Below, in pieces: positions 1 to 64,000 of a stretch of 64,000 bases of DNA. This DNA is from Halomonas sp. I5-271120 (GTDB taxonomy: Bacteria; Pseudomonadota; Gammaproteobacteria; Pseudomonadales; Halomonadaceae): the NCBI RefSeq assembly GCF_030553075.1, contig NZ_CP130701.1, positions 3,348,001-3,412,000 on the forward strand. Reading direction: 5' to 3'. Position numbers and translations under genes: made by a program. The notes under the pieces were generated by a model. It saw only the letters and a list, made by a program, of their open reading frames with translations. It searched no databases and had not been told where the DNA came from. How positions within the stretch are numbered: the stretch's first letter is position 1; the number at the start of each line of letters is the position of its first letter.

Positions 1-821
1 TTCATGATAGGAAGCTGGGTCTTGATCAACCGTGCTTCGAGAAGCTGGGCCCCCAGATCGCCCGCCGTCTCGTGCCACTCCAGATCCTGAATCTGCTGGG
101 TGAGCCGCATCTTGCGGTCCTGACTCAGGTCGTCATGAAAGTGCGACAACACCCGGGCACGCAGATTGACGCTCTTGCCGATATAGAGCGGCAAGCGATT
201 GTGCCCATAGAACAGATAGACCCCGGGGCGTTCAGGGATCTCCTGCAGTAAACCGGGATCGAGCTGGTTTGGCAGGCTCGGCATACGTCGCTGACCAGCG
301 ATCAGGGAGGCGAAGTGATCGCCATCCACCTGGTGTTGCCAGTGCTGCCAAAGTGCGAGCAACGCCTCGGCATCGCCTTCGGCTCGATGACGCTGATGGC
401 CGGTAAGTCCGTGACGTTCGATCAAGGCATCCAGGTTGTGGTGTGGGTGCTCGGGCGCCAGGCGCCGGGACAGCTTGAGGGTGCAGAGCGTCGAGGCACG
501 AAACGCGATATCAGCGCGAGCGAACTCGTTGCGCAGAAAGCCGTAGTCGAAGCGTATGTTATGCGCGACGAGTTCGGCGTCACCGAGAAAGTCGCGCAAG
601 GCGTCGGCCAGGTCAGCAAAGCGTGGGGCATCTGCCACCATCGCATCCGAAATGCCGGTCAGGCGCTGGATCTGCGCGGGAATCGGTTGGCCCGGGTTGA
701 CCAGCTGCACGAACCGCTCCACCACGCTGTCTTCTTCAACCTTCAGGGCGGCGATCTCGGTGATTCTATCCCGAGTGGTGCGTGTCCCGGTGGTTTCCAG
801 ATCCAGAAAAACCTTGGTCAT
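1..821 (-). CDS. DnaQ-family 3'-5' exonuclease fused to GIY-YIG nuclease domain (3' end cut by window edge)
   Basis: Read directly from the minus strand from an ATG at 821; the frame stays open to the left edge, so the C-terminus is missing. Residues about 1-170 are a DEDD exonuclease: motif I is FLDLETTG, motif II is AHNIRFDYGFL, and the motif III region is HRAEGDAEALL. After a linker, residues about 205-270 form a GIY-YIG domain (GVYLFYGHNRLPLYIGKS, then LRARVLSHF). Proteins with this architecture are usually annotated as DNA polymerase III epsilon-like or Cho/UvrC-like nucleases; the expected role is DNA repair or processing in the cytoplasm, which is inferred from family only. It looks like part of the core chromosome. 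Confidence 0.88.
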   Translation of the reverse strand, partial: MTKVFLDLETTGTRTTRDRITEIAALKVEEDSVVERFVQLVNPGQPIPAQIQRLTGISDAMVADAPRFADLADALRDFLGDAELVAHNIRFDYGFLRNEFARADIAFRASTLCTLKLSRRLAPEHPHHNLDALIERHGLTGHQRHRAEGDAEALLALWQHWQHQVDGDHFASLIAGQRRMPSLPNQLDPGLLQEIPERPGVYLFYGHNRLPLYIGKSVNLRARVLSHFHDDLSQDRKMRLTQQIQDLEWHETAGDLGAQLLEARLIKTQLPIM

Positions 822-851
822 GTGGCCCTGCCTGATGGTGAACGGTAATGC

Positions 852-2078
852 TTACGACGAGCCAGGGTTCACGGCGAGGCGTTTTAACGAAGTGATCTCG
901 TCGATGAATGCCTTTTTCTTCAGGAAGTGTTCAAAACTGGCGTAGCGACTGTCATTCAGCATGGCTGGGCTTGGCGACATGCGCCTAAGGCTTGCCTCCC
1001 AGGCTTGCTGATTGGCGTCGCTCTCAAGGCTTGGCTCCTGATTGACGAGCAGGGCCCAAGCCTCATCCGGGTGGTTGATCATCCAATTGGTGGCCTCCTC
1101 GAGAGCGCCAAGCAAATGGTCGATGTCATCGCGCTTGGCATTCAGGTGGTCCCGGTTGGCGATCAGTACCAGGCCGTCATGCAGCGGCAGGCCGTGCTCC
1201 TCGGGGAGGAAGCGGCGGGTGGGAACGCCTTCCTGGCCGAGCAGCGCCGGTATTACGTTGCGAGGTGCGCCAATTAATGCGTCGACGCTCTTCTCGGCAA
1301 GTGCGCGCACCATGGCAAAGTCGATTTTCTCGAGCGTTACGTCGTTTAACGTCATGCCGTGATGATTCAGCATCGTCGCAAGTACGGGGTTGATGCTGTC
1401 CTGAAAGGCATAGCCTAGGGTCTTGCCCGCCAGGTCAGTGATGTCGGTGATGTCGCTGTCTTCACGGACGATCAGGGAAGAAAGCGGGGTGTCGATCAGG
1501 GTGGCGACACGCACCAGCGGTAGTCCCTTGTCGATCAGCATGTGCAGTTGCGGCTCGCGTCCTACCGCCAGATCGGCACGTCCGGCTGCCACCAGTTTCG
1601 CCGGCACGCTGGGGTCAGCCGGGGTGGTGATGGTCAGCGACACTCCACGACGCTTGAGTTCACCATGCGCCTTTGCAATCAGCAGAGCGGCGTGCTGGGG
1701 CGATGGGTACCAGTCGAGCACCAAGCGCAATTCGCGTGTCGGCGGCGGCTCTATGGGTTCTGGAGACCCCTGCACCACCGAGGGAACTTCGATGACTGTC
1801 TCCGTTGTCTTGGGCTCACTGCCGGAGGCGGCATCTTGTTTGGATGCACTCGGTGAGTCGCCGCTTGCGGCCTCGCCAGGCAAGGATTGCGGAGAGGGTT
1901 GCGGCGACGCTTCTGTCGAGGCTTCGTCTGAAGCCGACGGCGCTTGAGTCTGCGTCTTGTCGTCGGCCGACTGGGCCCAGGCGGGAGCGATCGCCAATGT
2001 CGCCGCCAGCAGCATGGCTAGCATCAGCCTCGTGAGTCGGGCGGTGCGCCTGAATGGCAGCATCGAACACGTTGTCAT
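852..2078 (-). CDS. ABC transporter substrate-binding protein, NMT1/ThiY-like
   Basis: About 408 aa. The frame is open further upstream to 2399, but the ATG at 2078 is preferred because a GGGAG lies upstream and the product then begins with a basic stretch, a hydrophobic core and an Ala-x-Ala site (APAWA), a Sec signal peptide. A low-complexity Ser/Pro/Glu/Ala linker of about 85 residues follows, then a periplasmic binding domain starting RELRLVLDWYPSPQHAALL, the usual opening of NMT1/ThiY/SsuA proteins (LDW-P-x-H). The ligand is not evident; pyrimidine precursors or sulfonates are typical for the family. No ABC permease or ATPase gene lies beside it, so its partners are elsewhere or it acts differently. 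Confidence 0.8.
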   Translation of the reverse strand: MTTCSMLPFRRTARLTRLMLAMLLAATLAIAPAWAQSADDKTQTQAPSASDEASTEASPQPSPQSLPGEAASGDSPSASKQDAASGSEPKTTETVIEVPSVVQGSPEPIEPPPTRELRLVLDWYPSPQHAALLIAKAHGELKRRGVSLTITTPADPSVPAKLVAAGRADLAVGREPQLHMLIDKGLPLVRVATLIDTPLSSLIVREDSDITDITDLAGKTLGYAFQDSINPVLATMLNHHGMTLNDVTLEKIDFAMVRALAEKSVDALIGAPRNVIPALLGQEGVPTRRFLPEEHGLPLHDGLVLIANRDHLNAKRDDIDHLLGALEEATNWMINHPDEAWALLVNQEPSLESDANQQAWEASLRRMSPSPAMLNDSRYASFEHFLKKKAFIDEITSLKRLAVNPGSS

Positions 2079-2244
2079 CAACTGAGGACTCCCAAGGCAA
2101 AGGGTTTGTCGGGCCCATCGGCCAATTCGGTAGTAGTTTATCCCTCTTGAGCATGTATGAGCCACCCGCTGCCGCGTGAGTACGTCGCTGGCTTCACGTG
2201 GCTGTGACATAATACATGCTGGTTTGGCTTGACCACGGATGATC

Positions 2245-3954
2245 ATGGACAGCATCAACACCCTCTTTCTGCTCAGTGGTTTTTTGATTGCCTTGAGCAT
2301 CCTCGCAAGCCGCCTGTCCACCCTGTTTGGGCTTCCTCTGCTGGTTATCTTTCTCGGCCTTGGCATGCTTGCCGGCGAGGAAGGGGTACTGGGCATCAAG
2401 TTCGATGACTACTCCCTGGCCTTTCTGATCGGCCACCTGGCGCTCGCCATGATCCTGCTCGATGGTGGCCTGCGCACCCGTTTGAAAACCTTCCGCGTGG
2501 GCTTCAAGCCTGCATTGTCGCTTGCCACCCTGGGTGTTTTCATCACCAGTGGCGTGGTGGGGCTGATTGCCATGTGGGTCTTCGACCTTACCCTGATCCA
2601 GGGCTTGCTGGTCGGGGCCATTGTCGGCTCTACCGATGCCGCGGCCGTGTTTTCGATGCTTGGCGGTCAGGGCATCAACCTGAACGAGAGGGTGGGGGCC
2701 ACGCTCGAAATCGAATCCGGCACCAACGACCCAATGGCGATTTTCCTGACGCTGACACTGGTCGAACTGCTGGTCGGTGATCTGGGGGGCGTGACCGGCA
2801 CCCTGATGTTCCTGCTGTCCCAGTTTGGCCTGGGCCTGGCGATCGGCCTGGGGGCCGGCTGGTGCATCGCGCGCCTGCTGCGCTGGTTGGACCTGGCACC
2901 GGGGCTTTATTCGCTGCTGGCGCTGGCACTCGGTTTCTTTGTGTTCGGCGCCACCAGTTGGCTGGGCGGTAGCGGCTTCCTCGCCATCTATTTAACGGGG
3001 CTGATGATTGGCAATCAGCCAGGGCGCCATCTTGATTTCATCCTGCCAGTCCACGACGGCCTGGCATGGCTCAGCCAGATCGGGCTGTTCCTGGTGCTGG
3101 GGCTTCTGGTTAACCCAAGTGAGGTATTCGAGTTCGCGCTACCGTCGCTGATGGTCGCGCTCGCGCTGATTTTCGTGGCGCGTCCGCTGGCGGTACTGAT
3201 CGCGATCAAGCCTTTCTTCAAGTTTCGCTGGCGGGAAGTCGGTTTCATTTCCTGGGTGGGGCTGCGTGGTGCTGTGCCGATCGTGCTGGCCATCTTCCCG
3301 GTTATCGGCGGCGTCGAGAACGCTTCGCTGTATTTCAATGTCGCTTTTGCGGTGGTGCTGCTGTCGCTGCTGATTCAGGGCGGCTCATTGCCCTTCATGG
3401 CACGATGGATGAAGGTCGAGGTCCCCGCCACGATCACGCCGAACCGCCGCGGACCGCTCGGCGTCTTGCCGGAGAACGACTATGAAATGTTCGTCTATAA
3501 GGTCGAGGATCAGGCCCTGAACGATGTGCCGATTCGTCTGCTGCGTTTTCCTTCGGGGGCGCTGATCTCGGCCATGTTTCGTCAGCATGTGATGCTGCAC
3601 CCCAAGGGCAGCACTCGGCTGCGTGAGGGTGATGTGGTCTGCGTCATCGGCCGCAGTGATGATCTTCCAGCCCTGAATCGCCTCTTCAATGGCGATGCAA
3701 AACTGGAGCGTGCCCGTGCCTTCTTTGGCACTTTCACCCTGCAGGGGGATGCCTTGATGTCGGACGTGGCCGAAGCCTACGGCCTGACGTTAAGCCCCGG
3801 CGAACAGGAGATGACGCTGGGTGAATACGTGTCACTGCGCGTCGGCGGGCATCCGGTAGTGGGCGATGACGTGGACTGGCACGGCTTCCACTGGGTCGTC
3901 AGCGAAATGCGCGGTAATCAGATCACTCGGGTCGGTTTACGCCTCTATTATTAG
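2245..3954 (+). CDS. nhaP2: K+/H+ antiporter NhaP2 (CvrA), CPA1 family
   Basis: About 569 aa. Residues 1-390 form a CPA1 cation/proton exchanger with roughly 12-13 membrane segments, including the family stretch GAIVGSTDAAAVFSML and GLRGAVPIVLAIFPV. A cytosolic TrkA-C domain follows (about 405-485, PIRLLRFPSGALISAMFR) and then a CorC/HlyC-like C-terminal domain (about 490-570). This is the full NhaP2/CvrA architecture, known for K+/H+ exchange at low osmolarity. An ATG at 2239 is in frame too; 2245 is chosen because the protein then begins MDS, matching the usual start of the family. It reads divergently from the binding-protein gene, with about 165 bp between them. Confidence 0.92.
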   Translation: MDSINTLFLLSGFLIALSILASRLSTLFGLPLLVIFLGLGMLAGEEGVLGIKFDDYSLAFLIGHLALAMILLDGGLRTRLKTFRVGFKPALSLATLGVFITSGVVGLIAMWVFDLTLIQGLLVGAIVGSTDAAAVFSMLGGQGINLNERVGATLEIESGTNDPMAIFLTLTLVELLVGDLGGVTGTLMFLLSQFGLGLAIGLGAGWCIARLLRWLDLAPGLYSLLALALGFFVFGATSWLGGSGFLAIYLTGLMIGNQPGRHLDFILPVHDGLAWLSQIGLFLVLGLLVNPSEVFEFALPSLMVALALIFVARPLAVLIAIKPFFKFRWREVGFISWVGLRGAVPIVLAIFPVIGGVENASLYFNVAFAVVLLSLLIQGGSLPFMARWMKVEVPATITPNRRGPLGVLPENDYEMFVYKVEDQALNDVPIRLLRFPSGALISAMFRQHVMLHPKGSTRLREGDVVCVIGRSDDLPALNRLFNGDAKLERARAFFGTFTLQGDALMSDVAEAYGLTLSPGEQEMTLGEYVSLRVGGHPVVGDDVDWHGFHWVVSEMRGNQITRVGLRLYY

Positions 3955-4061
3955 GGACCGGTATTCGAGACAGGCCGTCCGGACATTGCGTCGTAACGCA
4001 TTGATCGCAAACTGCCTCTTGACGAATCAAGCGAAGCTGGTAGTATATGCATCCGTAAGCC

Positions 4062-4151
4062 GGAGGGATGGCAGAGCGGTTTAATGCACCGGTCTTGAAA
4101 ACCGGCGTAGGCTAATACCTACCCAGGGTTCGAATCCCTGTCCCTCCGCCA
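4062..4151 (+). tRNA. tRNA-Ser (anticodon UGA), CCA encoded
   Basis: A 90-nt class II tRNA. The acceptor stem GGAGGGA pairs with TCCCTCC; the anticodon arm is CCGGTCTTGAAAACCGG with anticodon TGA; a long variable arm (GTAGGCTAATACCTAC) is typical of serine tRNAs; the T arm contains GGTTCGAATCC; the 3' CCA is encoded. tRNA-Ser genes are common integration targets, and a metal-resistance region begins soon after it, but no integrase or repeated tRNA 3' end is visible in this window. Confidence 0.97.
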
Positions 4152-4163
4152 CCAAACAAAGAT

Positions 4164-4190
4164 AAGCCGCTGATTTCAGCGGCTTTTTTT
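4164..4190 (+). terminator. Rho-independent terminator after tRNA-Ser
   Basis: An AAGCCGCTG stem, ATTT loop and CAGCGGCTT stem are followed by a run of T. It lies 13 nt after the tRNA CCA end on the same strand. Confidence 0.9.
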
Positions 4191-4416
4191 ATGTCTAAAT
4201 TCTATCAGCCCATACTCTAGCCCATACTTTGTACCTGGCTCCTACAAGATGTAGTTGGACTAGCACGGACAATTTCTCCTGTTAGGTCTCCGGCTCATCA
4301 CTGCCACCCGAGCTTACGGTTCTGTGCCACGAACTGCGCACTGAGTATCCTTGGTAGGGTTTCACCCGTGCCGAATTGGGTGGTGTAAAGGGTAAGATGT
4401 CTCAGGAAGGCAGCAT
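4191..4416. other. Intergenic stretch downstream of tRNA-Ser, no gene seen
   Basis: No supported reading frame. It contains a short imperfect repeat (AGCCCATACT followed 13 nt later by another AGCCCATACT). This is where a tRNA-associated island junction would be expected, but no repeat of the tRNA 3' end was found nearby. Confidence 0.4.
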
Positions 4417-5139
4417 TTAGCCTATGGTGGCAAGGGCCGGGAACCAGTCCACCAGCATGCTGGAGAGCCTGGTTAGCGTCCCTGAGACGATCAGAAGCCC
4501 CATCAGAATCAGGATCACGCCTGCGATCGGACGGGCATAGGCACTCCACTTGCCCAGACTGCCCCGATAGCGGCTGAACTTGTTGAGCAGCAGTGTGCTG
4601 GCCAGGAAGGGTAGGGCCAATCCCATCGAGTACGTCGCAAGATAGAGCATGCCGGCCTGGGCATTGGCGGTGGTCGAGGTGGCCATCAGGATGGCGCCCA
4701 GGATCGGGCCGATGCAGGGCGTCCAGCCGATGGCGAAGGAAACGCCGAAGAAGGTTGCTGCCATGGGGGAGCCCCCTCGCAACTCGGGCGACCACTGAAA
4801 GCTGCGCTGTAGGGCGGGCAGTCGGAACACGCCGGTCATGAACAGGCCGAGCACGATGACAATGCTGCCGGTGATCCAGTTGAGCTCCTGACGATAGCCG
4901 CGCAGAAGCTGGCCGATGCTGGTCACACCCAGGCCCATCAGGATGAAGACCACGCTGAATCCGAAGACGAAGAAGGTGCTCAGCAGCAACGCCTCGAAGC
5001 GCCGATCCGCCTTGCCGGCACTGCCGCCGGTGACTACCGACAGATAGGCGGGCAGCAGTGGCAGGGTGCAGGGCGAGAAAAACGACAGCAGCCCGCCGAC
5101 GAGGGCGCCGATCAGTCCAATGGACGAGAGCGTTTCCAC
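4417..5139 (-). CDS. ccdA: Thiol-disulfide membrane transporter, CcdA/DsbD transmembrane family
   Basis: 240 aa with six predicted membrane segments. Both family cysteine motifs are present: SPCTLPLLPAYLS near the N-terminus (about residues 22-34) and GWTPCIGPILGA near residue 138. CcdA moves reducing equivalents from cytosolic thioredoxin across the inner membrane, typically for cytochrome c maturation or periplasmic thiol proteins. The start is GTG at 5139 with GAAGGAA upstream. No thioredoxin-like partner is adjacent; it sits at the left end of the metal island, where keeping periplasmic copper-protein thiols reduced would make sense (inference). Confidence 0.9.
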   Translation of the reverse strand: METLSSIGLIGALVGGLLSFFSPCTLPLLPAYLSVVTGGSAGKADRRFEALLLSTFFVFGFSVVFILMGLGVTSIGQLLRGYRQELNWITGSIVIVLGLFMTGVFRLPALQRSFQWSPELRGGSPMAATFFGVSFAIGWTPCIGPILGAILMATSTTANAQAGMLYLATYSMGLALPFLASTLLLNKFSRYRGSLGKWSAYARPIAGVILILMGLLIVSGTLTRLSSMLVDWFPALATIG

Positions 5140-5248
5140 GAGTCACTTTCCTTCAGTGCGACGTAGCAAATGGGATCACCATCAGTACCGCTCCACCGAT
5201 ACCCGCATTGACGATGATGGCGCGCTGTGGCCTCAGCAAGATACACGC

Positions 5249-5707
5249 TTACAGGTCTCTGGCGCGATTGGCCTGTTGGGAAAGTCGCATCGCCTCGTGT
5301 TCCTCCATCTTCAGCAGCTGCTGGATCAAGGTGCGTGCCTCGGGGATCTCGGCGCGGCCTTCTAGATATTGATACAGCTCGACGACCTGATCATGGAAGG
5401 CGAATACCTCACGACAGATCTCATCAAAACTCATGTTGGCGTAGGGCAGGTCACACTCCTGATGGGGCGAGATGGGCGGATGGGGCAAGTAGTCATAGAC
5501 CCAGGTATGCAGGGCCTTGGGATCGGCCTGCTGCTCGAAGCTCGCCACGGTACTTTCCAGGTTCGCTTCATGAGTGGCAAGGTACTCAAGCAGCGCTTTG
5601 GCCCGGGGTTCATCTTGCTGTACAGAGCAGTGCTGCAGGCACTTGGCCAGGAAGCCATGGAGCTCCCGGGTCCAGTCGATGAGATCCTGAAAGGTTTCGA
5701 CTTGCAT
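5249..5707 (-). CDS. Uncharacterised helical protein, possibly ferritin-like
   Basis: 152 aa, start at the ATG at 5707, behind a GAGGG. No family recognised with certainty. It is predicted all-helical and rich in His, Glu, Cys and Asp: HGFLAKCLQHC (about 19-29), a Glu/His-rich helix with ATHEANLE (about 47-54), and a C-terminal pair of helices with FHDQVVELY and KMEEHEAMRL. The spacing of Glu and His resembles ferritin-like or hemerythrin-like helical bundles, but metal binding is unproven. A diverged paralogue lies at 15413-15872, where the reading frame is broken. It follows the DUF3141 gene on the same strand after about 170 bp. Confidence 0.7.
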   Translation of the reverse strand: MQVETFQDLIDWTRELHGFLAKCLQHCSVQQDEPRAKALLEYLATHEANLESTVASFEQQADPKALHTWVYDYLPHPPISPHQECDLPYANMSFDEICREVFAFHDQVVELYQYLEGRAEIPEARTLIQQLLKMEEHEAMRLSQQANRARDL

Positions 5708-5879
5708 GTTGACGCCCTCTTGTGTTATAGGATGCTTGGTCGGCGATAGGCCTGCACCAAAGCGGTGGTTCTCGCAGGATACCCTTGCCGGATGCCTTGG
5801 CCCATGACTCGCATCAAGTACGGCTGGCGCAGGGTGTGAATGACCTCGATCTATCCATTGGCCCCTGTAGGGCCGCGAC

Positions 5880-7625
5880 TCATCGGGCTGGGCGACGGCC
5901 ATAGAGCCCCTTGAACACCATCTCGAAGACGCTGTCGCGACTCGTGCCGGCAAGCGTCAGCGTCGAGGTGATCGCCTCGCTCATCAAGGTCTCCCATTGC
6001 CGATAGGGATTGTTGCTATCGACCGGCGTTGGCATGGTCTCCACTATCTCGGCCAGCCACTTCACGCTGCCCATCCAGGGCGCGAACCGCTCCGAGAATA
6101 TCAGCCGGCTGGTCCGCGCCGGATGCAGTTGACGCAGTGCCTCGGCGGACCAAGGTGTAACGAACAATCGTACCCAGGGCCCGACGAAGGTCTCGTAGAG
6201 GGCCACATTGTGCGTGGAAAGTGCTTTTACCTGCTCGAACGCCGGTTCCTGCTCGGGGTAGTCCAGCTCCTCCACGCGGCGCTCCTCGAAGTGCACCTGA
6301 AACTGCGGCTTGTGGCAGTCGGGATCGCCGGTGGGGTTGTCGATCTTCATCTCGTAGAGCCCCGGCGCGAGGTCATTCAGCTCGCCGACGCTCTCGAGGA
6401 TCGCCCGGTGCTCCAGCCGTGCGACCTTGGCGGAAACGAAGATCCCCAGATGGCCGACATGCGGATTGAGCAGATAGATGATGCGCTGGCCAGCGGCCTT
6501 GAGTGCCTGGTGGGGCGGGGTGATGTTGTCGCCGCTGGAGGCGAAGATCACCAGCGGGTTGCGGATGTGCTTGAGGTCGACGGTACACCCCGGGCAGATC
6601 TGCAGTTCACCACGCTCGAGCTTGTTGCCGATGAACAGGTTTTCGACGATGGCGGTGATCTCCTCCTTGCTTAGCGTATAGAAACCCGCCCACCAGCGCT
6701 CGAACGCCAGGAACCGCTCGCGCTGGCCGTCGATGTCGGCAAACAGCTGGTAGTCTTTCTGCCACAAGGTATTCGCCGGCTTGAGGCTCTCGAAGTTGGC
6801 GGCCAGATGGGCGCCGTCGAAGCGCCCGTCTCCTAGGTCTGCTATCAGGTGGGTCAGCCAGGCCCCTCCCAGCAGCCCGCCGGCCAGGCGCATGGGATTG
6901 ACCCCGGATTCGCCGGACCAGTAGGACAACGGCGAGCCGTTGAGAACTGCCGGCCCGACCAGGCCCTCACAGTCTGCGGAGAGCAGGACGATGGCCCAGA
7001 CCGCCTGGCAGTTGCCGTAGAGCACCGGCGGCTTGCCGGGGTGACGCTCCCCCAGGGTCTCGACGAAGCGTCGCAGGACATGCTGCACATCCTCCAGAGT
7101 CTGCCCGGCAACGGGCTCGGGGAAGAAGATCACGAAGTAGACCGGGTGCCCCAAGTGGAGCGCCATGCCCACCTCGGAGTCGCGCTTGAAGCCACCGATG
7201 CCGGGCCCATGACCCGCGCGGGGATCGATGATCATGACCGGCGGCTTGCTCTCGTCGAGACAGTCCTCCAGGCAGTCGTCGCCGACCCGGGTGATGCGCA
7301 GCAGGGCATAGTTGGCAGGCCGCGCCAGTTGCCGACCATCGAGGATCATCTCGTAGTCGAAGTCGAGCAGTGGCGGCTTACCCGCCTGCTCATGTTCGAG
7401 CATTTTATCGGCGCGCTCACGCAGGGTATCCAGGTAGCGCAGACCGCGCCGCCACAGGTCGCCCTGATAGGCGAGCAGTTCCGTTGCTGCGTTGCTTGGG
7501 ACAGTAACCTCATCTGGACCGGGTGCGGCCATCTGCTCGGGCAGCTCTTGTGATGCTGCCGGTTGGCGCTTGCGCTTGGCCCGGCGGACCGTTGGTGCCT
7601 TGTCTGTCGCTGTGTTGGCGGTCAT
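5880..7625 (-). CDS. DUF3141 protein (polyhydroxyalkanoate-synthase-like alpha/beta hydrolase)
   Basis: 581 aa. After an N-terminal basic, Pro-rich tail (about 1-45), the protein matches DUF3141, a family often annotated as 3-hydroxyalkanoate synthetase. Visible marks are DPRAGHGPGIGGFKRDSEVG (about 134-153) and YGNCQAVWAIVLLSAD (about 204-219), where a nucleophile elbow G-N-C-Q occurs, as in PhaC-type enzymes that use Cys. NPHVGHLGIFVS (about 387-398) is a likely catalytic-His region. Some relatives are longer, so the C-terminus may be short here. The start at 7625 has GAGAGG upstream. A 54-aa gene immediately precedes it and the pair share a promoter signature at 7896-7927. No substrate can be assigned. 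Confidence 0.8.
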   Translation of the reverse strand: MTANTATDKAPTVRRAKRKRQPAASQELPEQMAAPGPDEVTVPSNAATELLAYQGDLWRRGLRYLDTLRERADKMLEHEQAGKPPLLDFDYEMILDGRQLARPANYALLRITRVGDDCLEDCLDESKPPVMIIDPRAGHGPGIGGFKRDSEVGMALHLGHPVYFVIFFPEPVAGQTLEDVQHVLRRFVETLGERHPGKPPVLYGNCQAVWAIVLLSADCEGLVGPAVLNGSPLSYWSGESGVNPMRLAGGLLGGAWLTHLIADLGDGRFDGAHLAANFESLKPANTLWQKDYQLFADIDGQRERFLAFERWWAGFYTLSKEEITAIVENLFIGNKLERGELQICPGCTVDLKHIRNPLVIFASSGDNITPPHQALKAAGQRIIYLLNPHVGHLGIFVSAKVARLEHRAILESVGELNDLAPGLYEMKIDNPTGDPDCHKPQFQVHFEERRVEELDYPEQEPAFEQVKALSTHNVALYETFVGPWVRLFVTPWSAEALRQLHPARTSRLIFSERFAPWMGSVKWLAEIVETMPTPVDSNNPYRQWETLMSEAITSTLTLAGTSRDSVFEMVFKGLYGRRPAR

Positions 7626-7644
7626 GGTGACTTGCCTCTCGGTA

Positions 7645-7809
7645 TTAGGCTGTCATTGATTGGGGGTCGACGCCGATCTTGACTCGAGCCTCGGACAGGA
7701 AACGGTAAGGCGGAACCTCCAGATTGATCGGTGTTGGTTCCGTCGTGAATGTCGCCCCTATGCAACCTCCTACCTTCGACGCGCCGATGAGAAAGCGTCG
7801 TTGTTTCAT
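7645..7809 (-). CDS. Small 54-aa protein upstream of the DUF3141 gene
   Basis: Found by reading the minus strand. An AGGAGG ribosome-binding site sits 5 nt before the ATG at 7809; the frame ends with TAA at 7645, about 20 nt before the DUF3141 start. The product starts MKQRRFLIGASKVGG and has no clear membrane segment, one Cys and no recognised domain. The very good Shine-Dalgarno site and close spacing argue that it is translated, perhaps as a leader to the DUF3141 gene. Confidence 0.5.
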   Translation of the reverse strand: MKQRRFLIGASKVGGCIGATFTTEPTPINLEVPPYRFLSEARVKIGVDPQSMTA

Positions 7810-7895
7810 GATCGCCTCCTGGAATCGAGAGCCGTCACCACTCTGAGGGCGGCACGCAGAGATGCTCGATGAGACACCTCTTACTGTCTTTTTTT

Positions 7896-7927
7896 AGTGT
7901 AGAGGGCGAAGCTGAAACCAGGCTGAG
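7896..7927 (-). promoter_or_regulatory. Repeat-type promoter, site A (CopR-like box candidate)
   Basis: On the minus strand: CTCAGC-N5-TTCAGC, then 9 nt, then TACACT as a -10. Half-sites are 7922-7927 and 7911-7916. It would drive the 54-aa and DUF3141 genes. The same geometry recurs at eight other places in the window. Confidence 0.6.
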
Positions 7928-8124
7928 TCCAGTTAGCTAGGCCTAATCGTGCGGTGTTCGATCACTTGCTTTGGCACCCGCCGCCCCTGACTGCACTGAC
8001 TCACAGATAAGCCTCGACAGGCCGCGCGGTCACAGGCCGCTTACGGTGACCGCAGAAGAATGGGTGCCTCCGATCGCTAGATAGGGACGGGAGAGTGATA
8101 CTCGCCGGGAGTCGAAGATCAGCA

Positions 8125-8156
8125 TTCAGCATCGATTCAGCTTGGCGGGATACGCT
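8125..8156 (+). promoter_or_regulatory. Repeat-type promoter, site I (CopR-like box candidate)
   Basis: On the plus strand: TTCAGC (8125-8130), N5, TTCAGC (8136-8141), 9 nt, TACGCT (8151-8156). It points at the YHS operon beginning at 8291. With site A it makes a divergent, possibly co-regulated pair. The rest of 7810-8290 holds no supported gene. Confidence 0.6.
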
Positions 8157-8290
8157 TTCTAGGGATAAGAATCGCATCGCAGTACGTGACATCTCGTTCT
8201 GCTTGCCTCTTGGGTTGCCCATAGGCCTCAGACTGGCATCGAGCTCGCTGGCGTCCAGCGGTGAGGCGTTGATGATAAAGGAGAAGGGCG

Positions 8291-8644
8291 ATGAACGAAC
8301 TGGTGTATTTCATGCTCTGGGCAGGACTCATCTTCCTGATGATGCGCTTCGGCTGCGGTGCTCACGTGATGGGGCATGGCCGTGACAAGGGCAAGCATGG
8401 CGAGGTGGCGTCAGAGAGCCGGGCGGCCTCCGAAGGCCCGCGCTGGATTCCGCCAGCCGAAGACGTGGATCCTGTCTGCGGCAAGACCGTTAGCACCGAG
8501 AAGGCCAAGCCGAGCGTCCACGACGGTTCCGTCTATTACTTCTGTTCGCGTGACTGTCGGGAACGCTTCGAGGCAGCGCCCGAGCAATATGTCAGCCCGG
8601 ATACCGAAAGTCGGCCAGCCCAACTGGAGAACCAAGATGCCTGA
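8291..8644 (+). CDS. YHS-domain metal-binding protein, membrane-anchored
   Basis: 117 aa. One N-terminal membrane segment (about 5-20) is followed by a His/Lys-rich stretch and a YHS domain (about 58-101) with DPVCGKTVSTEKA, then YYFCSRDCRERF. YHS cysteines bind metal in copper ATPases and related proteins. The ribosome-binding site is AAGGAG before the ATG at 8291. The stop overlaps the start of the DUF5676 gene by 8 nt, so the two are probably translationally coupled. Promoter site I lies about 150 nt upstream. Inferred role: envelope-associated metal capture or transfer. Confidence 0.85.
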   Translation: MNELVYFMLWAGLIFLMMRFGCGAHVMGHGRDKGKHGEVASESRAASEGPRWIPPAEDVDPVCGKTVSTEKAKPSVHDGSVYYFCSRDCRERFEAAPEQYVSPDTESRPAQLENQDA

Positions 8645-8981
8645 CGTCGATCCAGCTCCGATGGCCAAGCCCAGGTCGCGTCATGGCACGCCCTTGCCGG
8701 GTCAAGCCGCGCCGCGGATTCCCGTGATCGCACTGGGGATGAGCCTGGGGCTATTTCTGGCAGTGACCTTCATCCTATGTGTCGGCTTCGACTTGCTGTT
8801 TCCCGACCAGGCGATGTACGAAAGCTGGTTGCGATTCCTGCCTGGCTTCACCTGGTTGAGTTGGCCAAGTTTTTTCCTGGGCCTGGCTGAAAGCTTCGGC
8901 TACGGCTGGTACGTGGCCCTGGTCTTCGGCCCGCTCTACAACTTCTTTGTCACACGCCTCCACCGGCACAGCGGAGCCTAG
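8637..8981 (+). CDS. DUF5676-type small membrane protein
   Basis: 114 aa from the ATG at 8637, inside the end of the YHS gene. Two hydrophobic segments (about 32-53 and 78-102) and a periplasmic loop with PGFTWLSWPSFFLGLAES resemble DUF5676 proteins, which recur in metal-resistance islands next to YHS or P-type ATPase genes. Function unknown. Followed after 3 nt by a methyltransferase gene, so this is the middle of a three-gene operon. Confidence 0.7.
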   Translation: MPDVDPAPMAKPRSRHGTPLPGQAAPRIPVIALGMSLGLFLAVTFILCVGFDLLFPDQAMYESWLRFLPGFTWLSWPSFFLGLAESFGYGWYVALVFGPLYNFFVTRLHRHSGA

Positions 8982-8984
8982 GCT

Positions 8985-9659
8985 ATGAACGAATCCATCA
9001 ATCATACCGGGGCCTGGGGCCTCGCGCTGATCGTCATCGTCTTGGTGTCCTGGTTCTTCTATCGCTATTTCGCACCGAAGAACTGGCGCGAATGGGCCGG
9101 TGCCGGCGCGGTGCAGGCCTTCATCATCGCGCTCTACGCCGAGATGTATGGCTTTCCACTCACTATCTATCTGCTGGTGCGTTTCTTCGGCCTGGATAGC
9201 GAGTATGTTAGCGCCAGTCTCTGGTCGACGCTGGTGGGGCTGGGAGAAACCGGCATGCTTGTCTCCATGCTGCTCGGTTATGGACTGGCGTTTACCGGTA
9301 TCGGGATCTTTATCCAAGGCTGGCGGCAAGTCTACAAGGCACGGCGCGAGGACCGCCTGGTTACCGGAGGACTGTATGCCCTCGTACGGCATCCGCAATA
9401 CACGGGTTTGTTCATCGCCTTGTTCGGTGAGGGGGTGGTGCATTGGCCAACGCTATTCTCGGTTGGTTTGTTTCCGTTGATCGTAATCACCTATGCCTGG
9501 CTGGCCCATCGCGAGGAACAGCAGATGCTGGCCCATTTCGGTGACGCCTATCGCGCCTATCAGCGGAGGGTGCCGATGTTCATTCCTCGCTGGGGGCAGT
9601 GGCGAACGCTAGCCGATGGATCACGTATTTCTCATGATGAGCAGGCAGGGCGGCACTAA
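8985..9659 (+). CDS. Isoprenylcysteine carboxyl methyltransferase (ICMT/PEMT)-family membrane protein
   Basis: 224 aa with about five membrane segments. The C-terminal half carries the family signature: GLYALVRHPQYTGLFIALFG (about 128-147) and REEQQMLAHFGDAYRAYQRR (about 176-195), used to bind S-adenosylmethionine at the membrane interface. Bacterial relatives are common beside metal resistance genes, but their substrate is not known. It is the third gene of the YHS-DUF5676 operon, 3 nt after the previous stop. Confidence 0.85.
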   Translation: MNESINHTGAWGLALIVIVLVSWFFYRYFAPKNWREWAGAGAVQAFIIALYAEMYGFPLTIYLLVRFFGLDSEYVSASLWSTLVGLGETGMLVSMLLGYGLAFTGIGIFIQGWRQVYKARREDRLVTGGLYALVRHPQYTGLFIALFGEGVVHWPTLFSVGLFPLIVITYAWLAHREEQQMLAHFGDAYRAYQRRVPMFIPRWGQWRTLADGSRISHDEQAGRH

Positions 9660-9765
9660 GAGCTCTTGCCAGAATCCCGGAGTGGCGGCCACTTAAGGCC
9701 GAAATGCCATGATCCAGGCCGAACGTTGACCGAAGTCGAGAGCTGCATGCGTTCGCCTCTTCAGC

Positions 9766-9796
9766 TTGACCCTTGGGCAACACACAGGTCTTAGCC
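9766..9796 (+). promoter_or_regulatory. MerR-family-type promoter (long spacer) ahead of the SHOCT-P1B ATPase genes
   Basis: TTGACC at 9766-9771 and TTAGCC at 9791-9796 are separated by 19 nt, the long spacer typical of MerR/CueR-activated promoters. The spacer region has outer arms GACC and GGTC. No cueR gene lies in the window. Confidence 0.5.
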
Positions 9797-9834
9797 TGAC
9801 ATCAGAGTGCCTCATGACGAAAGGAGATCCGACC

Positions 9835-10089
9835 ATGTGGGGCGATATGATGGGGTATATGGGCAACGATGGCTGGGGGCATGTGCTCTTCGGCGGGTTC
9901 ATGATGGTGCTGTTCTGGGGCGCCGTTATCGCCTTGGCCGTTTTCTTGGTACGTCGCCTGAGCCGGGGGCGGGGCGACGCCATGGACCCGCCGCGGCCAA
10001 CGGCACTGGACCTTCTTCAAGAACGCTATGCCCGGGGAGAGATCGACCGTGAGGAATACGAGCAACGCAGGAACGATCTGCGTCATTGA
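9835..10089 (+). CDS. SHOCT-domain small membrane protein
   Basis: 84 aa. The start ATG at 9835 follows AAAGGAG. A Met/Gly/Asp N-terminus (MWGDMMGYMGNDGWG) leads into one membrane helix (about 20-42); the C-terminus (about 56-83) is a SHOCT motif, LDLLQERYARGEIDREEYEQ. Such small proteins are frequent partners of copper ATPases in proteobacterial islands. It sits 91 bp before the P1B ATPase, behind a shared MerR-type promoter. Confidence 0.85.
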   Translation: MWGDMMGYMGNDGWGHVLFGGFMMVLFWGAVIALAVFLVRRLSRGRGDAMDPPRPTALDLLQERYARGEIDREEYEQRRNDLRH

Positions 10090-10180
10090 TGGATCTGCAT
10101 GAGCACCATGGCGACAAATCGATCACGGAACAGGCGATCCTGAGATTCCATCTGCCAATGAAGGCGACGGAGACGATTCC

Positions 10181-12652
10181 ATGAAACAAGATCAGCACGA
10201 CCATTGTCACGGGCATGCATCGCATGATGTATCAGCACGAGGCAGTGGCGAGACGGACCACGTCTCTGCCGGCTGCCAGGGAGACCACCAGAGTGTCGAC
10301 CAGTACATCTGTCCGATGCACCCGGAGGTGGTGGCCAACCAGCCGGGTGACTGCCCGAAATGCGGCATGCACCTCGTGCCCGTGGTAAGCGATGACCCAA
10401 AGGCCCTCGCCGGCCATGACGATACTGTCCACGACCAGTGTCACGAGCACGAGGCGGACCATAATGCCAACCATGAGGCTAGTACGCCGGTGCGTGGCGG
10501 CAAGTACGACAAGGTGCCGGCCGGGCATGCCGGCGCCGTCTACACTTGCCCGATGCACCCCGAGGTGCGCCAGACCGCCCCCGGCGCTTGCCCGTTGTGC
10601 GGCATGGGGCTGGAGCTGGAATCGTCGGCGGTCGGCGATGAGGGGCCGAATCCCGAGCTGATCGACTTCACCCGGCGCTTCTGGGTCGCGGCCATCTTCA
10701 CGGTCCCGTTGCTGGTGCTGACGATGTCTCCCTTCCTGGGCCTCACGGCGATCCGCGACGTTTTCGGCGAGCGCACCACGCTGTGGATCGAATTCGTCCT
10801 GGCGACGCCGGTGATCCTGTGGTCGGGCTGGCCGTTCTTCGTCCGCGGTGTCAACTCTTTTCGGACGATGAATCTTAACATGTTCAGCCTGATCGCCATG
10901 GGAGTCGGCTCGGCCTATCTGTTCAGCATCGTCGCGCTGCTGGCGCCGGGCATCTTTCCCGAGGGCTTTCGCGACGAGAGCGGCAATGTCGGCGTCTATT
11001 TCGAGGCCGCTGCGGTGATCGTCGCGCTGGTCCTGCTGGGTCAGGTGATGGAGTTGCGCGCCCGTGAAGGCACCGGCAAAGCGATTCGCGCGCTGCTGGA
11101 CATGGCTGCCAAGACCGCGCGGGTGATCCGGCCCGATGGCAGCGAAGAAGAGGTCGCGCTGGATGACGTGCAGGTGGGTGATCACCTGCGGGTGCGGCCG
11201 GGTGACAAGGTGCCGGTGGACGGCGTGGTGGTCGAAGGCCGCTCCTCGATCGACGAGTCGATGATCACGGGCGAGCCGGTGCCTGTGGAAAAGGTCGACG
11301 GCGACAAGGTCACCGGGGCCACGATCAATGGCACCGGCAGTCTGGTCATGGAAGCCACCCGTGTCGGCGCCGATACCATGCTCAGCCAGATCGTCGAGAT
11401 GGTGGCAAATGCCCAGCGCTCCCGCGCGCCGATCCAGAAGTTCGCCGACAAGGTGGCGGGCACGTTCGTCCCTGCGGTGATCGGCGTCGCCATTCTCTCC
11501 TTCATCGCCTGGGCGATCTGGGGGCCGGCGCCGGCGCTGTCCTATGCGCTGGTCTCGGCGGTGGCGGTACTGATCATCGCCTGTCCCTGTGCGCTGGGCT
11601 TGGCCACGCCGATGTCGATCATGACGGCCACCGGGCGCGGCGCCCAGCTGGGAGTGCTGATCAAGAATGCCGAGGCGTTGGAGCGTTTTGCCAAGGTCGA
11701 TACGTTGATGGTCGACAAGACCGGCACCCTGACCGAGGGCAAACCGAAGCTGGTGGCGGTGTTGCCGGAAGAGGGGCATGACGAGGCCGAGGTGCTACGC
11801 CTGGCGGCCAGTCTGGAGCGCGGCTCCGAACACCCGCTGGCCGAGGCGATTGTAGGCGGCGCCGAGGAACGTGGGGTGACACTCGCCGATGCCAGCGATT
11901 TCGAGGCCGTGACCGGCATGGGCGTCAAGGGTGTGGTCGACGGCAAGCCGGTGGCGCTGGGTAATGCCAAGCTGATGGCCGAACTGGGCCTCGACGGCGG
12001 CAAGCTGTCGGACACCGCCAATGACCGCCGTGACCAGGGCGAGACGGTGATGTTCGTCGTACTCGACGGCGCCATCGCGGGTCTGGTCAGTGTCGCCGAC
12101 CCGGTGAAGGAGACAACGCCCGAGGCACTGAAGGCGCTGCACCAACTGGGCTTCCGCATCATCATGGCGACGGGCGACAACGAGCGGACGGCGAAAGCGG
12201 TGGCTGGGCGACTGGGCATCGACGAGATCCGCGCTGATGTGATGCCTGAAGACAAGGCCCGCATCATCCGTGAACTGCAGGAACAAGGCCGCAAGGTGGC
12301 GATGGCGGGCGACGGGGTCAATGATGCCCCCGCCCTGGCTCAGGCCGATGTCGGCATCGCCATGGGCACCGGCGCCGACGTGGCGATCGAAAGCGCAAGC
12401 TTCACCCTGGTCAAGGGCAATCTCGACGGCATCGTGCGGGCCCGCAAGTTGTCGCTGGCCACGATGCGCAACATCAAGCAGAACCTGTTCTTCGCGCTGA
12501 TCTACAACGGGGCCGGCGTGCCTGTCGCGGCCGGGGTCCTGTTTCCGTTCCTCGGTATCCTTATCTCGCCGATGTTCGCCGCCTTTGCGATGAGCGCGTC
12601 GTCCTTGTCGGTGGTCACGAATTCGCTGCGGCTGCGTCGGGTGAAGATCTGA
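10181..12652 (+). CDS. Heavy-metal P1B-type ATPase (Cu+/Ag+ type) with two N-terminal HMBD domains
   Basis: 823 aa. The N-terminus is His-rich and has two heavy-metal-binding domains (about 43-67 and 121-145; ICPMHPEV...CPKCGM and TCPMHPEV...CPLCGM) instead of the usual HMA fold. Eight membrane helices follow, with the CPC metal motif [11 protein letters not shown] (about 467-477), the phosphorylation site DKTGT (about 512), SEHPLAEA (about 547), TGDNERT and [10 protein letters not shown] (about 708-717). The CPC motif places it in the P1B-1 Cu+/Ag+ export group, near CopA/SilP. The same HMBD type is repeated in the complex-I-like fusion at 22477-24450. Cu versus Ag cannot be separated by eye. 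Confidence 0.93.
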
Positions 12653-12768
12653 CCATGGTCGAGGACAAGCGCTAGGACTTCTTCTCGGGACCCAACAACT
12701 AAGTGCTGTGTGGGCATCGCCCCTATGGGGCCTACGTCCCGCGGCGTATCCAGCAAAGAGGTGCCAGC

Positions 12769-13839
12769 ATGGAACGCAAATCAACGAAGCAATGGCTCAA
12801 CGCAATCGTGGCAGGGGTCATGCTGGGCGCATCGATGGCCGCGATGGCAGCCGGTAGTCGCGCCTTCGTGCCGATGGGCTCGGCAGATGCCATTGGCGTC
12901 ATTGACCTGGAGAGCTACCAGGTGATGCCCTCCATTCCGAATACCCTCAATACGCACGGTTCTGCACTAACGCCGGACGGTCGCTACCTGATCGCCGGCA
13001 GCCTCACACCACGCGATACGAAGGAAAACGTCAGCCCCCCGGAGGGCGTGACGGAAGACGAACATGCGGCCCATCACGGTGGCGGAGAAAAGTCAGCGGC
13101 CAATCAGCAGAACACCGGCGTGCTGTATATGATGGATACGACCACCAATGCCATTGTGCGAAAGCTGGAAGTTCCCGGCCCGGTTCATCATGTGCTGGTG
13201 ACGGCCGATGGTCGCTATGCCGTCTCGACTCATCCCATGGGGGGCAGCATCAGCGTCGTGTCGCTGGATTCCGGAAAGCATATCGAGACGGTGGCAACGG
13301 GTCCGAATCCGAACTACGTCGTCGAAAGCGAAGACGGTCAGTCGCTGCTGGTCAGCAACGCGGGTAACGGGACGGTCAGCGAAATCGACACTCAGCACTG
13401 GTTCGTTGAGCGAAACCTGCGTGTCGGCGGCAGCCCGGAGCATATGGTGCTCTCACGCGACAATCAGCGGCTCTATGTCAATGATGACTCGGCCGGACGC
13501 GTCGTCGTGATCGATCTGCCTGCCGGCAGCGTGACGGGCGAATATGAGGTCGGCGATGCCCCCCATGGTGTCGGTCTGAGCCCAGATGGGCAAATCCTCT
13601 ACGCGACCAGCCAGGGCGATGATCGGTTAGTCCGGATTACGCTCGACGACGGGACTCGGCAGAGTATCACCCTGTCCACGGCCCCTTACCATCTGGCGGT
13701 GGTACCGGATGATGGCCGGCTGCTTGTCACCAGTCGTGAGGAAAGCAAGCTCTGGGTGCTCGACCCGGCTTCTCTCGAGGTTCTATACACCATTTCGCTC
13801 GATGGAATAGGTCACCAGATCTCACTGGACACGCGATAG
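12769..13839 (+). CDS. Periplasmic YncE-like beta-propeller protein
   Basis: 356 aa from the ATG at 12769, preceded by AAAGAGG. A signal peptide (about 1-27, cut after AMAA) is followed by repeated beta-propeller blades with DGRYL/DGRYAV/DNQRLY/DGQILY turns, the YVTN/YncE repeat type. A His-rich insertion (EDEHAAHHGGGE, about 103-115) may bind metal. Such proteins have been seen beside copper or nitrite genes, but no substrate is known. It follows the P1B ATPase by 116 bp on the same strand. Confidence 0.8.
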   Translation: MERKSTKQWLNAIVAGVMLGASMAAMAAGSRAFVPMGSADAIGVIDLESYQVMPSIPNTLNTHGSALTPDGRYLIAGSLTPRDTKENVSPPEGVTEDEHAAHHGGGEKSAANQQNTGVLYMMDTTTNAIVRKLEVPGPVHHVLVTADGRYAVSTHPMGGSISVVSLDSGKHIETVATGPNPNYVVESEDGQSLLVSNAGNGTVSEIDTQHWFVERNLRVGGSPEHMVLSRDNQRLYVNDDSAGRVVVIDLPAGSVTGEYEVGDAPHGVGLSPDGQILYATSQGDDRLVRITLDDGTRQSITLSTAPYHLAVVPDDGRLLVTSREESKLWVLDPASLEVLYTISLDGIGHQISLDTR

Positions 13840-14056
13840 AATTATTTCTTCTTACGATCGAGAAGGATTCATGGCAGCTAGCGCACATCAGGGGGGCATG
13901 GCCAGGCCGGTTATATGCCATCGATTGGGTGTGGCATGAATCGTCGCATGGCTGACTGGCATCTACTGCGTGATCGAGAAGGGGATCGGCCTGTACTAGA
14001 TCGGCACGGGAACCAAGCATCGATGAGACGCAAGGTGAACTGCTAGGAGAAAGATA

Positions 14057-15394
14057 ATGGAGCCAATGGATAGAACGCCACAATATAAAAAAGATAGCCT
14101 GTCTCTGGTCGGCGCGATTGCTTTAGGGACCGGGGTCATGATTGGAGCTGGCATATTTGCCTTGACAGGACAGATGGCCGAGATGACGGGAGCGCTTTTC
14201 CCTCTTGCCTTCTTGTCATCGGCACTAATCGTCTCCTTCAGTGCCTACTCCTATGTGAAGATGTCTAATGCCTATCCTTCGGCAGGTGGGATCGGCATGT
14301 ATCTGCAGAAAGCTTATGGATCGACGCTACCTACCGCTTTTCATGCGCTCTTGATGTATTTCTCCATGGTGATCGCTCAGAGTTTCCTGGCGAGAACCTT
14401 CGGGTCCTACACACTTGAACTCTTCGATCTAGGAGATAGGTCTCTGTATGTGCCTCTACTGGGTGTGGCGCTGCTTATTTCTGCATTCTTAATCAACCTC
14501 ACCGCCAACAAGTTGATCCAGGGCGTTGCATCAGTAATCGGGTTCATAAAAATTGGTGGGATTCTATTGTTTGGCGTCGTCGGTGTCATATTCGCCGACT
14601 CCGTCGGTATGGAAACCTCGGCATCGGCTCCTGAGGGGTCTTTTACAGGCTTTCTGGGTGCGACTGCGTTGGGTATTCTGGCCTTCAAGGGGTTCACGAC
14701 GATTACCAACAGTGGCTCAGAGATAAAAGATCCCCATCGCAATGTCGGCAGGGCGATCATGATATCGATCGGTTTTTGCGTCGTTATCTATGCGTTGGTG
14801 GGGTTTGCAGTAGCGAGTAACTTGTCCCTGACGGAAATCATCGAAACTAAAGACTATTCACTTGCGGCTGCTGCGCGGCCGGCTTTTGGAGAGGCCGCCG
14901 TTTGGTTTACCGTCATTCTTGCCATGCTGGCCACCGCGGGTGGCATCATTGCCAGTATATTTGCAGTCTCACGCATGTTGGCAATGCTGACGGAAATGGA
15001 ACTGGTGCCGCATCGTCACTTTCATATGCCAGGAAGTATCCAGAAGCATACCCTGGTCTATACCGTCGTGCTTGGTTTGGTTCTGACGGCATTTTTTGAC
15101 CTTAGCCGTATCGCCGCACTTGGTATCATCTTTTACTTGATCATGGATATCGCTATTCATTGGGGGGTGTTGCGTCATCTTCGCAAGGAAGTCGGTGCCA
15201 ACCCAATCGTGCTGGTTATTGCGATACTGCTGGATGTCGTCGTGCTGGCAGGCTTCCTTTGGGTAAAAGCGACGACAGATCCCCTGGTGCTGATAGTAGC
15301 ATCGGTTGTCATGGCGGCTATCTTGGTTGGCGAACGTCTCTTTCTGTCTCGTAAAGAATCATCAAATCACAGCGACAACATGCATTCCCACTGA
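14057..15394 (+). CDS. APC-family amino acid permease
   Basis: 445 aa with about 12 membrane segments. The APC N-terminal motif is clear: GTGVMIGAGIFALTGQMAEM (about 23-42). The C-terminus ends in a short hydrophilic His-containing tail. RBS GGAGAAAG before the ATG at 14057. Base composition looks less GC-rich than its neighbours, which suggests separate acquisition. The frameshifted ferritin-like paralogue follows 18 nt later, so the two may have formed an operon. Substrate cannot be assigned. Confidence 0.85.
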   Translation: MEPMDRTPQYKKDSLSLVGAIALGTGVMIGAGIFALTGQMAEMTGALFPLAFLSSALIVSFSAYSYVKMSNAYPSAGGIGMYLQKAYGSTLPTAFHALLMYFSMVIAQSFLARTFGSYTLELFDLGDRSLYVPLLGVALLISAFLINLTANKLIQGVASVIGFIKIGGILLFGVVGVIFADSVGMETSASAPEGSFTGFLGATALGILAFKGFTTITNSGSEIKDPHRNVGRAIMISIGFCVVIYALVGFAVASNLSLTEIIETKDYSLAAAARPAFGEAAVWFTVILAMLATAGGIIASIFAVSRMLAMLTEMELVPHRHFHMPGSIQKHTLVYTVVLGLVLTAFFDLSRIAALGIIFYLIMDIAIHWGVLRHLRKEVGANPIVLVIAILLDVVVLAGFLWVKATTDPLVLIVASVVMAAILVGERLFLSRKESSNHSDNMHSH

Positions 15395-15412
15395 TTTCAG
15401 AGGAGCAGGATC

Positions 15413-15872
15413 ATGGAGGTAAAAACGTTTGGTGATCTGGTCGACTGGACACGCCAGCTTCATGAGAATCTGGCACGCTGTCTTTCTCATTGTGCCGATC
15501 ATAATGAAGAAGAGCGTGCCAGGATGCTGCTTACTTATCTGGCGGATCATGAGAATGAGATGGAATTTGTTGTCAGAGAGTTCAAGCGTCGAGCCGCCCC
15601 CAAAGCATTGAATACCTATATATATGATCATCTGGAACACAAGCCCGATCCGTACGCATCGAACCTGTGATGCACCCTATGCTGCGCTGGGTTTCAATGA
15701 GATCTGCCGGGAAATCTTCGATTTCCATGATCAGGTGACGGACCTTTATCGCAACCTCATAGGTAAGGCAGAAATTCCTGAAGCAAAGGAATTACTCGAA
15801 TCCCTTCTTGAGCTGGAGCAACACGAAGCAATGCGCCTTGTTCGTCAGACGGGGAGGATGGATGATCTGTGA
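15413..15872 (+). pseudogene. Frameshifted paralogue of the ferritin-like protein at 5249-5707
   Basis: The first part (from the ATG at 15413, RBS AGGAG) reads MEVKTFGDLVDWTRQLHENL and continues to a stop near 15670. The rest, from about 15650, is in the +1 frame: CDAPYAALGFNEICREIF, FHDQVTDLY and LEQHEAMRLVR. Joined, they align end to end with the 152-aa protein at 5249-5707, so a one-base indel lies at about 15640-15662. A sequencing error or a programmed shift cannot be excluded. Confidence 0.7.
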
Positions 15873-16070
15873 AATTGCCGGGTTATAACTACATAGACCC
15901 GTGAGCCCGACCTCCGAAATACTGCTAACCTGCTGATGCGCCTATAAGGAGAGGCGCAGCTATAAGAAGTTTATTGTCCTGAGTCCAGGTGTCAAAGCCT
16001 AAAGAACGATACCTAGATGCTCCGCCAGTCCGTGAGTCTATGGTCTCGGACGTTTTGATAGCGAGTCCGA
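15873..16070. other. Intergenic stretch between convergent genes
   Basis: About 200 bp between the broken ferritin-like gene and the end of the nuo-like operon. A CTATAAGGAGAGG...GCTATAAG repeat is visible. No gene and no T-tailed hairpin were recognised. Confidence 0.3.
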
Positions 16071-17435
16071 TCACGTCGCCAGTCCCGCTAGGAAAATCTG
16101 AGCGGCCAGTCCGATGATCAGTGTGGCGGCAAACGTGATCATGACCACGATGCCGGGCCATGTGCCCGGTGAAATGGTTGTCTTTTCCGCCGTCCGGTAC
16201 ATTGGCACTACGATGCGTAGATACACCGCGAGCGAGAGCACGCTGTTGACGATCGCTATGATTGCCAGCCAGGTGAACTGGACGTCGATGGCAGCAGCAA
16301 AGAGCATGAATTTGCCGACGAAGCCGGCCAGCGGCGGAATGCCGACCAGCGACAGCAGGAAGATCACCATTGCAATACCCATAATCGGCCGTGCACGTCC
16401 CAGCCCGTCAAAATCGTTCAGAGTGCGCCCGGTTGCGGCGGCAACCGCGAAAGCACCCAGGTTCATGGCCGCATAGGCGGCGGCAAACAGAATGATCGAT
16501 GGTAGTGCAAGCTCACTTGAGCCCACCGCCACAATGCCCAGAAGAAAATAACCGGACTGGGCAATCGACGAATAGGCCAGCAGCCGGATGACGTTGTCCT
16601 GCACCAGTGCAGCGAGATAGCCATAGGTCATGCTGAGAACCGCGAGGCCCGCAATGACGGCAGTCCAACCGGTTTCCGGGGGCAGGTCACGAACCACCTG
16701 CGTTAGCGCAAACAGGGCGCCAACCTTGGGCACTACAGACAGATAAGCTGCAATCGAGAGGGGCCCGCCCTCGTAGGCATCTGGCGCCCAGAAATGAAAC
16801 GGAACCAGCGATGCCTTGTAGCCCAGACCAACAACAACAGCCACGAACCCGAGAATGACAGCCATCGGCATCGTATCCATCCCCGGCAGATCGGCAATCA
16901 GTGTGGAGCCCGAAGCGCCGAACCAGTAACTCAGGCCGAAAATCATGATCGATGTGGTGACCGAAGCGAATACAAAGAATTTCATCGCAGCTTCGGTCGC
17001 CGGATCAGTATCCGGATAGGCAACCAGGGCAAAGGTGGCCAGGCCGGTCAGCAGTGTACCCAGTACCAGGAACATGGTATCCCCTGCCCCTGCCAGAACC
17101 AGGGCGCCGAGGGTGGCAAAGATCAGCAGGCTATAGACCGTACCTTCGCGGGCGCTCCCCCGAACATCCACCCGCGCCAACAGCATCGAAAGCACTGTAG
17201 CAGGCAGCAAAATAAGCTTGGCCCAGATGCTCAGAGCATCGATTCGAAAGCTGCCTCCAAACACCGTTGTGTCTGTGCCCAGCAGGCGCAGGGTCAGCCC
17301 CGTGGCAACGAGCAAGCCGATGACGGCGACAGCCAGCGAAATTCGGGGTCGGCGCAGCATTTCCGCGATCAGCGCACCGACAGCCGTCAACAGGACGGCA
17401 ATTTCCGGGATTAATAATGCGAGATCTCGACCCAT
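16071..17435 (-). CDS. nuoN: NuoN-like proton-channel subunit of a complex-I-like assembly
   Basis: 454 aa, 14 or so membrane helices. The antiporter-like core is visible: GLGYKASLVPFHFWAPDAYE (about 206-225) with its channel Lys, and YLSVVPKVGALFAL just after. NuoN is one of the three Mrp-like proton-channel subunits of complex I. It is the last gene of an eight-gene minus-strand operon; its start overlaps the NuoM stop (ATGA type). NuoN's presence shows the operon kept a full pumping arm although the NADH module is absent. Function in a canonical NADH dehydrogenase is unlikely here. Confidence 0.85.
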   Translation of the reverse strand: MGRDLALLIPEIAVLLTAVGALIAEMLRRPRISLAVAVIGLLVATGLTLRLLGTDTTVFGGSFRIDALSIWAKLILLPATVLSMLLARVDVRGSAREGTVYSLLIFATLGALVLAGAGDTMFLVLGTLLTGLATFALVAYPDTDPATEAAMKFFVFASVTTSIMIFGLSYWFGASGSTLIADLPGMDTMPMAVILGFVAVVVGLGYKASLVPFHFWAPDAYEGGPLSIAAYLSVVPKVGALFALTQVVRDLPPETGWTAVIAGLAVLSMTYGYLAALVQDNVIRLLAYSSIAQSGYFLLGIVAVGSSELALPSIILFAAAYAAMNLGAFAVAAATGRTLNDFDGLGRARPIMGIAMVIFLLSLVGIPPLAGFVGKFMLFAAAIDVQFTWLAIIAIVNSVLSLAVYLRIVVPMYRTAEKTTISPGTWPGIVVMITFAATLIIGLAAQIFLAGLAT

Positions 17436-18904
17436 TACAGCACCAGTACCGATGTGGTCCGGTGAATGATGTCCAGCACCCAGGACGGCGCAACACCTGT
17501 GGCGACAGTGAGCACTAGCAGGGGCGCCACAGCGAGAATTTCGCGCGGGCTCAGATCCGGCATTTTATTCCAGCGCTCCCGGGGCTCACCCAGAAAGGTT
17601 TCACGCAGTGCCTTGAGAAAGGTTCCGGCGATAATGGCAATGCCCAGAATCACGATAACGGCAATGGGAGTGGTACCGAGAGTCGCGAGGAATATCTGGA
17701 ACTCAGCCGGGAAGTGCGCGAGGCCCGGGAGACCCAGAGACGCGAAAGCTGCCAGCACAAAGAGCCAGCCAAGCAGCGGAACTGTTTTGAGCAGGCCACC
17801 AAACTCGCTCATTTCGCGGGTCTGGGCACGCTCCTGGATCATGCCCACCAGGAAAAACAGGGCACCGGTGACCAGACCGTGACTGAACATCTGCAGCACG
17901 GCACCGTCCAGAGCGGTGGCACGCACGGCAGGATCCAGTGTTAGCGCAGCCGCGGCGACGCCGACGATCACGTAGCCCATGTGGTTGACTGAGGTATAGG
18001 CCACCAGGCGCTTGAGATCCGTCTGTGCCAGGGCGGCAAAGGCGCCGTAAATCGCGCTGACGACACCGAAGAACAGAACAACGATTCCGGCTTCGCGGAA
18101 AGCGTCAGGGGTCATTTGCAGGGCGAAGCGCACAAGCCCGTAAGTCCCGAATTTCAACATGATGCCAGCCAGGATGACGCTACCAACGGTCGACGCCTGA
18201 ACATGGGCTGCCGGCAGCCAGGTATGCAACGGTACGGCGGGAATCTTGACCGCAAAGGTAATCAGCATGGCGATCAGCGCCCACATGGCCGCCGCCCCCT
18301 CCAGCGGAGGATGGGCAATCCAGGCCCGCATATCGAAGGTAGGATCAGGGCTGCCGAGGTAAAGCCCCAGAATAGCAAGCAACAATGGCAGGCTGCCCAG
18401 CAGGGTGTAGATAAAGAACATCAGCGCTGCACGTTGCCTGTCTTCGTGTCCCCACCCTGCGATCATGAAATACATCGACACCAGGGAAACTTCAAAGAAC
18501 ACATAGAACAGAATCCCGTCCAGGGCGGTAAAGGTACCGATCGCCGTGGTCTCAAGAAGCAGGACCAGGGCCACGTAGGCCCGCGGGCGATCGCGAAGCG
18601 ACGAGGCGTAGATGAGTGCAACCAGGAAAAGCACGGCACTCAGTAGCACCAGCGGCAGGCTTATGCCATCAACCCCGACCCGATAAGCGGCGCCGATGGC
18701 CGGCATCCATTCCAGCTCTTCAACCTGGGAAAAGCCCTCACCACTCACCCCCTGCAGCCACATGGCCAGAGCGCCGACCAGAGTCAGGGCGGCACTGACG
18801 ATCGCTATGCCATGCACTGTCCGCGCCGTCGGCTTCGGCAAACACAGAATCAGCACGGCGCCGGCGAGAGGCAAAAACAAGGTCAGAGATACGAGTGGTA
18901 GCAT
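17435..18904 (-). CDS. nuoM: NuoM-like proton-channel subunit
   Basis: 489 aa. Contains FFEVSLVSMYFMIAGWG (about 135-151), with the conserved membrane Glu, and VKIPAVPLHTWLPAAHVQAS (about 220-239), the channel Lys and broken-helix region of the Mrp/NuoM family. LKRLVAYTSVNHMGYVIVG is likewise typical. The proton path therefore looks intact. It begins 15 nt after the NuoL stop and overlaps NuoN by 1 nt. Confidence 0.88.
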   Translation of the reverse strand: MLPLVSLTLFLPLAGAVLILCLPKPTARTVHGIAIVSAALTLVGALAMWLQGVSGEGFSQVEELEWMPAIGAAYRVGVDGISLPLVLLSAVLFLVALIYASSLRDRPRAYVALVLLLETTAIGTFTALDGILFYVFFEVSLVSMYFMIAGWGHEDRQRAALMFFIYTLLGSLPLLLAILGLYLGSPDPTFDMRAWIAHPPLEGAAAMWALIAMLITFAVKIPAVPLHTWLPAAHVQASTVGSVILAGIMLKFGTYGLVRFALQMTPDAFREAGIVVLFFGVVSAIYGAFAALAQTDLKRLVAYTSVNHMGYVIVGVAAAALTLDPAVRATALDGAVLQMFSHGLVTGALFFLVGMIQERAQTREMSEFGGLLKTVPLLGWLFVLAAFASLGLPGLAHFPAEFQIFLATLGTTPIAVIVILGIAIIAGTFLKALRETFLGEPRERWNKMPDLSPREILAVAPLLVLTVATGVAPSWVLDIIHRTTSVLVL

Positions 18905-18919
18905 GAATACAGGGTTCCT

Positions 18920-20743
18920 TTAGAAACTCAGTGAAGCTGAAAACAGGATGACAAGGAGCACAGCGGTGGCTACGGCGCTGATCGCCAGGCTGTGATGGAT
19001 CAGGCCGCTTTGCAGGGTTCTCGCCCGCGCGCCCAGGGCCCGCACACCGGCCACCAGGGCGAAGATCAGACCGTCGATACCACGCTCATCCCCGCCCCGA
19101 ACCCAGCGACCCACCGCCAGATTGGCGCGACCGACGCCAAGCGCGGCCGCATAAAGGTGGCCTTCCAGACGGTCACACCGCCGGGCAACAGCCATTACGG
19201 GCCGACCTACCCAGGCGGTGAGCCCGCCCGCAACCACTAGCCCCGATGCTGCCCATTGATGGGCAGGCCCAAGCAGACGCTTGACCGGCACTAGCCAGCC
19301 CAGCGCCAGACCACCCAAGGCGGCGACGAGTCCGGACAATATGGCGCCGATACCTGTGGTTTCCGGCACCGGCAGATCAAGCATTGTTTCGAGTGGACCA
19401 AAGGCCAGACCCAGGCCTGCGGCGGGGATCGCCAGACCCCAGATGCCAGCGCGCATCCAGCCAGTACCGGCGACCGGCCGGGTATCGCCGGAGCTCTGCC
19501 AGAGCAAGCGTAAAGCCCGGGCCATATAGGCGCCGGTCAGCAGAGTGCCTGCCAGGGCCAGAGGGCCGAGCCAGACGGCGCCCTGTGCAGACAGAGCGGC
19601 GGTGATAACCGCATCCTTGGAGAAGAACCCGCTCAGCGGTGGAATGCCAGCCAGTGCCAGCGCCGCCAGAGCAAAGCCAGCGAAGGCCCAGGGTCTGGAG
19701 CGGCCAACGCCCTTCAGCCGATCGAAAGTGGTATCGCCACGCGCATGCTGGAAATCACCGGCAGCCAGGAACAGGCTGCTCTTGATGGCAGCATGGGCGA
19801 GCAAGTGCAACAGGGCGGCCAGCGGAACCCCGGCGCTCACTGCGATCAGCATCAGGCCGTACTGACTGGCCGTAGAAGCCGCGAGCAGGCGTTTGAGATC
19901 ACGCTCGGCCAGCGCAATCACCCCGGCTGCCACCGTGGTAACGCCACCAACAAGCCCAATGGCGAAAAGCGCTTCAGGAGTCAGCAGCGGGGCCGAGCGG
20001 ATCAGCAGGATCGCGCCCGCCGCCACCAGCGTGGCCGAGTGCAACAACGCCGAGACCGGTGTCGGGCCCGCCATGGCGCGCATCAGCCAGTCCTGCAGGG
20101 GAACCTGGGCCGACTTGCCCATGGCGGCCAGCAGTAACAGAAGCCCGGCCGCGGTCGAGGCACTACCACCAGCGGTCAGGGAGACGGCAATCTCACTGGT
20201 ACCTGCCGACCCGATAAGTATGAATACCGCAACGTAAAGCCCGAGATCTGCGCTGCGGGTATAGAGGAAAGCGCGGCTGGCTGCGTTCGCGGCTTCGGGC
20301 CGCTGGAACCAGAAGCCGATCAGCAGGTAACTGCAGAGGCCGATCAGTTCCCAGGCCGCCAGCAGCAGAACCCAGTCGCCGGCCAGCACCAGCGCCTGCA
20401 TGGCGGCCAGGAACAGGGACATTACGGCGTAGAAGCGCGCCTGACCAGACCCTCGCTTCATGTAACCGACGGCATGGATCAGCACGAATGTACCCACCGT
20501 GGCCACCGTCACGGCCAATAACGCCGTAAGCGGCACGCCGACCAGTCGCAGTGGCATGTCCGGCAGACCGGGCATAAGTAGGGTTTCGGTCTGACCACTA
20601 GCCACCCGGGCCAGAAGCCAGAGGCTTCCCGCCAGGCTGAGCGTTGCGCCAGCCAGGGCCAGTGCAGGCGGCCACCGGCGCAGTATCAACACGGCCAGGG
20701 CGGCGATCAGCGGCGGTAATATCGGCAGGACCACTGCATTCAT
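18920..20743 (-). CDS. nuoL: NuoL-like proton-channel subunit
   Basis: 607 aa, about the usual NuoL length, so the C-terminal lateral helix and final membrane anchor (IHHSLAISAVATAVLLVIL) are probably present. Family motifs: LLAAWELIGLCSYLLIGFWF (about 128-147) with the key Glu, GKSAQVPLQDWLMRAMAGP (about 209-227), TPVSALLHSATLVAAG and LLAHAAIKSSLFLAAG. In complex I NuoL is the distal pump. It starts inside the NuoK stop (ATGA overlap). Relatives also form MrpA and DabB, which work without electron transfer, so a non-redox partner is conceivable. Confidence 0.88.
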   Translation of the reverse strand: MNAVVLPILPPLIAALAVLILRRWPPALALAGATLSLAGSLWLLARVASGQTETLLMPGLPDMPLRLVGVPLTALLAVTVATVGTFVLIHAVGYMKRGSGQARFYAVMSLFLAAMQALVLAGDWVLLLAAWELIGLCSYLLIGFWFQRPEAANAASRAFLYTRSADLGLYVAVFILIGSAGTSEIAVSLTAGGSASTAAGLLLLLAAMGKSAQVPLQDWLMRAMAGPTPVSALLHSATLVAAGAILLIRSAPLLTPEALFAIGLVGGVTTVAAGVIALAERDLKRLLAASTASQYGLMLIAVSAGVPLAALLHLLAHAAIKSSLFLAAGDFQHARGDTTFDRLKGVGRSRPWAFAGFALAALALAGIPPLSGFFSKDAVITAALSAQGAVWLGPLALAGTLLTGAYMARALRLLWQSSGDTRPVAGTGWMRAGIWGLAIPAAGLGLAFGPLETMLDLPVPETTGIGAILSGLVAALGGLALGWLVPVKRLLGPAHQWAASGLVVAGGLTAWVGRPVMAVARRCDRLEGHLYAAALGVGRANLAVGRWVRGGDERGIDGLIFALVAGVRALGARARTLQSGLIHHSLAISAVATAVLLVILFSASLSF

Positions 20744-21051
20744 CCTTTAAGGTCCTGCGCTTCTTCCATCTCTACCGAGCCCTTGGCCCGGAAGCGGGCG
20801 ATGGCAATGCCAAAGCCGACCGCCATCTCCAGCGCCATAACCGTCATCACCACCAGCACAAACATCTGGCCGGAATAGGCTTCTGGGTGCAGAAAGCGCC
20901 AGAAAGCGACCAGGTTCACCATCGCGCCCGCCAGCATTAGCTCCACGCCCATCATGATCATCACCAGATTGGTCTGGGACAGTGCGCCATAGATACCGAT
21001 ACCGAAGAGTATTGCGCCGATCAGAAGCGCTACTATCAGAACTGCGGTCAT
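20740..21051 (-). CDS. nuoK: NuoK-like membrane subunit
   Basis: 103 aa, three membrane helices, with the family core NLVMIMMGVELMLAGAMVNL (about 28-47), including the conserved membrane Glu of NuoK/MrpC. The start overlaps the NuoJ stop and the stop overlaps the NuoL start by 4 nt. Confidence 0.88.
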   Translation of the reverse strand: MTAVLIVALLIGAILFGIGIYGALSQTNLVMIMMGVELMLAGAMVNLVAFWRFLHPEAYSGQMFVLVVMTVMALEMAVGFGIAIARFRAKGSVEMEEAQDLKG

Positions 21052-21584
21052 TCCGATGACTCCTTGTCGTTTTTACTCGCCAGGTTCTGCACCGGAATTG
21101 CCACCGCCGTGGCCGCAATCATCGCGGTCAGGATGGTGATGCCAGCGGTTTCGAAGATCATCATCGAGCGCCCGAGCAGCTCCATGCCCAGCGCCCGTGT
21201 CTGCGCCTCCGCGTCCGGCACCTGGTCCGCCAAGGGACCCCAGTCGGACAGCAGTGCAATGGCGATGGCAACAACGGCGGCACTGACCCCGGCACCGATC
21301 GAGAAGCGCTTCTGGTGGCTCATATCCATACCGCCAAGCCCACCGGGATCCATCATGAACATCACCATGAAGATGGCCATGATGCTCATCTCCGTGGCCA
21401 TCATCATGATCTGCAGTACACCCAGAAATTCGGTCTGCATCGCCAGAAACATGCAGCCGACGGCGGTCTGCGAAAACAACAGCGCCAGTGCGGAACGGAC
21501 CATGGACGATGTGCGAAACACCACCAGGCCGAAGCCGATTGCGGCCAGCCCGAACACAGCGACAAAAAAAGCCTGTGCGTACAT
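21048..21584 (-). CDS. nuoJ: NuoJ-like membrane subunit
   Basis: 178 aa with five membrane segments. NuoJ-like features are SALALLFSQTAVGCMFLAMQ (about 31-50) and LGVLQIMMMATEMSIMAIFM (about 54-73), where canonical NuoJ has A-x-Q-I-x-x-Y-x-G-A; the usual Tyr is replaced here by Met. Starts one base into the NuoH stop (TAATG). Confidence 0.82.
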   Translation of the reverse strand: MYAQAFFVAVFGLAAIGFGLVVFRTSSMVRSALALLFSQTAVGCMFLAMQTEFLGVLQIMMMATEMSIMAIFMVMFMMDPGGLGGMDMSHQKRFSIGAGVSAAVVAIAIALLSDWGPLADQVPDAEAQTRALGMELLGRSMMIFETAGITILTAMIAATAVAIPVQNLASKNDKESSE

Positions 21585-22480
21585 TAGGGAACCACCAGGA
21601 TCAGTAAACCGACAATAATGATATTAACCAGTGCCAGGGGGATGCCCATAATCCAGCACCACCGCATCAGATCCGCCTCGCGAATGCGTGGCAGGTAGCG
21701 ACCGACGAGCAGCATCGACACGGCTACGGCCAGGGTCTTGATCAGGCTCCAGGCCCAGGGCGGCAGCAGCGGGCCATGCCAGCCGCCGAGGTAAAACACC
21801 GTGGTCGCCGAAGCCAGAGTAACCACCAGCGTCAGTCGGGCCAGGCGCAGCACTGCCAGGCGCACCCCGGTGTACTCGGCGTCCACACCTCCGCCAAGCT
21901 CCCCTTCTGCGGTGGGCAGATCGAAGGGGGCACGGAACGCCAGCGCCATGGCGGCAATGAAAAACAGCACGAAGCCCAGAGGCTGGTAGACGATGTTCCA
22001 CAAGCTGCTCTGGGAACCAACGATCGCGGTGTTCACCAGGGACTCTGCACGCATGGCCACGGCCGTGATCGGCATGACAATAAGCATGGAATAGGCAATA
22101 AGCTGGCCCAGAAAACGCCAGCCGCCGATCATCGCGTAGGCGCCATCCGGCCCCCAGCCAGCCATGATCACCGCGACCAGCACATAGGCCAGGGCCGCGT
22201 TGATGAAGAGCGCGCCGGTGCCCAGGTCCGCGATGATCAGATCCGGCGCCAGCGGCAGGACCGCCATGCCAAGCACTGCTACGACCAATAGCAGCACCGG
22301 CGCCGCCTCGAAAAAGACCCGGTCCGGCGAGCGCGGCACAATAGATTCACGTCCGAGGTGAGCCAGGCCGTTGAACAGCGGCGCCGCCGGACTCAGACGC
22401 CCAGTGGCCATCCAGCCCTCAATCACAGCCAGCAGCCAGGCGCTGCCAAGCAGCGCGAGCAAAACGATGGCGACAGTCAC
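21584..22480 (-). CDS. nuoH: NuoH-like membrane subunit with degenerate quinone-site motifs
   Basis: 298 aa, eight membrane segments. The loop FRAPFDLPTAEGELGGGVDA (about 184-203) followed by EYTGVRLAVLRL corresponds to the PFDLPEAE...EY segment of NuoH. In contrast the N-terminal loop, normally ERK followed by Q-x-R-x-G-P, reads AVIEGWMATGRLSPAAP, so residues that shape the quinone chamber are lost. Overlaps the fusion gene before it by 4 nt. I infer the subunit still joins the peripheral fusion to the membrane arm but may not bind quinone in the ordinary way. Confidence 0.82.
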   Translation of the reverse strand: MTVAIVLLALLGSAWLLAVIEGWMATGRLSPAAPLFNGLAHLGRESIVPRSPDRVFFEAAPVLLLVVAVLGMAVLPLAPDLIIADLGTGALFINAALAYVLVAVIMAGWGPDGAYAMIGGWRFLGQLIAYSMLIVMPITAVAMRAESLVNTAIVGSQSSLWNIVYQPLGFVLFFIAAMALAFRAPFDLPTAEGELGGGVDAEYTGVRLAVLRLARLTLVVTLASATTVFYLGGWHGPLLPPWAWSLIKTLAVAVSMLLVGRYLPRIREADLMRWCWIMGIPLALVNIIIVGLLILVVP

Positions 22481-24450
22481 GAAGTCACCTCCCAGGGCGA
22501 AAGGTCCAGTGACCCGACTGCCAGCAGCGCATCGCCCAGTTCCTGGCCCTCGACAAGCTTCGGGACCAGGCCGATATGGTGACTGCAGGCGGTGTCCAGC
22601 TCGTATGACTTAACATGGCCGCGCTCCAGTTTCAGACTTAGCCGGGCCTCGCCGCGCGGAGTGTCAACGGTTGCCTCACCGGTTCCTGACACATCGCCAA
22701 CGTCGCGCAGAACCGGCAGCTCCGGTTCTGCGCCCGACTTTATAAGGTCAAGGCTGGCCGAAATTTCGGCCAGGCGCTGCCACAGGCGCGCCCAGGCATC
22801 TCCGCCTTCGTTGGCAGCACTCGCTACGGGGCCGCGCAAACCAGAAGATTCCGTTGGCAGTATACCGACTCCCATCAGCCGCGATTTAAGCAAAGGCGTT
22901 CGTTCAAGGCGGGTACCCAATGTACGCAGCGCTGGCTCCAGGGCAGCAAGACTGTCCCGGTTAGCCTCTCTGACTTGCAGTTGCAGAGTTGAAGCCCGTT
23001 GCGTCAGCCAGGCGAAGCCGAGCTGGCGCCCTAACTGAGCCAGCCAGCCAAGATGACTGGCGATGCGCTCACGCTCAAGGGCGCCAGTGCGGGCACCGGC
23101 GTTTGCCGAATCGTCCTCCAGTCCTGCCGCTTGCTCTATTGCCAGACAAGCCAAAAGACGGTAGCTCACCGGCGCGAGCGGAATTGCAGCTGACAGATAC
23201 GCAATGAAGGTCTCGGCATCCATCTCTTCACTTTCTTCAACATTGTCACCTTTGCTGGTCACCCCCACCAGGGAGATCGCCTGCCCCTCCGTTACGCCGT
23301 CACCATCAAGGGTCAGCGTCAACTTCAGTCCGCCGGGCAAGCCAGGGAAGACCGGACCGAACGGCACCTCAAGCCAGTCCATCTGCAGGCCGTCGGCGCT
23401 GCGCGGCAGGTCTTTGGTGACTTCAATCATGGACATGAATCCCGAGGAACCATGATCATGTCCTTCATGATCATGTCCTTCATGATCATGCCCACCGTGA
23501 TCGTGTTCACCGTGATCGTGTTCACCGTGATCATGGCCGGAATGTTCATGTTCTGAGTGGTCGTCAGATTCACGGACTACCAGATCCATGCCGCACTTCG
23601 GGCAGCTGCCCGGTTCGTCCCGAACAATTTCGGGGTGCATGGGGCAGGTATATTCGGTCCCAGCATTTTCGGGAGCGTGTTCCGGTTGGTGTTCGTTATT
23701 GTGGTCGTGGTCGTGGTCGTGGCCGTGGTCCTGATCATGGCCATCATGATGCTCATGATGCCCATGGTGGCTCTGGTGCTCATGGTGGCTCTGGTGCTCA
23801 TGGTGGCTCTGGTGCTCCTGGTCATGGCAATGCTCGTGTTCGTGGCCATGGTGTTCGTGATCTTCGTGATGTTCATGATCGCTGCCGCCGTCAGGGGTTG
23901 ACTCCCCGGCTTCGCGGGCTACCAGGTCCATGCCACATTTGGGGCAGCTACCCGGCTCATCCTCCACAACTTCGGGATGCATGGGGCAGACATACTCGAT
24001 CCTGGCGTGCATTACAGAGGCGTCGAAATCCTCCGGCGAGTCTGTAAAGGCACCGTCAGCCAATGCCCGCTTTAGCTGACCTACGGCTTCGGTCAGATCT
24101 TCTTGCGAGAGGTCTGAGGAGATATCGTCACCCGATAAAGTCGACGGTGTCTGCCCGCCTACCATGAGAATCGCGCGCGGCCGGGGCATCTGCGCGTAGA
24201 GCACTGCCACGGCATCCCCCATTTTCCCGGGCAGATCTCCGACAATCAGAAGCACGCTGGCATCGCGTGGCGTGGTTGCAATGCGCAAGCCTGCTGCAGT
24301 CACGTCCAGACCATGCGCCAGGGCCACTTCCGGGCCCGGAACGATCAGACAGCTCAGGTTACGCGCCAGGGCCCGGGAAACCAGCTTCTGCAGCACTGAG
24401 TAACGTTTCTGCCGTGCGCCCGTTAGGTTTATTGCTGGATCAGAACTCAT
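22477..24450 (-). CDS. NuoB-like / metal-binding / NuoD-like fusion protein
   Basis: 657 aa from the ATG at 24450, which overlaps the NuoA stop as ATGA (an ATG at 24477 is in frame). Residues about 25-130 are NuoB-like: ATTPRDASVLLIVGDLPGKM and LYAQMPRPRAILMVGG match the sPRqADvliVaG and lYdqmPePk..iamGaC blocks. All cluster-N2 ligands are missing: CC reads SC, GaC reads GGQTP and PGCPP is gone. Two HMBD domains (about 152-176, 266-290; CPMHPEV/I...CPKCGMDLV) are separated and followed by His-rich linkers (about 190-255, 297-334). Residues about 340-657 are NuoD-like: FPGLPGGLKLTLTLDGDGV, EREREIASHL-type helix (ALERERIASHLGWL), SSGLRGPVASA and a C-terminus VDTPRGEA...GSLDLSPWEV in which hydrogenase cysteines are absent. 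Likely a metal-sensing or metal-loaded peripheral arm without redox centres (inference). Confidence 0.85.
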   Translation of the reverse strand: MSSDPAINLTGARQKRYSVLQKLVSRALARNLSCLIVPGPEVALAHGLDVTAAGLRIATTPRDASVLLIVGDLPGKMGDAVAVLYAQMPRPRAILMVGGQTPSTLSGDDISSDLSQEDLTEAVGQLKRALADGAFTDSPEDFDASVMHARIEYVCPMHPEVVEDEPGSCPKCGMDLVAREAGESTPDGGSDHEHHEDHEHHGHEHEHCHDQEHQSHHEHQSHHEHQSHHGHHEHHDGHDQDHGHDHDHDHNNEHQPEHAPENAGTEYTCPMHPEIVRDEPGSCPKCGMDLVVRESDDHSEHEHSGHDHGEHDHGEHDHGGHDHEGHDHEGHDHGSSGFMSMIEVTKDLPRSADGLQMDWLEVPFGPVFPGLPGGLKLTLTLDGDGVTEGQAISLVGVTSKGDNVEESEEMDAETFIAYLSAAIPLAPVSYRLLACLAIEQAAGLEDDSANAGARTGALERERIASHLGWLAQLGRQLGFAWLTQRASTLQLQVREANRDSLAALEPALRTLGTRLERTPLLKSRLMGVGILPTESSGLRGPVASAANEGGDAWARLWQRLAEISASLDLIKSGAEPELPVLRDVGDVSGTGEATVDTPRGEARLSLKLERGHVKSYELDTACSHHIGLVPKLVEGQELGDALLAVGSLDLSPWEVTS

Positions 24451-24809
24451 TGCCGCCTGAAAGCCCCCTGACTCCACCCGTAGAGCAGACCGAGAAAAAG
24501 AATGGCAAGAAACACGCCCATATCAAGCAAGGCAACCATTCCTACTTCCTTGTACACAACGGCCCACGGGTACATGAATGCCATCTCCATATCGAAAGCC
24601 AGAAACAGCAACGCGTATCCATAGTAACGAGCGTGATACCGCCCCCATACCGGATCCCGCGACAGGACTCCGGAACTCGCCGGCACATCCTTGCCCGGCT
24701 CCCCGCGTGTCGGGCCTATGGCGCGGGACAAGCTGTAAAGGGAAAGCACCATACCCACGGTACCCAGCGCCAGGCCAAGTAGCAGAACGTATTGCTGCGT
24801 AGCGTTCAT
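24447..24809 (-). CDS. nuoA: NuoA-like membrane subunit lacking the conserved Cys loop
   Basis: 120 aa from the ATG at 24809, behind GGAGGA; the frame is open further upstream but that part has no RBS and overlaps an IS remnant. Three helices, with YYGYALLFLAFDMEMAFMYP (about 60-79) then WAV, the NuoA signature. The first loop, which in NuoA carries E-C-G and takes part in the quinone-site switch, reads SRDPVWGRYHARYY here. First gene of the operon. The promoter must lie within about 24810-24900, next to a decayed IS3 remnant; no copper-box repeat was found there. Confidence 0.85.
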   Translation of the reverse strand: MNATQQYVLLLGLALGTVGMVLSLYSLSRAIGPTRGEPGKDVPASSGVLSRDPVWGRYHARYYGYALLFLAFDMEMAFMYPWAVVYKEVGMVALLDMGVFLAILFLGLLYGWSQGAFRRQ

Positions 24810-24909
24810 TATTCCTCCAGAGTAGCCAGTTACACGTCGGTGAAATCTATGATCCGGTGGGCGTTGCTTGGCCCATCGCCCGAACGCTTGACGCACGTTC
24901 AATGCTGGA

Positions 24910-25200
24910 ACTAATCAGGGTACAAACCACGCTGCCGGTAGTATTCGGCCAGCTCGGCGTCACTCAGCGCGGCCATTTCACGCACGGCATGGAATTTGTC
25001 ACATCAGCTCTAGCCTTCGGGATCATCCGCCTGGTCGGGCAGCAGACGACCCGCTTTCCGGGCCTTATTCCGCCAGTTGTACAACGTGGTCGCCGAGATA
25101 CCTTCTTCCTCAGCTACCTCCGCGACCGTGCGGTTATGGGGCGGGAATAGCTTCTTGAGGATAGCTTCCCGGCGCTCGTCGGATTACTTCATCGGAGCCT
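24910..25200 (-). pseudogene. IS3-family OrfA remnant upstream of the nuo-like operon
   Basis: Minus strand: after M-K-stop, the text reads SDERREAILKKLFPP, TVAEVAEEEGISATTLYNWR and later LSDAELAEYYRQRGLYPD, matching the OrfA at 59645-60154. In-frame stops and a frameshift make it a relic. It marks an insertion or rearrangement immediately upstream of nuoA. Confidence 0.75.
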
Positions 25201-25348
25201 CGTCTCGCCCCTCCAGGGTTCAGAGTCTATCAGCCGCTGAGGCTCCAACTAGCTTGACAGTGGGGGATCTTCGTCTGACGTAAATACGGGGCACTCCGCA
25301 CCATCGATGCCGCGTGGAACGACCTGGCGTCGGTGACGACGGGAGCCG

Positions 25349-25687
25349 TCAATGACAGCTCCAGGGCTCCTTGTTGGCATTGTCCTTGATGTTCTGGTCG
25401 ACGAACCGGTAGTGGTCTTCCTTGAAGCGGTTCCACCAGCCGTGACTGATCTCAATGGCGTGCCGGGCGAGGATCGCTTCGATATGGTCGATGCACAGCC
25501 GCGACCCGTCATAGGCCATGATGAGCTTGCACTTGTCGGTGTCGTAGGTGACGCGTTGCAGTCCGAATAGCTCGTCTATCTGTGCGATGGCCAGACGTAA
25601 CGCATCGGCATCGCAGGGCTCGAGCTTCAACTTACGCGTCACTAGATGGATCTCATTCACGCCTAGACGGAGTTCATTCTTGGACAT
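25349..25687 (-). CDS. Uncharacterised 112-aa protein with a ferredoxin-like (HMA-like) fold pattern
   Basis: ATG at 25687 with AAGGAG 9 nt upstream. The order of predicted elements (NEIHLVTRKLKLEP, DADALRLAIAQIDELFGL, QRVTYDTDKCKLIMAYD, LCIDHIEAILARHAIEI) is beta-alpha-beta-beta-alpha-beta, as in HMA metal chaperones, but there is no GMTCxxC motif. The tail HGWWNRFKEDHYRFVDQN ends in a Cys-His. Related small proteins occur in metal islands. Its upstream region holds both a MerR-type promoter (25836-25867) and a repeat-type site (25950-25981). Confidence 0.65.
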   Translation of the reverse strand: MSKNELRLGVNEIHLVTRKLKLEPCDADALRLAIAQIDELFGLQRVTYDTDKCKLIMAYDGSRLCIDHIEAILARHAIEISHGWWNRFKEDHYRFVDQNIKDNANKEPWSCH

Positions 25688-25835
25688 GTGGAGCACTCCT
25701 TCTTGTCTGTGTCGTCATGACCTCGCTAGCGTCATTTCCCTGCAGGGGGGCGATTTTCTGATCGTTCCGGACGGGGCTCGCAGAACGGAGCAGCCCGGAT
25801 GATGCAGGCGGAGCCTCCACTTATCATGTGTGAGT

Positions 25836-25867
25836 ATCCTACAACCCTTGTGTTACCCAATGGTCAA
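25836..25867 (-). promoter_or_regulatory. MerR-family-type promoter
   Basis: Minus strand TTGACC (25867-25862), 20-nt spacer containing TTGGGTAACACAAGGG, then TAGGAT (25841-25836). Closely resembles the site at 46951-46981. Points at the 112-aa gene. Confidence 0.45.
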
Positions 25868-25949
25868 ATTGTGGTGTGCCGCTAGAGGGTGGGCAGCACC
25901 AGTCCTGGATCACGGTTATGCAATTCTCACTCCTACGTCGCACGCCATC

Positions 25950-25981
25950 AGCCTGGGCGACAAAGCTGAACCAAGGCTGAA
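25950..25981 (-). promoter_or_regulatory. Repeat-type promoter, site B
   Basis: Minus strand TTCAGC (25981-25976), N5, TTCAGC (25970-25965), 9 nt, CAGGCT. Both half-sites are perfect; the -10 is weak. It lies 278 nt before the 112-aa gene start. Confidence 0.5.
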
Positions 25982-26081
25982 TGGGAGCTACTGTTGTGGA
26001 TGTCATGGATACGTCAGCGAGAAATGTCCGGGGTGCAAGTCATAGCCGGCCTCAGCGGGTGTTTGGTGAGACGCTGACCGG

Positions 26082-26828
26082 CTACCTCAGATGCAGCAAG
26101 CGCTTGAGGGCGGATCGGTAGCGTGTCGGCGCCGCCTTCCAGGCCAGCGGCAGCAGAGTGAGGGTGCCGAGCGCGAGCACCGTTAGGCCCGCACGGCGCA
26201 GATCGTCGGAGGCGAGTTCGTTGCCGAAATGCGCCAGCAGGAAACTCGCCGGCATGACGCCGAGCAGCGTCGCGATGGCGAAGCGCCAGGCCTTGAGGGG
26301 CGAGAGGCCGGCCGCATAGCTGACGACGTCGAAGGAAAGGAACGGCATCAGCCGGGTCACGAAAACGGCGGCCATCAGGGCGTTCTGGGAGGTGATGAAA
26401 CGATGAAGAAGACCGCTGGAGGGACGCATGCCCAACCAGGCTCTCATCGCGTCATATCCTAGCAGGCGGGAAATGGCGAAGGCGATGAGCGCGCCGGCCT
26501 CGGAGCCGATGGCCACGTAAAGTGTGCCCCAGACATGACCATAGGCCGCGCCGGCAGCGAGCGCGATCGGGGCACTTGGGATCGGGCTCATGACGATGGC
26601 GATCATCATTAGGCCAACGACCAGTGCTGGACCGAATGGGCCAAGCCGTATCACTGCCTGTTCGAGGGTGTCGCCGGCCAGCAAGGCATCCAGCATGCCG
26701 GTTCGCCACAGCACCAGAGCGGTGGCGAGAAAAACGGTAAGTACCGCCATGCCCAACATGATGCGTCGCCATGAAGCACGGGAAAGGCGTTTCGGGGCGC
26801 CAGTATCGATCTTGTGCGGGCTAACCAT
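26082..26828 (-). CDS. TVP38/TMEM64-family (SNARE-associated/DedA-like) membrane protein
   Basis: 248 aa with five or six membrane segments. The family core is MIAIVMSPIPSAPIALAAGA (about 77-96), GSEAGALIAFAISRLLG and FVTRLMPFLSFDVVSYAAGL (about 156-175), the re-entrant-loop pattern of VTT/TVP38 proteins. RBS GGGAGAC before the ATG at 26828. Genes of this family are often found near mercury or selenite resistance loci; the transported molecule is unknown. Confidence 0.88.
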   Translation of the reverse strand: MVSPHKIDTGAPKRLSRASWRRIMLGMAVLTVFLATALVLWRTGMLDALLAGDTLEQAVIRLGPFGPALVVGLMMIAIVMSPIPSAPIALAAGAAYGHVWGTLYVAIGSEAGALIAFAISRLLGYDAMRAWLGMRPSSGLLHRFITSQNALMAAVFVTRLMPFLSFDVVSYAAGLSPLKAWRFAIATLLGVMPASFLLAHFGNELASDDLRRAGLTVLALGTLTLLPLAWKAAPTRYRSALKRLLHLR

Positions 26829-26924
26829 GTCTCCCTTTCTCTGACCTAGAGCGCATCGCAGGGTCAGGACCGAGAGATCCTGATTCTTCGCATATTTTAT
26901 GAGGCCTCAGCGCGAACCATTATG

Positions 26925-27150
26925 ACGTTAGGGCTGGATAAGAGCCACATCTTCACGCCGGTGACGACGCCAGTATCCCCGGTGGCATCCCACGAGGCAC
27001 GAGCCAAGTCAGCCATGTCGGCATAAGATTTCCCAGTAATCGCCGACATAGGGGGCGAACTATCGGGTGGCTTCATATCGCAACCGCAGCCCTGTGCGGA
27101 ACCGGATTGAGGCCCTCTCTGGCGCCGTTCTCCAGTTCCATACACATGCC
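26925..27150 (-). pseudogene. Fossil of a copA-copB locus (copB C-terminus joined to a copA piece)
   Basis: SYADMADLARASWDATGDTG and VVTGVKMW match the C-terminus of CopB at 39372-40148 (SYGDTADLARASGDATEDTG). Immediately upstream, DNA reading GGCGCCGTTCTCCAG-TCCAT-CACATGCCG on the plus strand matches copA around 40311-40340. Reading frames are broken. This is a third partial copy of the cop locus with an internal deletion. Confidence 0.7.
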
Positions 27151-27421
27151 GAGCAATTAGGTCATCGAGGTACAGGATAAAATGGTCGCCTTCTTGGGTG
27201 TTGGAGTCACACATGTTGGCTATGCTGGCTATATGGAAGGGCATGCCGTATGAACTTGGCTCTGTGCATTGGGGCCTAGCTCCTTACGGCGCGCTACGCC
27301 GCTGAAGGGGCGCACAGATGCCACGCTCGTGGCGTTCTAGGTTAGCAGTAAGACGAGCGCGAGCAGGAAGAATGGCGATAGCAATGAGTTAAGGCAACAA
27401 GGTGCATGACGGGGCAGTTGT

Positions 27422-28329
27422 TAGGTTTTGTCCGAAAAGTCTGATTTGCTAATGTTTCCGATGCCGTAACTGCATAGGTGATGCATGGCAGGATGTCACG
27501 AACTCTCAGACGCAAGCTGGCAGATGACCGAAGACATCGTCTCACCGCCTCAGACAATGGGCCGCCCGCTCCGGGATGACCGCCAAGTGCTGAACGGGAT
27601 CTTCTGGATCAGGCACCAAATGGCGCGATCTCCCAGAGCGGTATGGTCCCTGGAAGACCGTCTATGACCGCTTCCGGCAATGGCGAGACGATGGCACCTT
27701 CGAGGCTATCCTGAATCGGCTACATCTCAAGCTACGGGAAGACGGGCTGATGGATTTGGATACCTGGATGATCGATTCCACCTCGATCCGGGCCACCCGG
27801 GCTGCCTCTGGAGGCGGCAAAAAGGGGGATCGAAAGAACCCATAGACCATGCGCTGGGGCGCAGTCGAGGCGGCCTGACTACCAAGATCCACATGCTTTG
27901 CGATCGGCATGGCTGGCCACTAACGTTCACCGTGTCGCCGGGGCAGGATTCGGATACCCGCCACTTTGTTCCTACCATGGAGCACGTCCATTTGCCTGGG
28001 CGAGTGGGACGACCACGTAAACGTTGCCGATACATCGTGGCGGACAAAGGCTACGACAGTGATTCCCTCCGCCGGTACTGCGACCGCCACCGGATGAAGC
28101 CGATCATTGCCAGACGCAAGATGCTCCGAAAGCCACGGCCGGGGGCGTCCAGGGGATTTGACAAGCCGCGCTACCGGGAAAGAAACGTCATCGAGCGTTG
28201 CATCGGCTGAATCAAGGAACTACGCCGTGTCTGCACGCGCTATGACAAGCTCGCCAGCAGTTTCAAGGCGTTGGTATGCCTGGCCTGCATAGACCGTTGT
28301 TTGCGTGCAGACTTTTCAGACAAAACCTA
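27422..28329 (+). mobile_element. IS5-family element, copy 1 (decayed)
   Basis: About 908 bp bounded by inverted repeats TAGGTTTTGTCCGAAAAGTC and, at the right end, the complement of TAGGTTTTGTCTGAAAAGTC. Same ends as the intact copy at 38129-39046. The right end abuts an ISL3-type fragment, so it inserted into older IS material. Confidence 0.85.
27485..28327 (+). pseudogene. IS5-family transposase, inactivated
   Basis: Compared with the intact copy at 38128-38982, it lacks 8 nt near 27605 (CTGTGCTC), has a further one-base deletion in the G-run near 27825, and has TGA in place of TGG within CIGWIKELRR (about 28207). Three independent lesions make it non-functional. The DDE region (ADKGYDSDSLRRYCDRH) is still legible. 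Confidence 0.85.
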
Positions 28330-28376
28330 GGACGTGGTACTCGGGAAGGTGAAGGATGTTGTCAGGCAAGCTAGTC
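28330..28376 (-). pseudogene. N-terminal fragment of an ISL3-family transposase
   Basis: Minus strand ATG at 28376 reads MTSLPDNILHLPEYHVL, matching MSILPDNVLHSPEYRIL of the ISL3 gene at 60808-62110; flanking DNA also matches (GTTGTCAGGCA, TCATGCAAAC). It is cut off by the IS5 end. Confidence 0.75.
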
Positions 28377-28456
28377 ATGCAAACTTTCCTTGTCGACATG
28401 GTCCATAGATGATCGCGACTCTTTGACCGCGTTGTTTTCTACGAACTGAAGGTGAG

Positions 28457-28903
28457 TTACTCCCTTGGGTCTTCTGCTTCTCTGAGCCCTTCATGCAATG
28501 ACGCAATTAGCGGGCAAGTGATATTGCCTTGTTTTGCATGGCATCGGTCGACCATTTCGCTCAGCACCTTCTCAATTCTTTCAAGCCTGTCGATCTTCTC
28601 GCGAACGTCCCCTAACTTGTGCTCTGCGAGAGCACTGGCTTCTTGACAGTGGGCGCCATCTTCCAGCCGAAGTAGGTCACTGATCTCATCCAGACTAAAG
28701 CCTAGCTGCTGCGCCGTTTTCACGAACGTCAACCTGTCGATATCGGCGGCACTATAGCGTCGAATACCTCCGGGAGGTCGTTCGGGCTCCGATAATAGCC
28801 CTCGTCGCTGGTAATAGCGGATTGTCTCGACATTGACGCCGGCCGCTTTGGCCAGGCCGCCAATGGTCATGGTGTCCGCCACTTTATCTGCATGTCTCTT
28901 CAT
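28457..28903 (-). CDS. merR: Mercuric resistance regulator MerR
   Basis: 148 aa. Winged helix-turn-helix [20 protein letters not shown] (about 13-32), then a dimer helix. The three Hg(II)-binding cysteines of MerR are present: HCQEAS (about 93), [16 protein letters not shown] (about 128 and 137). DNA-distorting activator and repressor of the mer operon, reading divergently from merT. The ATG at 28903 is kept because GGAG precedes it; 28870 is a shorter alternative. Confidence 0.95.
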
Positions 28904-28908
28904 GATGC

Positions 28909-28939
28909 TTGACTCCGTACCAAGCTACGGAAGTAACCT
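28909..28939 (+). promoter_or_regulatory. mer operator-promoter (PmerT) with 19-bp spacer
   Basis: -35 TTGACT (28909-28914), MerR dyad TCCGTACCAAGCTACGGA (28914-28931) and -10 TAACCT (28934-28939). The 19-bp spacer is the classical MerR-regulated arrangement. Confidence 0.92.
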
Positions 28940-28976
28940 TATCGTAGCTCCCCCCATCCCGAAAGGAGAATCGTCA

Positions 28977-29327
28977 ATGCGGACATCTAAAACGGGGCGA
29001 GGACCCCTGGCCGCCGGAGGAGTCGCGGCCCTCCTGGCCTCGGCGTGTTGCCTCGGCCCGCTGGTTCTGATCACGCTGGGCGTTTCCGGCGCCTGGATCA
29101 GCAATCTGGCGTCGCTGGAGCCCTATCGCCCGCTCTTTATCGGCGTCGCGCTGATGGCGATGTTCTTCGCCTGGCGTCGCGTCTTTCGGCCAGTGGAAAA
29201 GTGCCAGCCGGGAGAGGTGTGTGCCGTGCCACGGGTCAGGACGGGCTACAAGGCGATCTTCTGGCTCGTATTGCTGCTGGTGCTAATCGCCCTGGTATTC
29301 CCCTACGTCTTGCCCCTGTTCTATTAA
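28977..29327 (+). CDS. merT: Mercuric ion transporter MerT
   Basis: 116 aa, three membrane helices. The first helix carries the vicinal pair ASACCLGPLVLITLGVSGAW (about 22-41), and a cytoplasmic loop has EKCQPGEVCAVPR (about 74-86). These cysteine pairs pass Hg(II) from MerP to MerA. RBS AAGGAG upstream. First structural gene of the operon. Confidence 0.95.
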   Translation: MRTSKTGRGPLAAGGVAALLASACCLGPLVLITLGVSGAWISNLASLEPYRPLFIGVALMAMFFAWRRVFRPVEKCQPGEVCAVPRVRTGYKAIFWLVLLLVLIALVFPYVLPLFY

Positions 29328-29340
29328 AAGGAGATCTACC

Positions 29341-29637
29341 ATGAAAGCTCGTTTCGCCTTCATCGCGCTACTCGCCCTGCTCAGCACGCCCGCCTTAGCG
29401 GCCCTGCAGACCGTGAAGCTGTCGGTGCCGGGCATGACCTGTGCCGCCTGCCCGATCACCGTCAAGGCCGCCCTCAACAAGGTGGACGGCGTCTCGCAAG
29501 TCGACGTGAGCTACGCGGATCTCGAGGCCGTGGTCACCTTTGACGACGCCCGAACGTCGGTGGAGGCATTGACCGAAGCCACCACCAACGCTGGGTATCC
29601 ATCAACCCCGACATCCTCGCAAGCGGATCGAGAGTGA
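29341..29637 (+). CDS. merP: Periplasmic mercury-binding protein MerP
   Basis: 98 aa. Signal peptide (about 1-20, TPALA), then an HMA fold with the metal site VPGMTCAACPITVKAAL (about 30-46). RBS AAGGAG, 13 nt after merT. Hands Hg(II) to MerT or MerF. Confidence 0.95.
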   Translation: MKARFAFIALLALLSTPALAALQTVKLSVPGMTCAACPITVKAALNKVDGVSQVDVSYADLEAVVTFDDARTSVEALTEATTNAGYPSTPTSSQADRE

Positions 29638-29639
29638 TC

Positions 29640-29897
29640 ATGAAGAATCCCAAGACCCTGCTGCGCGTGAGCGTGATCGGCACCGTCCTGGTGGCATTGT
29701 GCTGCTTTACGCCGATCCTGGTGATCCTGCTTGGCACGGTGGGCCTGGCGGCGCTGACGGGCTATCTCGACGTTGTGTTATTGCCGGCCCTGGCCTTCTT
29801 CATCGGCCTGACCATTTATGCGATTTGGCGTAAGAAGCAGTTCGACGCCTGTTGTGACAACGGCTCTATCAAATCAAGGAATACGCCCCCTGAGTGA
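29640..29897 (+). CDS. merF: Mercury transporter MerF (first copy)
   Basis: 85 aa, two membrane helices; VALCCFTPILVILLGTVGLA (about 19-38) with the Cys pair, and a C-terminal DACCDN pair. The ATG at 29640 aligns with known MerF starts (MKNPKTLLRVS); a GTG at 29634 overlaps the merP stop and is an alternative. Confidence 0.93.
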   Translation: MKNPKTLLRVSVIGTVLVALCCFTPILVILLGTVGLAALTGYLDVVLLPALAFFIGLTIYAIWRKKQFDACCDNGSIKSRNTPPE

Positions 29898-29931
29898 CAT
29901 CAAGCAGCTGCACATCGCGGTCATCGGGTGA
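29890..29931 (+). pseudogene. Fossil start of a deleted merA
   Basis: From CTG at 29890 (where ATG would be expected) the frame reads SDIKQLHIAVIG and then TGA. HIAVIG is the first strand of the MerA FAD domain ([10 protein letters not shown] in the intact merA). So a merA without an NmerA domain once followed the first merF, and was lost when the second merF-merA unit joined. Confidence 0.65.
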
Positions 29932-29970
29932 GTTGTTTACGAGCTTGTCCGCCACGGTGAAGGAATAAGC

Positions 29971-31858
<1,888 letters not shown>

Positions 31859-31939
31859 ACGATATGAGCGCGACCGTGGTGCCACTGGGCGGCGGCACCA
31901 CGGGTTTTGGGCATGGACACCACAGGGAGCCCTGTCACG

Positions 31940-32074
31940 ATGAACACGACACTACCCGATTGCGGGATGATGGGGGCGATGGGCTGGATAATGCCAGTGA
32001 TCGGAATTGCCCTACTATTGCTGCTGGTCCTGGGCATCGCCTGTTTGGTGAAGTATCTGCTCTCTAGCAAGTGA
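31940..32074 (+). CDS. Tiny membrane protein with C-x3-M-G-x-MGW-x-MP motif
   Basis: 44 aa, ATG at 31940 with AGGGAG upstream. It reads MNTTLPDCGMMGAMGWIMPV and then one membrane helix and a KYLLSSK tail. A similar 48-aa protein is at 49593-49739. A second frame (GTG at 31855, overlapping the merA stop) is open across this stretch but has no coherent structure. Inferred: a small inner-membrane metal protein co-transcribed with merA. Confidence 0.65.
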   Translation: MNTTLPDCGMMGAMGWIMPVIGIALLLLLVLGIACLVKYLLSSK

Positions 32075-32384
32075 GCGTACTGAGCGAGCCATCAACCAGC
32101 TAATCCGTTGTGGGTTGAGTTTGTCGGCCACCTTTCTCTCTCGCATACCAACCAGATAATCCGGATACCCAGAATTCTTTGGCAATTTCAAACCCGGCGG
32201 CATCGAAATCCACAAATAAGTAGAGCGATATCTCGTAGGCCCAACCAGACAGCAACGCTTTCAGCTCGCGGGCTGCGTATTCTGCGCCATCTTGACAGGC
32301 CATGCCGTTTTATCGTGACCGATTTCGGGTGCTTTCCCGGAGTGCGTGGTCACGTTCCCGGAATCTCACCTAACGGGTCAGGCT
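32075..32384. other. Low-information stretch with an unplaced minus-strand ORF (32100-32303)
   Basis: The minus-strand frame (67 aa) reads AARELKALLSGWAYEI and LYLFVDFDAAGFEIAKEF. I do not recognise it; it may be the end of a larger lost gene. Nothing else is supported here. Confidence 0.25.
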
Positions 32385-32930
32385 CTAACCCTGTAGCGCC
32401 CGGTTCTCCAGCAGGCGCCTCAGCCCATGCAGAACCTGGTAAGCGTAGAGGCTCAGCAGCAGGCTCACATCGTTGCGGGCCATGACGTCCTGAACTTCGG
32501 AGGCGCCGCGATCGGTCGACAAGAGATGCACATCCAACGCCGACTTCACCTCGCCCATGCGCGCTTCGGCGCTGTCGCGTTTGCGGTTGAGCGCCAGGAC
32601 TTTCTCCAGTGGCCAGTCGAACTTGCTGAGGATGGTGACTAGGAAGAAGGCATGCAGCAGTAGATCATTGGTGCCTTCCAGCGGAGGGGGGGGTTCGGTA
32701 TCGCTGAGGTCGATCCATCCCATCGCACGCTGCAACATCAGGGTGCGCAGCTGACTGGCCAGCGAGTGGCGGATACGCAGCGGTTGGCGCGCGTCGACCA
32801 GGTTGTCCTCCAGCGCCCCGGTCACGTCGCTGTTATCGAGGGCTTCACGCAGCAGCATAGCGCCGCTGTCGCTGGTAGTGCGATGGCCGTCGAGCTCAAC
32901 GCAGATGGACCCGTTGTAGGACGGAATCCA
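32385..32930 (-). pseudogene. IS1380-family transposase with internal deletion
   Basis: The N-terminal part (SYNGSICVELDGH, SDSGAMLLREALDN, RQPLRIRHSLASQLRTLMLQ) resembles the start of IS1380-type transposases. It runs directly into their C-terminal part (RKRDSAEARMGEVKSAL, NDVSLLLSLYAYQVLHGLRR). The catalytic middle is missing. Confidence 0.6.
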
Positions 32931-33108
32931 GGGAGATACGCTCTCCCTATAACGGATGGTCCTCGGGAATCAGGTTCTTGGCGGAGCTCACTGATTTCTC
33001 AAGAGAATACCATCTGCTATCTTCGTTTTCAGGCTGCCCTCATGAATACGCCGGGATCAGCGTTCGTAGCGCGTCATGGGCTCATTGTGTGGCGGTTACC
33101 GTCATCAT

Positions 33109-33724
33109 GTGCTCATTGGCTACATGCGGGTGTCGAAAGCAGATGGTTCTCAAGCCACCCACCTACAGCGTGATGCGATGATAGAAGCGAGTATCGACCC
33201 GACGCACATTTATGAACACTAGGCCCCCGGCAAGCGTGAAGACCGCCCCGGACTGACGAACTTGCCTCAAGGCACTTCGGTCGGAAGACATGTTGGTGGT
33301 ATGGAAACTCGATCGACTCGGTCGGGACTTTCGGCACCTGATCAATACCGTGCATTAACTCACCGGACACGGCATTGGCTTGAAGATCTTGACCGGGTAT
33401 GGGGCTGCCATCGACACGACGACCCGAGCGGGTAAGATGGTGTTCGGGATCTTTGCTGCCATATCTGCATCCAAGCGCGAACAGATTTCTGAACGGACGC
33501 AGGCGGGGCTCGCCTCCACCCGCGCACACGGCAGGAAGGGTGGTCGGCCGTTCAAGATGACAGCCGCCAAGCTGCGCCTGGCAATGGCGGCTATGGGGAA
33601 ACCTGAAACCAAGGTGAGTGATCTCTGCCAGGAACTCGGTATCACGCGGCAAACCTTGTACCGACACATTTCGCCCAAGGGCGAGTTGCGTCCCGACGGC
33701 GAAAAGCTGCTTGCACGAACCTGA
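33109..33724 (+). pseudogene. Tn3-type serine resolvase (TnpR), broken
   Basis: Begins LIGYMRVSKADGSQATHLQR, with the catalytic Ser of the resolvase family, but stops at HIYEH; after a frameshift reads [20 protein letters not shown], another stop, then continues to KREQISERTQAGLASTRAHG and a helix-turn-helix ending GITRQTLYRHISPKGEL. No tnpA is nearby. A remnant of a Tn3-like transposon that may once have carried the mer genes. Confidence 0.75.
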
Positions 33725-33770
33725 CGCGAGATAGGACGCAATGGCACAGACCACGGGTGGAGCGATACAG

Positions 33771-33960
33771 CTATGAGCGAGAAGGCCCTGGGATCAACTT
33801 GCCTGGAATCCAGGCCAGGTAGGCCACCATGCCGAATAGCTCGACTAGGGGCTGTAAGGCTATGACCACCACGGCAGCTAACCAGGCCTCAGGCAGCATC
33901 AGGGCGATGGGCGACAGCGCATAGTCGATCGCTAGAAGGCCAACCAGCGGGCCGCCGACG
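33771..33960 (-). pseudogene. C-terminal fragment of an unrecognised membrane protein
   Basis: Minus frame ending at TAG 33771 reads GPLVGLLAIDYALSPIALML and VVVIALQPLVELFGMVAYLA, two hydrophobic helices, without a start codon of its own and with a stop just upstream. It may be the tail of a lost membrane gene. Confidence 0.4.
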
Positions 33961-33983
33961 GGTAGAGGGCACCGATCAGGTCT

Positions 33984-36035
33984 TCAGTTGCTACCACATG
34001 GCGGCACGAGACTCGCGGGGGCGGCAAGCAGCAGCGATGTGTCGGCGGACGGGGTCAGAATGCGCGTGGCCGCGTCCGGTGCCTGCAGTGCCTGCTGCAG
34101 GAGGTCCGGCGTGTCGGTGACGCCGGAAACGTCACGCTCCAGCGCCAGCAAGCCGAACAGGTCGCGGCGTTGCTGGATCCTGAGCGAGGCGACCCACAGC
34201 GGCTGAGGTGACGCCTGGCAGGTGCCGGTCAGGGTGAAATCCGTGGGCCAGACATGCAGGACCCGGCGGCGGCCCGTCTGCCTGGCGACCAGGTGCGTGG
34301 CACGCAGAGCAGAGGGCTGACCGCCGTTGAGGCGCGGCAGCGTCGGCAGGCCGGCGGCGGCATGATCGGGACTCAGCCAATGCAGGGCGTTGATCAGGGT
34401 CCAGGGGACATCGACTTGCCAGCCGGCCTTGCTCAGGCGATGTCGCAGTCCCTCCAGATCCCCCGCCCATTGCAGGACAATGGGCTCCTCGCCTTCTCCG
34501 CCCAGGTCGGTGCGATGGTCCGGCAGCTGGTGATAGGCAGTCTGAGACCAGTCCTGCCAGGCCAGTTGCTGAACCGTGGGGTGAGGCACGTAGCGCGCGC
34601 GATCGGCGGACAGTTGTTGATAAAGGTGATACGGCCAGGCCACGGCCAGGGTCAGCAGCACCACGATCAACAGCCCACGCGCCTCCCGGAGCGGCGCGTG
34701 ACGCCGCTGGTGGCTGATCGCCAGCAGGATCACCCAGGCGAAACCGATGGCGATACCGGCGCTGACGTCTGCCAACCAGTGGGCGCCCAGATAGAGACGC
34801 GAAACGGCGATCAGAGCTACTATCAGTGCCGCAGCGCCGACCACCCAGCCGCGTCGGCGGGCAGGTAGGGCCCGGGCGATGAGATAGGCCAGGAACCCGT
34901 AAAGCACCGTGTTGATGGTGGCATGACCGCTGGGGAACGAGAAGGCCTCCCAGCCGCTATAGAGCCCGGCAGTCGGACGCGGCCAGTGGACTAGCGCCTT
35001 GATCAATGGCGTGAACAGTGCCGCGCCTCCCACCGCGGACAGCCAGTAAAGCGTGCTGCGCCATGCCCGGCGTATCAGCAGCCAGGCGGCGACCGTTACG
35101 GTGAGACTGGTGGTCACGAAACCGTCGCCCAGCTCGGTGATCGCCAGCATCAGAGTGTCGCTCCAGTGGGTGCGCAGGGCCTGCAGGGCATGGAAGACCG
35201 CTTGGTTGGCCTGCACCAGCGGATCGCCGGTGAGCAGATCCTCGAGAATGCCCATAAACAGCCATAAGCAGCCGATCAGCACCGCGATGGCGATGGCCAG
35301 CATCAGCCCCTCGCCCCGGGCCGTGGCCAGCAGACGCGCTACGCCGCGCTGCGCGGTAGTCGTCTGCGGCGCACACCAGTGCTCCAGGTGGGTCACGCCA
35401 GCCTGCACCGCCTCCAGTCCCCATGTCAGCAATACGCGGCGGGTCAGCCAGACGACGGCCCAGACCAAGAGCGCCACCAGTACCATCAGCAACACCAGGC
35501 GCCCGGCGACCTGAGCGACCACATGGAGCGACTCGCCGAGCAGTACCCCGGCCAGTACGTGGGTGGTGGCCCATATGATCGCCGAGGCGATGTTGACGCT
35601 ATAGAAGCGCACCGGCGACATGCCGCTCATGCCCGCTGCCAGCGGCACGAAGGCGCGCGGCCCCTGCACGAAGCGCGCCAGGAATACGCCCTTGCCGCCG
35701 TGACGTTGAAAGAACGCCTCGGCCCGCGCCACCCATTGCGGATAACGGCTCAGTGGCCAGATGCCGGTAATGCGTGACTCGTAGCGGTACCCGAGCCAAA
35801 AGGAGATGCCATCCCCGGCGATCGCCCCCGCCAGTGCAGCGAGTATCAGCGGCACGGTGCCCAATGCCCCGGTGCTGACCAGGGCGCTGATGCCGACGAT
35901 CAGCACAGAGCCCGGCACCAGGGTGCCGGCAACCGGTAGCGCCTCTGCCATAGCGGATAGGGCCACGATGGCATATGCGATGGCACTGTGCTGCGACGAC
36001 AGGTGCGTGATAGCGGTGACGAGCGTTTCCAGCAT
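33984..36035 (-). CDS. DedA-PAP2 fusion: DedA-family membrane protein with lipid phosphatase domain
   Basis: 683 aa. Residues about 15-200 are DedA-like (PGSVLIVGISALVSTGALG, GDGISFWLGYRYES, FLARFVQGPRAFVPLAAGM). Residues about 240-430 form a PAP2 phosphatase: KALVHWPRPTAGLY, SFPSGHATINTVLYG, and SRLYLGAHWLADVSAG, the three PAP2 motifs. The C-terminal 220 residues are a hydrophilic LssY-like domain. PAP2/DedA proteins act on undecaprenyl-phosphate or phospholipids in the envelope. Co-directional with another PAP2 gene and a GT9 gene. Confidence 0.88.
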   Translation of the reverse strand: MLETLVTAITHLSSQHSAIAYAIVALSAMAEALPVAGTLVPGSVLIVGISALVSTGALGTVPLILAALAGAIAGDGISFWLGYRYESRITGIWPLSRYPQWVARAEAFFQRHGGKGVFLARFVQGPRAFVPLAAGMSGMSPVRFYSVNIASAIIWATTHVLAGVLLGESLHVVAQVAGRLVLLMVLVALLVWAVVWLTRRVLLTWGLEAVQAGVTHLEHWCAPQTTTAQRGVARLLATARGEGLMLAIAIAVLIGCLWLFMGILEDLLTGDPLVQANQAVFHALQALRTHWSDTLMLAITELGDGFVTTSLTVTVAAWLLIRRAWRSTLYWLSAVGGAALFTPLIKALVHWPRPTAGLYSGWEAFSFPSGHATINTVLYGFLAYLIARALPARRRGWVVGAAALIVALIAVSRLYLGAHWLADVSAGIAIGFAWVILLAISHQRRHAPLREARGLLIVVLLTLAVAWPYHLYQQLSADRARYVPHPTVQQLAWQDWSQTAYHQLPDHRTDLGGEGEEPIVLQWAGDLEGLRHRLSKAGWQVDVPWTLINALHWLSPDHAAAGLPTLPRLNGGQPSALRATHLVARQTGRRRVLHVWPTDFTLTGTCQASPQPLWVASLRIQQRRDLFGLLALERDVSGVTDTPDLLQQALQAPDAATRILTPSADTSLLLAAPASLVPPCGSN

Positions 36036-36074
36036 CGGGTAGCGGCTCCGGCCGGGGGGAATTGGAGGGATGGT

Positions 36075-36623
36075 TTACAGCAGGCGCACCAGACGACGGT
36101 TCAGCCAGCACTCGCGCGTATAGAAACCTCTGACAACCAGCGCCGCCAGACAGCCCGTCACCAGACCGCCGAGAACGTCGCTTGGGTAGTGGGTGCCGAC
36201 GTAGACGCGCGACAACATCACCAGAAGGCCGGCTAGCGCGAAAGCACCGCCCGAGCGGAAACGGCGTTGCAGCAGGAACGTCGCCGCGATGGCGGTGACG
36301 GCGGTGGCATGGTCGGAAGGAAACGATGGGTCCGCACTCGGCGCAATGAGCAGATGTGACAGGCCGTCGGTATAGGGGCGGGCGCGTTGCACGAACAACA
36401 GGACCAGCTGGTTGAGCATCAGCCCACCGATAAACGCCAGGCCTGCCGAGGTTGCTAAGTGACGCTCCCGATCACGCTGCGAGCGGGCCCACCACAGCGG
36501 CACCACGGCCAGCACCATCAATAGTACGCCGAAGCGTGTGATGGCGATCATCAGGGTGTTGAGCGCGGGAAACTGGCTGGCCAGGCCGTTAATGGCATGC
36601 AGCAAGGCGATATCGGGTGACAT
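36075..36623 (-). CDS. PAP2-family undecaprenyl-diphosphatase-like protein (BcrC type)
   Basis: 182 aa from the ATG at 36623 (GGAG 5 nt upstream; 36647 is an equally open alternative with GGGAG). Motifs: QRARPYTDG (K-x6-RP-like), SFPSDHATAVTAIA and SRVYVGTHYPSDVLGG. The P-S-D-H variant is typical of BcrC-like phosphatases, which recycle undecaprenyl pyrophosphate at the outer face of the inner membrane. Middle gene of the envelope cluster. Confidence 0.88.
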   Translation of the reverse strand: MSPDIALLHAINGLASQFPALNTLMIAITRFGVLLMVLAVVPLWWARSQRDRERHLATSAGLAFIGGLMLNQLVLLFVQRARPYTDGLSHLLIAPSADPSFPSDHATAVTAIAATFLLQRRFRSGGAFALAGLLVMLSRVYVGTHYPSDVLGGLVTGCLAALVVRGFYTRECWLNRRLVRLL

Positions 36624-36677
36624 GGGGGACTCCGGAGACGGGAACATTGCCGCGCTCCCTTCACTCTATCGCGACGC

Positions 36678-37841
36678 TCATGTCGCTGGATTGAAGGGAA
36701 GCACCGCCTTTCGCGACAGCTCGGCGGCATCGTGGCGTGTGTGGGTGAAGGCGATGTGATGGGAGGCGGACAGGCACAGCGTCGCGTAGTCGAGCGCAGC
36801 CACGATCTCCGCCGGGGAAGGCGACAGCAATACCTGATCGGCCCGGCCACGGGGTGTGAATTTCCGAGAAATTGAAGTGTTGAGCACGGCAGTAACCGGC
36901 ACCCCGAGCGCGGCCGCCATGTGCATGGGGCCCGTGTCCGGCGTGATCAGGCGCGGCAGCTGCGTCAGTGTGGCGGCAAAGTCGCGCAGCGGCATGGTGG
37001 AGGCCAAACAGCCATGACCGCCGCTGCGGGCTTCCAGATCCGGCCGCATAGCGGCTTCTTCCGGGCCGATCAGCAGAAGGAAGCGTAGGCCGCGATCGTT
37101 GAGCGCATCGCATAGCGCCAGCCAGAAATACAGCGGCAGGCGTTTGTTCAGGTGGCCGCCCACGAACACGCCAATATCGAACGGTTTGTCGGCCAGTTGC
37201 TGGAGTCCGACTCGCGCCCGGGCTTGTTCGGCGTCCGAGACCGTCATCCAGGGACGTGCCTCGCAATCCAGCCCCAAGGCGCGAGCGATGACCGCGGCCA
37301 CGTCATAGACATGCCTCTGGCCGGGCGGAACGCGGTAGACATGATCGTAGAGGCCGGCCAGACGCGAATCGGCGCCCATGGTGCGTCGGGCGCCGGCGGC
37401 CATCAGGCAGAGCCTGCCGGTCAGGGACGTGTCCGCCACCTGGATGGCCAGGTCATAGCGTCGCCGGCGCAGCGTGCGCCACAGCGCGACCAGTTTCCAG
37501 GGACGGACGAGCATGTCCCGGCCGAGAGCGTGGCAGTGGGTCAGTGGCATGCCCGCGAACAGGGAGACGGTGGTGTCGGTGGCCAGGTAGTCGATCTCGA
37601 GATCGGGGCGCCCTTCGGCCAGCGCGTGGATCAGCCGGGCACTTATCAGGGCGTTGCCGATGCGAAAGTTGGGGCGCACCAGCAGGACCCGCTGGACGTC
37701 CTCCAGGGTCGCCGGGGTCGCGGCGGCACCGGCGGCCGATGCGGCGAGCCGGCGGTACAGCCAGGCTTTGGCAAGCTTTTCCAGGCGCTTGCCCAACTGC
37801 CGCATGGCGGTGTGACGGCGTAGGCGGGTGAGCAGGAACAT
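36678..37841 (-). CDS. Glycosyltransferase family 9 (heptosyltransferase-like)
   Basis: 387 aa. RVLLVRPNFRIGNALISARL (about 51-70) is the GT9 opening, LPRLITPDTGPMHMAAALGV (about 301-320) the donor-site motif. GT9 enzymes move ADP-heptose onto LPS core. It starts the three-gene cluster GT9-PAP2-DedA/PAP2; a PmrA-like repeat lies 49 nt before its start. The acceptor sugar cannot be read from sequence. Confidence 0.88.
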   Translation of the reverse strand: MFLLTRLRRHTAMRQLGKRLEKLAKAWLYRRLAASAAGAAATPATLEDVQRVLLVRPNFRIGNALISARLIHALAEGRPDLEIDYLATDTTVSLFAGMPLTHCHALGRDMLVRPWKLVALWRTLRRRRYDLAIQVADTSLTGRLCLMAAGARRTMGADSRLAGLYDHVYRVPPGQRHVYDVAAVIARALGLDCEARPWMTVSDAEQARARVGLQQLADKPFDIGVFVGGHLNKRLPLYFWLALCDALNDRGLRFLLLIGPEEAAMRPDLEARSGGHGCLASTMPLRDFAATLTQLPRLITPDTGPMHMAAALGVPVTAVLNTSISRKFTPRGRADQVLLSPSPAEIVAALDYATLCLSASHHIAFTHTRHDAAELSRKAVLPFNPAT

Positions 37842-37889
37842 GACAGGGCCTCTCAGGGAAGCAAAGAGCGGCCACTATAGAGATGCTGT

Positions 37890-37906
37890 CTTAACGAACG
37901 CTTAAT
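37890..37906 (-). promoter_or_regulatory. PmrA/BasR-like box upstream of the GT9 gene
   Basis: Plus strand CTTAAC-GAACG-CTTAAT, two half-sites 11 nt apart, matching the yTTAAk-N5-yTTAAk pattern known for PmrA (BasR). It lies 49-65 nt upstream of the GT9 start. Confidence 0.45.
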
Positions 37907-37936
37907 GACTTTTTGTTGCGCCGGGGAAGCGATCAC

Positions 37937-38128
37937 TTACAGCCGCGAGGCGACCAGCGAGATGATCGCTTCGTGATCGCCTCTCAGCGTGCCCGATGGT
38001 AGTCGCCGAGCAGCGTCTCGCGGCGCTCGTCGAAATGACTCTGGGCGGCGATCATCGCCGACAGGCGAGCCTCGTTCTCGGCGACGAAGGCCAGTAGGAT
38101 CGACTTGTGGAGTTCGGCGTGCAGGTAC
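37937..38128 (-). pseudogene. C-terminal remnant resembling an F-type ATPase gamma subunit (N-ATPase type)
   Basis: Starting at the IS5 border, the minus strand reads YLHAELHKSILLAFVAENEA, RLSAMIAAQSHFDERRETLL, then a stop; after a frameshift, EAIISLVASRL. The pattern of A-E-N-x-A-R-L-x-A-M followed by E-A-I resembles the C-terminal helix of gamma subunits. The identification is tentative. The rest of the gene was lost with the IS5 insertion. Confidence 0.45.
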
Positions 38129-38982
38129 TAGGTTTTGTCTAAAAAGTCTGCGCGCAAACAACGGTCTATGCAGGCCAGGCATACCATCGCCTTGAAACTG
38201 CTGGCGAGCTTGTCATAGCGCGTGCAGACACGGCGTAGTTCCTTGATCCAGCCGATGCAACGCTCGATGACGTTCCTTTCCCGGTAGCGCGGCTTGTCAA
38301 ATCCCCTGGACGCCCCCGGCCGTGGCTTTCGGTGCATCTTGCGTCTGGCAATGATCGGCTTCATCCGGTGGCGGTCGCAGTAGCGACGCAACGGTTCGCT
38401 GTCATATCCCTTGTCCGCCACGATGAAGCGGCAACGCTTACGAGGCCTGCCGGAGGGGCCAGGCAGCTGAACGCGCTCCAGGGTGGGAATAAAGTGCCGT
38501 GTATCTGAGTCCTGTCCCGGTGGCAGGGTGAAGGTCAGCGGCCAACCCTGCCGGTCACAAACCATGTGAATCTTGGTCGTAAGGCCGCCACGACTCCGTC
38601 CAAGGGCATGGCCTAAGGGGGTCTTGCTGCCCCCCTTTTTGCCGCCTCCTGAGGCGGCCCGGGTGGCGCGGACCGATGTCGAGTCAATCATCCATGTGTC
38701 CAGATCCATCAGCCCGTCTTCACGCAGCTTGAGGTGGAGTCGATTCAGGATAGCCTCGAAGGTGCCATCGTCTCGCCATTGCCGGAAGCGGTCATAGACG
38801 GTCTTCCAGGGACCATACCGCTCTGGGAGATCGCGCCATTTGGTGCCTGAGCACAGGATCCAGAAGATCCCGTTCAGCACTTGGCGGTCATCTCGGCGAG
38901 GGCGGCCCATCGGTTGGGAGGGCGAGACGATGTCCTTAATCATCTCCCAGCTTTGATCGGAGAGCTCGTAGCATCCTGCCAT
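38128..38982 (-). CDS. IS5-family transposase
   Basis: 284 aa. N-terminal DUF4096-like part (MAGCYELSDQSWEMIKDIVS), catalytic DDE domain with WMIDSTSVRATRAASGG (first Asp, about 102), FIVADKGYDSEPLRRYCDRH (second Asp, about 190) and RNVIERCIGWIKELRRVCTR (Glu, about 238). No frame lesions, unlike copy 1 at 27485-28327. Confidence 0.92.
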   Translation of the reverse strand: MAGCYELSDQSWEMIKDIVSPSQPMGRPRRDDRQVLNGIFWILCSGTKWRDLPERYGPWKTVYDRFRQWRDDGTFEAILNRLHLKLREDGLMDLDTWMIDSTSVRATRAASGGGKKGGSKTPLGHALGRSRGGLTTKIHMVCDRQGWPLTFTLPPGQDSDTRHFIPTLERVQLPGPSGRPRKRCRFIVADKGYDSEPLRRYCDRHRMKPIIARRKMHRKPRPGASRGFDKPRYRERNVIERCIGWIKELRRVCTRYDKLASSFKAMVCLACIDRCLRADFLDKT

Positions 38983-39046
38983 GCGGTCACCTATGCAGTT
39001 GCGGCATCGGTCACATTAGCAAATCCGACTTTTCGGACAAAACCTA
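38129..39046 (-). mobile_element. IS5-family insertion sequence, copy 2 (apparently intact)
   Basis: 918 bp. Ends TAGGTTTTGTCTAAAAAGTC and, inverted, TAGGTTTTGTCCGAAAAGTC. One full-length transposase gene. It lies between a gamma-subunit-like remnant and a broken copy of the PPC-like gene, so the flanks do not form one interrupted gene; a deletion followed insertion or it lies at a recombination join. Confidence 0.9.
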
Positions 39047-39247
39047 GCAAGGTGTTCGTTTCTGATCTGGATCATCTGGGCCTGCTCCACATTGACCTGA
39101 TAGAGCTTGGCGGGGCTCAGGATCTGGGAGTTGGTCACCCTTTTTCAATGATCACAGAACCACTTGGCTTATCGCCAGTGATGGCGAAGGATGAGGCAGA
39201 GACCAGGCGCAACATCGCGGCACCGTGGAAATGAGTTGACGTTTCAT
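39047..39247 (-). pseudogene. Broken copy of the PPC-like periplasmic protein gene
   Basis: ATG at 39247 with AAGGAGG upstream starts MKRQLIST; after a frameshift MLRLVSASSFAITGDKPSGS, then a stop and a further shift SPAKLYQVNVEQAQMIQIRN, ending NEHL at the IS5 edge. It aligns with residues 1-70 of the protein at 47300-47713 (SNPKRYRIQVIDES, SSEHLA). Same position relative to copB as in the second locus. Confidence 0.7.
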
Positions 39248-39277
39248 GGTCCACCTCCTTGATTGGTTGACGTTGTA

Positions 39278-39298
39278 ATTATGAAAATAAAAACTGAA
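39278..39298 (-). promoter_or_regulatory. Half-preserved repeat-type promoter, site H
   Basis: TTCAGT (39298-39293), 9 nt, CATAAT (39283-39278); the upstream half-site has decayed. It lies 46 nt before the broken PPC-like gene, as site E lies 47 nt before the intact one. Confidence 0.35.
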
Positions 39299-39315
39299 AT
39301 GTGATAAAAATAGAT

Positions 39316-39340
39316 AAAAACGCCACATTAATATGTGGCG
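39316..39340 (-). terminator. Rho-independent terminator after copB
   Basis: Minus strand stem CGCCACAT, loop ATTA, stem ATGTGGCG, then TTTTT. Located about 30 nt after the copB stop. Confidence 0.8.
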
Positions 39341-39371
39341 CAGAAGAAATATCGAGATATGCAAAATGAGG

Positions 39372-40148
39372 TTAATACCATATCCTCACGCCGGCGACGA
39401 CGCCGGTATCTTCGGTGGCATCCCCCGAGGCGCGGGCCAAGTCAGCCGTGTCACCATAGGACTTTTCCCAGTAGCCGCCGATATAGGGGGCGAACTTTCG
39501 GGTGATTTCATATCGCAACCGAAGCCCGGTGCGAACCGAGTTGAGGCCCTCACCGACGCCAAATTCCGGCACCTCATCGGCTGCCGCTGCGACTTCCAGG
39601 CGCGGTTGCAGGTAGGTCCGCTGGGTGATCCGCAGGTCGTATTCGCTTTCCAGGCTGGCCGAGACATCGCCGTCCTCGCTGACCCTCAGGTCGAGATCGG
39701 TTTCGAAACGATAAGGCACGAGCCCCTGGAGATTGATGACGCCGAAGTAGCGTTCGGGGTGATCGTTCGAAGCGATGCCACCCTGATAGCCGATACCGCC
39801 CTGGAGCTCCCAGAAATCGGTGATCAGACGGCTGTAGAGCAGATCGAGATTTTCGAATTCCGCATCCTCATTGTCACCCTGGACATTCTCGCCTTCCCCC
39901 TTTAGATAGACTCGATTGACATCGCCGCCGTACCAGGCCTGGAAATCCCAGACCAGGGCATCCTCGCCCTTGTCGGGGGAAGCATATTCCAAGCGATCGA
40001 CGAGTATCGAGCCCCGTGAGTGTTCGGCCATCGGCGATGGCCAGTTCGCCGGGGCATCGTAGCCATCGCTGGCCTGAGCGCCAGCGGCCAACAGTATGGC
40101 GAGGGTAGAACCGGTACCGATAACGACAGTCTTGGACTTCATGAACAT
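39372..40148 (-). CDS. copB: Outer-membrane copper resistance protein CopB
   Basis: 258 aa with signal peptide (cut after AGAQA). The CopB/PcoB barrel pattern is clear: LVWDFQAWYGGDVNRVYLKG (about 65-84), ITDFWELQGGIGYQ, HPERYFGVINLQGLVPYRFE (about 127-146), LRLRYEITRKFAPYIGGYWE and the C-terminal RIWY. It lacks the long Met/His-rich N-terminal region of some CopB proteins. Starts 3 nt after the copA stop; ends before a terminator. Confidence 0.93.
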   Translation of the reverse strand: MFMKSKTVVIGTGSTLAILLAAGAQASDGYDAPANWPSPMAEHSRGSILVDRLEYASPDKGEDALVWDFQAWYGGDVNRVYLKGEGENVQGDNEDAEFENLDLLYSRLITDFWELQGGIGYQGGIASNDHPERYFGVINLQGLVPYRFETDLDLRVSEDGDVSASLESEYDLRITQRTYLQPRLEVAAAADEVPEFGVGEGLNSVRTGLRLRYEITRKFAPYIGGYWEKSYGDTADLARASGDATEDTGVVAGVRIWY

Positions 40149-40151
40149 TCC

Positions 40152-41936
40152 TTACGCGACTTTGACGACCCGGAACATGCCGGCATCCATGTGATAGAGC
40201 AGGTGACAGTGGAAGGCCCAGCTGCCCTCGGCATCGGCGGTGATCAGGGCAGATACCCGTTCGCCGGGCTTGACGTTCAGGGTGTGCTTGCGGGGAATCA
40301 GCTCGCTGGCGCCGTTCTCCAGCTCCATCCACATGCCGTGCAGGTGAATGGGGTGTTCCATCATGGTGTCGTTAACCAGGATCAGGCGCAGCCGCTCATC
40401 CTTCTCGAAGTGGATGGGGCCGGTCACTTCGCTGAACTTCTTGCCGTCGAAGGACCACATGTAGCGTTCCATGTTGCCGGTCAGGTGCAGCTCCAGTTCA
40501 CGACCGGGAGGACGCCGGTCCGGCCAGGGTGTGAAGGCCTTGAGGTCGCGATAGACCAGCACGCGGCGTTCGCTCGGGTCGATGCCGACACCGGCCTGAT
40601 CATAGCGAGAGCCGGGTTGTGCGGCGCCCACGGGGAGTATCGCACCGGCCTCGTGGGAAGCCATGTCCTGCATGCCGGACGGGCCCGAGTTCTGCATGTT
40701 GGAATGGTCCATGCCCTGCATGCCGGACGGGCCCGAGCTCTGCATATTGGAATGATCCATGCCCTTCATGCCGGCCATGTCCATGTCGCCATGAGCGCCC
40801 ATGGCCTCCATGCCACGGTCGGCGATCTGGCGCCGCGCCGGGACGGCGGCGGTCATGCCCAGGCGCGGCGCCAGGGTGCCCAGGGCGAAGCCGCTGCGAT
40901 CCATGGATTCGGCGAACAGCGAGTAGGCGCCGTCATCCTTGGGCGTGACGAGAACATCATAGGTTTCCGCCACGCCGATGCGGAACTCGTCTACTGGGAC
41001 GGGCTGTACCGGTTGGCCATCGGCGGCCACCACCGTCATCTTGAGGCCCGGGATACGCATGTCGAAGTAGCTCATTGCCGAGCCATTGATAATGCGCAGT
41101 CGTAGCGTCTCGCCGGGCTTGAACAGGGCGGTCCAGTTATCGCTCGGGGCGTGGCCGTTGAGCAGGTAGGTATAGGTGCTGCCGGTAACGTCGGCGATAT
41201 CCCGCGAGCTCATGCGCATCTGGGCCCACATGGCTCGTTGGGCCGCGGTATCGGCGAAGCCGTTTTTCTCCACGTCGGCGAAGAAGTCGGCGACGGTGCG
41301 CTCCTGGAAGTTGTAGTAGCCTTCACCGAGCTTCAGGTTGCGAAAGACACTGGCCGGATCCTCGAAGGTCCAGTCGGTCAGCAGCAGCACGTGCTCGCGG
41401 TCATACCGAAAGGGCTCCCGCTCGGCGGCATCGATGACCAGGGGACCGGCATGGCCGAGCTGTTCCTGCAGCCCCGAGTGGCTGTGATACCAGTAGGTGC
41501 CGCTCTGGCGAACCGGGAAACGGTAGGTGAAGGTTTCACCGGGCGCGATACCGGCGAAGCTGAGGCCAGGTACGCCATCCATGCCGGGTGGCAGGATCAG
41601 CCCATGCCAATGAATGGAGGTCGGTTCCTCGAGCAGGTTAGTGACTCGAAGCACGGCATCCTGGCCCTCCTTGAGGCGGATCAGCGGGCCGGGGCTGGTG
41701 CCGTTGATGCTGATCAGGCGAGCTGTCTTGCCGGCGATGGGCAGAGTATCTCGGCGTATCGCTAGGGCCAGGTCGGGCCCAGTTTCGACGCCTTGCGGAT
41801 AGCCAGCGGCTTGACCCCAGGGATTGGCCCAGGCTGGGCGCAGGCTCAGGGCGGCGGTACCGAGACCCAGGGCGGCACCACGCTTGAGCAGCTGGCGGCG
41901 TGATAGGGGAAGCCTGGATTGCTTCGCGGCGACCAT
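40152..41936 (-). CDS. copA: Periplasmic multicopper oxidase CopA (PcoA-type)
   Basis: About 594 aa from the ATG at 41936 (AAGGAA upstream; 41975 is open). A Tat signal carries SRRQLLKRG. Three cupredoxin domains with the copper ligands IHWHGLILPPGMDG (about 108-121), TYWYHSHSGLQEQLG, HPIHLHGMWMELENG (about 532-546) and AFHCHLLYHMDAGM (about 572-585). A Met-rich repeat (GMDHSNMQ twice, about 400-430) is typical of CopA. Oxidises Cu(I) or binds copper in the periplasm. Promoter site G sits exactly 50 nt upstream of the start. Confidence 0.95.
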   Translation of the reverse strand: MVAAKQSRLPLSRRQLLKRGAALGLGTAALSLRPAWANPWGQAAGYPQGVETGPDLALAIRRDTLPIAGKTARLISINGTSPGPLIRLKEGQDAVLRVTNLLEEPTSIHWHGLILPPGMDGVPGLSFAGIAPGETFTYRFPVRQSGTYWYHSHSGLQEQLGHAGPLVIDAAEREPFRYDREHVLLLTDWTFEDPASVFRNLKLGEGYYNFQERTVADFFADVEKNGFADTAAQRAMWAQMRMSSRDIADVTGSTYTYLLNGHAPSDNWTALFKPGETLRLRIINGSAMSYFDMRIPGLKMTVVAADGQPVQPVPVDEFRIGVAETYDVLVTPKDDGAYSLFAESMDRSGFALGTLAPRLGMTAAVPARRQIADRGMEAMGAHGDMDMAGMKGMDHSNMQSSGPSGMQGMDHSNMQNSGPSGMQDMASHEAGAILPVGAAQPGSRYDQAGVGIDPSERRVLVYRDLKAFTPWPDRRPPGRELELHLTGNMERYMWSFDGKKFSEVTGPIHFEKDERLRLILVNDTMMEHPIHLHGMWMELENGASELIPRKHTLNVKPGERVSALITADAEGSWAFHCHLLYHMDAGMFRVVKVA

Positions 41937-41970
41937 GGACGATTCCTTCGCGATGAGGTGAGAGGAATCG

Positions 41971-42002
41971 ATCATGCCGGGGTAAACTGAATCTAGCCTG
42001 AG
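41971..42002 (-). promoter_or_regulatory. Repeat-type promoter, site G (copA)
   Basis: Minus strand CTCAGG (42002-41997), N5, TTCAGT (41991-41986), 9 nt, CATGAT (41976-41971). It overlaps the copS stop and lies 50 nt from the copA start codon. Confidence 0.65.
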
Positions 42003-43360
42003 TCGCTGGAGGAATTTACGCGTGCTGTGGCGGTTGGCAGCACGATGGTGACGGCCAGGCCCCCCGCGACCGTCGCGGCGAAGGTCACGCGCCCCTCATA
42101 CTGCTCGACCAGCTGCCGAAGGATCGACAGCCCCAGGCCATGACCCGGGCGCCCTTCGTCGAGGCGGAGCCCGCGTCGGCCCAGTTGGGCGAGATCCGCC
42201 TTTGCCACGCCGGGACCGTCATCCTCGATGACCAGCGTCAGCGTCAGCGTCGTCGTCACGCTCAGGCGACAGTGAACGTCGCGCTGCGCCCATTTCCCGG
42301 CATTGTCGAGGACGATCCCCAGCATCTCGGTGAAGTCCTGGCGCTCGACGCTGACCGTGGCCCGACCATCCTGCGGTCCATCAAGGTGAAAGCGCTTGTC
42401 GGGGTGCAGGGTGGCGAACATCTCGATCAGTCGCTCGGCCTCCTGCCGGACGCGGGTGAACTGGCCGGCATAGGGGCCAGCGATGCGTGAACGACGCAGC
42501 TCCGCGTCAAGCTGAGCCTGCATGTCCTCCAGGCGGGTCAATAGCTTTAGGCGGCGATCGCCGTCGATGGGGCGGGAGCCGCGAAGCACCTGCGTGACGG
42601 CCGCTAGGGGCGTCTTCAGCGCATGAGAGAGGTTGGCGACGGCGTCCCGCGAACGCTTGAGTCGCTTGTCCTGCTCGTCCATGAAGCGGTTGAGCTGACC
42701 GACCAGGCCATCCAGTTCTGATGGCGTGTCCAACTGCAGGCGCTCGCGATACCCCGCACGCAGTTCATCGAGTTGCCGCTGAAGCCGAACCAGGGGTGAC
42801 AGTCCTGCATTCACGGCGACCAGGTTGAGCGTAATTAGCAGGAGCAGTACCAGGCCCGCGATGCCACCGACCCACCAGTGCAGGGTGGCCAGGCCGGCTT
42901 CCACCTCGGCGAAGTCCTCGCCAATCAACAGGGTGCCGGAGGTGCCGTCTTCCAGGGTAAAGATCTCACGATAGACCAGCAGGTGCCGCTCATCCTGCCC
43001 CCGCACCTCGAGCAGGGTATCGTCAACGCCTTCCAGGTAGGGGGTGAGAGTGCTCAGCCAGTCGGGGTGGGAGGTGCTGACCGTGTCATCCAGCCGCAAC
43101 ACGTAGAGGTGATGAAACATCTGCGAGGTCAAGCTGGCGGAGTCCAGCCAGGGTTTCACCTGGGACTGTTCCTGATGCAGCCGTTGCAGCGTGTAGTGCG
43201 CCTCCTGGCGCAGTCGATCGCCCAGGAAGTCGCGGGCCAGCTCACGCAGCAGGATGCCATGCAGTAGCCAGGTGATAGCGACGGCAATCAGAGCCACGCC
43301 ACCCAGCCAGAGGAACAGGCGAAAGCGCAGGCTACGACGATCAGCGCGAAGCAAAGACAT
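41993..43360 (-). CDS. copS: Copper-sensing histidine kinase CopS
   Basis: 455 aa from the ATG at 43360 within the end of copR (20-nt overlap). Two membrane helices (about 12-34 and 162-184) flank a periplasmic sensor loop. Then HAMP-like region, the phosphoacceptor motif NLSHALKTPLAAV (His about 248), and an ATPase domain with N-box LDNAGKWAQ, G1 DDGPGV and G2 GHGLGLSI. The sensor loop has few Cys or Met; several His are present. Pairs with CopR. Confidence 0.9.
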   Translation of the reverse strand: MSLLRADRRSLRFRLFLWLGGVALIAVAITWLLHGILLRELARDFLGDRLRQEAHYTLQRLHQEQSQVKPWLDSASLTSQMFHHLYVLRLDDTVSTSHPDWLSTLTPYLEGVDDTLLEVRGQDERHLLVYREIFTLEDGTSGTLLIGEDFAEVEAGLATLHWWVGGIAGLVLLLLITLNLVAVNAGLSPLVRLQRQLDELRAGYRERLQLDTPSELDGLVGQLNRFMDEQDKRLKRSRDAVANLSHALKTPLAAVTQVLRGSRPIDGDRRLKLLTRLEDMQAQLDAELRRSRIAGPYAGQFTRVRQEAERLIEMFATLHPDKRFHLDGPQDGRATVSVERQDFTEMLGIVLDNAGKWAQRDVHCRLSVTTTLTLTLVIEDDGPGVAKADLAQLGRRGLRLDEGRPGHGLGLSILRQLVEQYEGRVTFAATVAGGLAVTIVLPTATARVNSSSDSG

Positions 43361-44006
43361 ACCCCTGGCCGCGACGCGTCTGGATGATGTGCTTGCCCAG
43401 GCGGCGGCGCAGCCGCCCGATATAGACCTCGACCAGGTTCGGGGCGGGGGCATCCTGGTCCAGGGTGTAGAGCTGGTCGAGCAGGCGCACCTTGGAGTGC
43501 ACGTGATCCGGATGATGCATCAGGTAGCGCAGTAGCCGAAATTCGGTGGCCGTAAGGGAGTGCCAGGTCGCCCCGTCGGTGCTGACTTCTTGAGTCTGCT
43601 CGTCCAGTTGCACCCCGTTGACGGTCAATCGCTGGGCCAAGCCGCCGGACTGTCGTCGTAACAGGGCATGCAAGCGGGCCAGCAGCTCGGCCTCGTGAAA
43701 GGGCTTGGTCATGTAATCGTCGGCTCCTCGCCGCAACCCCACGACCTTGTCTTCCCAGGTGTCTCGTGCGGTCAGTGCCAGGATGGGCAAACGATGGCCC
43801 TGCTCCCGCCAGCGTTGCAGCAGCTCCAGGCCAGAACCGTCGGGAAGGCCGATATCGAGGATGGCGAGGGAATAGGCTTCCGTGGCCATCAACGCGTCGG
43901 CCACACGCATGCGTGTGGCCGTATCGACGCTGTAGCCCTCGTCCTGCAAGGTCTCCGCCAGGCTCTCGGCCAGTAGGTCATCGTCCTCGACTAGCAACAG
44001 CTTCAT
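43341..44006 (-). CDS. copR: OmpR-family copper response regulator CopR
   Basis: 221 aa. Receiver domain with acidic pocket VEDDD, phospho-Asp in ILDIGLPDGSGLELL (Asp about 51) and Lys in YMTKPF. Winged-helix effector domain with LTATEFRLLRYLMHHPDHVH and VEVYIGRLRRRLG. It looks close to the QseB/PmrA branch, whose members bind two direct half-sites 11 nt apart; the TTCAGC-N5-TTCAGC repeats in this island are the natural target candidates. Starts 4 nt after the cupredoxin gene, so it shares promoter site C. Confidence 0.92.
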   Translation of the reverse strand: MKLLLVEDDDLLAESLAETLQDEGYSVDTATRMRVADALMATEAYSLAILDIGLPDGSGLELLQRWREQGHRLPILALTARDTWEDKVVGLRRGADDYMTKPFHEAELLARLHALLRRQSGGLAQRLTVNGVQLDEQTQEVSTDGATWHSLTATEFRLLRYLMHHPDHVHSKVRLLDQLYTLDQDAPAPNLVEVYIGRLRRRLGKHIIQTRRGQGYVFASR

Positions 44007-44010
44007 GCGT

Positions 44011-44481
44011 TCATCCCTGGAAGTGGATCTCTCCGTTCATGCCTGACTCGTAGTGGCCGGGAATGTTGCAGGCGAATTCTAGCGTATCGGTGTCCTGCGG
44101 GGCGGTCCATACCAGGGTCGCGGTCTCACCCGGGGCGATGGTCACGGAGGGCATGCCGCCGCCGTGCCCGCCGTCACCATGTCCACCGGACATGTTGTGG
44201 CCGCCGCTCGATGCCATCTCGCGCATCATTTCGCGGTGTTGCTCCTGAGCGGCGGCGTTGCCGATCACGAACTCGTGCTTGAGGTTGCCGGTGTTGGTGA
44301 TCTCGAACTTTACCGTCTTGCCTGGCTCGATATCGAGCTTGCCAGGGGTGAACCACATGTCACCGGCCTCGAAGCTGATGGTGCGGTCCACCTGAGCGTG
44401 ATTCTCACTGCCATGTTCGCCGCTGGCCAGGACCGCGGTAGAGGCGAGGCCCAGGGTCATTGCTAGGATTGTCTTGCGCAT
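44011..44481 (-). CDS. Periplasmic cupredoxin-like copper protein
   Basis: 156 aa with signal peptide (AVLA). Cupredoxin fold: GDMWFTPGKLDIEPGKTVKF (about 40-59) and copper ligands in LKHEFVIGN (His about 68) and FACNIPGHYESGMNG (Cys about 136, His 141, Met 146). A flexible loop holds HNMSGGHGDGGHGGG. First gene of cupredoxin-copR-copS. Its N-terminal half reappears, fused to copA, at 48063-48328. Confidence 0.9.
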   Translation of the reverse strand: MRKTILAMTLGLASTAVLASGEHGSENHAQVDRTISFEAGDMWFTPGKLDIEPGKTVKFEITNTGNLKHEFVIGNAAAQEQHREMMREMASSGGHNMSGGHGDGGHGGGMPSVTIAPGETATLVWTAPQDTDTLEFACNIPGHYESGMNGEIHFQG

Positions 44482-44515
44482 ATGGATAGCTCCATTGGGT
44501 CAATCGGCAGGTCCG

Positions 44516-44547
44516 TTTATAAGTCATCAAGCTGAATTTGGGCTGAA
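44516..44547 (-). promoter_or_regulatory. Repeat-type promoter, site C (cupredoxin-copRS)
   Basis: Minus strand TTCAGC (44547-44542), N5, TTCAGC (44536-44531), 9 nt, TATAAA (44521-44516). Exactly 50 nt before the cupredoxin ATG; the best -10 of the set. Confidence 0.7.
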
Positions 44548-44731
44548 TGCCGAAAGGGGCTTAGCAAGGAAACAGTGAGCATCCGACCTCATCTTCCAAG
44601 CGGCGAGGCACCTTCTCATCACAGGGTCGTCAGGGACTAGAGCGAGGTCACTCCGGTCCCTGGACGGAGGATGCCGGACGCCCGCCGGCTGTCTCTCGAT
44701 AGGTGTCCGGCGGGGCATCAGGCGGGTCTCG

Positions 44732-45172
44732 CTATAGAGTCATGAAGGGCGACTCCTGGTGGTCCCGGAACTGGTAGACCTCATAGGGCTCCGTCTGCGG
44801 CCCCGGCATGCCTGGCGTGCCACTCGGCATGCCGGCGAGCCCGATGCCATTGGTGTCGGGTTGTTGTTCGAAGAGCGCTTCTACTGCTGCCAGGGGGACA
44901 TGCCCCTCGATCACATAGTCGTCCATGATGATGGTGTGGCAGGCGCCGAGGCCGAAGGGGACGCCTGCCGCCTTCTTGATCGCGCTCAAGTCCTTGTCAT
45001 CGACGATGGTGACGTCGATACCCGTTCGTTGCAGGTGGCGGGCATAACCATCGCAGCAGCCGCACTGGGGATTCTTGTAGAGTGTGGCCTCGTCCGGCAG
45101 GGCAGCATGAGCGGTGGTGGCGCCCAGCAGCAGACCGGTCGCCAGCAGCAGGTGAGGCATGGTGAGTTTCAT
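44732..45172 (-). CDS. DUF411 periplasmic metal-binding protein (copy 1)
   Basis: 146 aa from the ATG at 45172 (GGGAG upstream). Signal peptide (TAHA) then the DUF411 domain: YKNPQCGCCDGYARHLQRTG (about 32-51), FGLGACHTIIMDDYVIEGHV (about 74-93) and LAGMPSGTPGMPG. The C-x-C-C motif and Met-rich end suggest Cu(I) binding. The cytochrome gene lies upstream on the same strand, its stop about 105 nt before this start. Paralogue at 49736-50176. Confidence 0.9.
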   Translation of the reverse strand: MKLTMPHLLLATGLLLGATTAHAALPDEATLYKNPQCGCCDGYARHLQRTGIDVTIVDDKDLSAIKKAAGVPFGLGACHTIIMDDYVIEGHVPLAAVEALFEQQPDTNGIGLAGMPSGTPGMPGPQTEPYEVYQFRDHQESPFMTL

Positions 45173-45276
45173 GAGCGATCTCCCTTGTCGGAGGTAAACA
45201 GATATTTGATGAGGGTGGCAATGCCGAAACCTAGGCACAGTCGACCTGGCAGGCGGGGAGGAGGAACCAGAGGGCC

Positions 45277-46071
45277 TCAATGCGTGTGGCCGTCCGCATA
45301 GTGGTCGTTAGTGGATTGTGGCGAGGACGAGGCATCCTGGCGCGAGTCGGCCAGCTGGAGTTTTGCTGCGGGTTCTGCGTCTGCCGAGGCGGAGCCTGAG
45401 GAAGCCGACTTGTGCTCGCTCATGGCGGTCATGTCACCATGCTCATGGTCGTGGCCGTCATCTGCCGGCTCGTGAGAGTCGTTTGCTGAGCGAGCCATAG
45501 CGCTGGTGTCACCATGGTCGTGGTCGTGGCCATCATGCTTCGCTTGATCGGCCATTGGGCTGTCAGGACGGACCAGGTCCTGGTAATCCTGCGGCGAGAG
45601 TTCGGGCAACCGCTGCAGGAAGGCCACGATCTCCCATAACTCCTGGTCGTCGTGGGTCACGCCCCAGGCTGGCATGCCAGTCATCTTGATGCCGTTCTTG
45701 ATGACCCAAAACTGCTGCGCAGGATCTTGATGAGTGGAATCCGAGAATGTCGGTGGCATGGGATTGAGACCGGCACGAAGTACCGTGCTCTCGAGGCTGG
45801 GCTTGAGGTGGCAGGCCGCACAGAGGCCATCATAGGCTTTGGCCCCGGCTTGAACCATGCTGTCACTGCTTAGGTCGGGAGCTTCTATCTCTTCGGCCCC
45901 GGCCTCTACCGAGGCGTGCATGGTAGAATGCAGGACTGACTTGACAAGCGGAAGGTGCTCGTCCGTTGCTGCGACGTTGTACATTCCGCTATGCATGACC
46001 GCCATTCCTCCGACGGCAAGGAGGAGTAGGGTAATGATTCCACCTAACGCAAGTTTGAACATCTTTAACAT
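45277..46071 (-). CDS. c-type cytochrome with His-rich C-terminal tail
   Basis: 264 aa. One N-terminal membrane anchor or uncleaved signal (about 8-25), a mono-heme cytochrome domain with YDGLCAACHLKPSLES (heme Cys-x2-Cys-His, about 81-96) and Met ligand candidates at GLNPMPPTF and GIKMTGMPAWG (about 128-138). The last 100 residues are disordered and rich in HDH/HEH blocks, probably metal-binding. Cytochromes of this type are frequent in copper loci; the electron partner, perhaps CopA, is not known. Confidence 0.85.
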   Translation of the reverse strand: MLKMFKLALGGIITLLLLAVGGMAVMHSGMYNVAATDEHLPLVKSVLHSTMHASVEAGAEEIEAPDLSSDSMVQAGAKAYDGLCAACHLKPSLESTVLRAGLNPMPPTFSDSTHQDPAQQFWVIKNGIKMTGMPAWGVTHDDQELWEIVAFLQRLPELSPQDYQDLVRPDSPMADQAKHDGHDHDHGDTSAMARSANDSHEPADDGHDHEHGDMTAMSEHKSASSGSASADAEPAAKLQLADSRQDASSSPQSTNDHYADGHTH

Positions 46072-46311
46072 AGTCCTATATATGGGTATCGGGTCTGGAA
46101 TGGTTGTCTCCCGGCTTTTTGAGCGCCCGGGCCGATCTCCTACCAGCCTTTCATTGCATCTACAGGTGGCTGGAGGTGAAACGCTTGTTGCAAAGTAGGC
46201 TTTTTCGGCGACGTTGCTTACCGTCTCATCCTACAGGCCCCGCAGGTCGACCGCCGTATCCATTCGTCAGTGTTTGTCAACGGTCATGGGAGGCTTGCCT
46301 ACTCTCATGGT

Positions 46312-46810
46312 TTAATCTTCGGTTCGTGTAAACGCAGGGCATTGCCCACCACGGAGAACGAGCTGAATGACATTGTCACGGAGGCAATGGTCGGAGACAT
46401 CAGCAGGCCGACGGCGGGGTAGAGCACCTCGGCGGCGATGGGTACGCCCAGGCTGTTGTAGCCGAAGGCAAGATCTGATTCTGCTTGATATTGCGCATGG
46501 AGGCGCGTCTAAGGCGGCGAGCGAGAACGATGCCCTTCAGGTCGCCCTTGACCAGGGTGACGCCGGCGCTCGCCATGGCCACGTCGGTGCCGGTGCCCAT
46601 GGCGACGAAGCGCCCCTCGGCCTGCAGTGCCTTGACCTGCTCCGGCAGCACCCCGGCGATGATCTCGTCGATTCCCAGCTCCTTCGCTACGGCCTGGGCC
46701 GTGGTCTGGCTGTCACCGGTTAGCATGACGATGCGGATGCCTTCCTCATCAGGGCGTGGATAGCTTCGGCTGTAGTGTTCTTGATCGGGTCGGCGCCAGT
46801 GTCGAGGCTT
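46312..46810 (-). pseudogene. C-terminal remnant of a heavy-metal P-type ATPase
   Basis: Legible parts in order: [53 protein letters not shown] followed directly by [12 protein letters not shown] (the GDGxNDAPAL block deleted), SMRNIKQNQ, then in another frame [20 protein letters not shown] and [17 protein letters not shown]. At least two lesions. It resembles the end of a copper ATPase and differs from the intact one at 10181-12652. Confidence 0.8.
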
Positions 46811-46950
46811 CTTCGTGACAATGGTTGTCTCGGCGTGACGTCATGTCAGTAACTCTATTGCTGACCGGCTTGCTATAGATCGTTTGCCTTATCGAGCAGG
46901 CGGCGACTTGGGGCCGAAGAAAGATTGTGATCAATAACTACTCTTCTGGC

Positions 46951-46981
46951 TTGAATGCCTTAGTGTTACCCCAAGGTCAAG
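46951..46981 (-). promoter_or_regulatory. MerR-family-type promoter upstream of the broken ATPase
   Basis: Minus strand TTGACC (46981-46976) then TTGGGGTAACACTAAGG, with dyad arms CCTT and AAGG, and TTCAAG at a 19-nt spacing. Resembles CueR targets of copA genes and the site at 25836-25867. Confidence 0.45.
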
Positions 46982-47063
46982 CCGTGGCCGTTAAAGGTCA
47001 TATTTTAGCAATAGAGGGTTTGATTTTGTGCGTGCACTTTCCCCGTGTTTCATGAAAGTGGTT

Positions 47064-47095
47064 AGTATGGGCGACTTTTCTGAATCTAGGCTGAA
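47064..47095 (-). promoter_or_regulatory. Repeat-type promoter, site D
   Basis: Minus strand TTCAGC (47095-47090), N5, TTCAGA (47084-47079), 9 nt, CATACT. Located about 100 nt upstream of the MerR-type promoter, the same arrangement as sites at 25836-25981. 46811-47299 holds no other feature. Confidence 0.5.
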
Positions 47096-47299
47096 TAGGC
47101 AAGTGAGGTCGCGGTGTGTCGAGCAGTGAGGGGGTGACCTTTCTCCCCAAGATCTGGTCTGGTGCTATTTTGGTAGCAGCCAAAGTGTGCTATCAGGGGT
47201 GGGGTGTGTCTCTTCAACGCAGCTAGCGTTGAAGAGACATCCGGCAATGACTAGGCCAGCAACGATCGGCCTAGTCGGTGACGAACTAATTGGCTAGTT

Positions 47300-47713
47300 T
47301 TATTCGAAGTCCAAGTGCAGGTTATAGCGCTTGGAAACTTCATCAGGGCTTCCCATCGCATTCCCTTCCACTTCCAGAATATAGGTTCCGGGCGCTACTC
47401 GTTTGGTAATCAGGAAGTGACCTCGTTGATCTGAGTCCTTGGAGACGAGGCGCCCTTCTTCGTCGTATAGACTTCCCTGGATATTGACGCTAGCACTAGA
47501 GTCGCTGGCCAGGTGCTCGCTACTGAGCTGTACGATGCTCTCATCGATTACTTGAATTCTATAGCGTTTGGGGTTGGAAGATATGATCTGGCTATCACTC
47601 TCTCCCTCGTTCAACATCAATAGCTCTGACGTCTGATTACCGGTGACGGCAAAGGTCGTCATTGAAAATAGACCTAGCATGGTAGCACCGAGAATAGTGG
47701 CATAACGTTTCAT
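47300..47713 (-). CDS. Periplasmic protein with PPC-like beta domain
   Basis: 137 aa from the ATG at 47713, with a perfect AGGAGG. Signal peptide (about 1-22), then an all-beta domain: NPKRYRIQVIDESIVQLSSE, ASVNIQGSLYDEEGRLVSKD and RVAPGTYILEVEGNA, resembling bacterial pre-peptidase C-terminal (PPC) domains. No Cys or Met cluster. It is behind repeat-type promoter E, and a broken paralogue stands at the matching place after copB at 39047-39247. So it is probably a member of the copper regulon, function unknown. Confidence 0.75.
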   Translation of the reverse strand: MKRYATILGATMLGLFSMTTFAVTGNQTSELLMLNEGESDSQIISSNPKRYRIQVIDESIVQLSSEHLASDSSASVNIQGSLYDEEGRLVSKDSDQRGHFLITKRVAPGTYILEVEGNAMGSPDEVSKRYNLHLDFE

Positions 47714-47744
47714 GATTGACCTCCTTGGCTGTTTGGCAAGAACT

Positions 47745-47776
47745 AGCATGGAGGGGAAAGCTGAAACGGCACTGAA
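47745..47776 (-). promoter_or_regulatory. Repeat-type promoter, site E
   Basis: Minus strand TTCAGT (47776-47771), N5, TTCAGC (47765-47760), 9 nt, CATGCT (47750-47745); 47 nt before the PPC-like start. Confidence 0.6.
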
Positions 47777-47819
47777 AATACACAAAATTGATTTGATATG
47801 ACCTAGCCGTCATTTTTAT

Positions 47820-48059
47820 CTAGCCATACCATGCCATGCAGAGTGTCGAGTGAAGGCTGGAGTATAGGGCATCCTCGACCTTGTCGGGGGTAGCATATTT
47901 CAAGCGATCGAAGAGTATCGAGCCCTGTGAGTGCTCGGCCCTCGGCGATGGCCAGTTCGCCGGGGCATCGTAGCCATCGCTGGCCTGAGCGCCAGCGGCC
48001 ACCAGCATGGCGAGGGTAGAACCGGTACCGATAACGACAGTCTTGGACTTCATGAACAT
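47820..48059 (-). pseudogene. copB: Truncated copB (second locus)
   Basis: Starts MFMKSKTVVIGTGSTLA as in the intact CopB and follows it to about residue 64 (PDKVEDAL), then switches to unrelated sequence and stops. The DNA is nearly identical to the intact gene over this part, so duplication is fairly recent. Confidence 0.85.
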
Positions 48060-48062
48060 CCC

Positions 48063-48328
48063 TTACGCGACTTTGACGACCCGGAACATGCCGGCATCCA
48101 TGTGATAGAGCAGGTGACAGTGGAAGGCCCAGCTGCCCTCGGCATCGGCGGTGATCAGGGCAGATACCCGTTCGCCGGGCTTGAACCACATGTCACCGGT
48201 CTCGAAGCTGATGGTGCGGTCCACCTGGGCCGTGGCCTGACTACTCTGGTCACTACCACCTTTAGTGCCGCCGGCCACGCTGCGGTGGCCGACTAGCCGA
48301 GTGCGATCGCCAGTAATGTCTTGCGTAT
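48063..48328 (-). pseudogene. Chimeric scar: cupredoxin N-terminus joined to CopA C-terminus
   Basis: TAQVDRTISFETGDMWFKPG corresponds to the cupredoxin at 44011-44481; it runs directly into ERVSALITADAEGSWAFHCH and LLYHMDAGMFRVVKVA of CopA. The old start codon is ATA and a stop follows after nine codons, so the full chimera is not made from its native start. A deletion between cupredoxin and copA removed copRS and most of copA in this copy. Confidence 0.85.
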
Positions 48329-48362
48329 GTGGATACCTCCGTTGGCGTCAGTGGAAGGGTCC

Positions 48363-48394
48363 ATTTCTTCGCATCAACCTGAAACGAAGCTGAA
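48363..48394 (-). promoter_or_regulatory. Repeat-type promoter, site F (decaying)
   Basis: Minus strand TTCAGC (48394-48389), N5, TTCAGG (48383-48378), 9 nt, AGAAAT. Exactly 50 nt before the lost start codon of the chimeric gene, as site C is for its intact parent. Confidence 0.5.
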
Positions 48395-48425
48395 ACCGTT
48401 GCCGCTCACTGTCTCACTGAACACC

Positions 48426-48457
48426 TTGACTTGGGGGGTGCACATAGGTTGTAAGTT
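48426..48457 (+). promoter_or_regulatory. Candidate MerR-type promoter for the Spy-like gene
   Basis: TTGACT (48426-48431), long spacer with GGGGGGTGCACATAGG, TAAGTT (48452-48457). Spacer 20 nt. Operator symmetry is weak. Confidence 0.35.
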
Positions 48458-48533
48458 CATAACGGTAGTTCATGCCCCTTGCCCAACCAAAGAAGTCGTC
48501 GTCACTGCGATCATCAAAAATAGGAGAAAGACC

Positions 48534-49049
48534 ATGATCAACTATAAGCAAGTAATCGCCATTGCGCTGGCCTCTGGTCTGGGCATCGCCACCAGCGGTG
48601 CCGCTTCTGCTCACGGGATGCATCAAGGCACCCAGGGAGCTGGCGGCATGATGATGGGCGGCGGCCAAGCTGGCATGGGCCCCGGCATGATGATGGGCGG
48701 TGGCCAAGGTGGCATGATGCCCTGTCCCCTGATGGGCGGTATGGGAGCCATGGGCGGCGCGGCAGCAATGCTCGACGACGAGCAGCTGAGCACCCTGCGC
48801 GAAATGCGCAAGGCACATCGTTCCGCCTACTTTGAGCGGATGGGTGAGATGATGAACCTGCGCGAGGAGATGCTGCTGCTTATGCAGGCTGATCGTCCGG
48901 ATTCAGAGGAGGTAAAGACACTCCATGGTCAGATGGCTGATCTGCACGGCGAGATGATGGCAGACGAGGTACGCATGCGTAACCAGATGCAGGACCTGCT
49001 GACAGACGAGCAGCGAGAGCGGATGCGGCGGGGCAACGCAGCGCAGTAA
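48534..49049 (+). CDS. Spy/CpxP-like periplasmic metal-responsive protein
   Basis: 171 aa from the ATG at 48534 (RBS AGGAGAAAG). Signal peptide (about 1-25), then a Met/Gly-rich segment with repeats GMMMGGGQAGMGPGMMMGGG, a CPLMGGMGAMGG stretch and an alpha-helical Spy-like domain (LSTLREMRKAHRSAYFERMG; RNQMQDLLTDEQRERM). Spy/CpxP-type proteins act as periplasmic chaperones or metal buffers, and Met-rich versions are usual in copper loci. Confidence 0.85.
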   Translation: MINYKQVIAIALASGLGIATSGAASAHGMHQGTQGAGGMMMGGGQAGMGPGMMMGGGQGGMMPCPLMGGMGAMGGAAAMLDDEQLSTLREMRKAHRSAYFERMGEMMNLREEMLLLMQADRPDSEEVKTLHGQMADLHGEMMADEVRMRNQMQDLLTDEQRERMRRGNAAQ

Positions 49050-49225
49050 CGCTCCCCTAACGCTCCCCAATTCCTCTGCGCACTCCGCCAGGCGTGGAGC
49101 GTTTCTTGATATCGCTCCGGGTTGTGCTGGATAGATATGGTTACTCGCCCGCCTAGCGCAGAATGGCCTCGCGATAACGAGGAAATCGCCATGACCGGTC
49201 AGGCCAGACAACCGCATCTCACCCT

Positions 49226-49525
49226 ATGAGGAAGCTTGCTAGCGCTGTTGTTAGCTGTGCTGCTGTTGGTGTCCAGCCTGGCGGCCCAGACGGCCATGCC
49301 GACGGCTGCGACGTGGCCCAGGTCAAGGTGCTCAATAACGCCGATCCCGAGTGTGGCGTCTGTGCGGCCATTTCGACAGTAACCCTCGTCATTACCTACT
49401 ATCAGAATACCCTGGCCGGCATCGGCATCGGCATCGGCATCGGCATCGGCATCGGCATCGGCATCGGCATCCAGGCCGCGGTCGAATTCATCGCCCCGTC
49501 CCCGCTCAAACCTCCAAGATCCTGA
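49226..49525 (+). CDS. Doubtful ORF carrying a (Gly-Ile)9 run
   Basis: 99-codon frame from 49226, no recognised family. A competing frame over the first 60 nt (TTG at 49236 after GAGGA) would encode a much better signal peptide (LALLLAVLLLVSSLAAQTA), so a frameshift is possible. The hexanucleotide array at 49418-49471 lies within it. May be a decayed secreted protein. Confidence 0.25.
   Translation: MRKLASAVVSCAAVGVQPGGPDGHADGCDVAQVKVLNNADPECGVCAAISTVTLVITYYQNTLAGIGIGIGIGIGIGIGIGIQAAVEFIAPSPLKPPRS
49418..49471. repeat. GGCATC hexanucleotide array, 9 copies
   Basis: Nine perfect tandem copies of GGCATC (54 bp). Copy-number change would alter length but not frame. Confidence 0.95.
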
Positions 49526-49592
49526 CGCCCACCCTGGTCACACGATGTCCCCAGCATGTCGGCAGTAATATATTATCGTTAGGAGTCACAAC

Positions 49593-49739
49593 ATGATGTT
49601 GAGCAACGAATGCTTCGCCCTTATGGGCTTGATGGGCTGGCTGATGCCTTTGGCCTTCATGCTGTTTCTGGGCCTCGGCACCGCCGCCTATGCCAAATAT
49701 GTGATCACGTTCCGTCATTCTCAGGAGAATCGCTCGTGA
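49593..49739 (+). CDS. Tiny membrane protein, paralogous to the one at 31940-32074
   Basis: 48 aa; AGGAG precedes the ATG at 49593. Reads ECFALMGLMGWLMPLAFMLF, then the rest of one helix and a basic tail. Shares C-x3-M-G-x-MGW-x-MP with the protein after merA. Its stop overlaps the GTG of the DUF411 gene (GTGA), so they are translationally coupled. Confidence 0.7.
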   Translation: MMLSNECFALMGLMGWLMPLAFMLFLGLGTAAYAKYVITFRHSQENRS

Positions 49740-50176
49740 ACCGCCTCGTCCCTTCGCTGTTCTTCTCTGCCGCCTTGTCACTTGGCACCGGCACCGCCCA
49801 AGCCGGCTTGCCGGGCCAGGCTATCCTTTATAAGAACCCCCAGTGTGGCTGCTGCGACGAGTATGCCCGCCAGCTTGAGGCGCTTGGCGTCAGGGTTGCC
49901 ATCGTAGACGACGTACCAATCGGTCAGGTTAAGGAGCGAGCCGGACTTCCCTACGGACTGGGTTCCTGTCACACCATCGAGATGGGCGAGTATGTCATTG
50001 AGGGTCACGTGCCCTTCGAGGCAGTGGAGCGGCTCTTCGAGGAGCAACCCGACACAGACGGTATGGGCTTGGCGGGTATGCCCATCGGCACCCCGGGTAT
50101 GCCAGGGCTCAAGCAGGAAGAGTGGGATATCTACCAGTTCCGTGACGGTGAGGCACAACCCTTCGTGACATTGTGA
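49736..50176 (+). CDS. DUF411 periplasmic metal-binding protein (copy 2)
   Basis: 146 aa, GTG start at 49736. Signal peptide (TAQA), then YKNPQCGCCDEYARQLEALG (about 32-51), GLGSCHTIEMGEYVIEGHVP and MGLAGMPIGTPGMPG. Same length and layout as copy 1 at 44732-45172 but clearly diverged, so an old duplication. Coupled to the tiny membrane protein before it. Confidence 0.9.
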   Translation: MNRLVPSLFFSAALSLGTGTAQAGLPGQAILYKNPQCGCCDEYARQLEALGVRVAIVDDVPIGQVKERAGLPYGLGSCHTIEMGEYVIEGHVPFEAVERLFEEQPDTDGMGLAGMPIGTPGMPGLKQEEWDIYQFRDGEAQPFVTL

Positions 50177-50345
50177 CTGCTTGAGTCGATGCATCGACGG
50201 TCCGGATGCACGAGCACCCGGACCATATTCATCTTTCAAACGACTATTTGTTATGCGCTAGGCATGGCCGACGTTGCCAGCCAGTATGGGTCGAGTTTCA
50301 CATCCAATGACGAAGCGCCAAAAAATGAAAGCGACCCCTTACAAG

Positions 50346-50375
50346 CCGGCGCCGCCCCTGAAGGCAGCGCCGGCG
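50346..50375. terminator. GC-rich hairpin between convergent DUF411 and radC-like genes
   Basis: GCCGGCGC stem, 14-nt loop, GCGCCGGC stem. T-run is poor in both directions, so termination is only suggested by position. Confidence 0.4.
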
Positions 50376-50393
50376 TTGTGTTTTCGTTGACGT

Positions 50394-50891
50394 TCAGAGG
50401 TATCCAAGCTCTGCAAAGGATGAGCATCCTTCTGTCCCAACCACGATGTGATCGATGATGCGGATTTCCACCAGGCCCAAGGCTTCTGTGAGCCGCTGCG
50501 TGATGCGTCGGTCTGCATCGCTGGGCTCGGGATCGCCAGAGGGGTGGTTGTGAACCAGGATCACCGCAGCAGCATTGCAGGCTAGGGCTTGCTTGACGAC
50601 CTCACGGGGGTAGACGCTCGCCGAATCGATGGTGCCGCGGAAAAGCTCCTCGAAGCAGATCACCCGATGCTGGCAGTCGAGGAATAGGGCACTGAATACT
50701 TCATGCTCATACTCCTGCAACAGCACCTGCAGGTGCTCGAATGCCAGCCCGGGCTTGGTAATCTTGCGTCCCTTGGCCAGTCGTCGGCGAGCGAAGGCTT
50801 TGGCGATGCTCAAGAGCTCCGCTTCGGTCACAGTATCGGTTATGCGATAGGTGCCGGCGGTCTCGCCGGCACTCAGCTTGCAGTGGTTCAT
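50394..50891 (-). CDS. radC: RadC-like JAB/MPN-domain protein
   Basis: 165 aa from the ATG at 50891 (GAGGAG upstream). The JAB metalloprotease motif is complete: VILVHNHPSGDPEPSDADRR (about 113-132), with an upstream catalytic Glu in FEELFRGT. It lacks the N-terminal helix-hairpin-helix of chromosomal RadC, as in short versions borne by phages and integrative elements. Last gene of a minus-strand recombination cluster. Confidence 0.9.
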   Translation of the reverse strand: MNHCKLSAGETAGTYRITDTVTEAELLSIAKAFARRRLAKGRKITKPGLAFEHLQVLLQEYEHEVFSALFLDCQHRVICFEELFRGTIDSASVYPREVVKQALACNAAAVILVHNHPSGDPEPSDADRRITQRLTEALGLVEIRIIDHIVVGTEGCSSFAELGYL

Positions 50892-50902
50892 GATGTTGCT
50901 CC

Positions 50903-51514
50903 TCAGGCCGCCATGACCATGTCCATGCGGCGCTCCAGTTCCTCGTAGAACGCCTCGACCCGCTCGGCGATGGTGCGAATCATCACCTCGTCCCGGTAGG
51001 CCCGCTTCACGAACAGCGGCATGCCCGGCCAGTAGCTGACGAAGTCGATCCACTCCCGCTCGCTGACCCACAGGCCACCCTGGCACTGCGCGACATGCTC
51101 CTGGGGCAGCTCGTCTGCTAACAGCAGCTCGATCTGATACTTGGGCAGCTTGGTTTTTATCTCGACGAGGCCGTTGCCATCCACCAGGCAATCCGGCGAA
51201 TAGCCGACTCCGTGGTTCAAGATGATGCCGACCTGCTCCAGGCGTGGCAGCCCAGCGGATTCGTGATAAAGATCGCGGGCCACCGGCTCCAGCTCGTGGC
51301 CGCGCAGTGTATGAGCATTGCCTTGGAAGGTATCGGAGGGCTCGCCAGTGATGCGCTCACCGATCAGCTGGTGCATGTAGCTCATCGCACCGGCACCGAA
51401 GCCTCCCGGCCCCTTGCCCTTGACCAGCAGAGTCTTCAGTTCGGACATGGTGATGATGCCCAGACGGGCGGCATGCCACTCGGGCGTGCCCTGTTCCAGT
51501 GTCAGGATCTGCAT
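50903..51514 (-). CDS. YqaJ-family (lambda-exonuclease-like) recombination nuclease
   Basis: 203 aa. TLEQGTPEWHAARLGIITMS (about 4-23) is the usual start of YqaJ/Exo proteins; the PD-(D/E)xK core is YSPDCLVDGNGLVEIKTKLP (about 105-124). Such 5'-3' exonucleases partner with single-strand annealing proteins; an ERF-family protein is encoded upstream at 51575-52312. Confidence 0.92.
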   Translation of the reverse strand: MQILTLEQGTPEWHAARLGIITMSELKTLLVKGKGPGGFGAGAMSYMHQLIGERITGEPSDTFQGNAHTLRGHELEPVARDLYHESAGLPRLEQVGIILNHGVGYSPDCLVDGNGLVEIKTKLPKYQIELLLADELPQEHVAQCQGGLWVSEREWIDFVSYWPGMPLFVKRAYRDEVMIRTIAERVEAFYEELERRMDMVMAA

Positions 51515-51574
51515 GACGTTCTCCTTCTCGATGACACGGCATAAGCCAGCGAGGGGAAGCCCCTCGCCAGCCGG

Positions 51575-52312
51575 TCAGTGATGTTGGTGGTTGGGTTGTG
51601 CCCGCTTCTGTAGGGAGGCACGCAGCTTGTCGAAGTCGCTACGTGGCACCTGCTCGGCGTCGCTGTACCTACCGACGAACCATTCCTGAGTCGTCGGGGG
51701 ACAGGCGGCAATCAGCTGCCGGATCTGCCCGGCCTGGAAGGGGGTGACCAGCTTGACCGGGTCAGCGGTCTGACCGTTGTCGTCCTGGCCGCGGGTTGTG
51801 ATGTTGAGCAGGGCACACAGCACGTAGCGCTTGCCGTAGCTAGTGGACGAGCCGAATGCCTGGACGGCGTTCTTGCTGCCGCTGGTATCGGCCGGCAGCA
51901 GCATGCTGGTCTCTTCCCGATGGCCGTCCTGATGCATGAGCACACCGGTGACCTGAATCCCGCGCTCCTGTGTCTGAATGCGAAAGCTCACCGCGAAGCC
52001 GTGTGTCTTCATGATCGGGCGCACGGTATCGACGATGTCTTCCAGAGTGGCGTAGTGGCCGTTGTTGGTTTTCCCGCGCTCGGCGATGCTGGGCAGTTCG
52101 GTCTGCATGGCCGCCATGGCAGCGCTATAGGCCATCAGCGCCTGGCGATCGAGCACGCGCTCCTGCATCTGCAGCAGGCGCTCCATCTTGTCGATATCGA
52201 CCTCAGGGTTGAGGGCGGCCCGCTCGATCACCTGGATGATCGCCGTGCTGTCCGGGATGGCTTGCGTAACCGGTGCTTTGTTGACGGTTTTGGGATGAAT
52301 AGGGGTTGCCAT
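51575..52312 (-). CDS. ERF-family single-strand annealing protein
   Basis: 245 aa. ERF core: MAYSAAMAAMQTELPSIAER (about 60-79), NNGHYATLEDIVDTVRPIMK (about 83-102), and GSSTSYGKRYVLCALLNITT (about 152-171) then a D-D-N-G motif. Anneals complementary DNA strands in a Red-like reaction with the adjacent YqaJ nuclease. Ends in HQHH. Confidence 0.92.
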   Translation of the reverse strand: MATPIHPKTVNKAPVTQAIPDSTAIIQVIERAALNPEVDIDKMERLLQMQERVLDRQALMAYSAAMAAMQTELPSIAERGKTNNGHYATLEDIVDTVRPIMKTHGFAVSFRIQTQERGIQVTGVLMHQDGHREETSMLLPADTSGSKNAVQAFGSSTSYGKRYVLCALLNITTRGQDDNGQTADPVKLVTPFQAGQIRQLIAACPPTTQEWFVGRYSDAEQVPRSDFDKLRASLQKRAQPNHQHH

Positions 52313-52323
52313 AATGGCCTCCG

Positions 52324-52509
52324 TTAGCGATAGCGTTGGATGACGTCAGGGAGTTGTTCGATAGGCACCGGCTCAAGGGACAGGGCCACGCGATAGACGC
52401 GGCCCTTGGCTAGCACGTGGGTCTCTGTTGCGTGTTCGCCGGCCTCCAGCAACTGACGCGTCAGCTGGGTCAGGACACGGCACATTTCGAACGTCATGGG
52501 CGGTTGCAT
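52324..52509 (-). CDS. Small 61-aa protein in the recombination cluster
   Basis: ATG at 52509 has GGAG 6 nt upstream (52515 is the alternative). Reads FEMCRVLTQLTRQLLEAGEH and ends LPDVIQRYR. No family recognised. Closely spaced between the ERF and DUF932 genes on the same strand. Confidence 0.55.
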   Translation of the reverse strand: MQPPMTFEMCRVLTQLTRQLLEAGEHATETHVLAKGRVYRVALSLEPVPIEQLPDVIQRYR

Positions 52510-52605
52510 TGGCATCTCCAGAAACAGTAACGCCCGGCCTTTGAAGGGGCCGGGCGCTATGCCGTGATGAGGGAAAGACTGAGTGGGGATGTCGCTACTG
52601 GGAAA

Positions 52606-53574
52606 TCAGCCCACCAGCGCAAGCGCCGACTCCAGGGCCTTGTCCTTGAGATTGGCTCCCTGGCCAAACCAGGCGGAATCCATGCGGTAATCATTACCAC
52701 GGGCGCGCTTCTCATGGTCCACGTACTCGGTGACCGCGTTTAGCAGCCCCCAGGCGGTGCTTTGCGCCGTGCACAGCCGCGAGCCGCGCCCCTCACCCTG
52801 GAAAAGCTTATGGACGCGATTGAGGGCACGGACGTTGGGCAATTTAGAGGGATCTTCCAGCGGTGCCTCGGTGTTGCAGATCACCGCCTGGAAGTAGGCT
52901 CTCGCTTCCTCCTGGCTGACCTTGCGCTCGGCCAGCGTTTTCAGGCGATACATGAAGTCGTCCCACTGTGAGACAGATATCCCCAACTGCTGCTTGACCA
53001 GCTGAGGACGGAACTCGGTGCTGTGAGACACTTTCACCCCTTGCGACATACCGTCCACGGCAATGGACAGGGTGTTGTTGCATACCACCCGCACCGAGGT
53101 CGGGGTGGCGACGGTGGCCAAAGACCCATCACAGGACGTCGCCAACAGCAGGTAGTCGTTGACCTGGTCCTGGCCCTTCAATGCCCCGCCCAGGCCACTC
53201 TTGGCCAACGCCCAGAACTTGCGACCGCCCTTGAGCACACCGGCAGTCTCGAGCTCATAACCCGCGTATTCCGTCAGATCCCGGTAGAACTCCAATACCT
53301 CTTCTGGCTGAACCACCTTGTAGCGCTGGGAGACCACTGATAGCGGGACCTTGGTGTCTGAGCGATAGAGCACCTTCTGCTCCGGAAAGGAATGGATGCT
53401 CCCCAGGTGGCCCGCGCCATCTGCAATGAAGCGCACTGGAGATTCATCGATGTGCCAATCCATGCCGGCTTGCTGCCGCCAGACTTCCAGCGGCTGGTGA
53501 CGCGAAAGCTGCTGGCCCAGGCCATGCCAGGGGGTGTCACCGACGTAGGCCATGTGTTCGATTTGATGTGCCAT
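52606..53574 (-). CDS. DUF932 phage/plasmid-like protein
   Basis: 322 aa. Begins AYVGDTPWHGLGQQL, with later SVVSQRYKVVQPEEVLEFYR (about 79-98) and TPTSVRVVCNNTLSIAV (about 157-173), the landmarks of DUF932 (TIGR03299). Common on phages, plasmids and integrative elements; function unknown. Start codon follows AGGAGA. Confidence 0.9.
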   Translation of the reverse strand: MAHQIEHMAYVGDTPWHGLGQQLSRHQPLEVWRQQAGMDWHIDESPVRFIADGAGHLGSIHSFPEQKVLYRSDTKVPLSVVSQRYKVVQPEEVLEFYRDLTEYAGYELETAGVLKGGRKFWALAKSGLGGALKGQDQVNDYLLLATSCDGSLATVATPTSVRVVCNNTLSIAVDGMSQGVKVSHSTEFRPQLVKQQLGISVSQWDDFMYRLKTLAERKVSQEEARAYFQAVICNTEAPLEDPSKLPNVRALNRVHKLFQGEGRGSRLCTAQSTAWGLLNAVTEYVDHEKRARGNDYRMDSAWFGQGANLKDKALESALALVG

Positions 53575-53645
53575 GAGAAATCTCCTGAACGAAAAAAAGC
53601 CGGCTGAGTGCCGGCTGATGGGATAAGAGGATGAGTCGTGCCGGG

Positions 53646-53960
53646 TCAGGCCAACTCACGAAACGCGTGGCCACACCCCAGACAGAGCCAGGGGATGCCT
53701 TCTCCGGGAGGGAACAGGTTTACAACTAGGCGATCGCCAGCCGCAGCTCCAGCGATGCCACCTGATGCGCCGGCGACGACAGCGGCAGCGGCTCGGGTGA
53801 GCGGAAATTGTCTGGAAGAGAGCAGGTTTCCGGGAGAGTAGAGCGACCCATAGGCGCCCTGGAGCGTACCGGCCATTGCGCCGGCCGCGATCCCGAGTTT
53901 GCGGGCGCTCTCGAGGTTGATGACGCGCTGCGACTCGCAGCGTAAGCAGGGTGGGGGCAT
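53646..53960 (-). CDS. Small protein with split zinc-ribbon and glycine-zipper core
   Basis: 104 aa, ATG at 53960 with AGGAG upstream. A CxxC at each end (PPCLRCESQ, about 4-10; WLCLGCGHAF, about 92-98) could form one zinc ribbon. Between them is a Gly/Ala-rich hydrophobic region (GIAAGAMAGTLQGAYG; AAVVAGASGGIAGAAAGDRL) resembling glycine zippers. No family recognised. Last upstream member of the recombination cluster. Confidence 0.65.
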   Translation of the reverse strand: MPPPCLRCESQRVINLESARKLGIAAGAMAGTLQGAYGSLYSPGNLLSSRQFPLTRAAAAVVAGASGGIAGAAAGDRLVVNLFPPGEGIPWLCLGCGHAFRELA

Positions 53961-53965
53961 TTCAT

Positions 53966-54737
53966 GTCTCCTGTGACGGCGGTAGAAGCCCGGAAGAGGT
54001 TTGGCTCACAGGAGTGATATAGATTTCAAAAAAAATGGAACAGAACCTTTACATGCAGCTCTGCTACTTTAGTTCTAGCGCCATTTCCGATGGGCCTGTC
54101 GGCAGCGTGCCAGAGTTCCTTCCAGACGTGCTTGTCAGGAGTGTGAGGCCGGGCAGCAGTCATCGCGGCTGACCCACACGATGATGAGGCGGGTGTTTTT
54201 GAGCACGACGTTACGACGTTAGGCACCAAGTTTTTCGAAAAAACAGCCTCAGGAGTGGGCAACAGACGAGATTTGCAGCAGCGAACGTCGTCTTGTCGTG
54301 GACGTTCTGTATATGTCCAGTGAAGGCACATCCGGATCTCAAGTTCTGGATCGTGGCAGATTGCCTATAGCACGATATCTCGATTGTCTAGGTCGCCCAG
54401 CAGCGAGGTCTCTATATCGACCTTATCCAGACCTGAATCCGCAAGGCCAAGCGCCAGGACTGGCTGCTGGCCGCGCCGCTTCTAACGGTCCGGACTGAAA
54501 TCAGTAACCAATCGATTCTCCTGTCTTACTCTGAGGAGGTCGTCATCAGGAACCTTTGGTATGGGGCTCAATCGCCGTGGGTTGGCCAGGGATCGACGCT
54601 GTGCGGTGTTCAGCGAGCATTGCCTGGCGGATCTGGCTGATGGACAGGTGGGCTGGGCATCTGGCCCGCCCTCGGGAGTTTAGCTTGGGCACGTTCCACT
54701 GAACCGAGTCCTGGCGAGGGGGTAGGGTAGTCGTCGG
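53966..54737. other. Gene-poor stretch between recombination cluster and IS66 relic
   Basis: No reading frame with a convincing RBS or recognisable product. A short T-rich stretch and many stop codons in all frames suggest decayed mobile DNA. The promoter for the minus-strand cluster probably lies at 53961-54060 (AAAAAAATGGAAC region). Confidence 0.35.
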
Positions 54738-54960
54738 AAACGCTGGGCGGTGATGACGCGCTACTTAGATGACGGCACATTGCCGATTGAAGGCGACCAA
54801 GTGGAGATTCTGATTCTCCACCTGGTCGCCGGGAAGATCCAACTGGCTGGTCGCCCGGCCACTGCGCATGAGCCCGCAGGCCTCCAACATCATGAGCCTG
54901 AGCCGGCCTACCAAGCTTCACGGCCACGAGCCCCATGCCTACCCTGAAAGGCATACAGGG
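54738..54960 (+). pseudogene. IS66-family TnpC C-terminal remnant
   Basis: RWAVMTRYLDDGTLPIEGDQ, then after a shift SPQASNIMSLSRPTKLHGHE and PHAYL, matching the RYLDDGxLPID...AaxxSLxxsaKxxGhdPhaYL end of IS66 transposases. Frameshifted and without its N-terminal part. Confidence 0.7.
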
Positions 54961-55055
54961 TAGGCTTCCGACCTAGAAAGCCGGTCGGGTCCAAAATCCC
55001 CCTCCAAACTGGCAGGTAACCGCCTAAGTCTCGACACGCGATGAATGCAGATTGG

Positions 55056-56693
55056 TCAGAAATGCTGCATGGCGAGCCCTTTTGGACCGATCACCCAATG
55101 GCGTTTCGAGCCACGTTTACCGTTGCTACAGCAGGTAATCCCCTGGGCATCCAGCAGTGGGGCGGCACGCTTGAAGGCTGCGCCAAGGCCGCGCGCCTCA
55201 CGTGGCCATTGGCTGTCCGACACACAGGTCGGCCGGAACTGGCCCAAGATGGCCAGCCAGACCCCCGCCGGATTTTCGACGGCTTCCGTGATGGCGTTAA
55301 TCCTCAGGTATTCAACAACTGCCTTGGCAATCGGCTCCTCTTCAGTCATCTCGCAGAGCCGCTCATTGCGATATGCCTCGTATTGCGACCAAAAGGCCTC
55401 TGCACTGCCGGTCAGTGTGTCGGAGACAATCATTCCGATACGACAGAAATCGTGCCAGCCGTCCGGTACTCTCCGATCCAAGCTCACTTGGCCGATATTG
55501 GCATGTGCCTTTCCGAGCATGCCAAGCAGTGCATTGAAGACGCGACTCTGATCTTCGCCTGGTAAGCTCTCCTGCGTATGCCATTGGGAAGATGCCTTGC
55601 CCGTCTGATCTGTTGAGGGTGATGGCATTTCCAGACTCAAGGTGAGTTCTACTAATTCAGGTTGTGTGATGACCGGTTCTAGGCTGCTCAGCAAAAAAGC
55701 ACGCCGCACAGCGAGACTCGATGTAATCTCATGGCAACCAATAGCTTTCCATTCCAGCCTGCTTTTGCAGAGCAACTCAAACATACGTCGCTGTACCGCC
55801 GAACTGAGCCCGTCTTCGACATTGTCCAGGTTGAGCACATGATGCCGCCAGGCTTTTTGATCTACGTCCTTGACCTTTGAGGGTGTATCACGAATCGCAT
55901 TCTCCTTGATTACCGGATCTAGCGTGCGCTTGATGACGTCTTGTAGTTGTGCCATTCCAGATTTAAGCTCTCCTGTGAGTTCCAGAACCAGCTGCTGACG
56001 TTCTGGCATCATGCAAAGCACCATGAACGTATAGATCAGCAGGTCTCGATCTTTCGGAATCGGCACATACGACTCAATGATACGCACGCCTGAGGGGGCC
56101 ATCGCACTGGGACCCTGGATATACACCGTGTGAAAGGGGCGACAATTGGCGGGATGCCAGTAAGGATAGGCGAGCTCTGGCTGAATCATGTTCTCCTGTT
56201 TCGGAGGGAGCATCATCACTTTTCCATTCAGTGCGATATATCGATTACCGTAATCGTCTAGCCAGGTTCGTCCATTACCGATTTCCGCAAAATCCGGGTA
56301 GTCCCCCCGAATGATCTCAAGCGCGTCCCGGACATTTTGGTCCGAAACGTCGCGGTTGTCATGGCTCGCTGCTATGTGCTTGATGATCGGTGCAATCATC
56401 TCCGCTTCCAACATCAGTACGGGACCGCCGAAGTTCGGTACAAGGAAATATACGCCGTTAGGATCAGCTACAAGGCGATAGGCTTGGTGAAGGATCTGCC
56501 GGATGAGGTTGGCCTTGCAGGGCTTGGGTGGCCGTCCCGCCCGGGAAAAGGGCAGTTGCTGGCTCGAGCTGTATCTACAGGTGCTTGCGGAGGAGATATC
56601 CTGATAGTTTATCTGGGAGTTAGTGGGTTGATTGGGAAGATATGTACCGTTCCCTGTTGCGGATTGGTTGAGGGGATATGGGTTATCGTACAT
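55056..56693 (-). CDS. Large protein resembling phage/ICE primase-helicase-type ATPases with a degenerate Walker A
   Basis: 545 aa, noticeably less GC-rich than its surroundings. The middle resembles D5-like ATPases of mobile elements: YRLVADPNGVYFLVPN, LVLELTGELKSGMAQLQDVI (about 234-253) where GExGSGKS would be expected, LDPVIKEN, VLNLDNVEDGLSS (Walker-B-like) and RRAFLLSSLEPVITQPELVE. The P-loop Lys is Met, so ATP hydrolysis is doubtful. The C-terminus is probably a DNA-binding wing (ITCCSNGKRGSKRHWVIGPK). No operon partner. Possibly an immobilised replication gene of an integrative element. Confidence 0.6.
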   Translation of the reverse strand: MYDNPYPLNQSATGNGTYLPNQPTNSQINYQDISSASTCRYSSSQQLPFSRAGRPPKPCKANLIRQILHQAYRLVADPNGVYFLVPNFGGPVLMLEAEMIAPIIKHIAASHDNRDVSDQNVRDALEIIRGDYPDFAEIGNGRTWLDDYGNRYIALNGKVMMLPPKQENMIQPELAYPYWHPANCRPFHTVYIQGPSAMAPSGVRIIESYVPIPKDRDLLIYTFMVLCMMPERQQLVLELTGELKSGMAQLQDVIKRTLDPVIKENAIRDTPSKVKDVDQKAWRHHVLNLDNVEDGLSSAVQRRMFELLCKSRLEWKAIGCHEITSSLAVRRAFLLSSLEPVITQPELVELTLSLEMPSPSTDQTGKASSQWHTQESLPGEDQSRVFNALLGMLGKAHANIGQVSLDRRVPDGWHDFCRIGMIVSDTLTGSAEAFWSQYEAYRNERLCEMTEEEPIAKAVVEYLRINAITEAVENPAGVWLAILGQFRPTCVSDSQWPREARGLGAAFKRAAPLLDAQGITCCSNGKRGSKRHWVIGPKGLAMQHF

Positions 56694-57289
56694 TAAGCTG
56701 GTTCCTTAGTTTTCTCTTAGGGCATGATGTTTATGTTTTTTACTTGCCTTCGCATGTTATTTGTAGCGCTGTCTGTGCGCTCGGTTACTATCAGGGTGTA
56801 GCGTATTTGGTATATACATTTTCCTGTAAGTTGAGTTTTATTTTCCGCTTGAAGCTGTAGCCAGTGCGTCGGTTTTTGATTCGAGGCCTTCCATTAATCC
56901 AAGCTGGAAATGCTATGTTTTATCGTCCTAATTCCTCCAAAAGTTGTTGTATTTATATGTGTTAAGGGTGTCGGGGCGTATGAGAAGCCCGCCGTCCTGA
57001 TCTTTCATCCACCCAGTGGATGGTGAATAGCGCCAGTGAGGACCGAAGGTCATTAGCCTGGAGCAGGGTTGGCTTCGTTAAGGGGTGTTTTTCCCACCTA
57101 TATCGTCTTCTGCAAGCTCCTACATGTTGAATCTCCTTCATTACTGATGTTGCCAAATTTAGCAGGTTGAACATGGAGTGAATAATGATTTTTTTTAACT
57201 TTGGGTTTGTATGTCGTTAGATGATAAAAGATGCTTTTGGATGCTTCTGGACATACATGGTAACTATTTTTGTATGAGAAATTTTCAAG
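56694..57289. other. AT-rich gene-free stretch
   Basis: Markedly lower GC than the rest of the window. Several short frames but none with RBS and recognisable product. Likely foreign DNA at the border of the 545-aa gene and an IS21 relic. Confidence 0.4.
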
Positions 57290-58548
57290 GAGCCCGTCCC
57301 GATCTGTGCTTGAAGACCCGTAGCTGGGGCGTCAGGCATATCGCCGATGAACTCGGTGTCAGCAAGAACACCGTCAAGCGCTACCTGCGCCAGGGTGGAT
57401 GGGCGCCCTAGGCCAGCCTGCAGCGCACCCGTTCACTTGATGTTCTGGATCACTGTCTGCAGTACCGCCTCCTGCAGCTCATCGGCATTGCCGCCGTGGT
57501 GCTGCAAGTCCTGTAGCTCGAACACGGTCTTAACCGTCAGCCTGCGGACGCTGGAACGCGCCTGCGAATCCTATTGCCAGGCGCTGGCCGCCGAAGACAA
57601 GGCGACGGTGAGATTCGAGACTCCACCTCGCGAGCAGCTTCAGATCGATTTCGGCAGCCGCCAGATCACCATCGGCAACGAAGCGACCAAGATCTACCTG
57701 TTCGTCACTACCCTCGGATACCCCCGCCGACACTACGCCCACTCCTTCCGTCACGAGCGTCAGTTGGTGTGACCGCCGGCATGGAAGAGGGGCTCATTGG
57801 CTCCGTAGGGTGCCAGAGCAGGTACTGCTGGATAACGCCTGGGCACTGGTCGACCACCACAATGCCGCCAGCCTCTAGGCGGCCTTCAACGATTAGCGTT
57901 TGGTCTTTGCCCGCTACTGGGGCTTCCGGCCGGTGCCCAGCACTCAGTATCGCCCCGTACCAAGGGCAAGGACGAGCGCGGCGCTGGCTACGTGCAGCGC
58001 AACGCTATCGCGGCCGGACATTTCTAATCGGGGTCAACAGGGGGGCTGGAGGCCTACCTGATTTGGTGGATGCGTGAGATTGCCGACCAGCGGATGCAAT
58101 ACGCCACCGGTGAGCTGCCGGCGGTTCGCTTCGCAGTTGAAAGGGCCAGCCTGCAACCGCCGAACGACAATCCGCCCTTCGAGCAGACGTGGAACTCGGC
58201 AGTTGCTTCCAGCGCGATGCCACCGTTGAGGTCGCCACAAACCTCTACTGCGTGCCCTGCCGTCTGATAGGCGAGCCGGTTTTAGTCAGCGTGACCGACG
58301 GTGACATGCGGGTTCAACATGTCGGCCAGGAGTTAGCCCGCCACTCCGAGTTGAGCTGGCGCCCTGTGGTGCGGTTCCTGCCGTACCATCTGCAGTGCAT
58401 TGTCAGCTATCGGCCGCCCAAGGTGGCTACTACGGGGGCTCTGGAGCCAAGCGGGAAAGTGGCTACCTTGGATCTATCATCCTCGACTGGCTGCTGCACC
58501 ACAGTCACGTCATCACTTTTCGCGGCTGCAGTTACCGACTGTCGGAGT
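57290..58548 (+). pseudogene. IS21-family IstA remnant
   Basis: In shifting frames: SWGVRHIADELGVSKNTVKR, ATVRFETPPREQLQIDFGSR, KIYLFVTTLGYPRRHYAHSF, then REIADQRMQYATGELPAVRF and CVPCRLIGEPVLVSVTDGDM. This order is that of IstA. Several frameshifts and stops; istB is absent. Truncated on the right by the IS3 element. Confidence 0.85.
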
Positions 58549-58586
58549 CTGTCAACATAGTTGGCACATGAAATGACTTCGGCTCT

Positions 58587-59618
58587 TTAAAACCCTGCTG
58601 CCTGTGGCACCGGGTCCCTCTCGGGGTTCAGGTGCACTACCTCTGGCAGGCTGAGTTTCCGGATGTCACCCGACCAGCGCTTCGGGTGACGTTGCTTCGC
58701 CGCCTCGAAGACCTCTCGGCGCTGCGCCAAGATGCCTTTGGCCTCGCCGTTATGGCGCTGGCTCGGCGTGACGTAGCGAAGGGCGCTGTGACGGTGCTCG
58801 TGGTTGTACCACTCGGTAAATTGCTGAACCCAGTCCTGGGCCTCGGCTAGGGTGGCGAAACCGTCGGCGGGGAAGCCCGGCCGGTACTTCAGCGTCTTGA
58901 AGGCCGACTCGGCGAAGGCGTTGTCATTGCTGACCCTCGGCCGGTTGTACGACGGGGTGATGCCCAAGTCGTAGAGCTTCTCCAGGAATGTTGCCGCCTT
59001 CATCGGACTGCCGTTATCTGAGTGCAGAATCAAGGGCTTGTGAAGATCGGTGAGGTGCTCTCGCCAGCAGGCCTTCTGGATCAGCTCAGCGGCCAGCTCA
59101 CCGGTCTCCGTCTCGTAGACTTCGTGCCCAACGATCTTGCGGCTGAAGACATCCATGATCAGGTACAGGTACCACCAGGTGCCACGCGCGGGGCCGGGAA
59201 GCCACGAAATGTCCCAGCACCAAAGGCGGTTCGGCGCCGTGGCTTGATGCGTGGTCGGAGGGCGCTTGCGCTGTGGGGCCTGCTGGTGGCCCCGGTGATG
59301 TTGCTGGCCAACTTCATGAAGCACTCGGTACATCGTCGACTCAGAGGCCAGGTAGCAGCCCTTATCCGCTTGATCGGCCACGATGAAGGCCGGAGGGCGG
59401 CTCCGATACTCGGGGGCATTGCACAGCGCCACGATTGCCTCTCGCTCCTCGGGAGACAGCTTGTTGGCCGGCTCCGGACGGTCGGCATCGGGACGGCGAT
59501 CAGCCGTCACCTCGCCCTCAGCGACCCAGCGGTAGTAGGTCCTTACGTTGATGCCCATCACCTGACAGGCCTTGGCCAGCCGAGCACCGTCACGCTGGGC
59601 ATCTTGCACCAGGGTCAC
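58587..59618 (-). CDS. IS3-family transposase OrfB (DDE integrase)
   Basis: 343 aa. HTH_21-like start (YYRWVAEGEV), DDE triad: CWDISWLPGP (Asp about 134), LILHSDNGSPMKA (Asp about 197) and NDNAFAESAFKTLKYRPGF (Glu about 237). GTG start at 59618; production as an OrfAB frameshift product is the usual case in the family, though the 27-nt gap here argues for separate initiation. Confidence 0.92.
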   Translation of the reverse strand: MTLVQDAQRDGARLAKACQVMGINVRTYYRWVAEGEVTADRRPDADRPEPANKLSPEEREAIVALCNAPEYRSRPPAFIVADQADKGCYLASESTMYRVLHEVGQQHHRGHQQAPQRKRPPTTHQATAPNRLWCWDISWLPGPARGTWWYLYLIMDVFSRKIVGHEVYETETGELAAELIQKACWREHLTDLHKPLILHSDNGSPMKAATFLEKLYDLGITPSYNRPRVSNDNAFAESAFKTLKYRPGFPADGFATLAEAQDWVQQFTEWYNHEHRHSALRYVTPSQRHNGEAKGILAQRREVFEAAKQRHPKRWSGDIRKLSLPEVVHLNPERDPVPQAAGF

Positions 59619-59644
59619 GATGCGCTGGCGATCCGGGAGGCTGG

Positions 59645-60154
59645 TCAGTCGTCCTCGTCGTTGGTCGTGCCCCAGATCGCCTCTGCCTTTTTTGACAAGG
59701 CCAGCAGCGCCGCCGTCTCGGCCAGTGCCTTGTCCTTGCGGCGCAGTTCTCGCTCCAGCTTGCGGAGCCGCTTCTGCTCCTCCTTGCGGGCCTGGCGCTG
59801 TTGCTTGGCCTGCGCTGGGGCATCGCCATTGGCGTTCATGCAGGCATCCCGCCAGGCCTCCACCTGCTCGGGGTAGAGCCCGCGCTCACGGCAATAGGCG
59901 CTGAGTTCGGCCTCGTTCATCGGGGCCGTTTCCAGGACGATCTGGAACTTCTCTTGGCTGGTCCACTGGTCGGGCTGGGTCGAACGTGATGGCAAAACCT
60001 GTCCTCTTGTTCTGGCCTGTTTTCGCCAATTGTAGAGGGTTGTCGCGGTGATGCCTTCCTGCTCGGCCAGTTCCGGGACGGTCATGCTCATGGGCGGCGC
60101 CATCTTCTTGAGGATGGCTTCCTTACGTTCTGCGGGGTAACGCATGTTGATCAC
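59645..60154 (-). CDS. IS3-family transposase OrfA
   Basis: 169 aa. Helix-turn-helix TVPELAEQEGITATTLYNWR (about 24-43), a second helical motif LSAYCRERGLYPEQVEAWRD, and a C-terminal leucine-zipper-like coiled coil (about 115-155, KRLRKLERELRRKDKALAET). Confidence 0.9.
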   Translation of the reverse strand: MINMRYPAERKEAILKKMAPPMSMTVPELAEQEGITATTLYNWRKQARTRGQVLPSRSTQPDQWTSQEKFQIVLETAPMNEAELSAYCRERGLYPEQVEAWRDACMNANGDAPAQAKQQRQARKEEQKRLRKLERELRRKDKALAETAALLALSKKAEAIWGTTNDEDD

Positions 60155-60190
60155 CTCTCAATCCGTTTAGGTGACAACTACGTTGACGTA

Positions 60191-60439
60191 TAGGGTCAGG
60201 CGCGGACGGCCACGACGTTATCTCTCCAAGGTGTGAGAACCATCACACATCAATTTATGACATTGAACCGTTCAAGCTGATGTAGAGTCAGGCAGTTAAA
60301 AATTCCCACCTCGACTCCCCTCCCAGCGGTTCACCTCTAAGGCGATCATCTCAGTACCAGCAGCGCATCAGTCACACTGGGCGCAGAGCCGATGTGGCAC
60401 TGAACTGCCTATTTCTGGCGACAATCGAAGACGCATTCC
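60191..60439. other. Short intergenic stretch right of IS3
   Basis: No gene recognised. Contains a palindromic TGTGAGAACCATCACACA stretch at about 60232-60250. Confidence 0.3.
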
Positions 60440-60760
60440 TCAGAAGCATCGGGCTGCTTTCCCTTTGGCGTTCCGGTTTTGTGGAGCCCATTGAGTCACC
60501 AGCGCTCTCCCCTGCACATTTATGCCCGGCAGATCATGGTGCTGCGCTTGTTGCTTGAATTCAGGAACGCCAATAAAGGTTGTCCGCTTTTCATCAACTG
60601 CACCAAGCGGTGCGGTACCCAAGGTTTTCTGGTGCTCCAAACGGTCTAGCTGCTCAACCTGCCTGAAATACTCCAGTTCTTTGCGGTATTCCTTTAGCTC
60701 AGCGGGGAGGCGGGGATGGCAACTTGCTGCTGGCGCGGCTGAACAGCATCAAAGAATTCT
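60440..60760 (-). pseudogene. Gene fragment of unknown type
   Basis: The minus frame, open from about 60760 but without a start codon until 60640, reads LPAELKEYRKELEYFRQVEQ, DRLEHQKTLGTAPLGAVDEK and ends NRNAKGKAARCF. A short coiled coil is likely. Not recognised; probably the C-terminus of a gene cut by the neighbouring ISL3 element. Confidence 0.35.
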
Positions 60761-60807
60761 GGGTATCCGGATTAAGTGGTAGATGGAGCCTCCTGCTCCT
60801 TCGACCA

Positions 60808-62110
60808 TTAACTCTCCCAGAAGGTTGATAGATCGACGCCGTAGTTCTTCTCGGGCTCGGGGAGACCCATGCTGTAGGTCATGGTGGCCTTGCCCAGGAA
60901 AGGGGATTCCTTTATCTGTGGCGCCTTCTTCTTGTGCTTGGTGGTGTAGAGCATCCGCGCCTGCATCACCTCGAATGAGTAGCCCCGGCCATCCCGGTTC
61001 TTGTCCTTGGCCAGCCGGTTGATCGACTCCGTGAAGGCGTTGGTGATCGGGATGTCGGTCTCGAAGTAGGTCAGCATCTCCTCACGCCATGAGCTGACGG
61101 CGCTGACAAGATCCTTCCAGACCTCCTTCTGCCCCTGCGGGATGTCGTCAATCCAGGCAGCTAGTGCCTGCTCAGCATCTCGCCGGGTGGCACAGTCCCA
61201 GATGTGGTAGAACTGTTCCTTGTGCTCTTAGGCTGACAGCAGCTGAGGGAAGGCCCCCCGTCCAGGTCTCCATGATGAGCCGTTCGCGGTCTGAGACATC
61301 GTGAGCCCGCTTCAGCAGGATCTTCCTATCACCCTTGAGCGTCCGTCGCTGGTTGGCCGTCAGCTCCTTCCTGAGCCCCTTGCGGACCTTCTCCAAGGCC
61401 TCGTTGGCCATACGCACCACATGGAACTTATCGACCACGATGCGGGCCTGTGGCAGCACCGCCTGGACGGCACGGAGGTAGGGCTTCCACATATCCATGC
61501 TGACGATCTCGACCTTGTCGCGCTCGGTCATGCTCATGAGCCGCTTCGTCACCGCGTCCTGCTGACGACCGGGCAACAGGTCCAACAGGGTGCGCTCTTC
61601 CAGGTTGGTCAGGATGCAGCGGTAGCGGCGGTTCAGGTAAAGCTCATCGATGCCCAGGCAGTGAGGTGTCTCAAAGCGGTGCCAGGCAGCCAGGAACTCA
61701 GCCTTCTTCTTGAAGATCTCGCGAACAGTCTTCTCGTCGAGGCCGGTGGTATCGGCTACATAGGCGTAGGGGTGGTTGAAGGCCTCCTTCTCGACGTGGC
61801 TGTAAAGCCTCCGCGTCATGCGGTGATCGTCTACCATTTCCGGTAGAGCTGGCCGGAACGTCCTTCCACACGCCCGGCAGGTGTAGCGGCGACGGACTAC
61901 CCAGAGGGTGACCCGCTTTCCGTGGATGGGCAGGTCTCGGTAAGCCACATCGCGCTTGCCAAACCTGACGAACTCTCCCTCTACGCGGCACTCCTCGCAG
62001 GCCACAGGGACCGGAGCTTCAACCTGAAAGTGGAGGTCATGCTCTTCCATCTTTGTGCCCAGGATGCGGTATTCCGGTGAGTGAAGGACGTTGTCAGGCA
62101 GAATGCTCAT
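60808..62110 (-). pseudogene. ISL3-family transposase, frameshifted
   Basis: First 290 codons are intact: zinc-ribbon-like VACEECRVEGEFVRF and YTCRACGRTFRP, then CLGIDELYLNRRYRCILTNL, SMDMWKPYLRAVQAVLPQAR and IVVDKFHVVRMANEALEKVR. Near 61250 a one-base change shifts the frame and a TAA follows (reading FPQLLSA-stop-EHKEQF); the end, ITNAFTESINRLAKDKNRDG, is legible to 60808. Transposition is unlikely. Confidence 0.88.
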
Positions 62111-62139
62111 GCAAACGTTCCTTGAGCCTCTTTGTCATG

Positions 62140-63513
62140 TCACGACGGCCATCTCGTGTGATGGCCGTCGATCACAAAGGTGTGCCGATGCCGGCCTCTC
62201 GAATGATGGTGGGGATGGCGATGCGGTTCCGGCCCCTCCCATCCCTCATGCTCATGTTGGTGGTGCTCGTCGTGATAGTGCAGATAGGTATGCGCCACCG
62301 GGTCGTGGTCATGCTCGAGGACCAGCGGATCCCGTGCCGGCCAGACACGGGTCGCGAGCGCCGTCGACAGCAGCGCAATCGCCCCCAGCAGGGCGAAGGT
62401 CTCGATCAGCCCCACCTCGGCCCCAACCCAGCCGGCCAGCGGATAGGCCACCAGCCAGCAGGCATGCGACAGCGAGAACTGGGCGGCGAACAGCGCCGGA
62501 CGGTCCTCGGAGTGGCACGACTGCTTGAGCAGGCGCCCAGTGGGCGTCATGACCAGCGAGGCGCCGGCGCCCAGCAGGAACCACAGCCCCATCAGGCCGG
62601 CGAAGCCGGGCGCGAACAGGCCGAGGAACAAGCTCACCGTCATCAGCGCGGCGCCCGCGAGCATGATCGGGCGTTCGCGCACGCGATCCAGCACCTTCGG
62701 CAGCAGCAGGGCCACCAGCATCGAACCGCCCCCCACCGCCGCGAAGGCCATGGCCACCGCCTGCTCGCCCAGTCCCAGGGTAGAGCGGACGTAGACCACG
62801 GTATTGACGATCTGCATGGCGCCGGCGGCCGACACCACCATGTTCAGGCCCAGCAGCCCGCGCAGCCGAGGCGTCTTCAGGTAGATCCTCATGCCGTGAG
62901 AGACCTTACGCCACACGCTCGGTGCCTCGTCCTCCGCCGCCTGGGGCGACGGCAACACCACCGAGACCACCAGACCGGCCGAGACCAAGAAGGCCAGGCC
63001 GTTGAGCAGGAACAGCACATCGAAGCGCATCACCATCAGCAGCGCCGCGGCCGCCATGGGGCTGAGCAGGTTCTCGAGGTCATAGGCGAGCCGCGACAGC
63101 GATAATGCCCGGGTGTACTGTCCCTCGTCCTCGAGGAGATCCGGGAGCGTCGCCTGGAAGACCGGGGTGAAGCCAGCAGAGGCGGCATTGAGCAGGAAGA
63201 TCAGCACATAGATCTGCCAGACCTCGGTGACGAAGGGCAGCGCGCAGACCACGGATGTCCGTAGCAGGTCCAGGCTGACCAGCAGAGTGCGGCGCGGCAG
63301 ACGCGAGGCATAGGCCCCGACCAGCGGCGCGATGCCCACATAGGCCACCATCTTGATCGCCAGGGCCGTGCCTAACACGATCCCCGCTTTCCCGGCCGCC
63401 AGGTCATGGGCCAGCAGCGCCAGGGCGACAGTTGTCAGCCCGGTGCCGACGAGGGCGGTGACCTGGGCCATGAATAAATGGCGGTAACGACGGTGACTCA
63501 GCACTTGGAGCAC
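62140..63513 (-). CDS. MFS metal exporter with His-rich tail, NreB-like
   Basis: 457 aa, GTG start at 63513 after GGAGGA. About 12 membrane segments with the MFS loop YASRLPRRTLLVSLDLLRTS (about 68-87). The cytosolic C-terminus (about 398-457) is very rich in His: DHDPVAHTYLHYHDEHHQHE, then PHRHPHHHSRGRHRH. This is the layout of NreB-type nickel exporters. A CsoR/RcnR-family repressor gene lies upstream on the same strand, 34 nt away. Ni or Co is inferred as substrate. Confidence 0.85.
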   Translation of the reverse strand: MLQVLSHRRYRHLFMAQVTALVGTGLTTVALALLAHDLAAGKAGIVLGTALAIKMVAYVGIAPLVGAYASRLPRRTLLVSLDLLRTSVVCALPFVTEVWQIYVLIFLLNAASAGFTPVFQATLPDLLEDEGQYTRALSLSRLAYDLENLLSPMAAAALLMVMRFDVLFLLNGLAFLVSAGLVVSVVLPSPQAAEDEAPSVWRKVSHGMRIYLKTPRLRGLLGLNMVVSAAGAMQIVNTVVYVRSTLGLGEQAVAMAFAAVGGGSMLVALLLPKVLDRVRERPIMLAGAALMTVSLFLGLFAPGFAGLMGLWFLLGAGASLVMTPTGRLLKQSCHSEDRPALFAAQFSLSHACWLVAYPLAGWVGAEVGLIETFALLGAIALLSTALATRVWPARDPLVLEHDHDPVAHTYLHYHDEHHQHEHEGWEGPEPHRHPHHHSRGRHRHTFVIDGHHTRWPS

Positions 63514-63547
63514 GGGTCCTCCTCGAGGCGTGGCTGTCGGTTATCGG

Positions 63548-63835
63548 TTACAGGTAGCGAACGATCGCCTTGAAGTCTTCAAGTTGTGCGCGCTGGTCTT
63601 GATTCCGGCCCCTGTCGTGGGGGCCGATCGCTGCTTCCAGGCAGTGGTCGATATGGTCGTGCACGAGGGTTCGCTTGGCCTGCTGGATCGCCTTCTCCAC
63701 TGCATGCAGCTGCTGGGCGATGTCCAGGCAAGGCCGCCCGTCCTTGATCATCTGGGCCACGCTCTGCAGATGTCCCCGGGCGCGACTCAAACGCTTGATG
63801 ATGTCGGGATGCGACTGGTGGGTATGCGATGTCAT
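63548..63835 (-). CDS. Metal-sensing repressor of the CsoR/RcnR family (NreA-like)
   Basis: 95 aa from the ATG at 63835. DUF156 four-helix fold: IIKRLSRARGHLQSVAQMIK (about 12-31), DGRPCLDIAQQLHAVEKAIQ (Cys about 36) and LVHDHIDHCLEAAI (His about 61, Cys 65). N-terminal HTHQSH gives extra His ligands, as in RcnR/DmeR/NreA proteins for Ni or Co. Likely represses itself and the exporter until metal binds. Confidence 0.9.
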   Translation of the reverse strand: MTSHTHQSHPDIIKRLSRARGHLQSVAQMIKDGRPCLDIAQQLHAVEKAIQQAKRTLVHDHIDHCLEAAIGPHDRGRNQDQRAQLEDFKAIVRYL

Positions 63836-63858
63836 GCGCAGCTCTTTGTTGGTATTCC

Positions 63859-63879
63859 TATCCCTCTGGGGGGGGATTA
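63859..63879 (-). promoter_or_regulatory. Candidate CsoR/RcnR operator (G-tract)
   Basis: TATCCCTCT followed by eight G and ATTA on the plus strand, 24 nt upstream of the repressor start. RcnR/NreA-type operators are G-tracts with A/T-rich flanks. 63887-64000 shows no gene. Confidence 0.45.
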
Positions 63880-64000
63880 AGCTCAAAGACGCTATCGTGC
63901 CAATGCCCCAGGGGACTCGGCCAGATCGCGCCTCACTATCGGTCTTCGCCCCCGAACTGGTCTGCCCGTATGCTCCTCAACCGCCTGTGTCATCGCCTCG

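Follow-up and report, generated by a model that had tools for sequence, protein, structure and literature searches.

We think that a conserved operon of eight complex I-like genes in Halomonas sp. I5-271120 encodes a complex I superfamily member without redox function, in which proton influx via NuoL and NuoM, and perhaps NuoN, would drive Cu(I), and possibly Ag(I) as well, out of the cytoplasm. We give this reading, which is drawn entirely from the sequence and the neighbourhood, a probability of roughly 0.58. A Met-lined core, electron-handling parts that look dead and copper-type neighbours together suggest that copper is pumped by use of the proton gradient. The more definite picture of a multi-subunit copper pump derived from complex I, in which the redox-driven E-channel has given way to a methionine ladder in NuoJ, NuoA and NuoK and Cu(I) would move out against the proton influx, seems to us evenly balanced. 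In more general terms, we infer that the operon may transport or sense a metal. The Met ladder is the most telling feature of the system, and the first-pass annotation had missed it.

Layout and conservation of the operon

The operon occupies positions 16071-24809, minus strand, of the window, that is, the whole 64,000-nucleotide stretch analyzed. Its genes are listed below; Pfam E values for NuoA, H, J, K, L, M and N ranged from 2e-18 to 2e-66.

24447..24809, minus: NuoA homologue, 120 aa (PF00507, E 1.3e-25)
22477..24450, minus: fusion of NuoB-like part, metal-binding linker and NuoD-like part, 657 aa
21584..22480, minus: NuoH homologue (PF00146, E 1.9e-58)
21048..21584, minus: NuoJ homologue (PF00499, E 3.7e-19)
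20740..21051, minus: NuoK homologue (PF00420, E 2.1e-18)
18920..20743, minus: NuoL homologue (Pfam)
17435..18904, minus: NuoM homologue (Pfam)
16071..17435, minus: NuoN homologue (Pfam)

The first-pass annotation had described eight overlapping genes in the order NuoA-fusion-H-J-K-L-M-N. The order was correct and neighbouring genes do overlap, except that L and M are separated by a 15-base gap. NuoA starts at 24809, and the most likely start of the fusion is the ATG at 24450, which overlaps the NuoA stop. As had been claimed, NuoC, E, F, G and I were found in the eight-gene set neither by gene content nor by Pfam. The host genome gave no match to the 49-kDa subunit at E 0.001, and its NuoF-type match was below the cut-off (382 vs 558.65 bits). 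A redox role by way of another NADH module of the genome was considered but is not favoured; NqrA is present in the host.

The gene order was intact in 69/69 relatives (L021-L089), as far as the pieces were found. All nine pieces were present in 54 of them; the other 15 lacked some, apparently at contig ends, except for L086, in which M and N were absent though 20.9 kb without N runs was covered. The operon is conserved far beyond chance. Its members span several phyla with strong conservation and are often carried on plasmids, including those of soil and clinical isolates, and many of the hosts are marine or halophilic.

The NuoB/NuoD-like fusion protein

24046..24393, minus: NuoB-like domain without N2 cysteines, limits approximate
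23908..23994, minus: HMBD 1 (PF19335)
23659..23907, minus: His-rich linker 1 (translation; pLDDT mostly <50)
23569..23658, minus: HMBD 2 (PF19335)
23440..23568, minus: His-rich linker 2 (translation)
23377..23439, minus: conserved motif FMSMxxxTKDLPRSxDGLxM (alignment)
22480..23439, minus: NuoD-like domain (Pfam, NCBIfam)

Profile searches bore out the proposed identity of both parts: the NuoB-like part matched NCBIfam PRK06411 (2e-06) and, by hhalign, NuoB itself (probability 96.4, E 1.3e-09), and the NuoD-like part matched PF00346 (4.3e-06, Pfam) and PRK06075 (4.6e-12, NCBIfam). The matches listed by VIA-align for the fusion fall on the NuoD-like part. Two further claims were also correct. 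In alignment with E. coli and Ensifer NuoB, none of the N2 cysteines is kept in the NuoB-like part; the NuoD-like part has no invariant cysteine among 8 members and thus is without the NiFe (hydrogenase) cysteine ligands. In addition, the quinone-site motif GPxHPxxHG of NuoD has become GPxFPGLPGG, with its histidines gone. The N2 and quinone sites of this arm therefore look dead.

Pfam found PF19335 in two stretches of the fusion (E 3.5e-26). The best solved-structure match of HMBD 2 together with the preceding His-rich stretch was a copper P-type ATPase domain (8ovl_A, E 1.6e-09), and residues 181-345 include 47 His. In the FMSM motif, M348, S349, M350, T354, D362, G363, L364 and M366 are invariant in 58 rows, and a counterpart was not found in the 2 canonical rows aligned. 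On sequence evidence, the arm whose complex I counterpart lies in the cytosol bears predicted metal-binding elements.

The two HMBDs of the first-pass annotation are present in the fusion of the window, but they do not define the system. A pattern count gave 0 to 6 copies among members, with none in the Bacteroidota loci L084, L085 and L088 and one variant copy in L081, and PF19335 occurred in 29 of the 120 matches listed for a query from a Bacteroidota member. The HMBDs are therefore optional, and the idea that they form its core was rejected. The metal pads vary among subtypes yet recur, and the fusions of some members are short or split.

Met ladder of NuoJ, NuoA and NuoK

21351..21407, minus: NuoJ helix-3 Met ladder, residues 60-78 (MMMATEMSIMAIFMVMFMM) (column alignment; helix 52-78 in the predicted model)
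21315..21329, minus: NuoJ loop MxMxH, predicted cytosolic (alignment)
24573..24590, minus: NuoA helix-2 Met cluster M74/M76/M79 (column alignment)

NuoJ residues M61, 62, 66, 69, 73 and 78 were Met in 39/39 members of three subtypes. The position of Tyr59 was also Met in all 39, in contrast to Tyr in 11/11 canonical sequences (the canonical set for Met and key residues was 10-11 sequences). In the loop, M86, M88 and H90 were conserved in 41/41 subtype-I rows, and M88 in 39/39 members across subtypes. NuoA M74, M76 and M79 occurred in 37/38, 38/38 and 38/38 members, the E. coli counterparts being V80/A82/L85, and Met31 and Met72 are present in the NuoK homologue. Newly conserved Met numbered 14 among the 680 columns of A/H/J/K vs 1 among the 1536 of L/M/N (p 6e-7). 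The idea that NuoH Met extend a ladder shared by every subtype was rejected; four NuoH Met are conserved in subtype I and none across subtypes. The strict ladder pattern was found in 87 of the 120 NuoJ matches listed (1036 homologues in total), the other 33 differing at one or a few positions. NuoJ had no match in the phage collection searched.

Redox and proton-path residues

NuoA keeps the E-channel Asp/Glu (FDMEMAFMYP) and NuoK keeps Glu36/Glu72. It had been claimed that the three Mrp-type subunits retain their key Lys and Glu. This held for NuoL (Glu144, Asp178, Lys229, His254, Lys342 and Lys399) and NuoM (Glu144, Lys234, Lys265 and Glu407), but not for NuoN: Lys217, 247 and 395 are kept in the window, but Glu133 is replaced by Leu or Val in 38/38 members, and Lys217 by Ala in the three Bacteroidota. 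The lost Glu, on TM5, is the residue that faces the cation in Mrp. NuoH Glu157 is kept in 0/26 members of subtype I, to which the window belongs, 1/11 of subtype II and 2/2 of subtype III; the Glu216 position is also lost in subtype I. The earlier view of a pump kept while electron input is gone thus stands for the N2 ligands, the NuoD histidines, subtype-I NuoH and the NuoL/NuoM residues, but not for the TM5 Glu of NuoN.

Copper-type neighbours

10181..12652, plus: heavy-metal P-type ATPase with two HMBD
39372..41975, minus: CopB and multicopper oxidase
28457..31858: mercury genes, namely a MerR-type regulator (minus) and an HMA protein, MerF and a MerA-like reductase (plus)

Neighbours were counted by Pfam tallies and tblastn of the flanks, and subtype-I genome loci were counted only with a flank of at least 6 kb (n=46). 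The queries derive from the window and its relatives, and positives are often related. Copper-type neighbours were present at 30/46 of these loci (26 by CopB, multicopper oxidase or P1B ATPase and 4 by a CusA-type pump alone), on 5/6 subtype-I plasmids and at 11/15 subtype II/III loci, with one more by DUF305 alone. At the canonical control loci, which were few and in taxa unmatched to the members, the value was 0/18. The copper genes searched were absent from the covered flanking DNA of 16/46 subtype-I loci and of L026, L123, L124 and L137.

Directly upstream of NuoA, on the same strand, lies CopB in L117, a multicopper oxidase in L139 and a P-type ATPase in L140; in L118 one EF-hand gene separates the upstream copper gene from NuoA, and in L135 CueR follows NuoN. 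The suspected link to metal thus became stronger and copper-specific through the neighbours and the membrane Met ladder, although not with the HMBDs as its core. Resistance islands gather unrelated genes, which weakens the support from neighbours; the window has mercury genes as well.

Proposed mechanism and other explanations

In the mechanism that we propose, cytosolic Cu(I) would be gathered by pads on the cytosolic side; these would be the NuoB/D-like arm's HMBD and His/Met-rich linker or, alternatively, a NuoJ tail rich in His. The arm may cap the old quinone cavity and deliver the ion to the FMSM motif and to the MxMxH loop of NuoJ; from there the ion would travel along the ladder in helix 3 of NuoJ, together with NuoK and helix 2 of NuoA. 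By analogy with Mrp, the charged residues of the central axis, NuoA Asp/Glu and NuoK Glu36/Glu72, would couple this movement to the protons of NuoM/NuoL. The periplasmic multicopper oxidase, CopB and cupredoxins encoded nearby may then receive the copper. The outward direction is proposed because the pads are predicted on the cytosolic side. Several findings weaken the copper pump reading: NuoH Glu157 persists in subtype III and one subtype-II member, NuoN lacks the Glu facing the cation in Mrp, the annotated fusion of L136 has no His-rich pad, NuoH has no new Met common to all subtypes, and the loci mentioned above lack the copper genes searched.

The rival that we take most seriously, though it is unlikely, is a copper-gated proton or Na+ channel or antiporter, in which, during copper stress, bound metal regulates ion exchange or the PMF without itself passing through. 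The pads are mostly flexible linkers, as in a sensor, and the proton residues of NuoL/M are kept; however, a regulatory site needs no conserved intramembrane Met stripe at the NuoJ Tyr59 position, and the ladder is fixed whereas the pads vary. The same parts could also work inward, as a copper importer feeding cuproenzymes such as oxidases, and genes upstream in L124 resemble, by eye, cytochrome oxidase subunits. This is improbable, since most neighbours are tolerance genes, in some cases accompanied by regulators of CueR, CsoR or two-component type, and the pads are predicted to be cytosolic.

For Salinispora, Kocuria and Streptomyces, nuoAHJKLMN has been published as a proton/sodium pump for marine or osmotic adaptation, a reading that we find very improbable here. 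The available text of PMC3314556, PMC6002675 and PMC6676996 names it so, and the many marine or halophilic hosts agree; against it are the lack of visible electron input, the Met ladder, the copper neighbours, the soil and clinical plasmids, and strain SM254, which has the operon and came from copper-rich mine fluid (PMC6676996, in the part available). We can hardly credit a hidden redox pump, in which Cu(I)/Cu(II) or some other donor drives quinone reduction via the arm. Cytochrome c genes in some neighbourhoods and Glu157 in subtype-III NuoH would suit it, but the aligned members have lost the N2 ligands and the quinone-site motif, and subtype I has lost both NuoH Glu as well. Least probable of all is a functionless passenger or decaying remnant of complex I: the truncated L086 and the short or split fusions recall decay, but the order preserved in every relative, as far as its pieces were found, and the conservation across phyla do not.

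If the Cu(I) export reading is true, a class of often plasmid-borne copper-handling machines in several phyla is now annotated as NADH dehydrogenase, and a soft-metal ion would occupy the role that electrons have in complex I and Na+ has in Mrp. Actinomycete nuo operons now linked to 'marine adaptation' would then have to be seen as metal-tolerance genes. The presence of nuoA/H/J/K/L/M/N should not be counted as respiration.

Relation to known systems

All the membrane subunits of respiratory complex I (NDH-1), A, H, J, K, L, M and N, are in the operon. In contrast to complex I, it lacks C, E, F, G and I, the N2 ligands and the quinone motif, a metal-binding linker joins B and D into one protein, Tyr59 of NuoJ is Met and NuoN Glu133 is lost.

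Mrp (CPA3) is likewise a non-redox complex I relative, a cation/proton antiporter whose cations sit at MrpC/MrpA-C, the counterparts of NuoK/NuoJ, and whose predicted logic is proton influx and cation efflux near these subunits (available text of PMC7419157). The same source holds that one mechanism couples protons to a cation in Mrp and to electrons in redox relatives; a copper pump would offer a direct test of this idea, with a cation recognizable by its own chemistry. Unlike Mrp, the operon has NuoA, NuoH and the NuoB/D-like arm, no MrpE/F/G among its eight genes, and a Met ladder where Mrp has a His site for Na+/K+.

The first-pass annotation knew of no described complex of such make-up. 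As far as we searched, this is right for the fusion, the ladder and the copper link: among the titles listed, none connected the operon to copper or described the fusion or ladder. The gene set nuoAHJKLMN has, however, been published from marine actinomycetes, under the name of a partial NDH-1 operon (PMC3314556, PMC6002675, PMC6676996). Likened by gene names only, these sets probably belong to this copper-linked family, probably as subtype III; the fusion, ladder and copper role were not found in the available text of the three papers. Term counts in the available text gave no mention of NADH, nuo or complex I in PMC11371751, on copper-resistant Marinobacter, and none of copper or heavy metal in PMC12361115.

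The copper P1B ATPase CopA shares with the fusion the likeness of the His-rich stretch and HMBD to the solved domain 8ovl; it is otherwise an unrelated transporter, and the operon has no ATPase domain. In DAB (DabAB), as here, a NuoL-type subunit is joined to a non-redox partner, but Pfam gave no DabA-like protein among the eight. The group 4 membrane-bound hydrogenases and MBH/MBS differ in that the NuoD-like part has no invariant cysteine, and NuoM of the operon is more distant from E. coli hydrogenase 4 than from complex I.

Subtypes of the operon and their distribution

We scanned a genome collection and retained 80 loci of 113 relatives. NuoH identity was 54-100% in loci L027-L089 (100% in Onishia and Halomonas records), and from L090 onward it was at most 37%, with operons that look canonical, that is, like ordinary complex I. 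The 69 loci made up of L027-L089 and six plasmid loci never deviated from the order A-B-D-H-J-K-L-M-N, and 54 of them held all nine pieces. By a script-based reading, the fusion was in one frame in 54 of the 69; the other 15 were mainly interrupted by contig ends or N runs, and the fusions of L041 and L066 look split. The operon of Marinobacter salarius R9SW1 (L086) is possibly broken, as M and N are missing after L in DNA without N runs. In a Cyclobacteriaceae MAG (L084), about 600 bases (9359-9976) separate the fusion from NuoH.

The hosts include Marinobacter, Halomonas, Alcanivorax, Neopusillimonas, Rhodobacterales, Rubrobacter plasmids, a Thermomicrobiales MAG, Salegentibacter and Hymenobacter; NuoJ matches added Fodinibius and Haloferula. 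Among the 369 genomes of a class survey, NuoJ matched at 71% or more in 14, the window's own included, and at 42-50% in 3 others; these matches revealed a sister of the window's subtype I, and plasmid searches revealed an actinobacterial subtype. In a phylum sample of 398 genomes, 9 had matches, all with E values of 1e-15 or lower.

Members of the further subtypes
Subtype II (sister): L117-L120, L122-L127; plasmids L134, L135, L138
Subtype III (actinobacterial): L136, L137 (placed in tree); L139-L141 (assigned by similarity)

In the NuoM tree (39 rows) and the NuoH tree (35 rows), whose midpoint roots serve for drawing only, subtypes I, II and III form one group apart from the canonical rows, with support of 100/99 and 98/92, respectively. 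The operon family is real and widespread, and it forms a branch of the complex I superfamily. The same operon type was also found on a Mycobacterium intracellulare plasmid (L141) and in the plasmid matches H62-H67; the mycobacterial plasmid carriers were M. avium, M. intracellulare and M. paragordonae, several of them from human samples.

Loss of redox residues and retention of proton channels

The first-pass annotation had claimed that the NuoB-like part lacks the N2 cysteines and the NuoD-like part the hydrogenase cysteines, and both claims held. In the alignment with E. coli NuoB, no N2 cysteine is conserved in the NuoB-like part, and the loops flanking the last two are absent. The NuoD-like part has no invariant cysteine among eight aligned members, and in subtype I GPxFPGLPGG stands in place of the NuoD motif GPxHPxxHG. 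Subtype-I NuoH has Ser or Ala at Glu157 in 26 of 26 rows and has also lost Glu216; Glu157 persists in one of the 11 subtype-II rows and in both subtype-III rows. The redox parts of the operon thus look dead from their sequences. In the 4.04-Mb host genome, which is 100% complete, the 49-kDa subunit gave no match at E 0.001, a NuoF-type match was under the cut-off, and NqrA was above it.

The three antiporter-like subunits were said to keep their key residues. This was true of NuoL (six checked residues kept in every row) and NuoM (four, with Asp for Glu144 in subtypes II and III), but NuoN retains Lys247 and Lys395 and has lost Glu133 in 38 of 38 rows. The operon thus encodes proton channels without a visible electron source.

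A methionine ladder in the membrane arm

Helix 3 of the window's NuoJ reads MMMATEMSIMAIFMVMFMMDPGG. Its M61, M62, M66, M69, M73 and M78 were each present in 39 of 39 rows (26 subtype-I, 11 subtype-II, 2 subtype-III), and three further subtype-III sequences also have this ladder. All 11 canonical rows have Tyr at the position of M62, which corresponds to E. coli Tyr59. Residues 62, 66, 69 and 73 are spaced as on one face of a helix, and residues 52-78 are helical in the predicted model with moderate pLDDT. E65 is invariant in a 31-row alignment of subtypes I and II. The strict pattern was found in 87 among 120 matches listed of 1036 NuoJ homologues, and the other 33 listed were off it at one or a few positions. 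In NuoA, M74, M76 and M79 surround the E-channel Asp/Glu; in NuoK, M31 and M72 are no more than six residues away from the positions of Glu36 and Glu72.

We defined a new conserved Met as one present in at least 90% of the family and at most 15% of canonical rows. Such columns numbered 14 of 680 in A/H/J/K (three in A, none in H, nine in J and two in K), whereas L/M/N had 1 of 1536 (p 6e-7 by Fisher's test). For subtype I alone (33-41 rows, 95% threshold), the values were 21 of 686 versus 3 of 1539 (p 1e-8).

Metal pads

The metal-binding domains noticed in the window's fusion are present there, but their number is not fixed: subtype-I fusions hold 0 to 6 HMBD (PF19335, pattern count) with His/Met-rich linkers, and in the Bacteroidota loci L084, L085 and L088 the linker is His- or Met-rich and HMBD is absent. 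In subtype II, the printed rows show the linker GMMGGxPYGRxM, and their NuoJ has a His-rich tail. Of the five subtype-III fusions read, four have a His/Met-rich linker, which is absent from L136 as annotated. From the topology of complex I and from the positive-inside pattern, these pads are predicted to be cytosolic.

The annotated fusions of plasmids L135 and L138 have only 302 and 289 aa and retain GMMGGxPYGRPMAM. The C-terminus of one subtype-I NuoJ (L077) is extended by a very long His-rich tail, which suggests a second way of carrying a metal pad.

Copper-type neighbours

Genes in the window encode a multicopper oxidase, CopB, a cupredoxin, a DUF411 protein and an ATPase of the P1B type that has two HMBD; mercury genes are present as well. 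We searched flanks by tblastn with 13 copper-type queries drawn from the window and its relatives. Among the 46 subtype-I genome loci for which at least 6 kb of flank was available, 30 had copper-type neighbours: CopB, multicopper oxidase or P1B ATPase at 26, and nothing but a CusA-type pump at the other 4. Such neighbours also occurred on 5 of 6 subtype-I plasmids and at 11 of 15 subtype-II/III loci, with DUF305 alone at one more; many positive loci are mutually related. The same search found none near 18 canonical control loci of 7-29 kb, which were not taxon-matched. A Pfam tally of the 147 ORFs flanking 17 loci counted 7 matches to Cu-oxidase_2, 5 to CopB, 3 to Cation_efflux and 3 to Cupredoxin, and none of these families was among the 25 listed of 79 families in 53 control ORFs.

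In L118, cytochrome c, multicopper oxidase, CopB and an EF-hand protein precede the operon, and L117 is arranged alike. Directly before NuoA stands a multicopper oxidase in L139 and a P-type ATPase in L140. CueR follows NuoN on the opposite strand in L135, and a CsoR-type regulator, an HMA protein and an ATPase are divergent from NuoA in L136. The link of the operon to copper is strong.

A P-type ATPase and an HMA protein lie near the operon of L141. In L124, genes that resemble cytochrome oxidase subunits by eye (3127-8346) precede the subtype-II operon instead of copper tolerance genes. Three other genes lie near the window's operon.

Window genes near the operon (16071..24809, minus strand)
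14057-15394: APC-type permease (PF13520), adjoining the operon
25349-25696: 115-aa ORF upstream, no Pfam match
26082-26828: VTT-domain (TVP38-type) protein

The permease recurs in 6 of the 147 flank ORFs near subtype I and on plasmids L134 and L138, and is possibly linked to the operon in function. The 115-aa ORF looks by eye like a small metal-associated protein. Proteins of the same VTT-domain type also neighbour the subtype-II operon of L117 and the subtype-I operon of L022.

Proposed mechanism

According to the excerpted text of PMC7419157, Mrp protons pass through MrpA-N and MrpD, and its cations occupy a double cavity at MrpC beside MrpA-C, the counterparts of NuoK and NuoJ. For E. coli complex I, an excerpt of PMC8357420 places NuoH Glu157, NuoA Asp79, the NuoJ helix-3 pi-bulge, NuoK Glu36/72 and NuoN Glu133 in the same region. 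The new Met positions are mostly on the helices of this region. Read most simply, the complex would offer Cu(I) (or Ag(I)) a path that is coupled to the influx of protons. The ion would move outward, because the pads are predicted to face the cytosol and tolerance genes lie nearby. We infer copper as the ion, transport, direction and coupling alike, and give proton-driven Cu(I) export, the best mechanism, a probability of about 0.58. The gene order, the residue losses and gains and the neighbours are direct observations.

Relation to known systems

The complex is predicted to work like Mrp. Complex I, Mrp, group 4 hydrogenase and DAB each have defining features that we looked for in the operon and that it lacks, and it is therefore assigned to no known family.

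The first-pass annotation knew of no described complex of this make-up. A title-level literature search, covering part of the matches, found no paper tying such an operon to copper or describing the fusion or ladder, but a partial NDH-1 gene set is in print. The excerpted text of Penn and Jensen 2012 (PMC3314556) reports that Salinispora has a partial NDH-1 operon of seven genes, supports its horizontal acquisition and interprets it as a marine adaptation that pumps sodium or protons; by its gene names, this set fits subtype III. Excerpts of a Kocuria paper (PMC6002675) and a Streptomyces paper (PMC6676996) follow this interpretation. In the latter, strain SM254, from copper-rich mine fluid, has the operon, and osmotic stress is given as the explanation.
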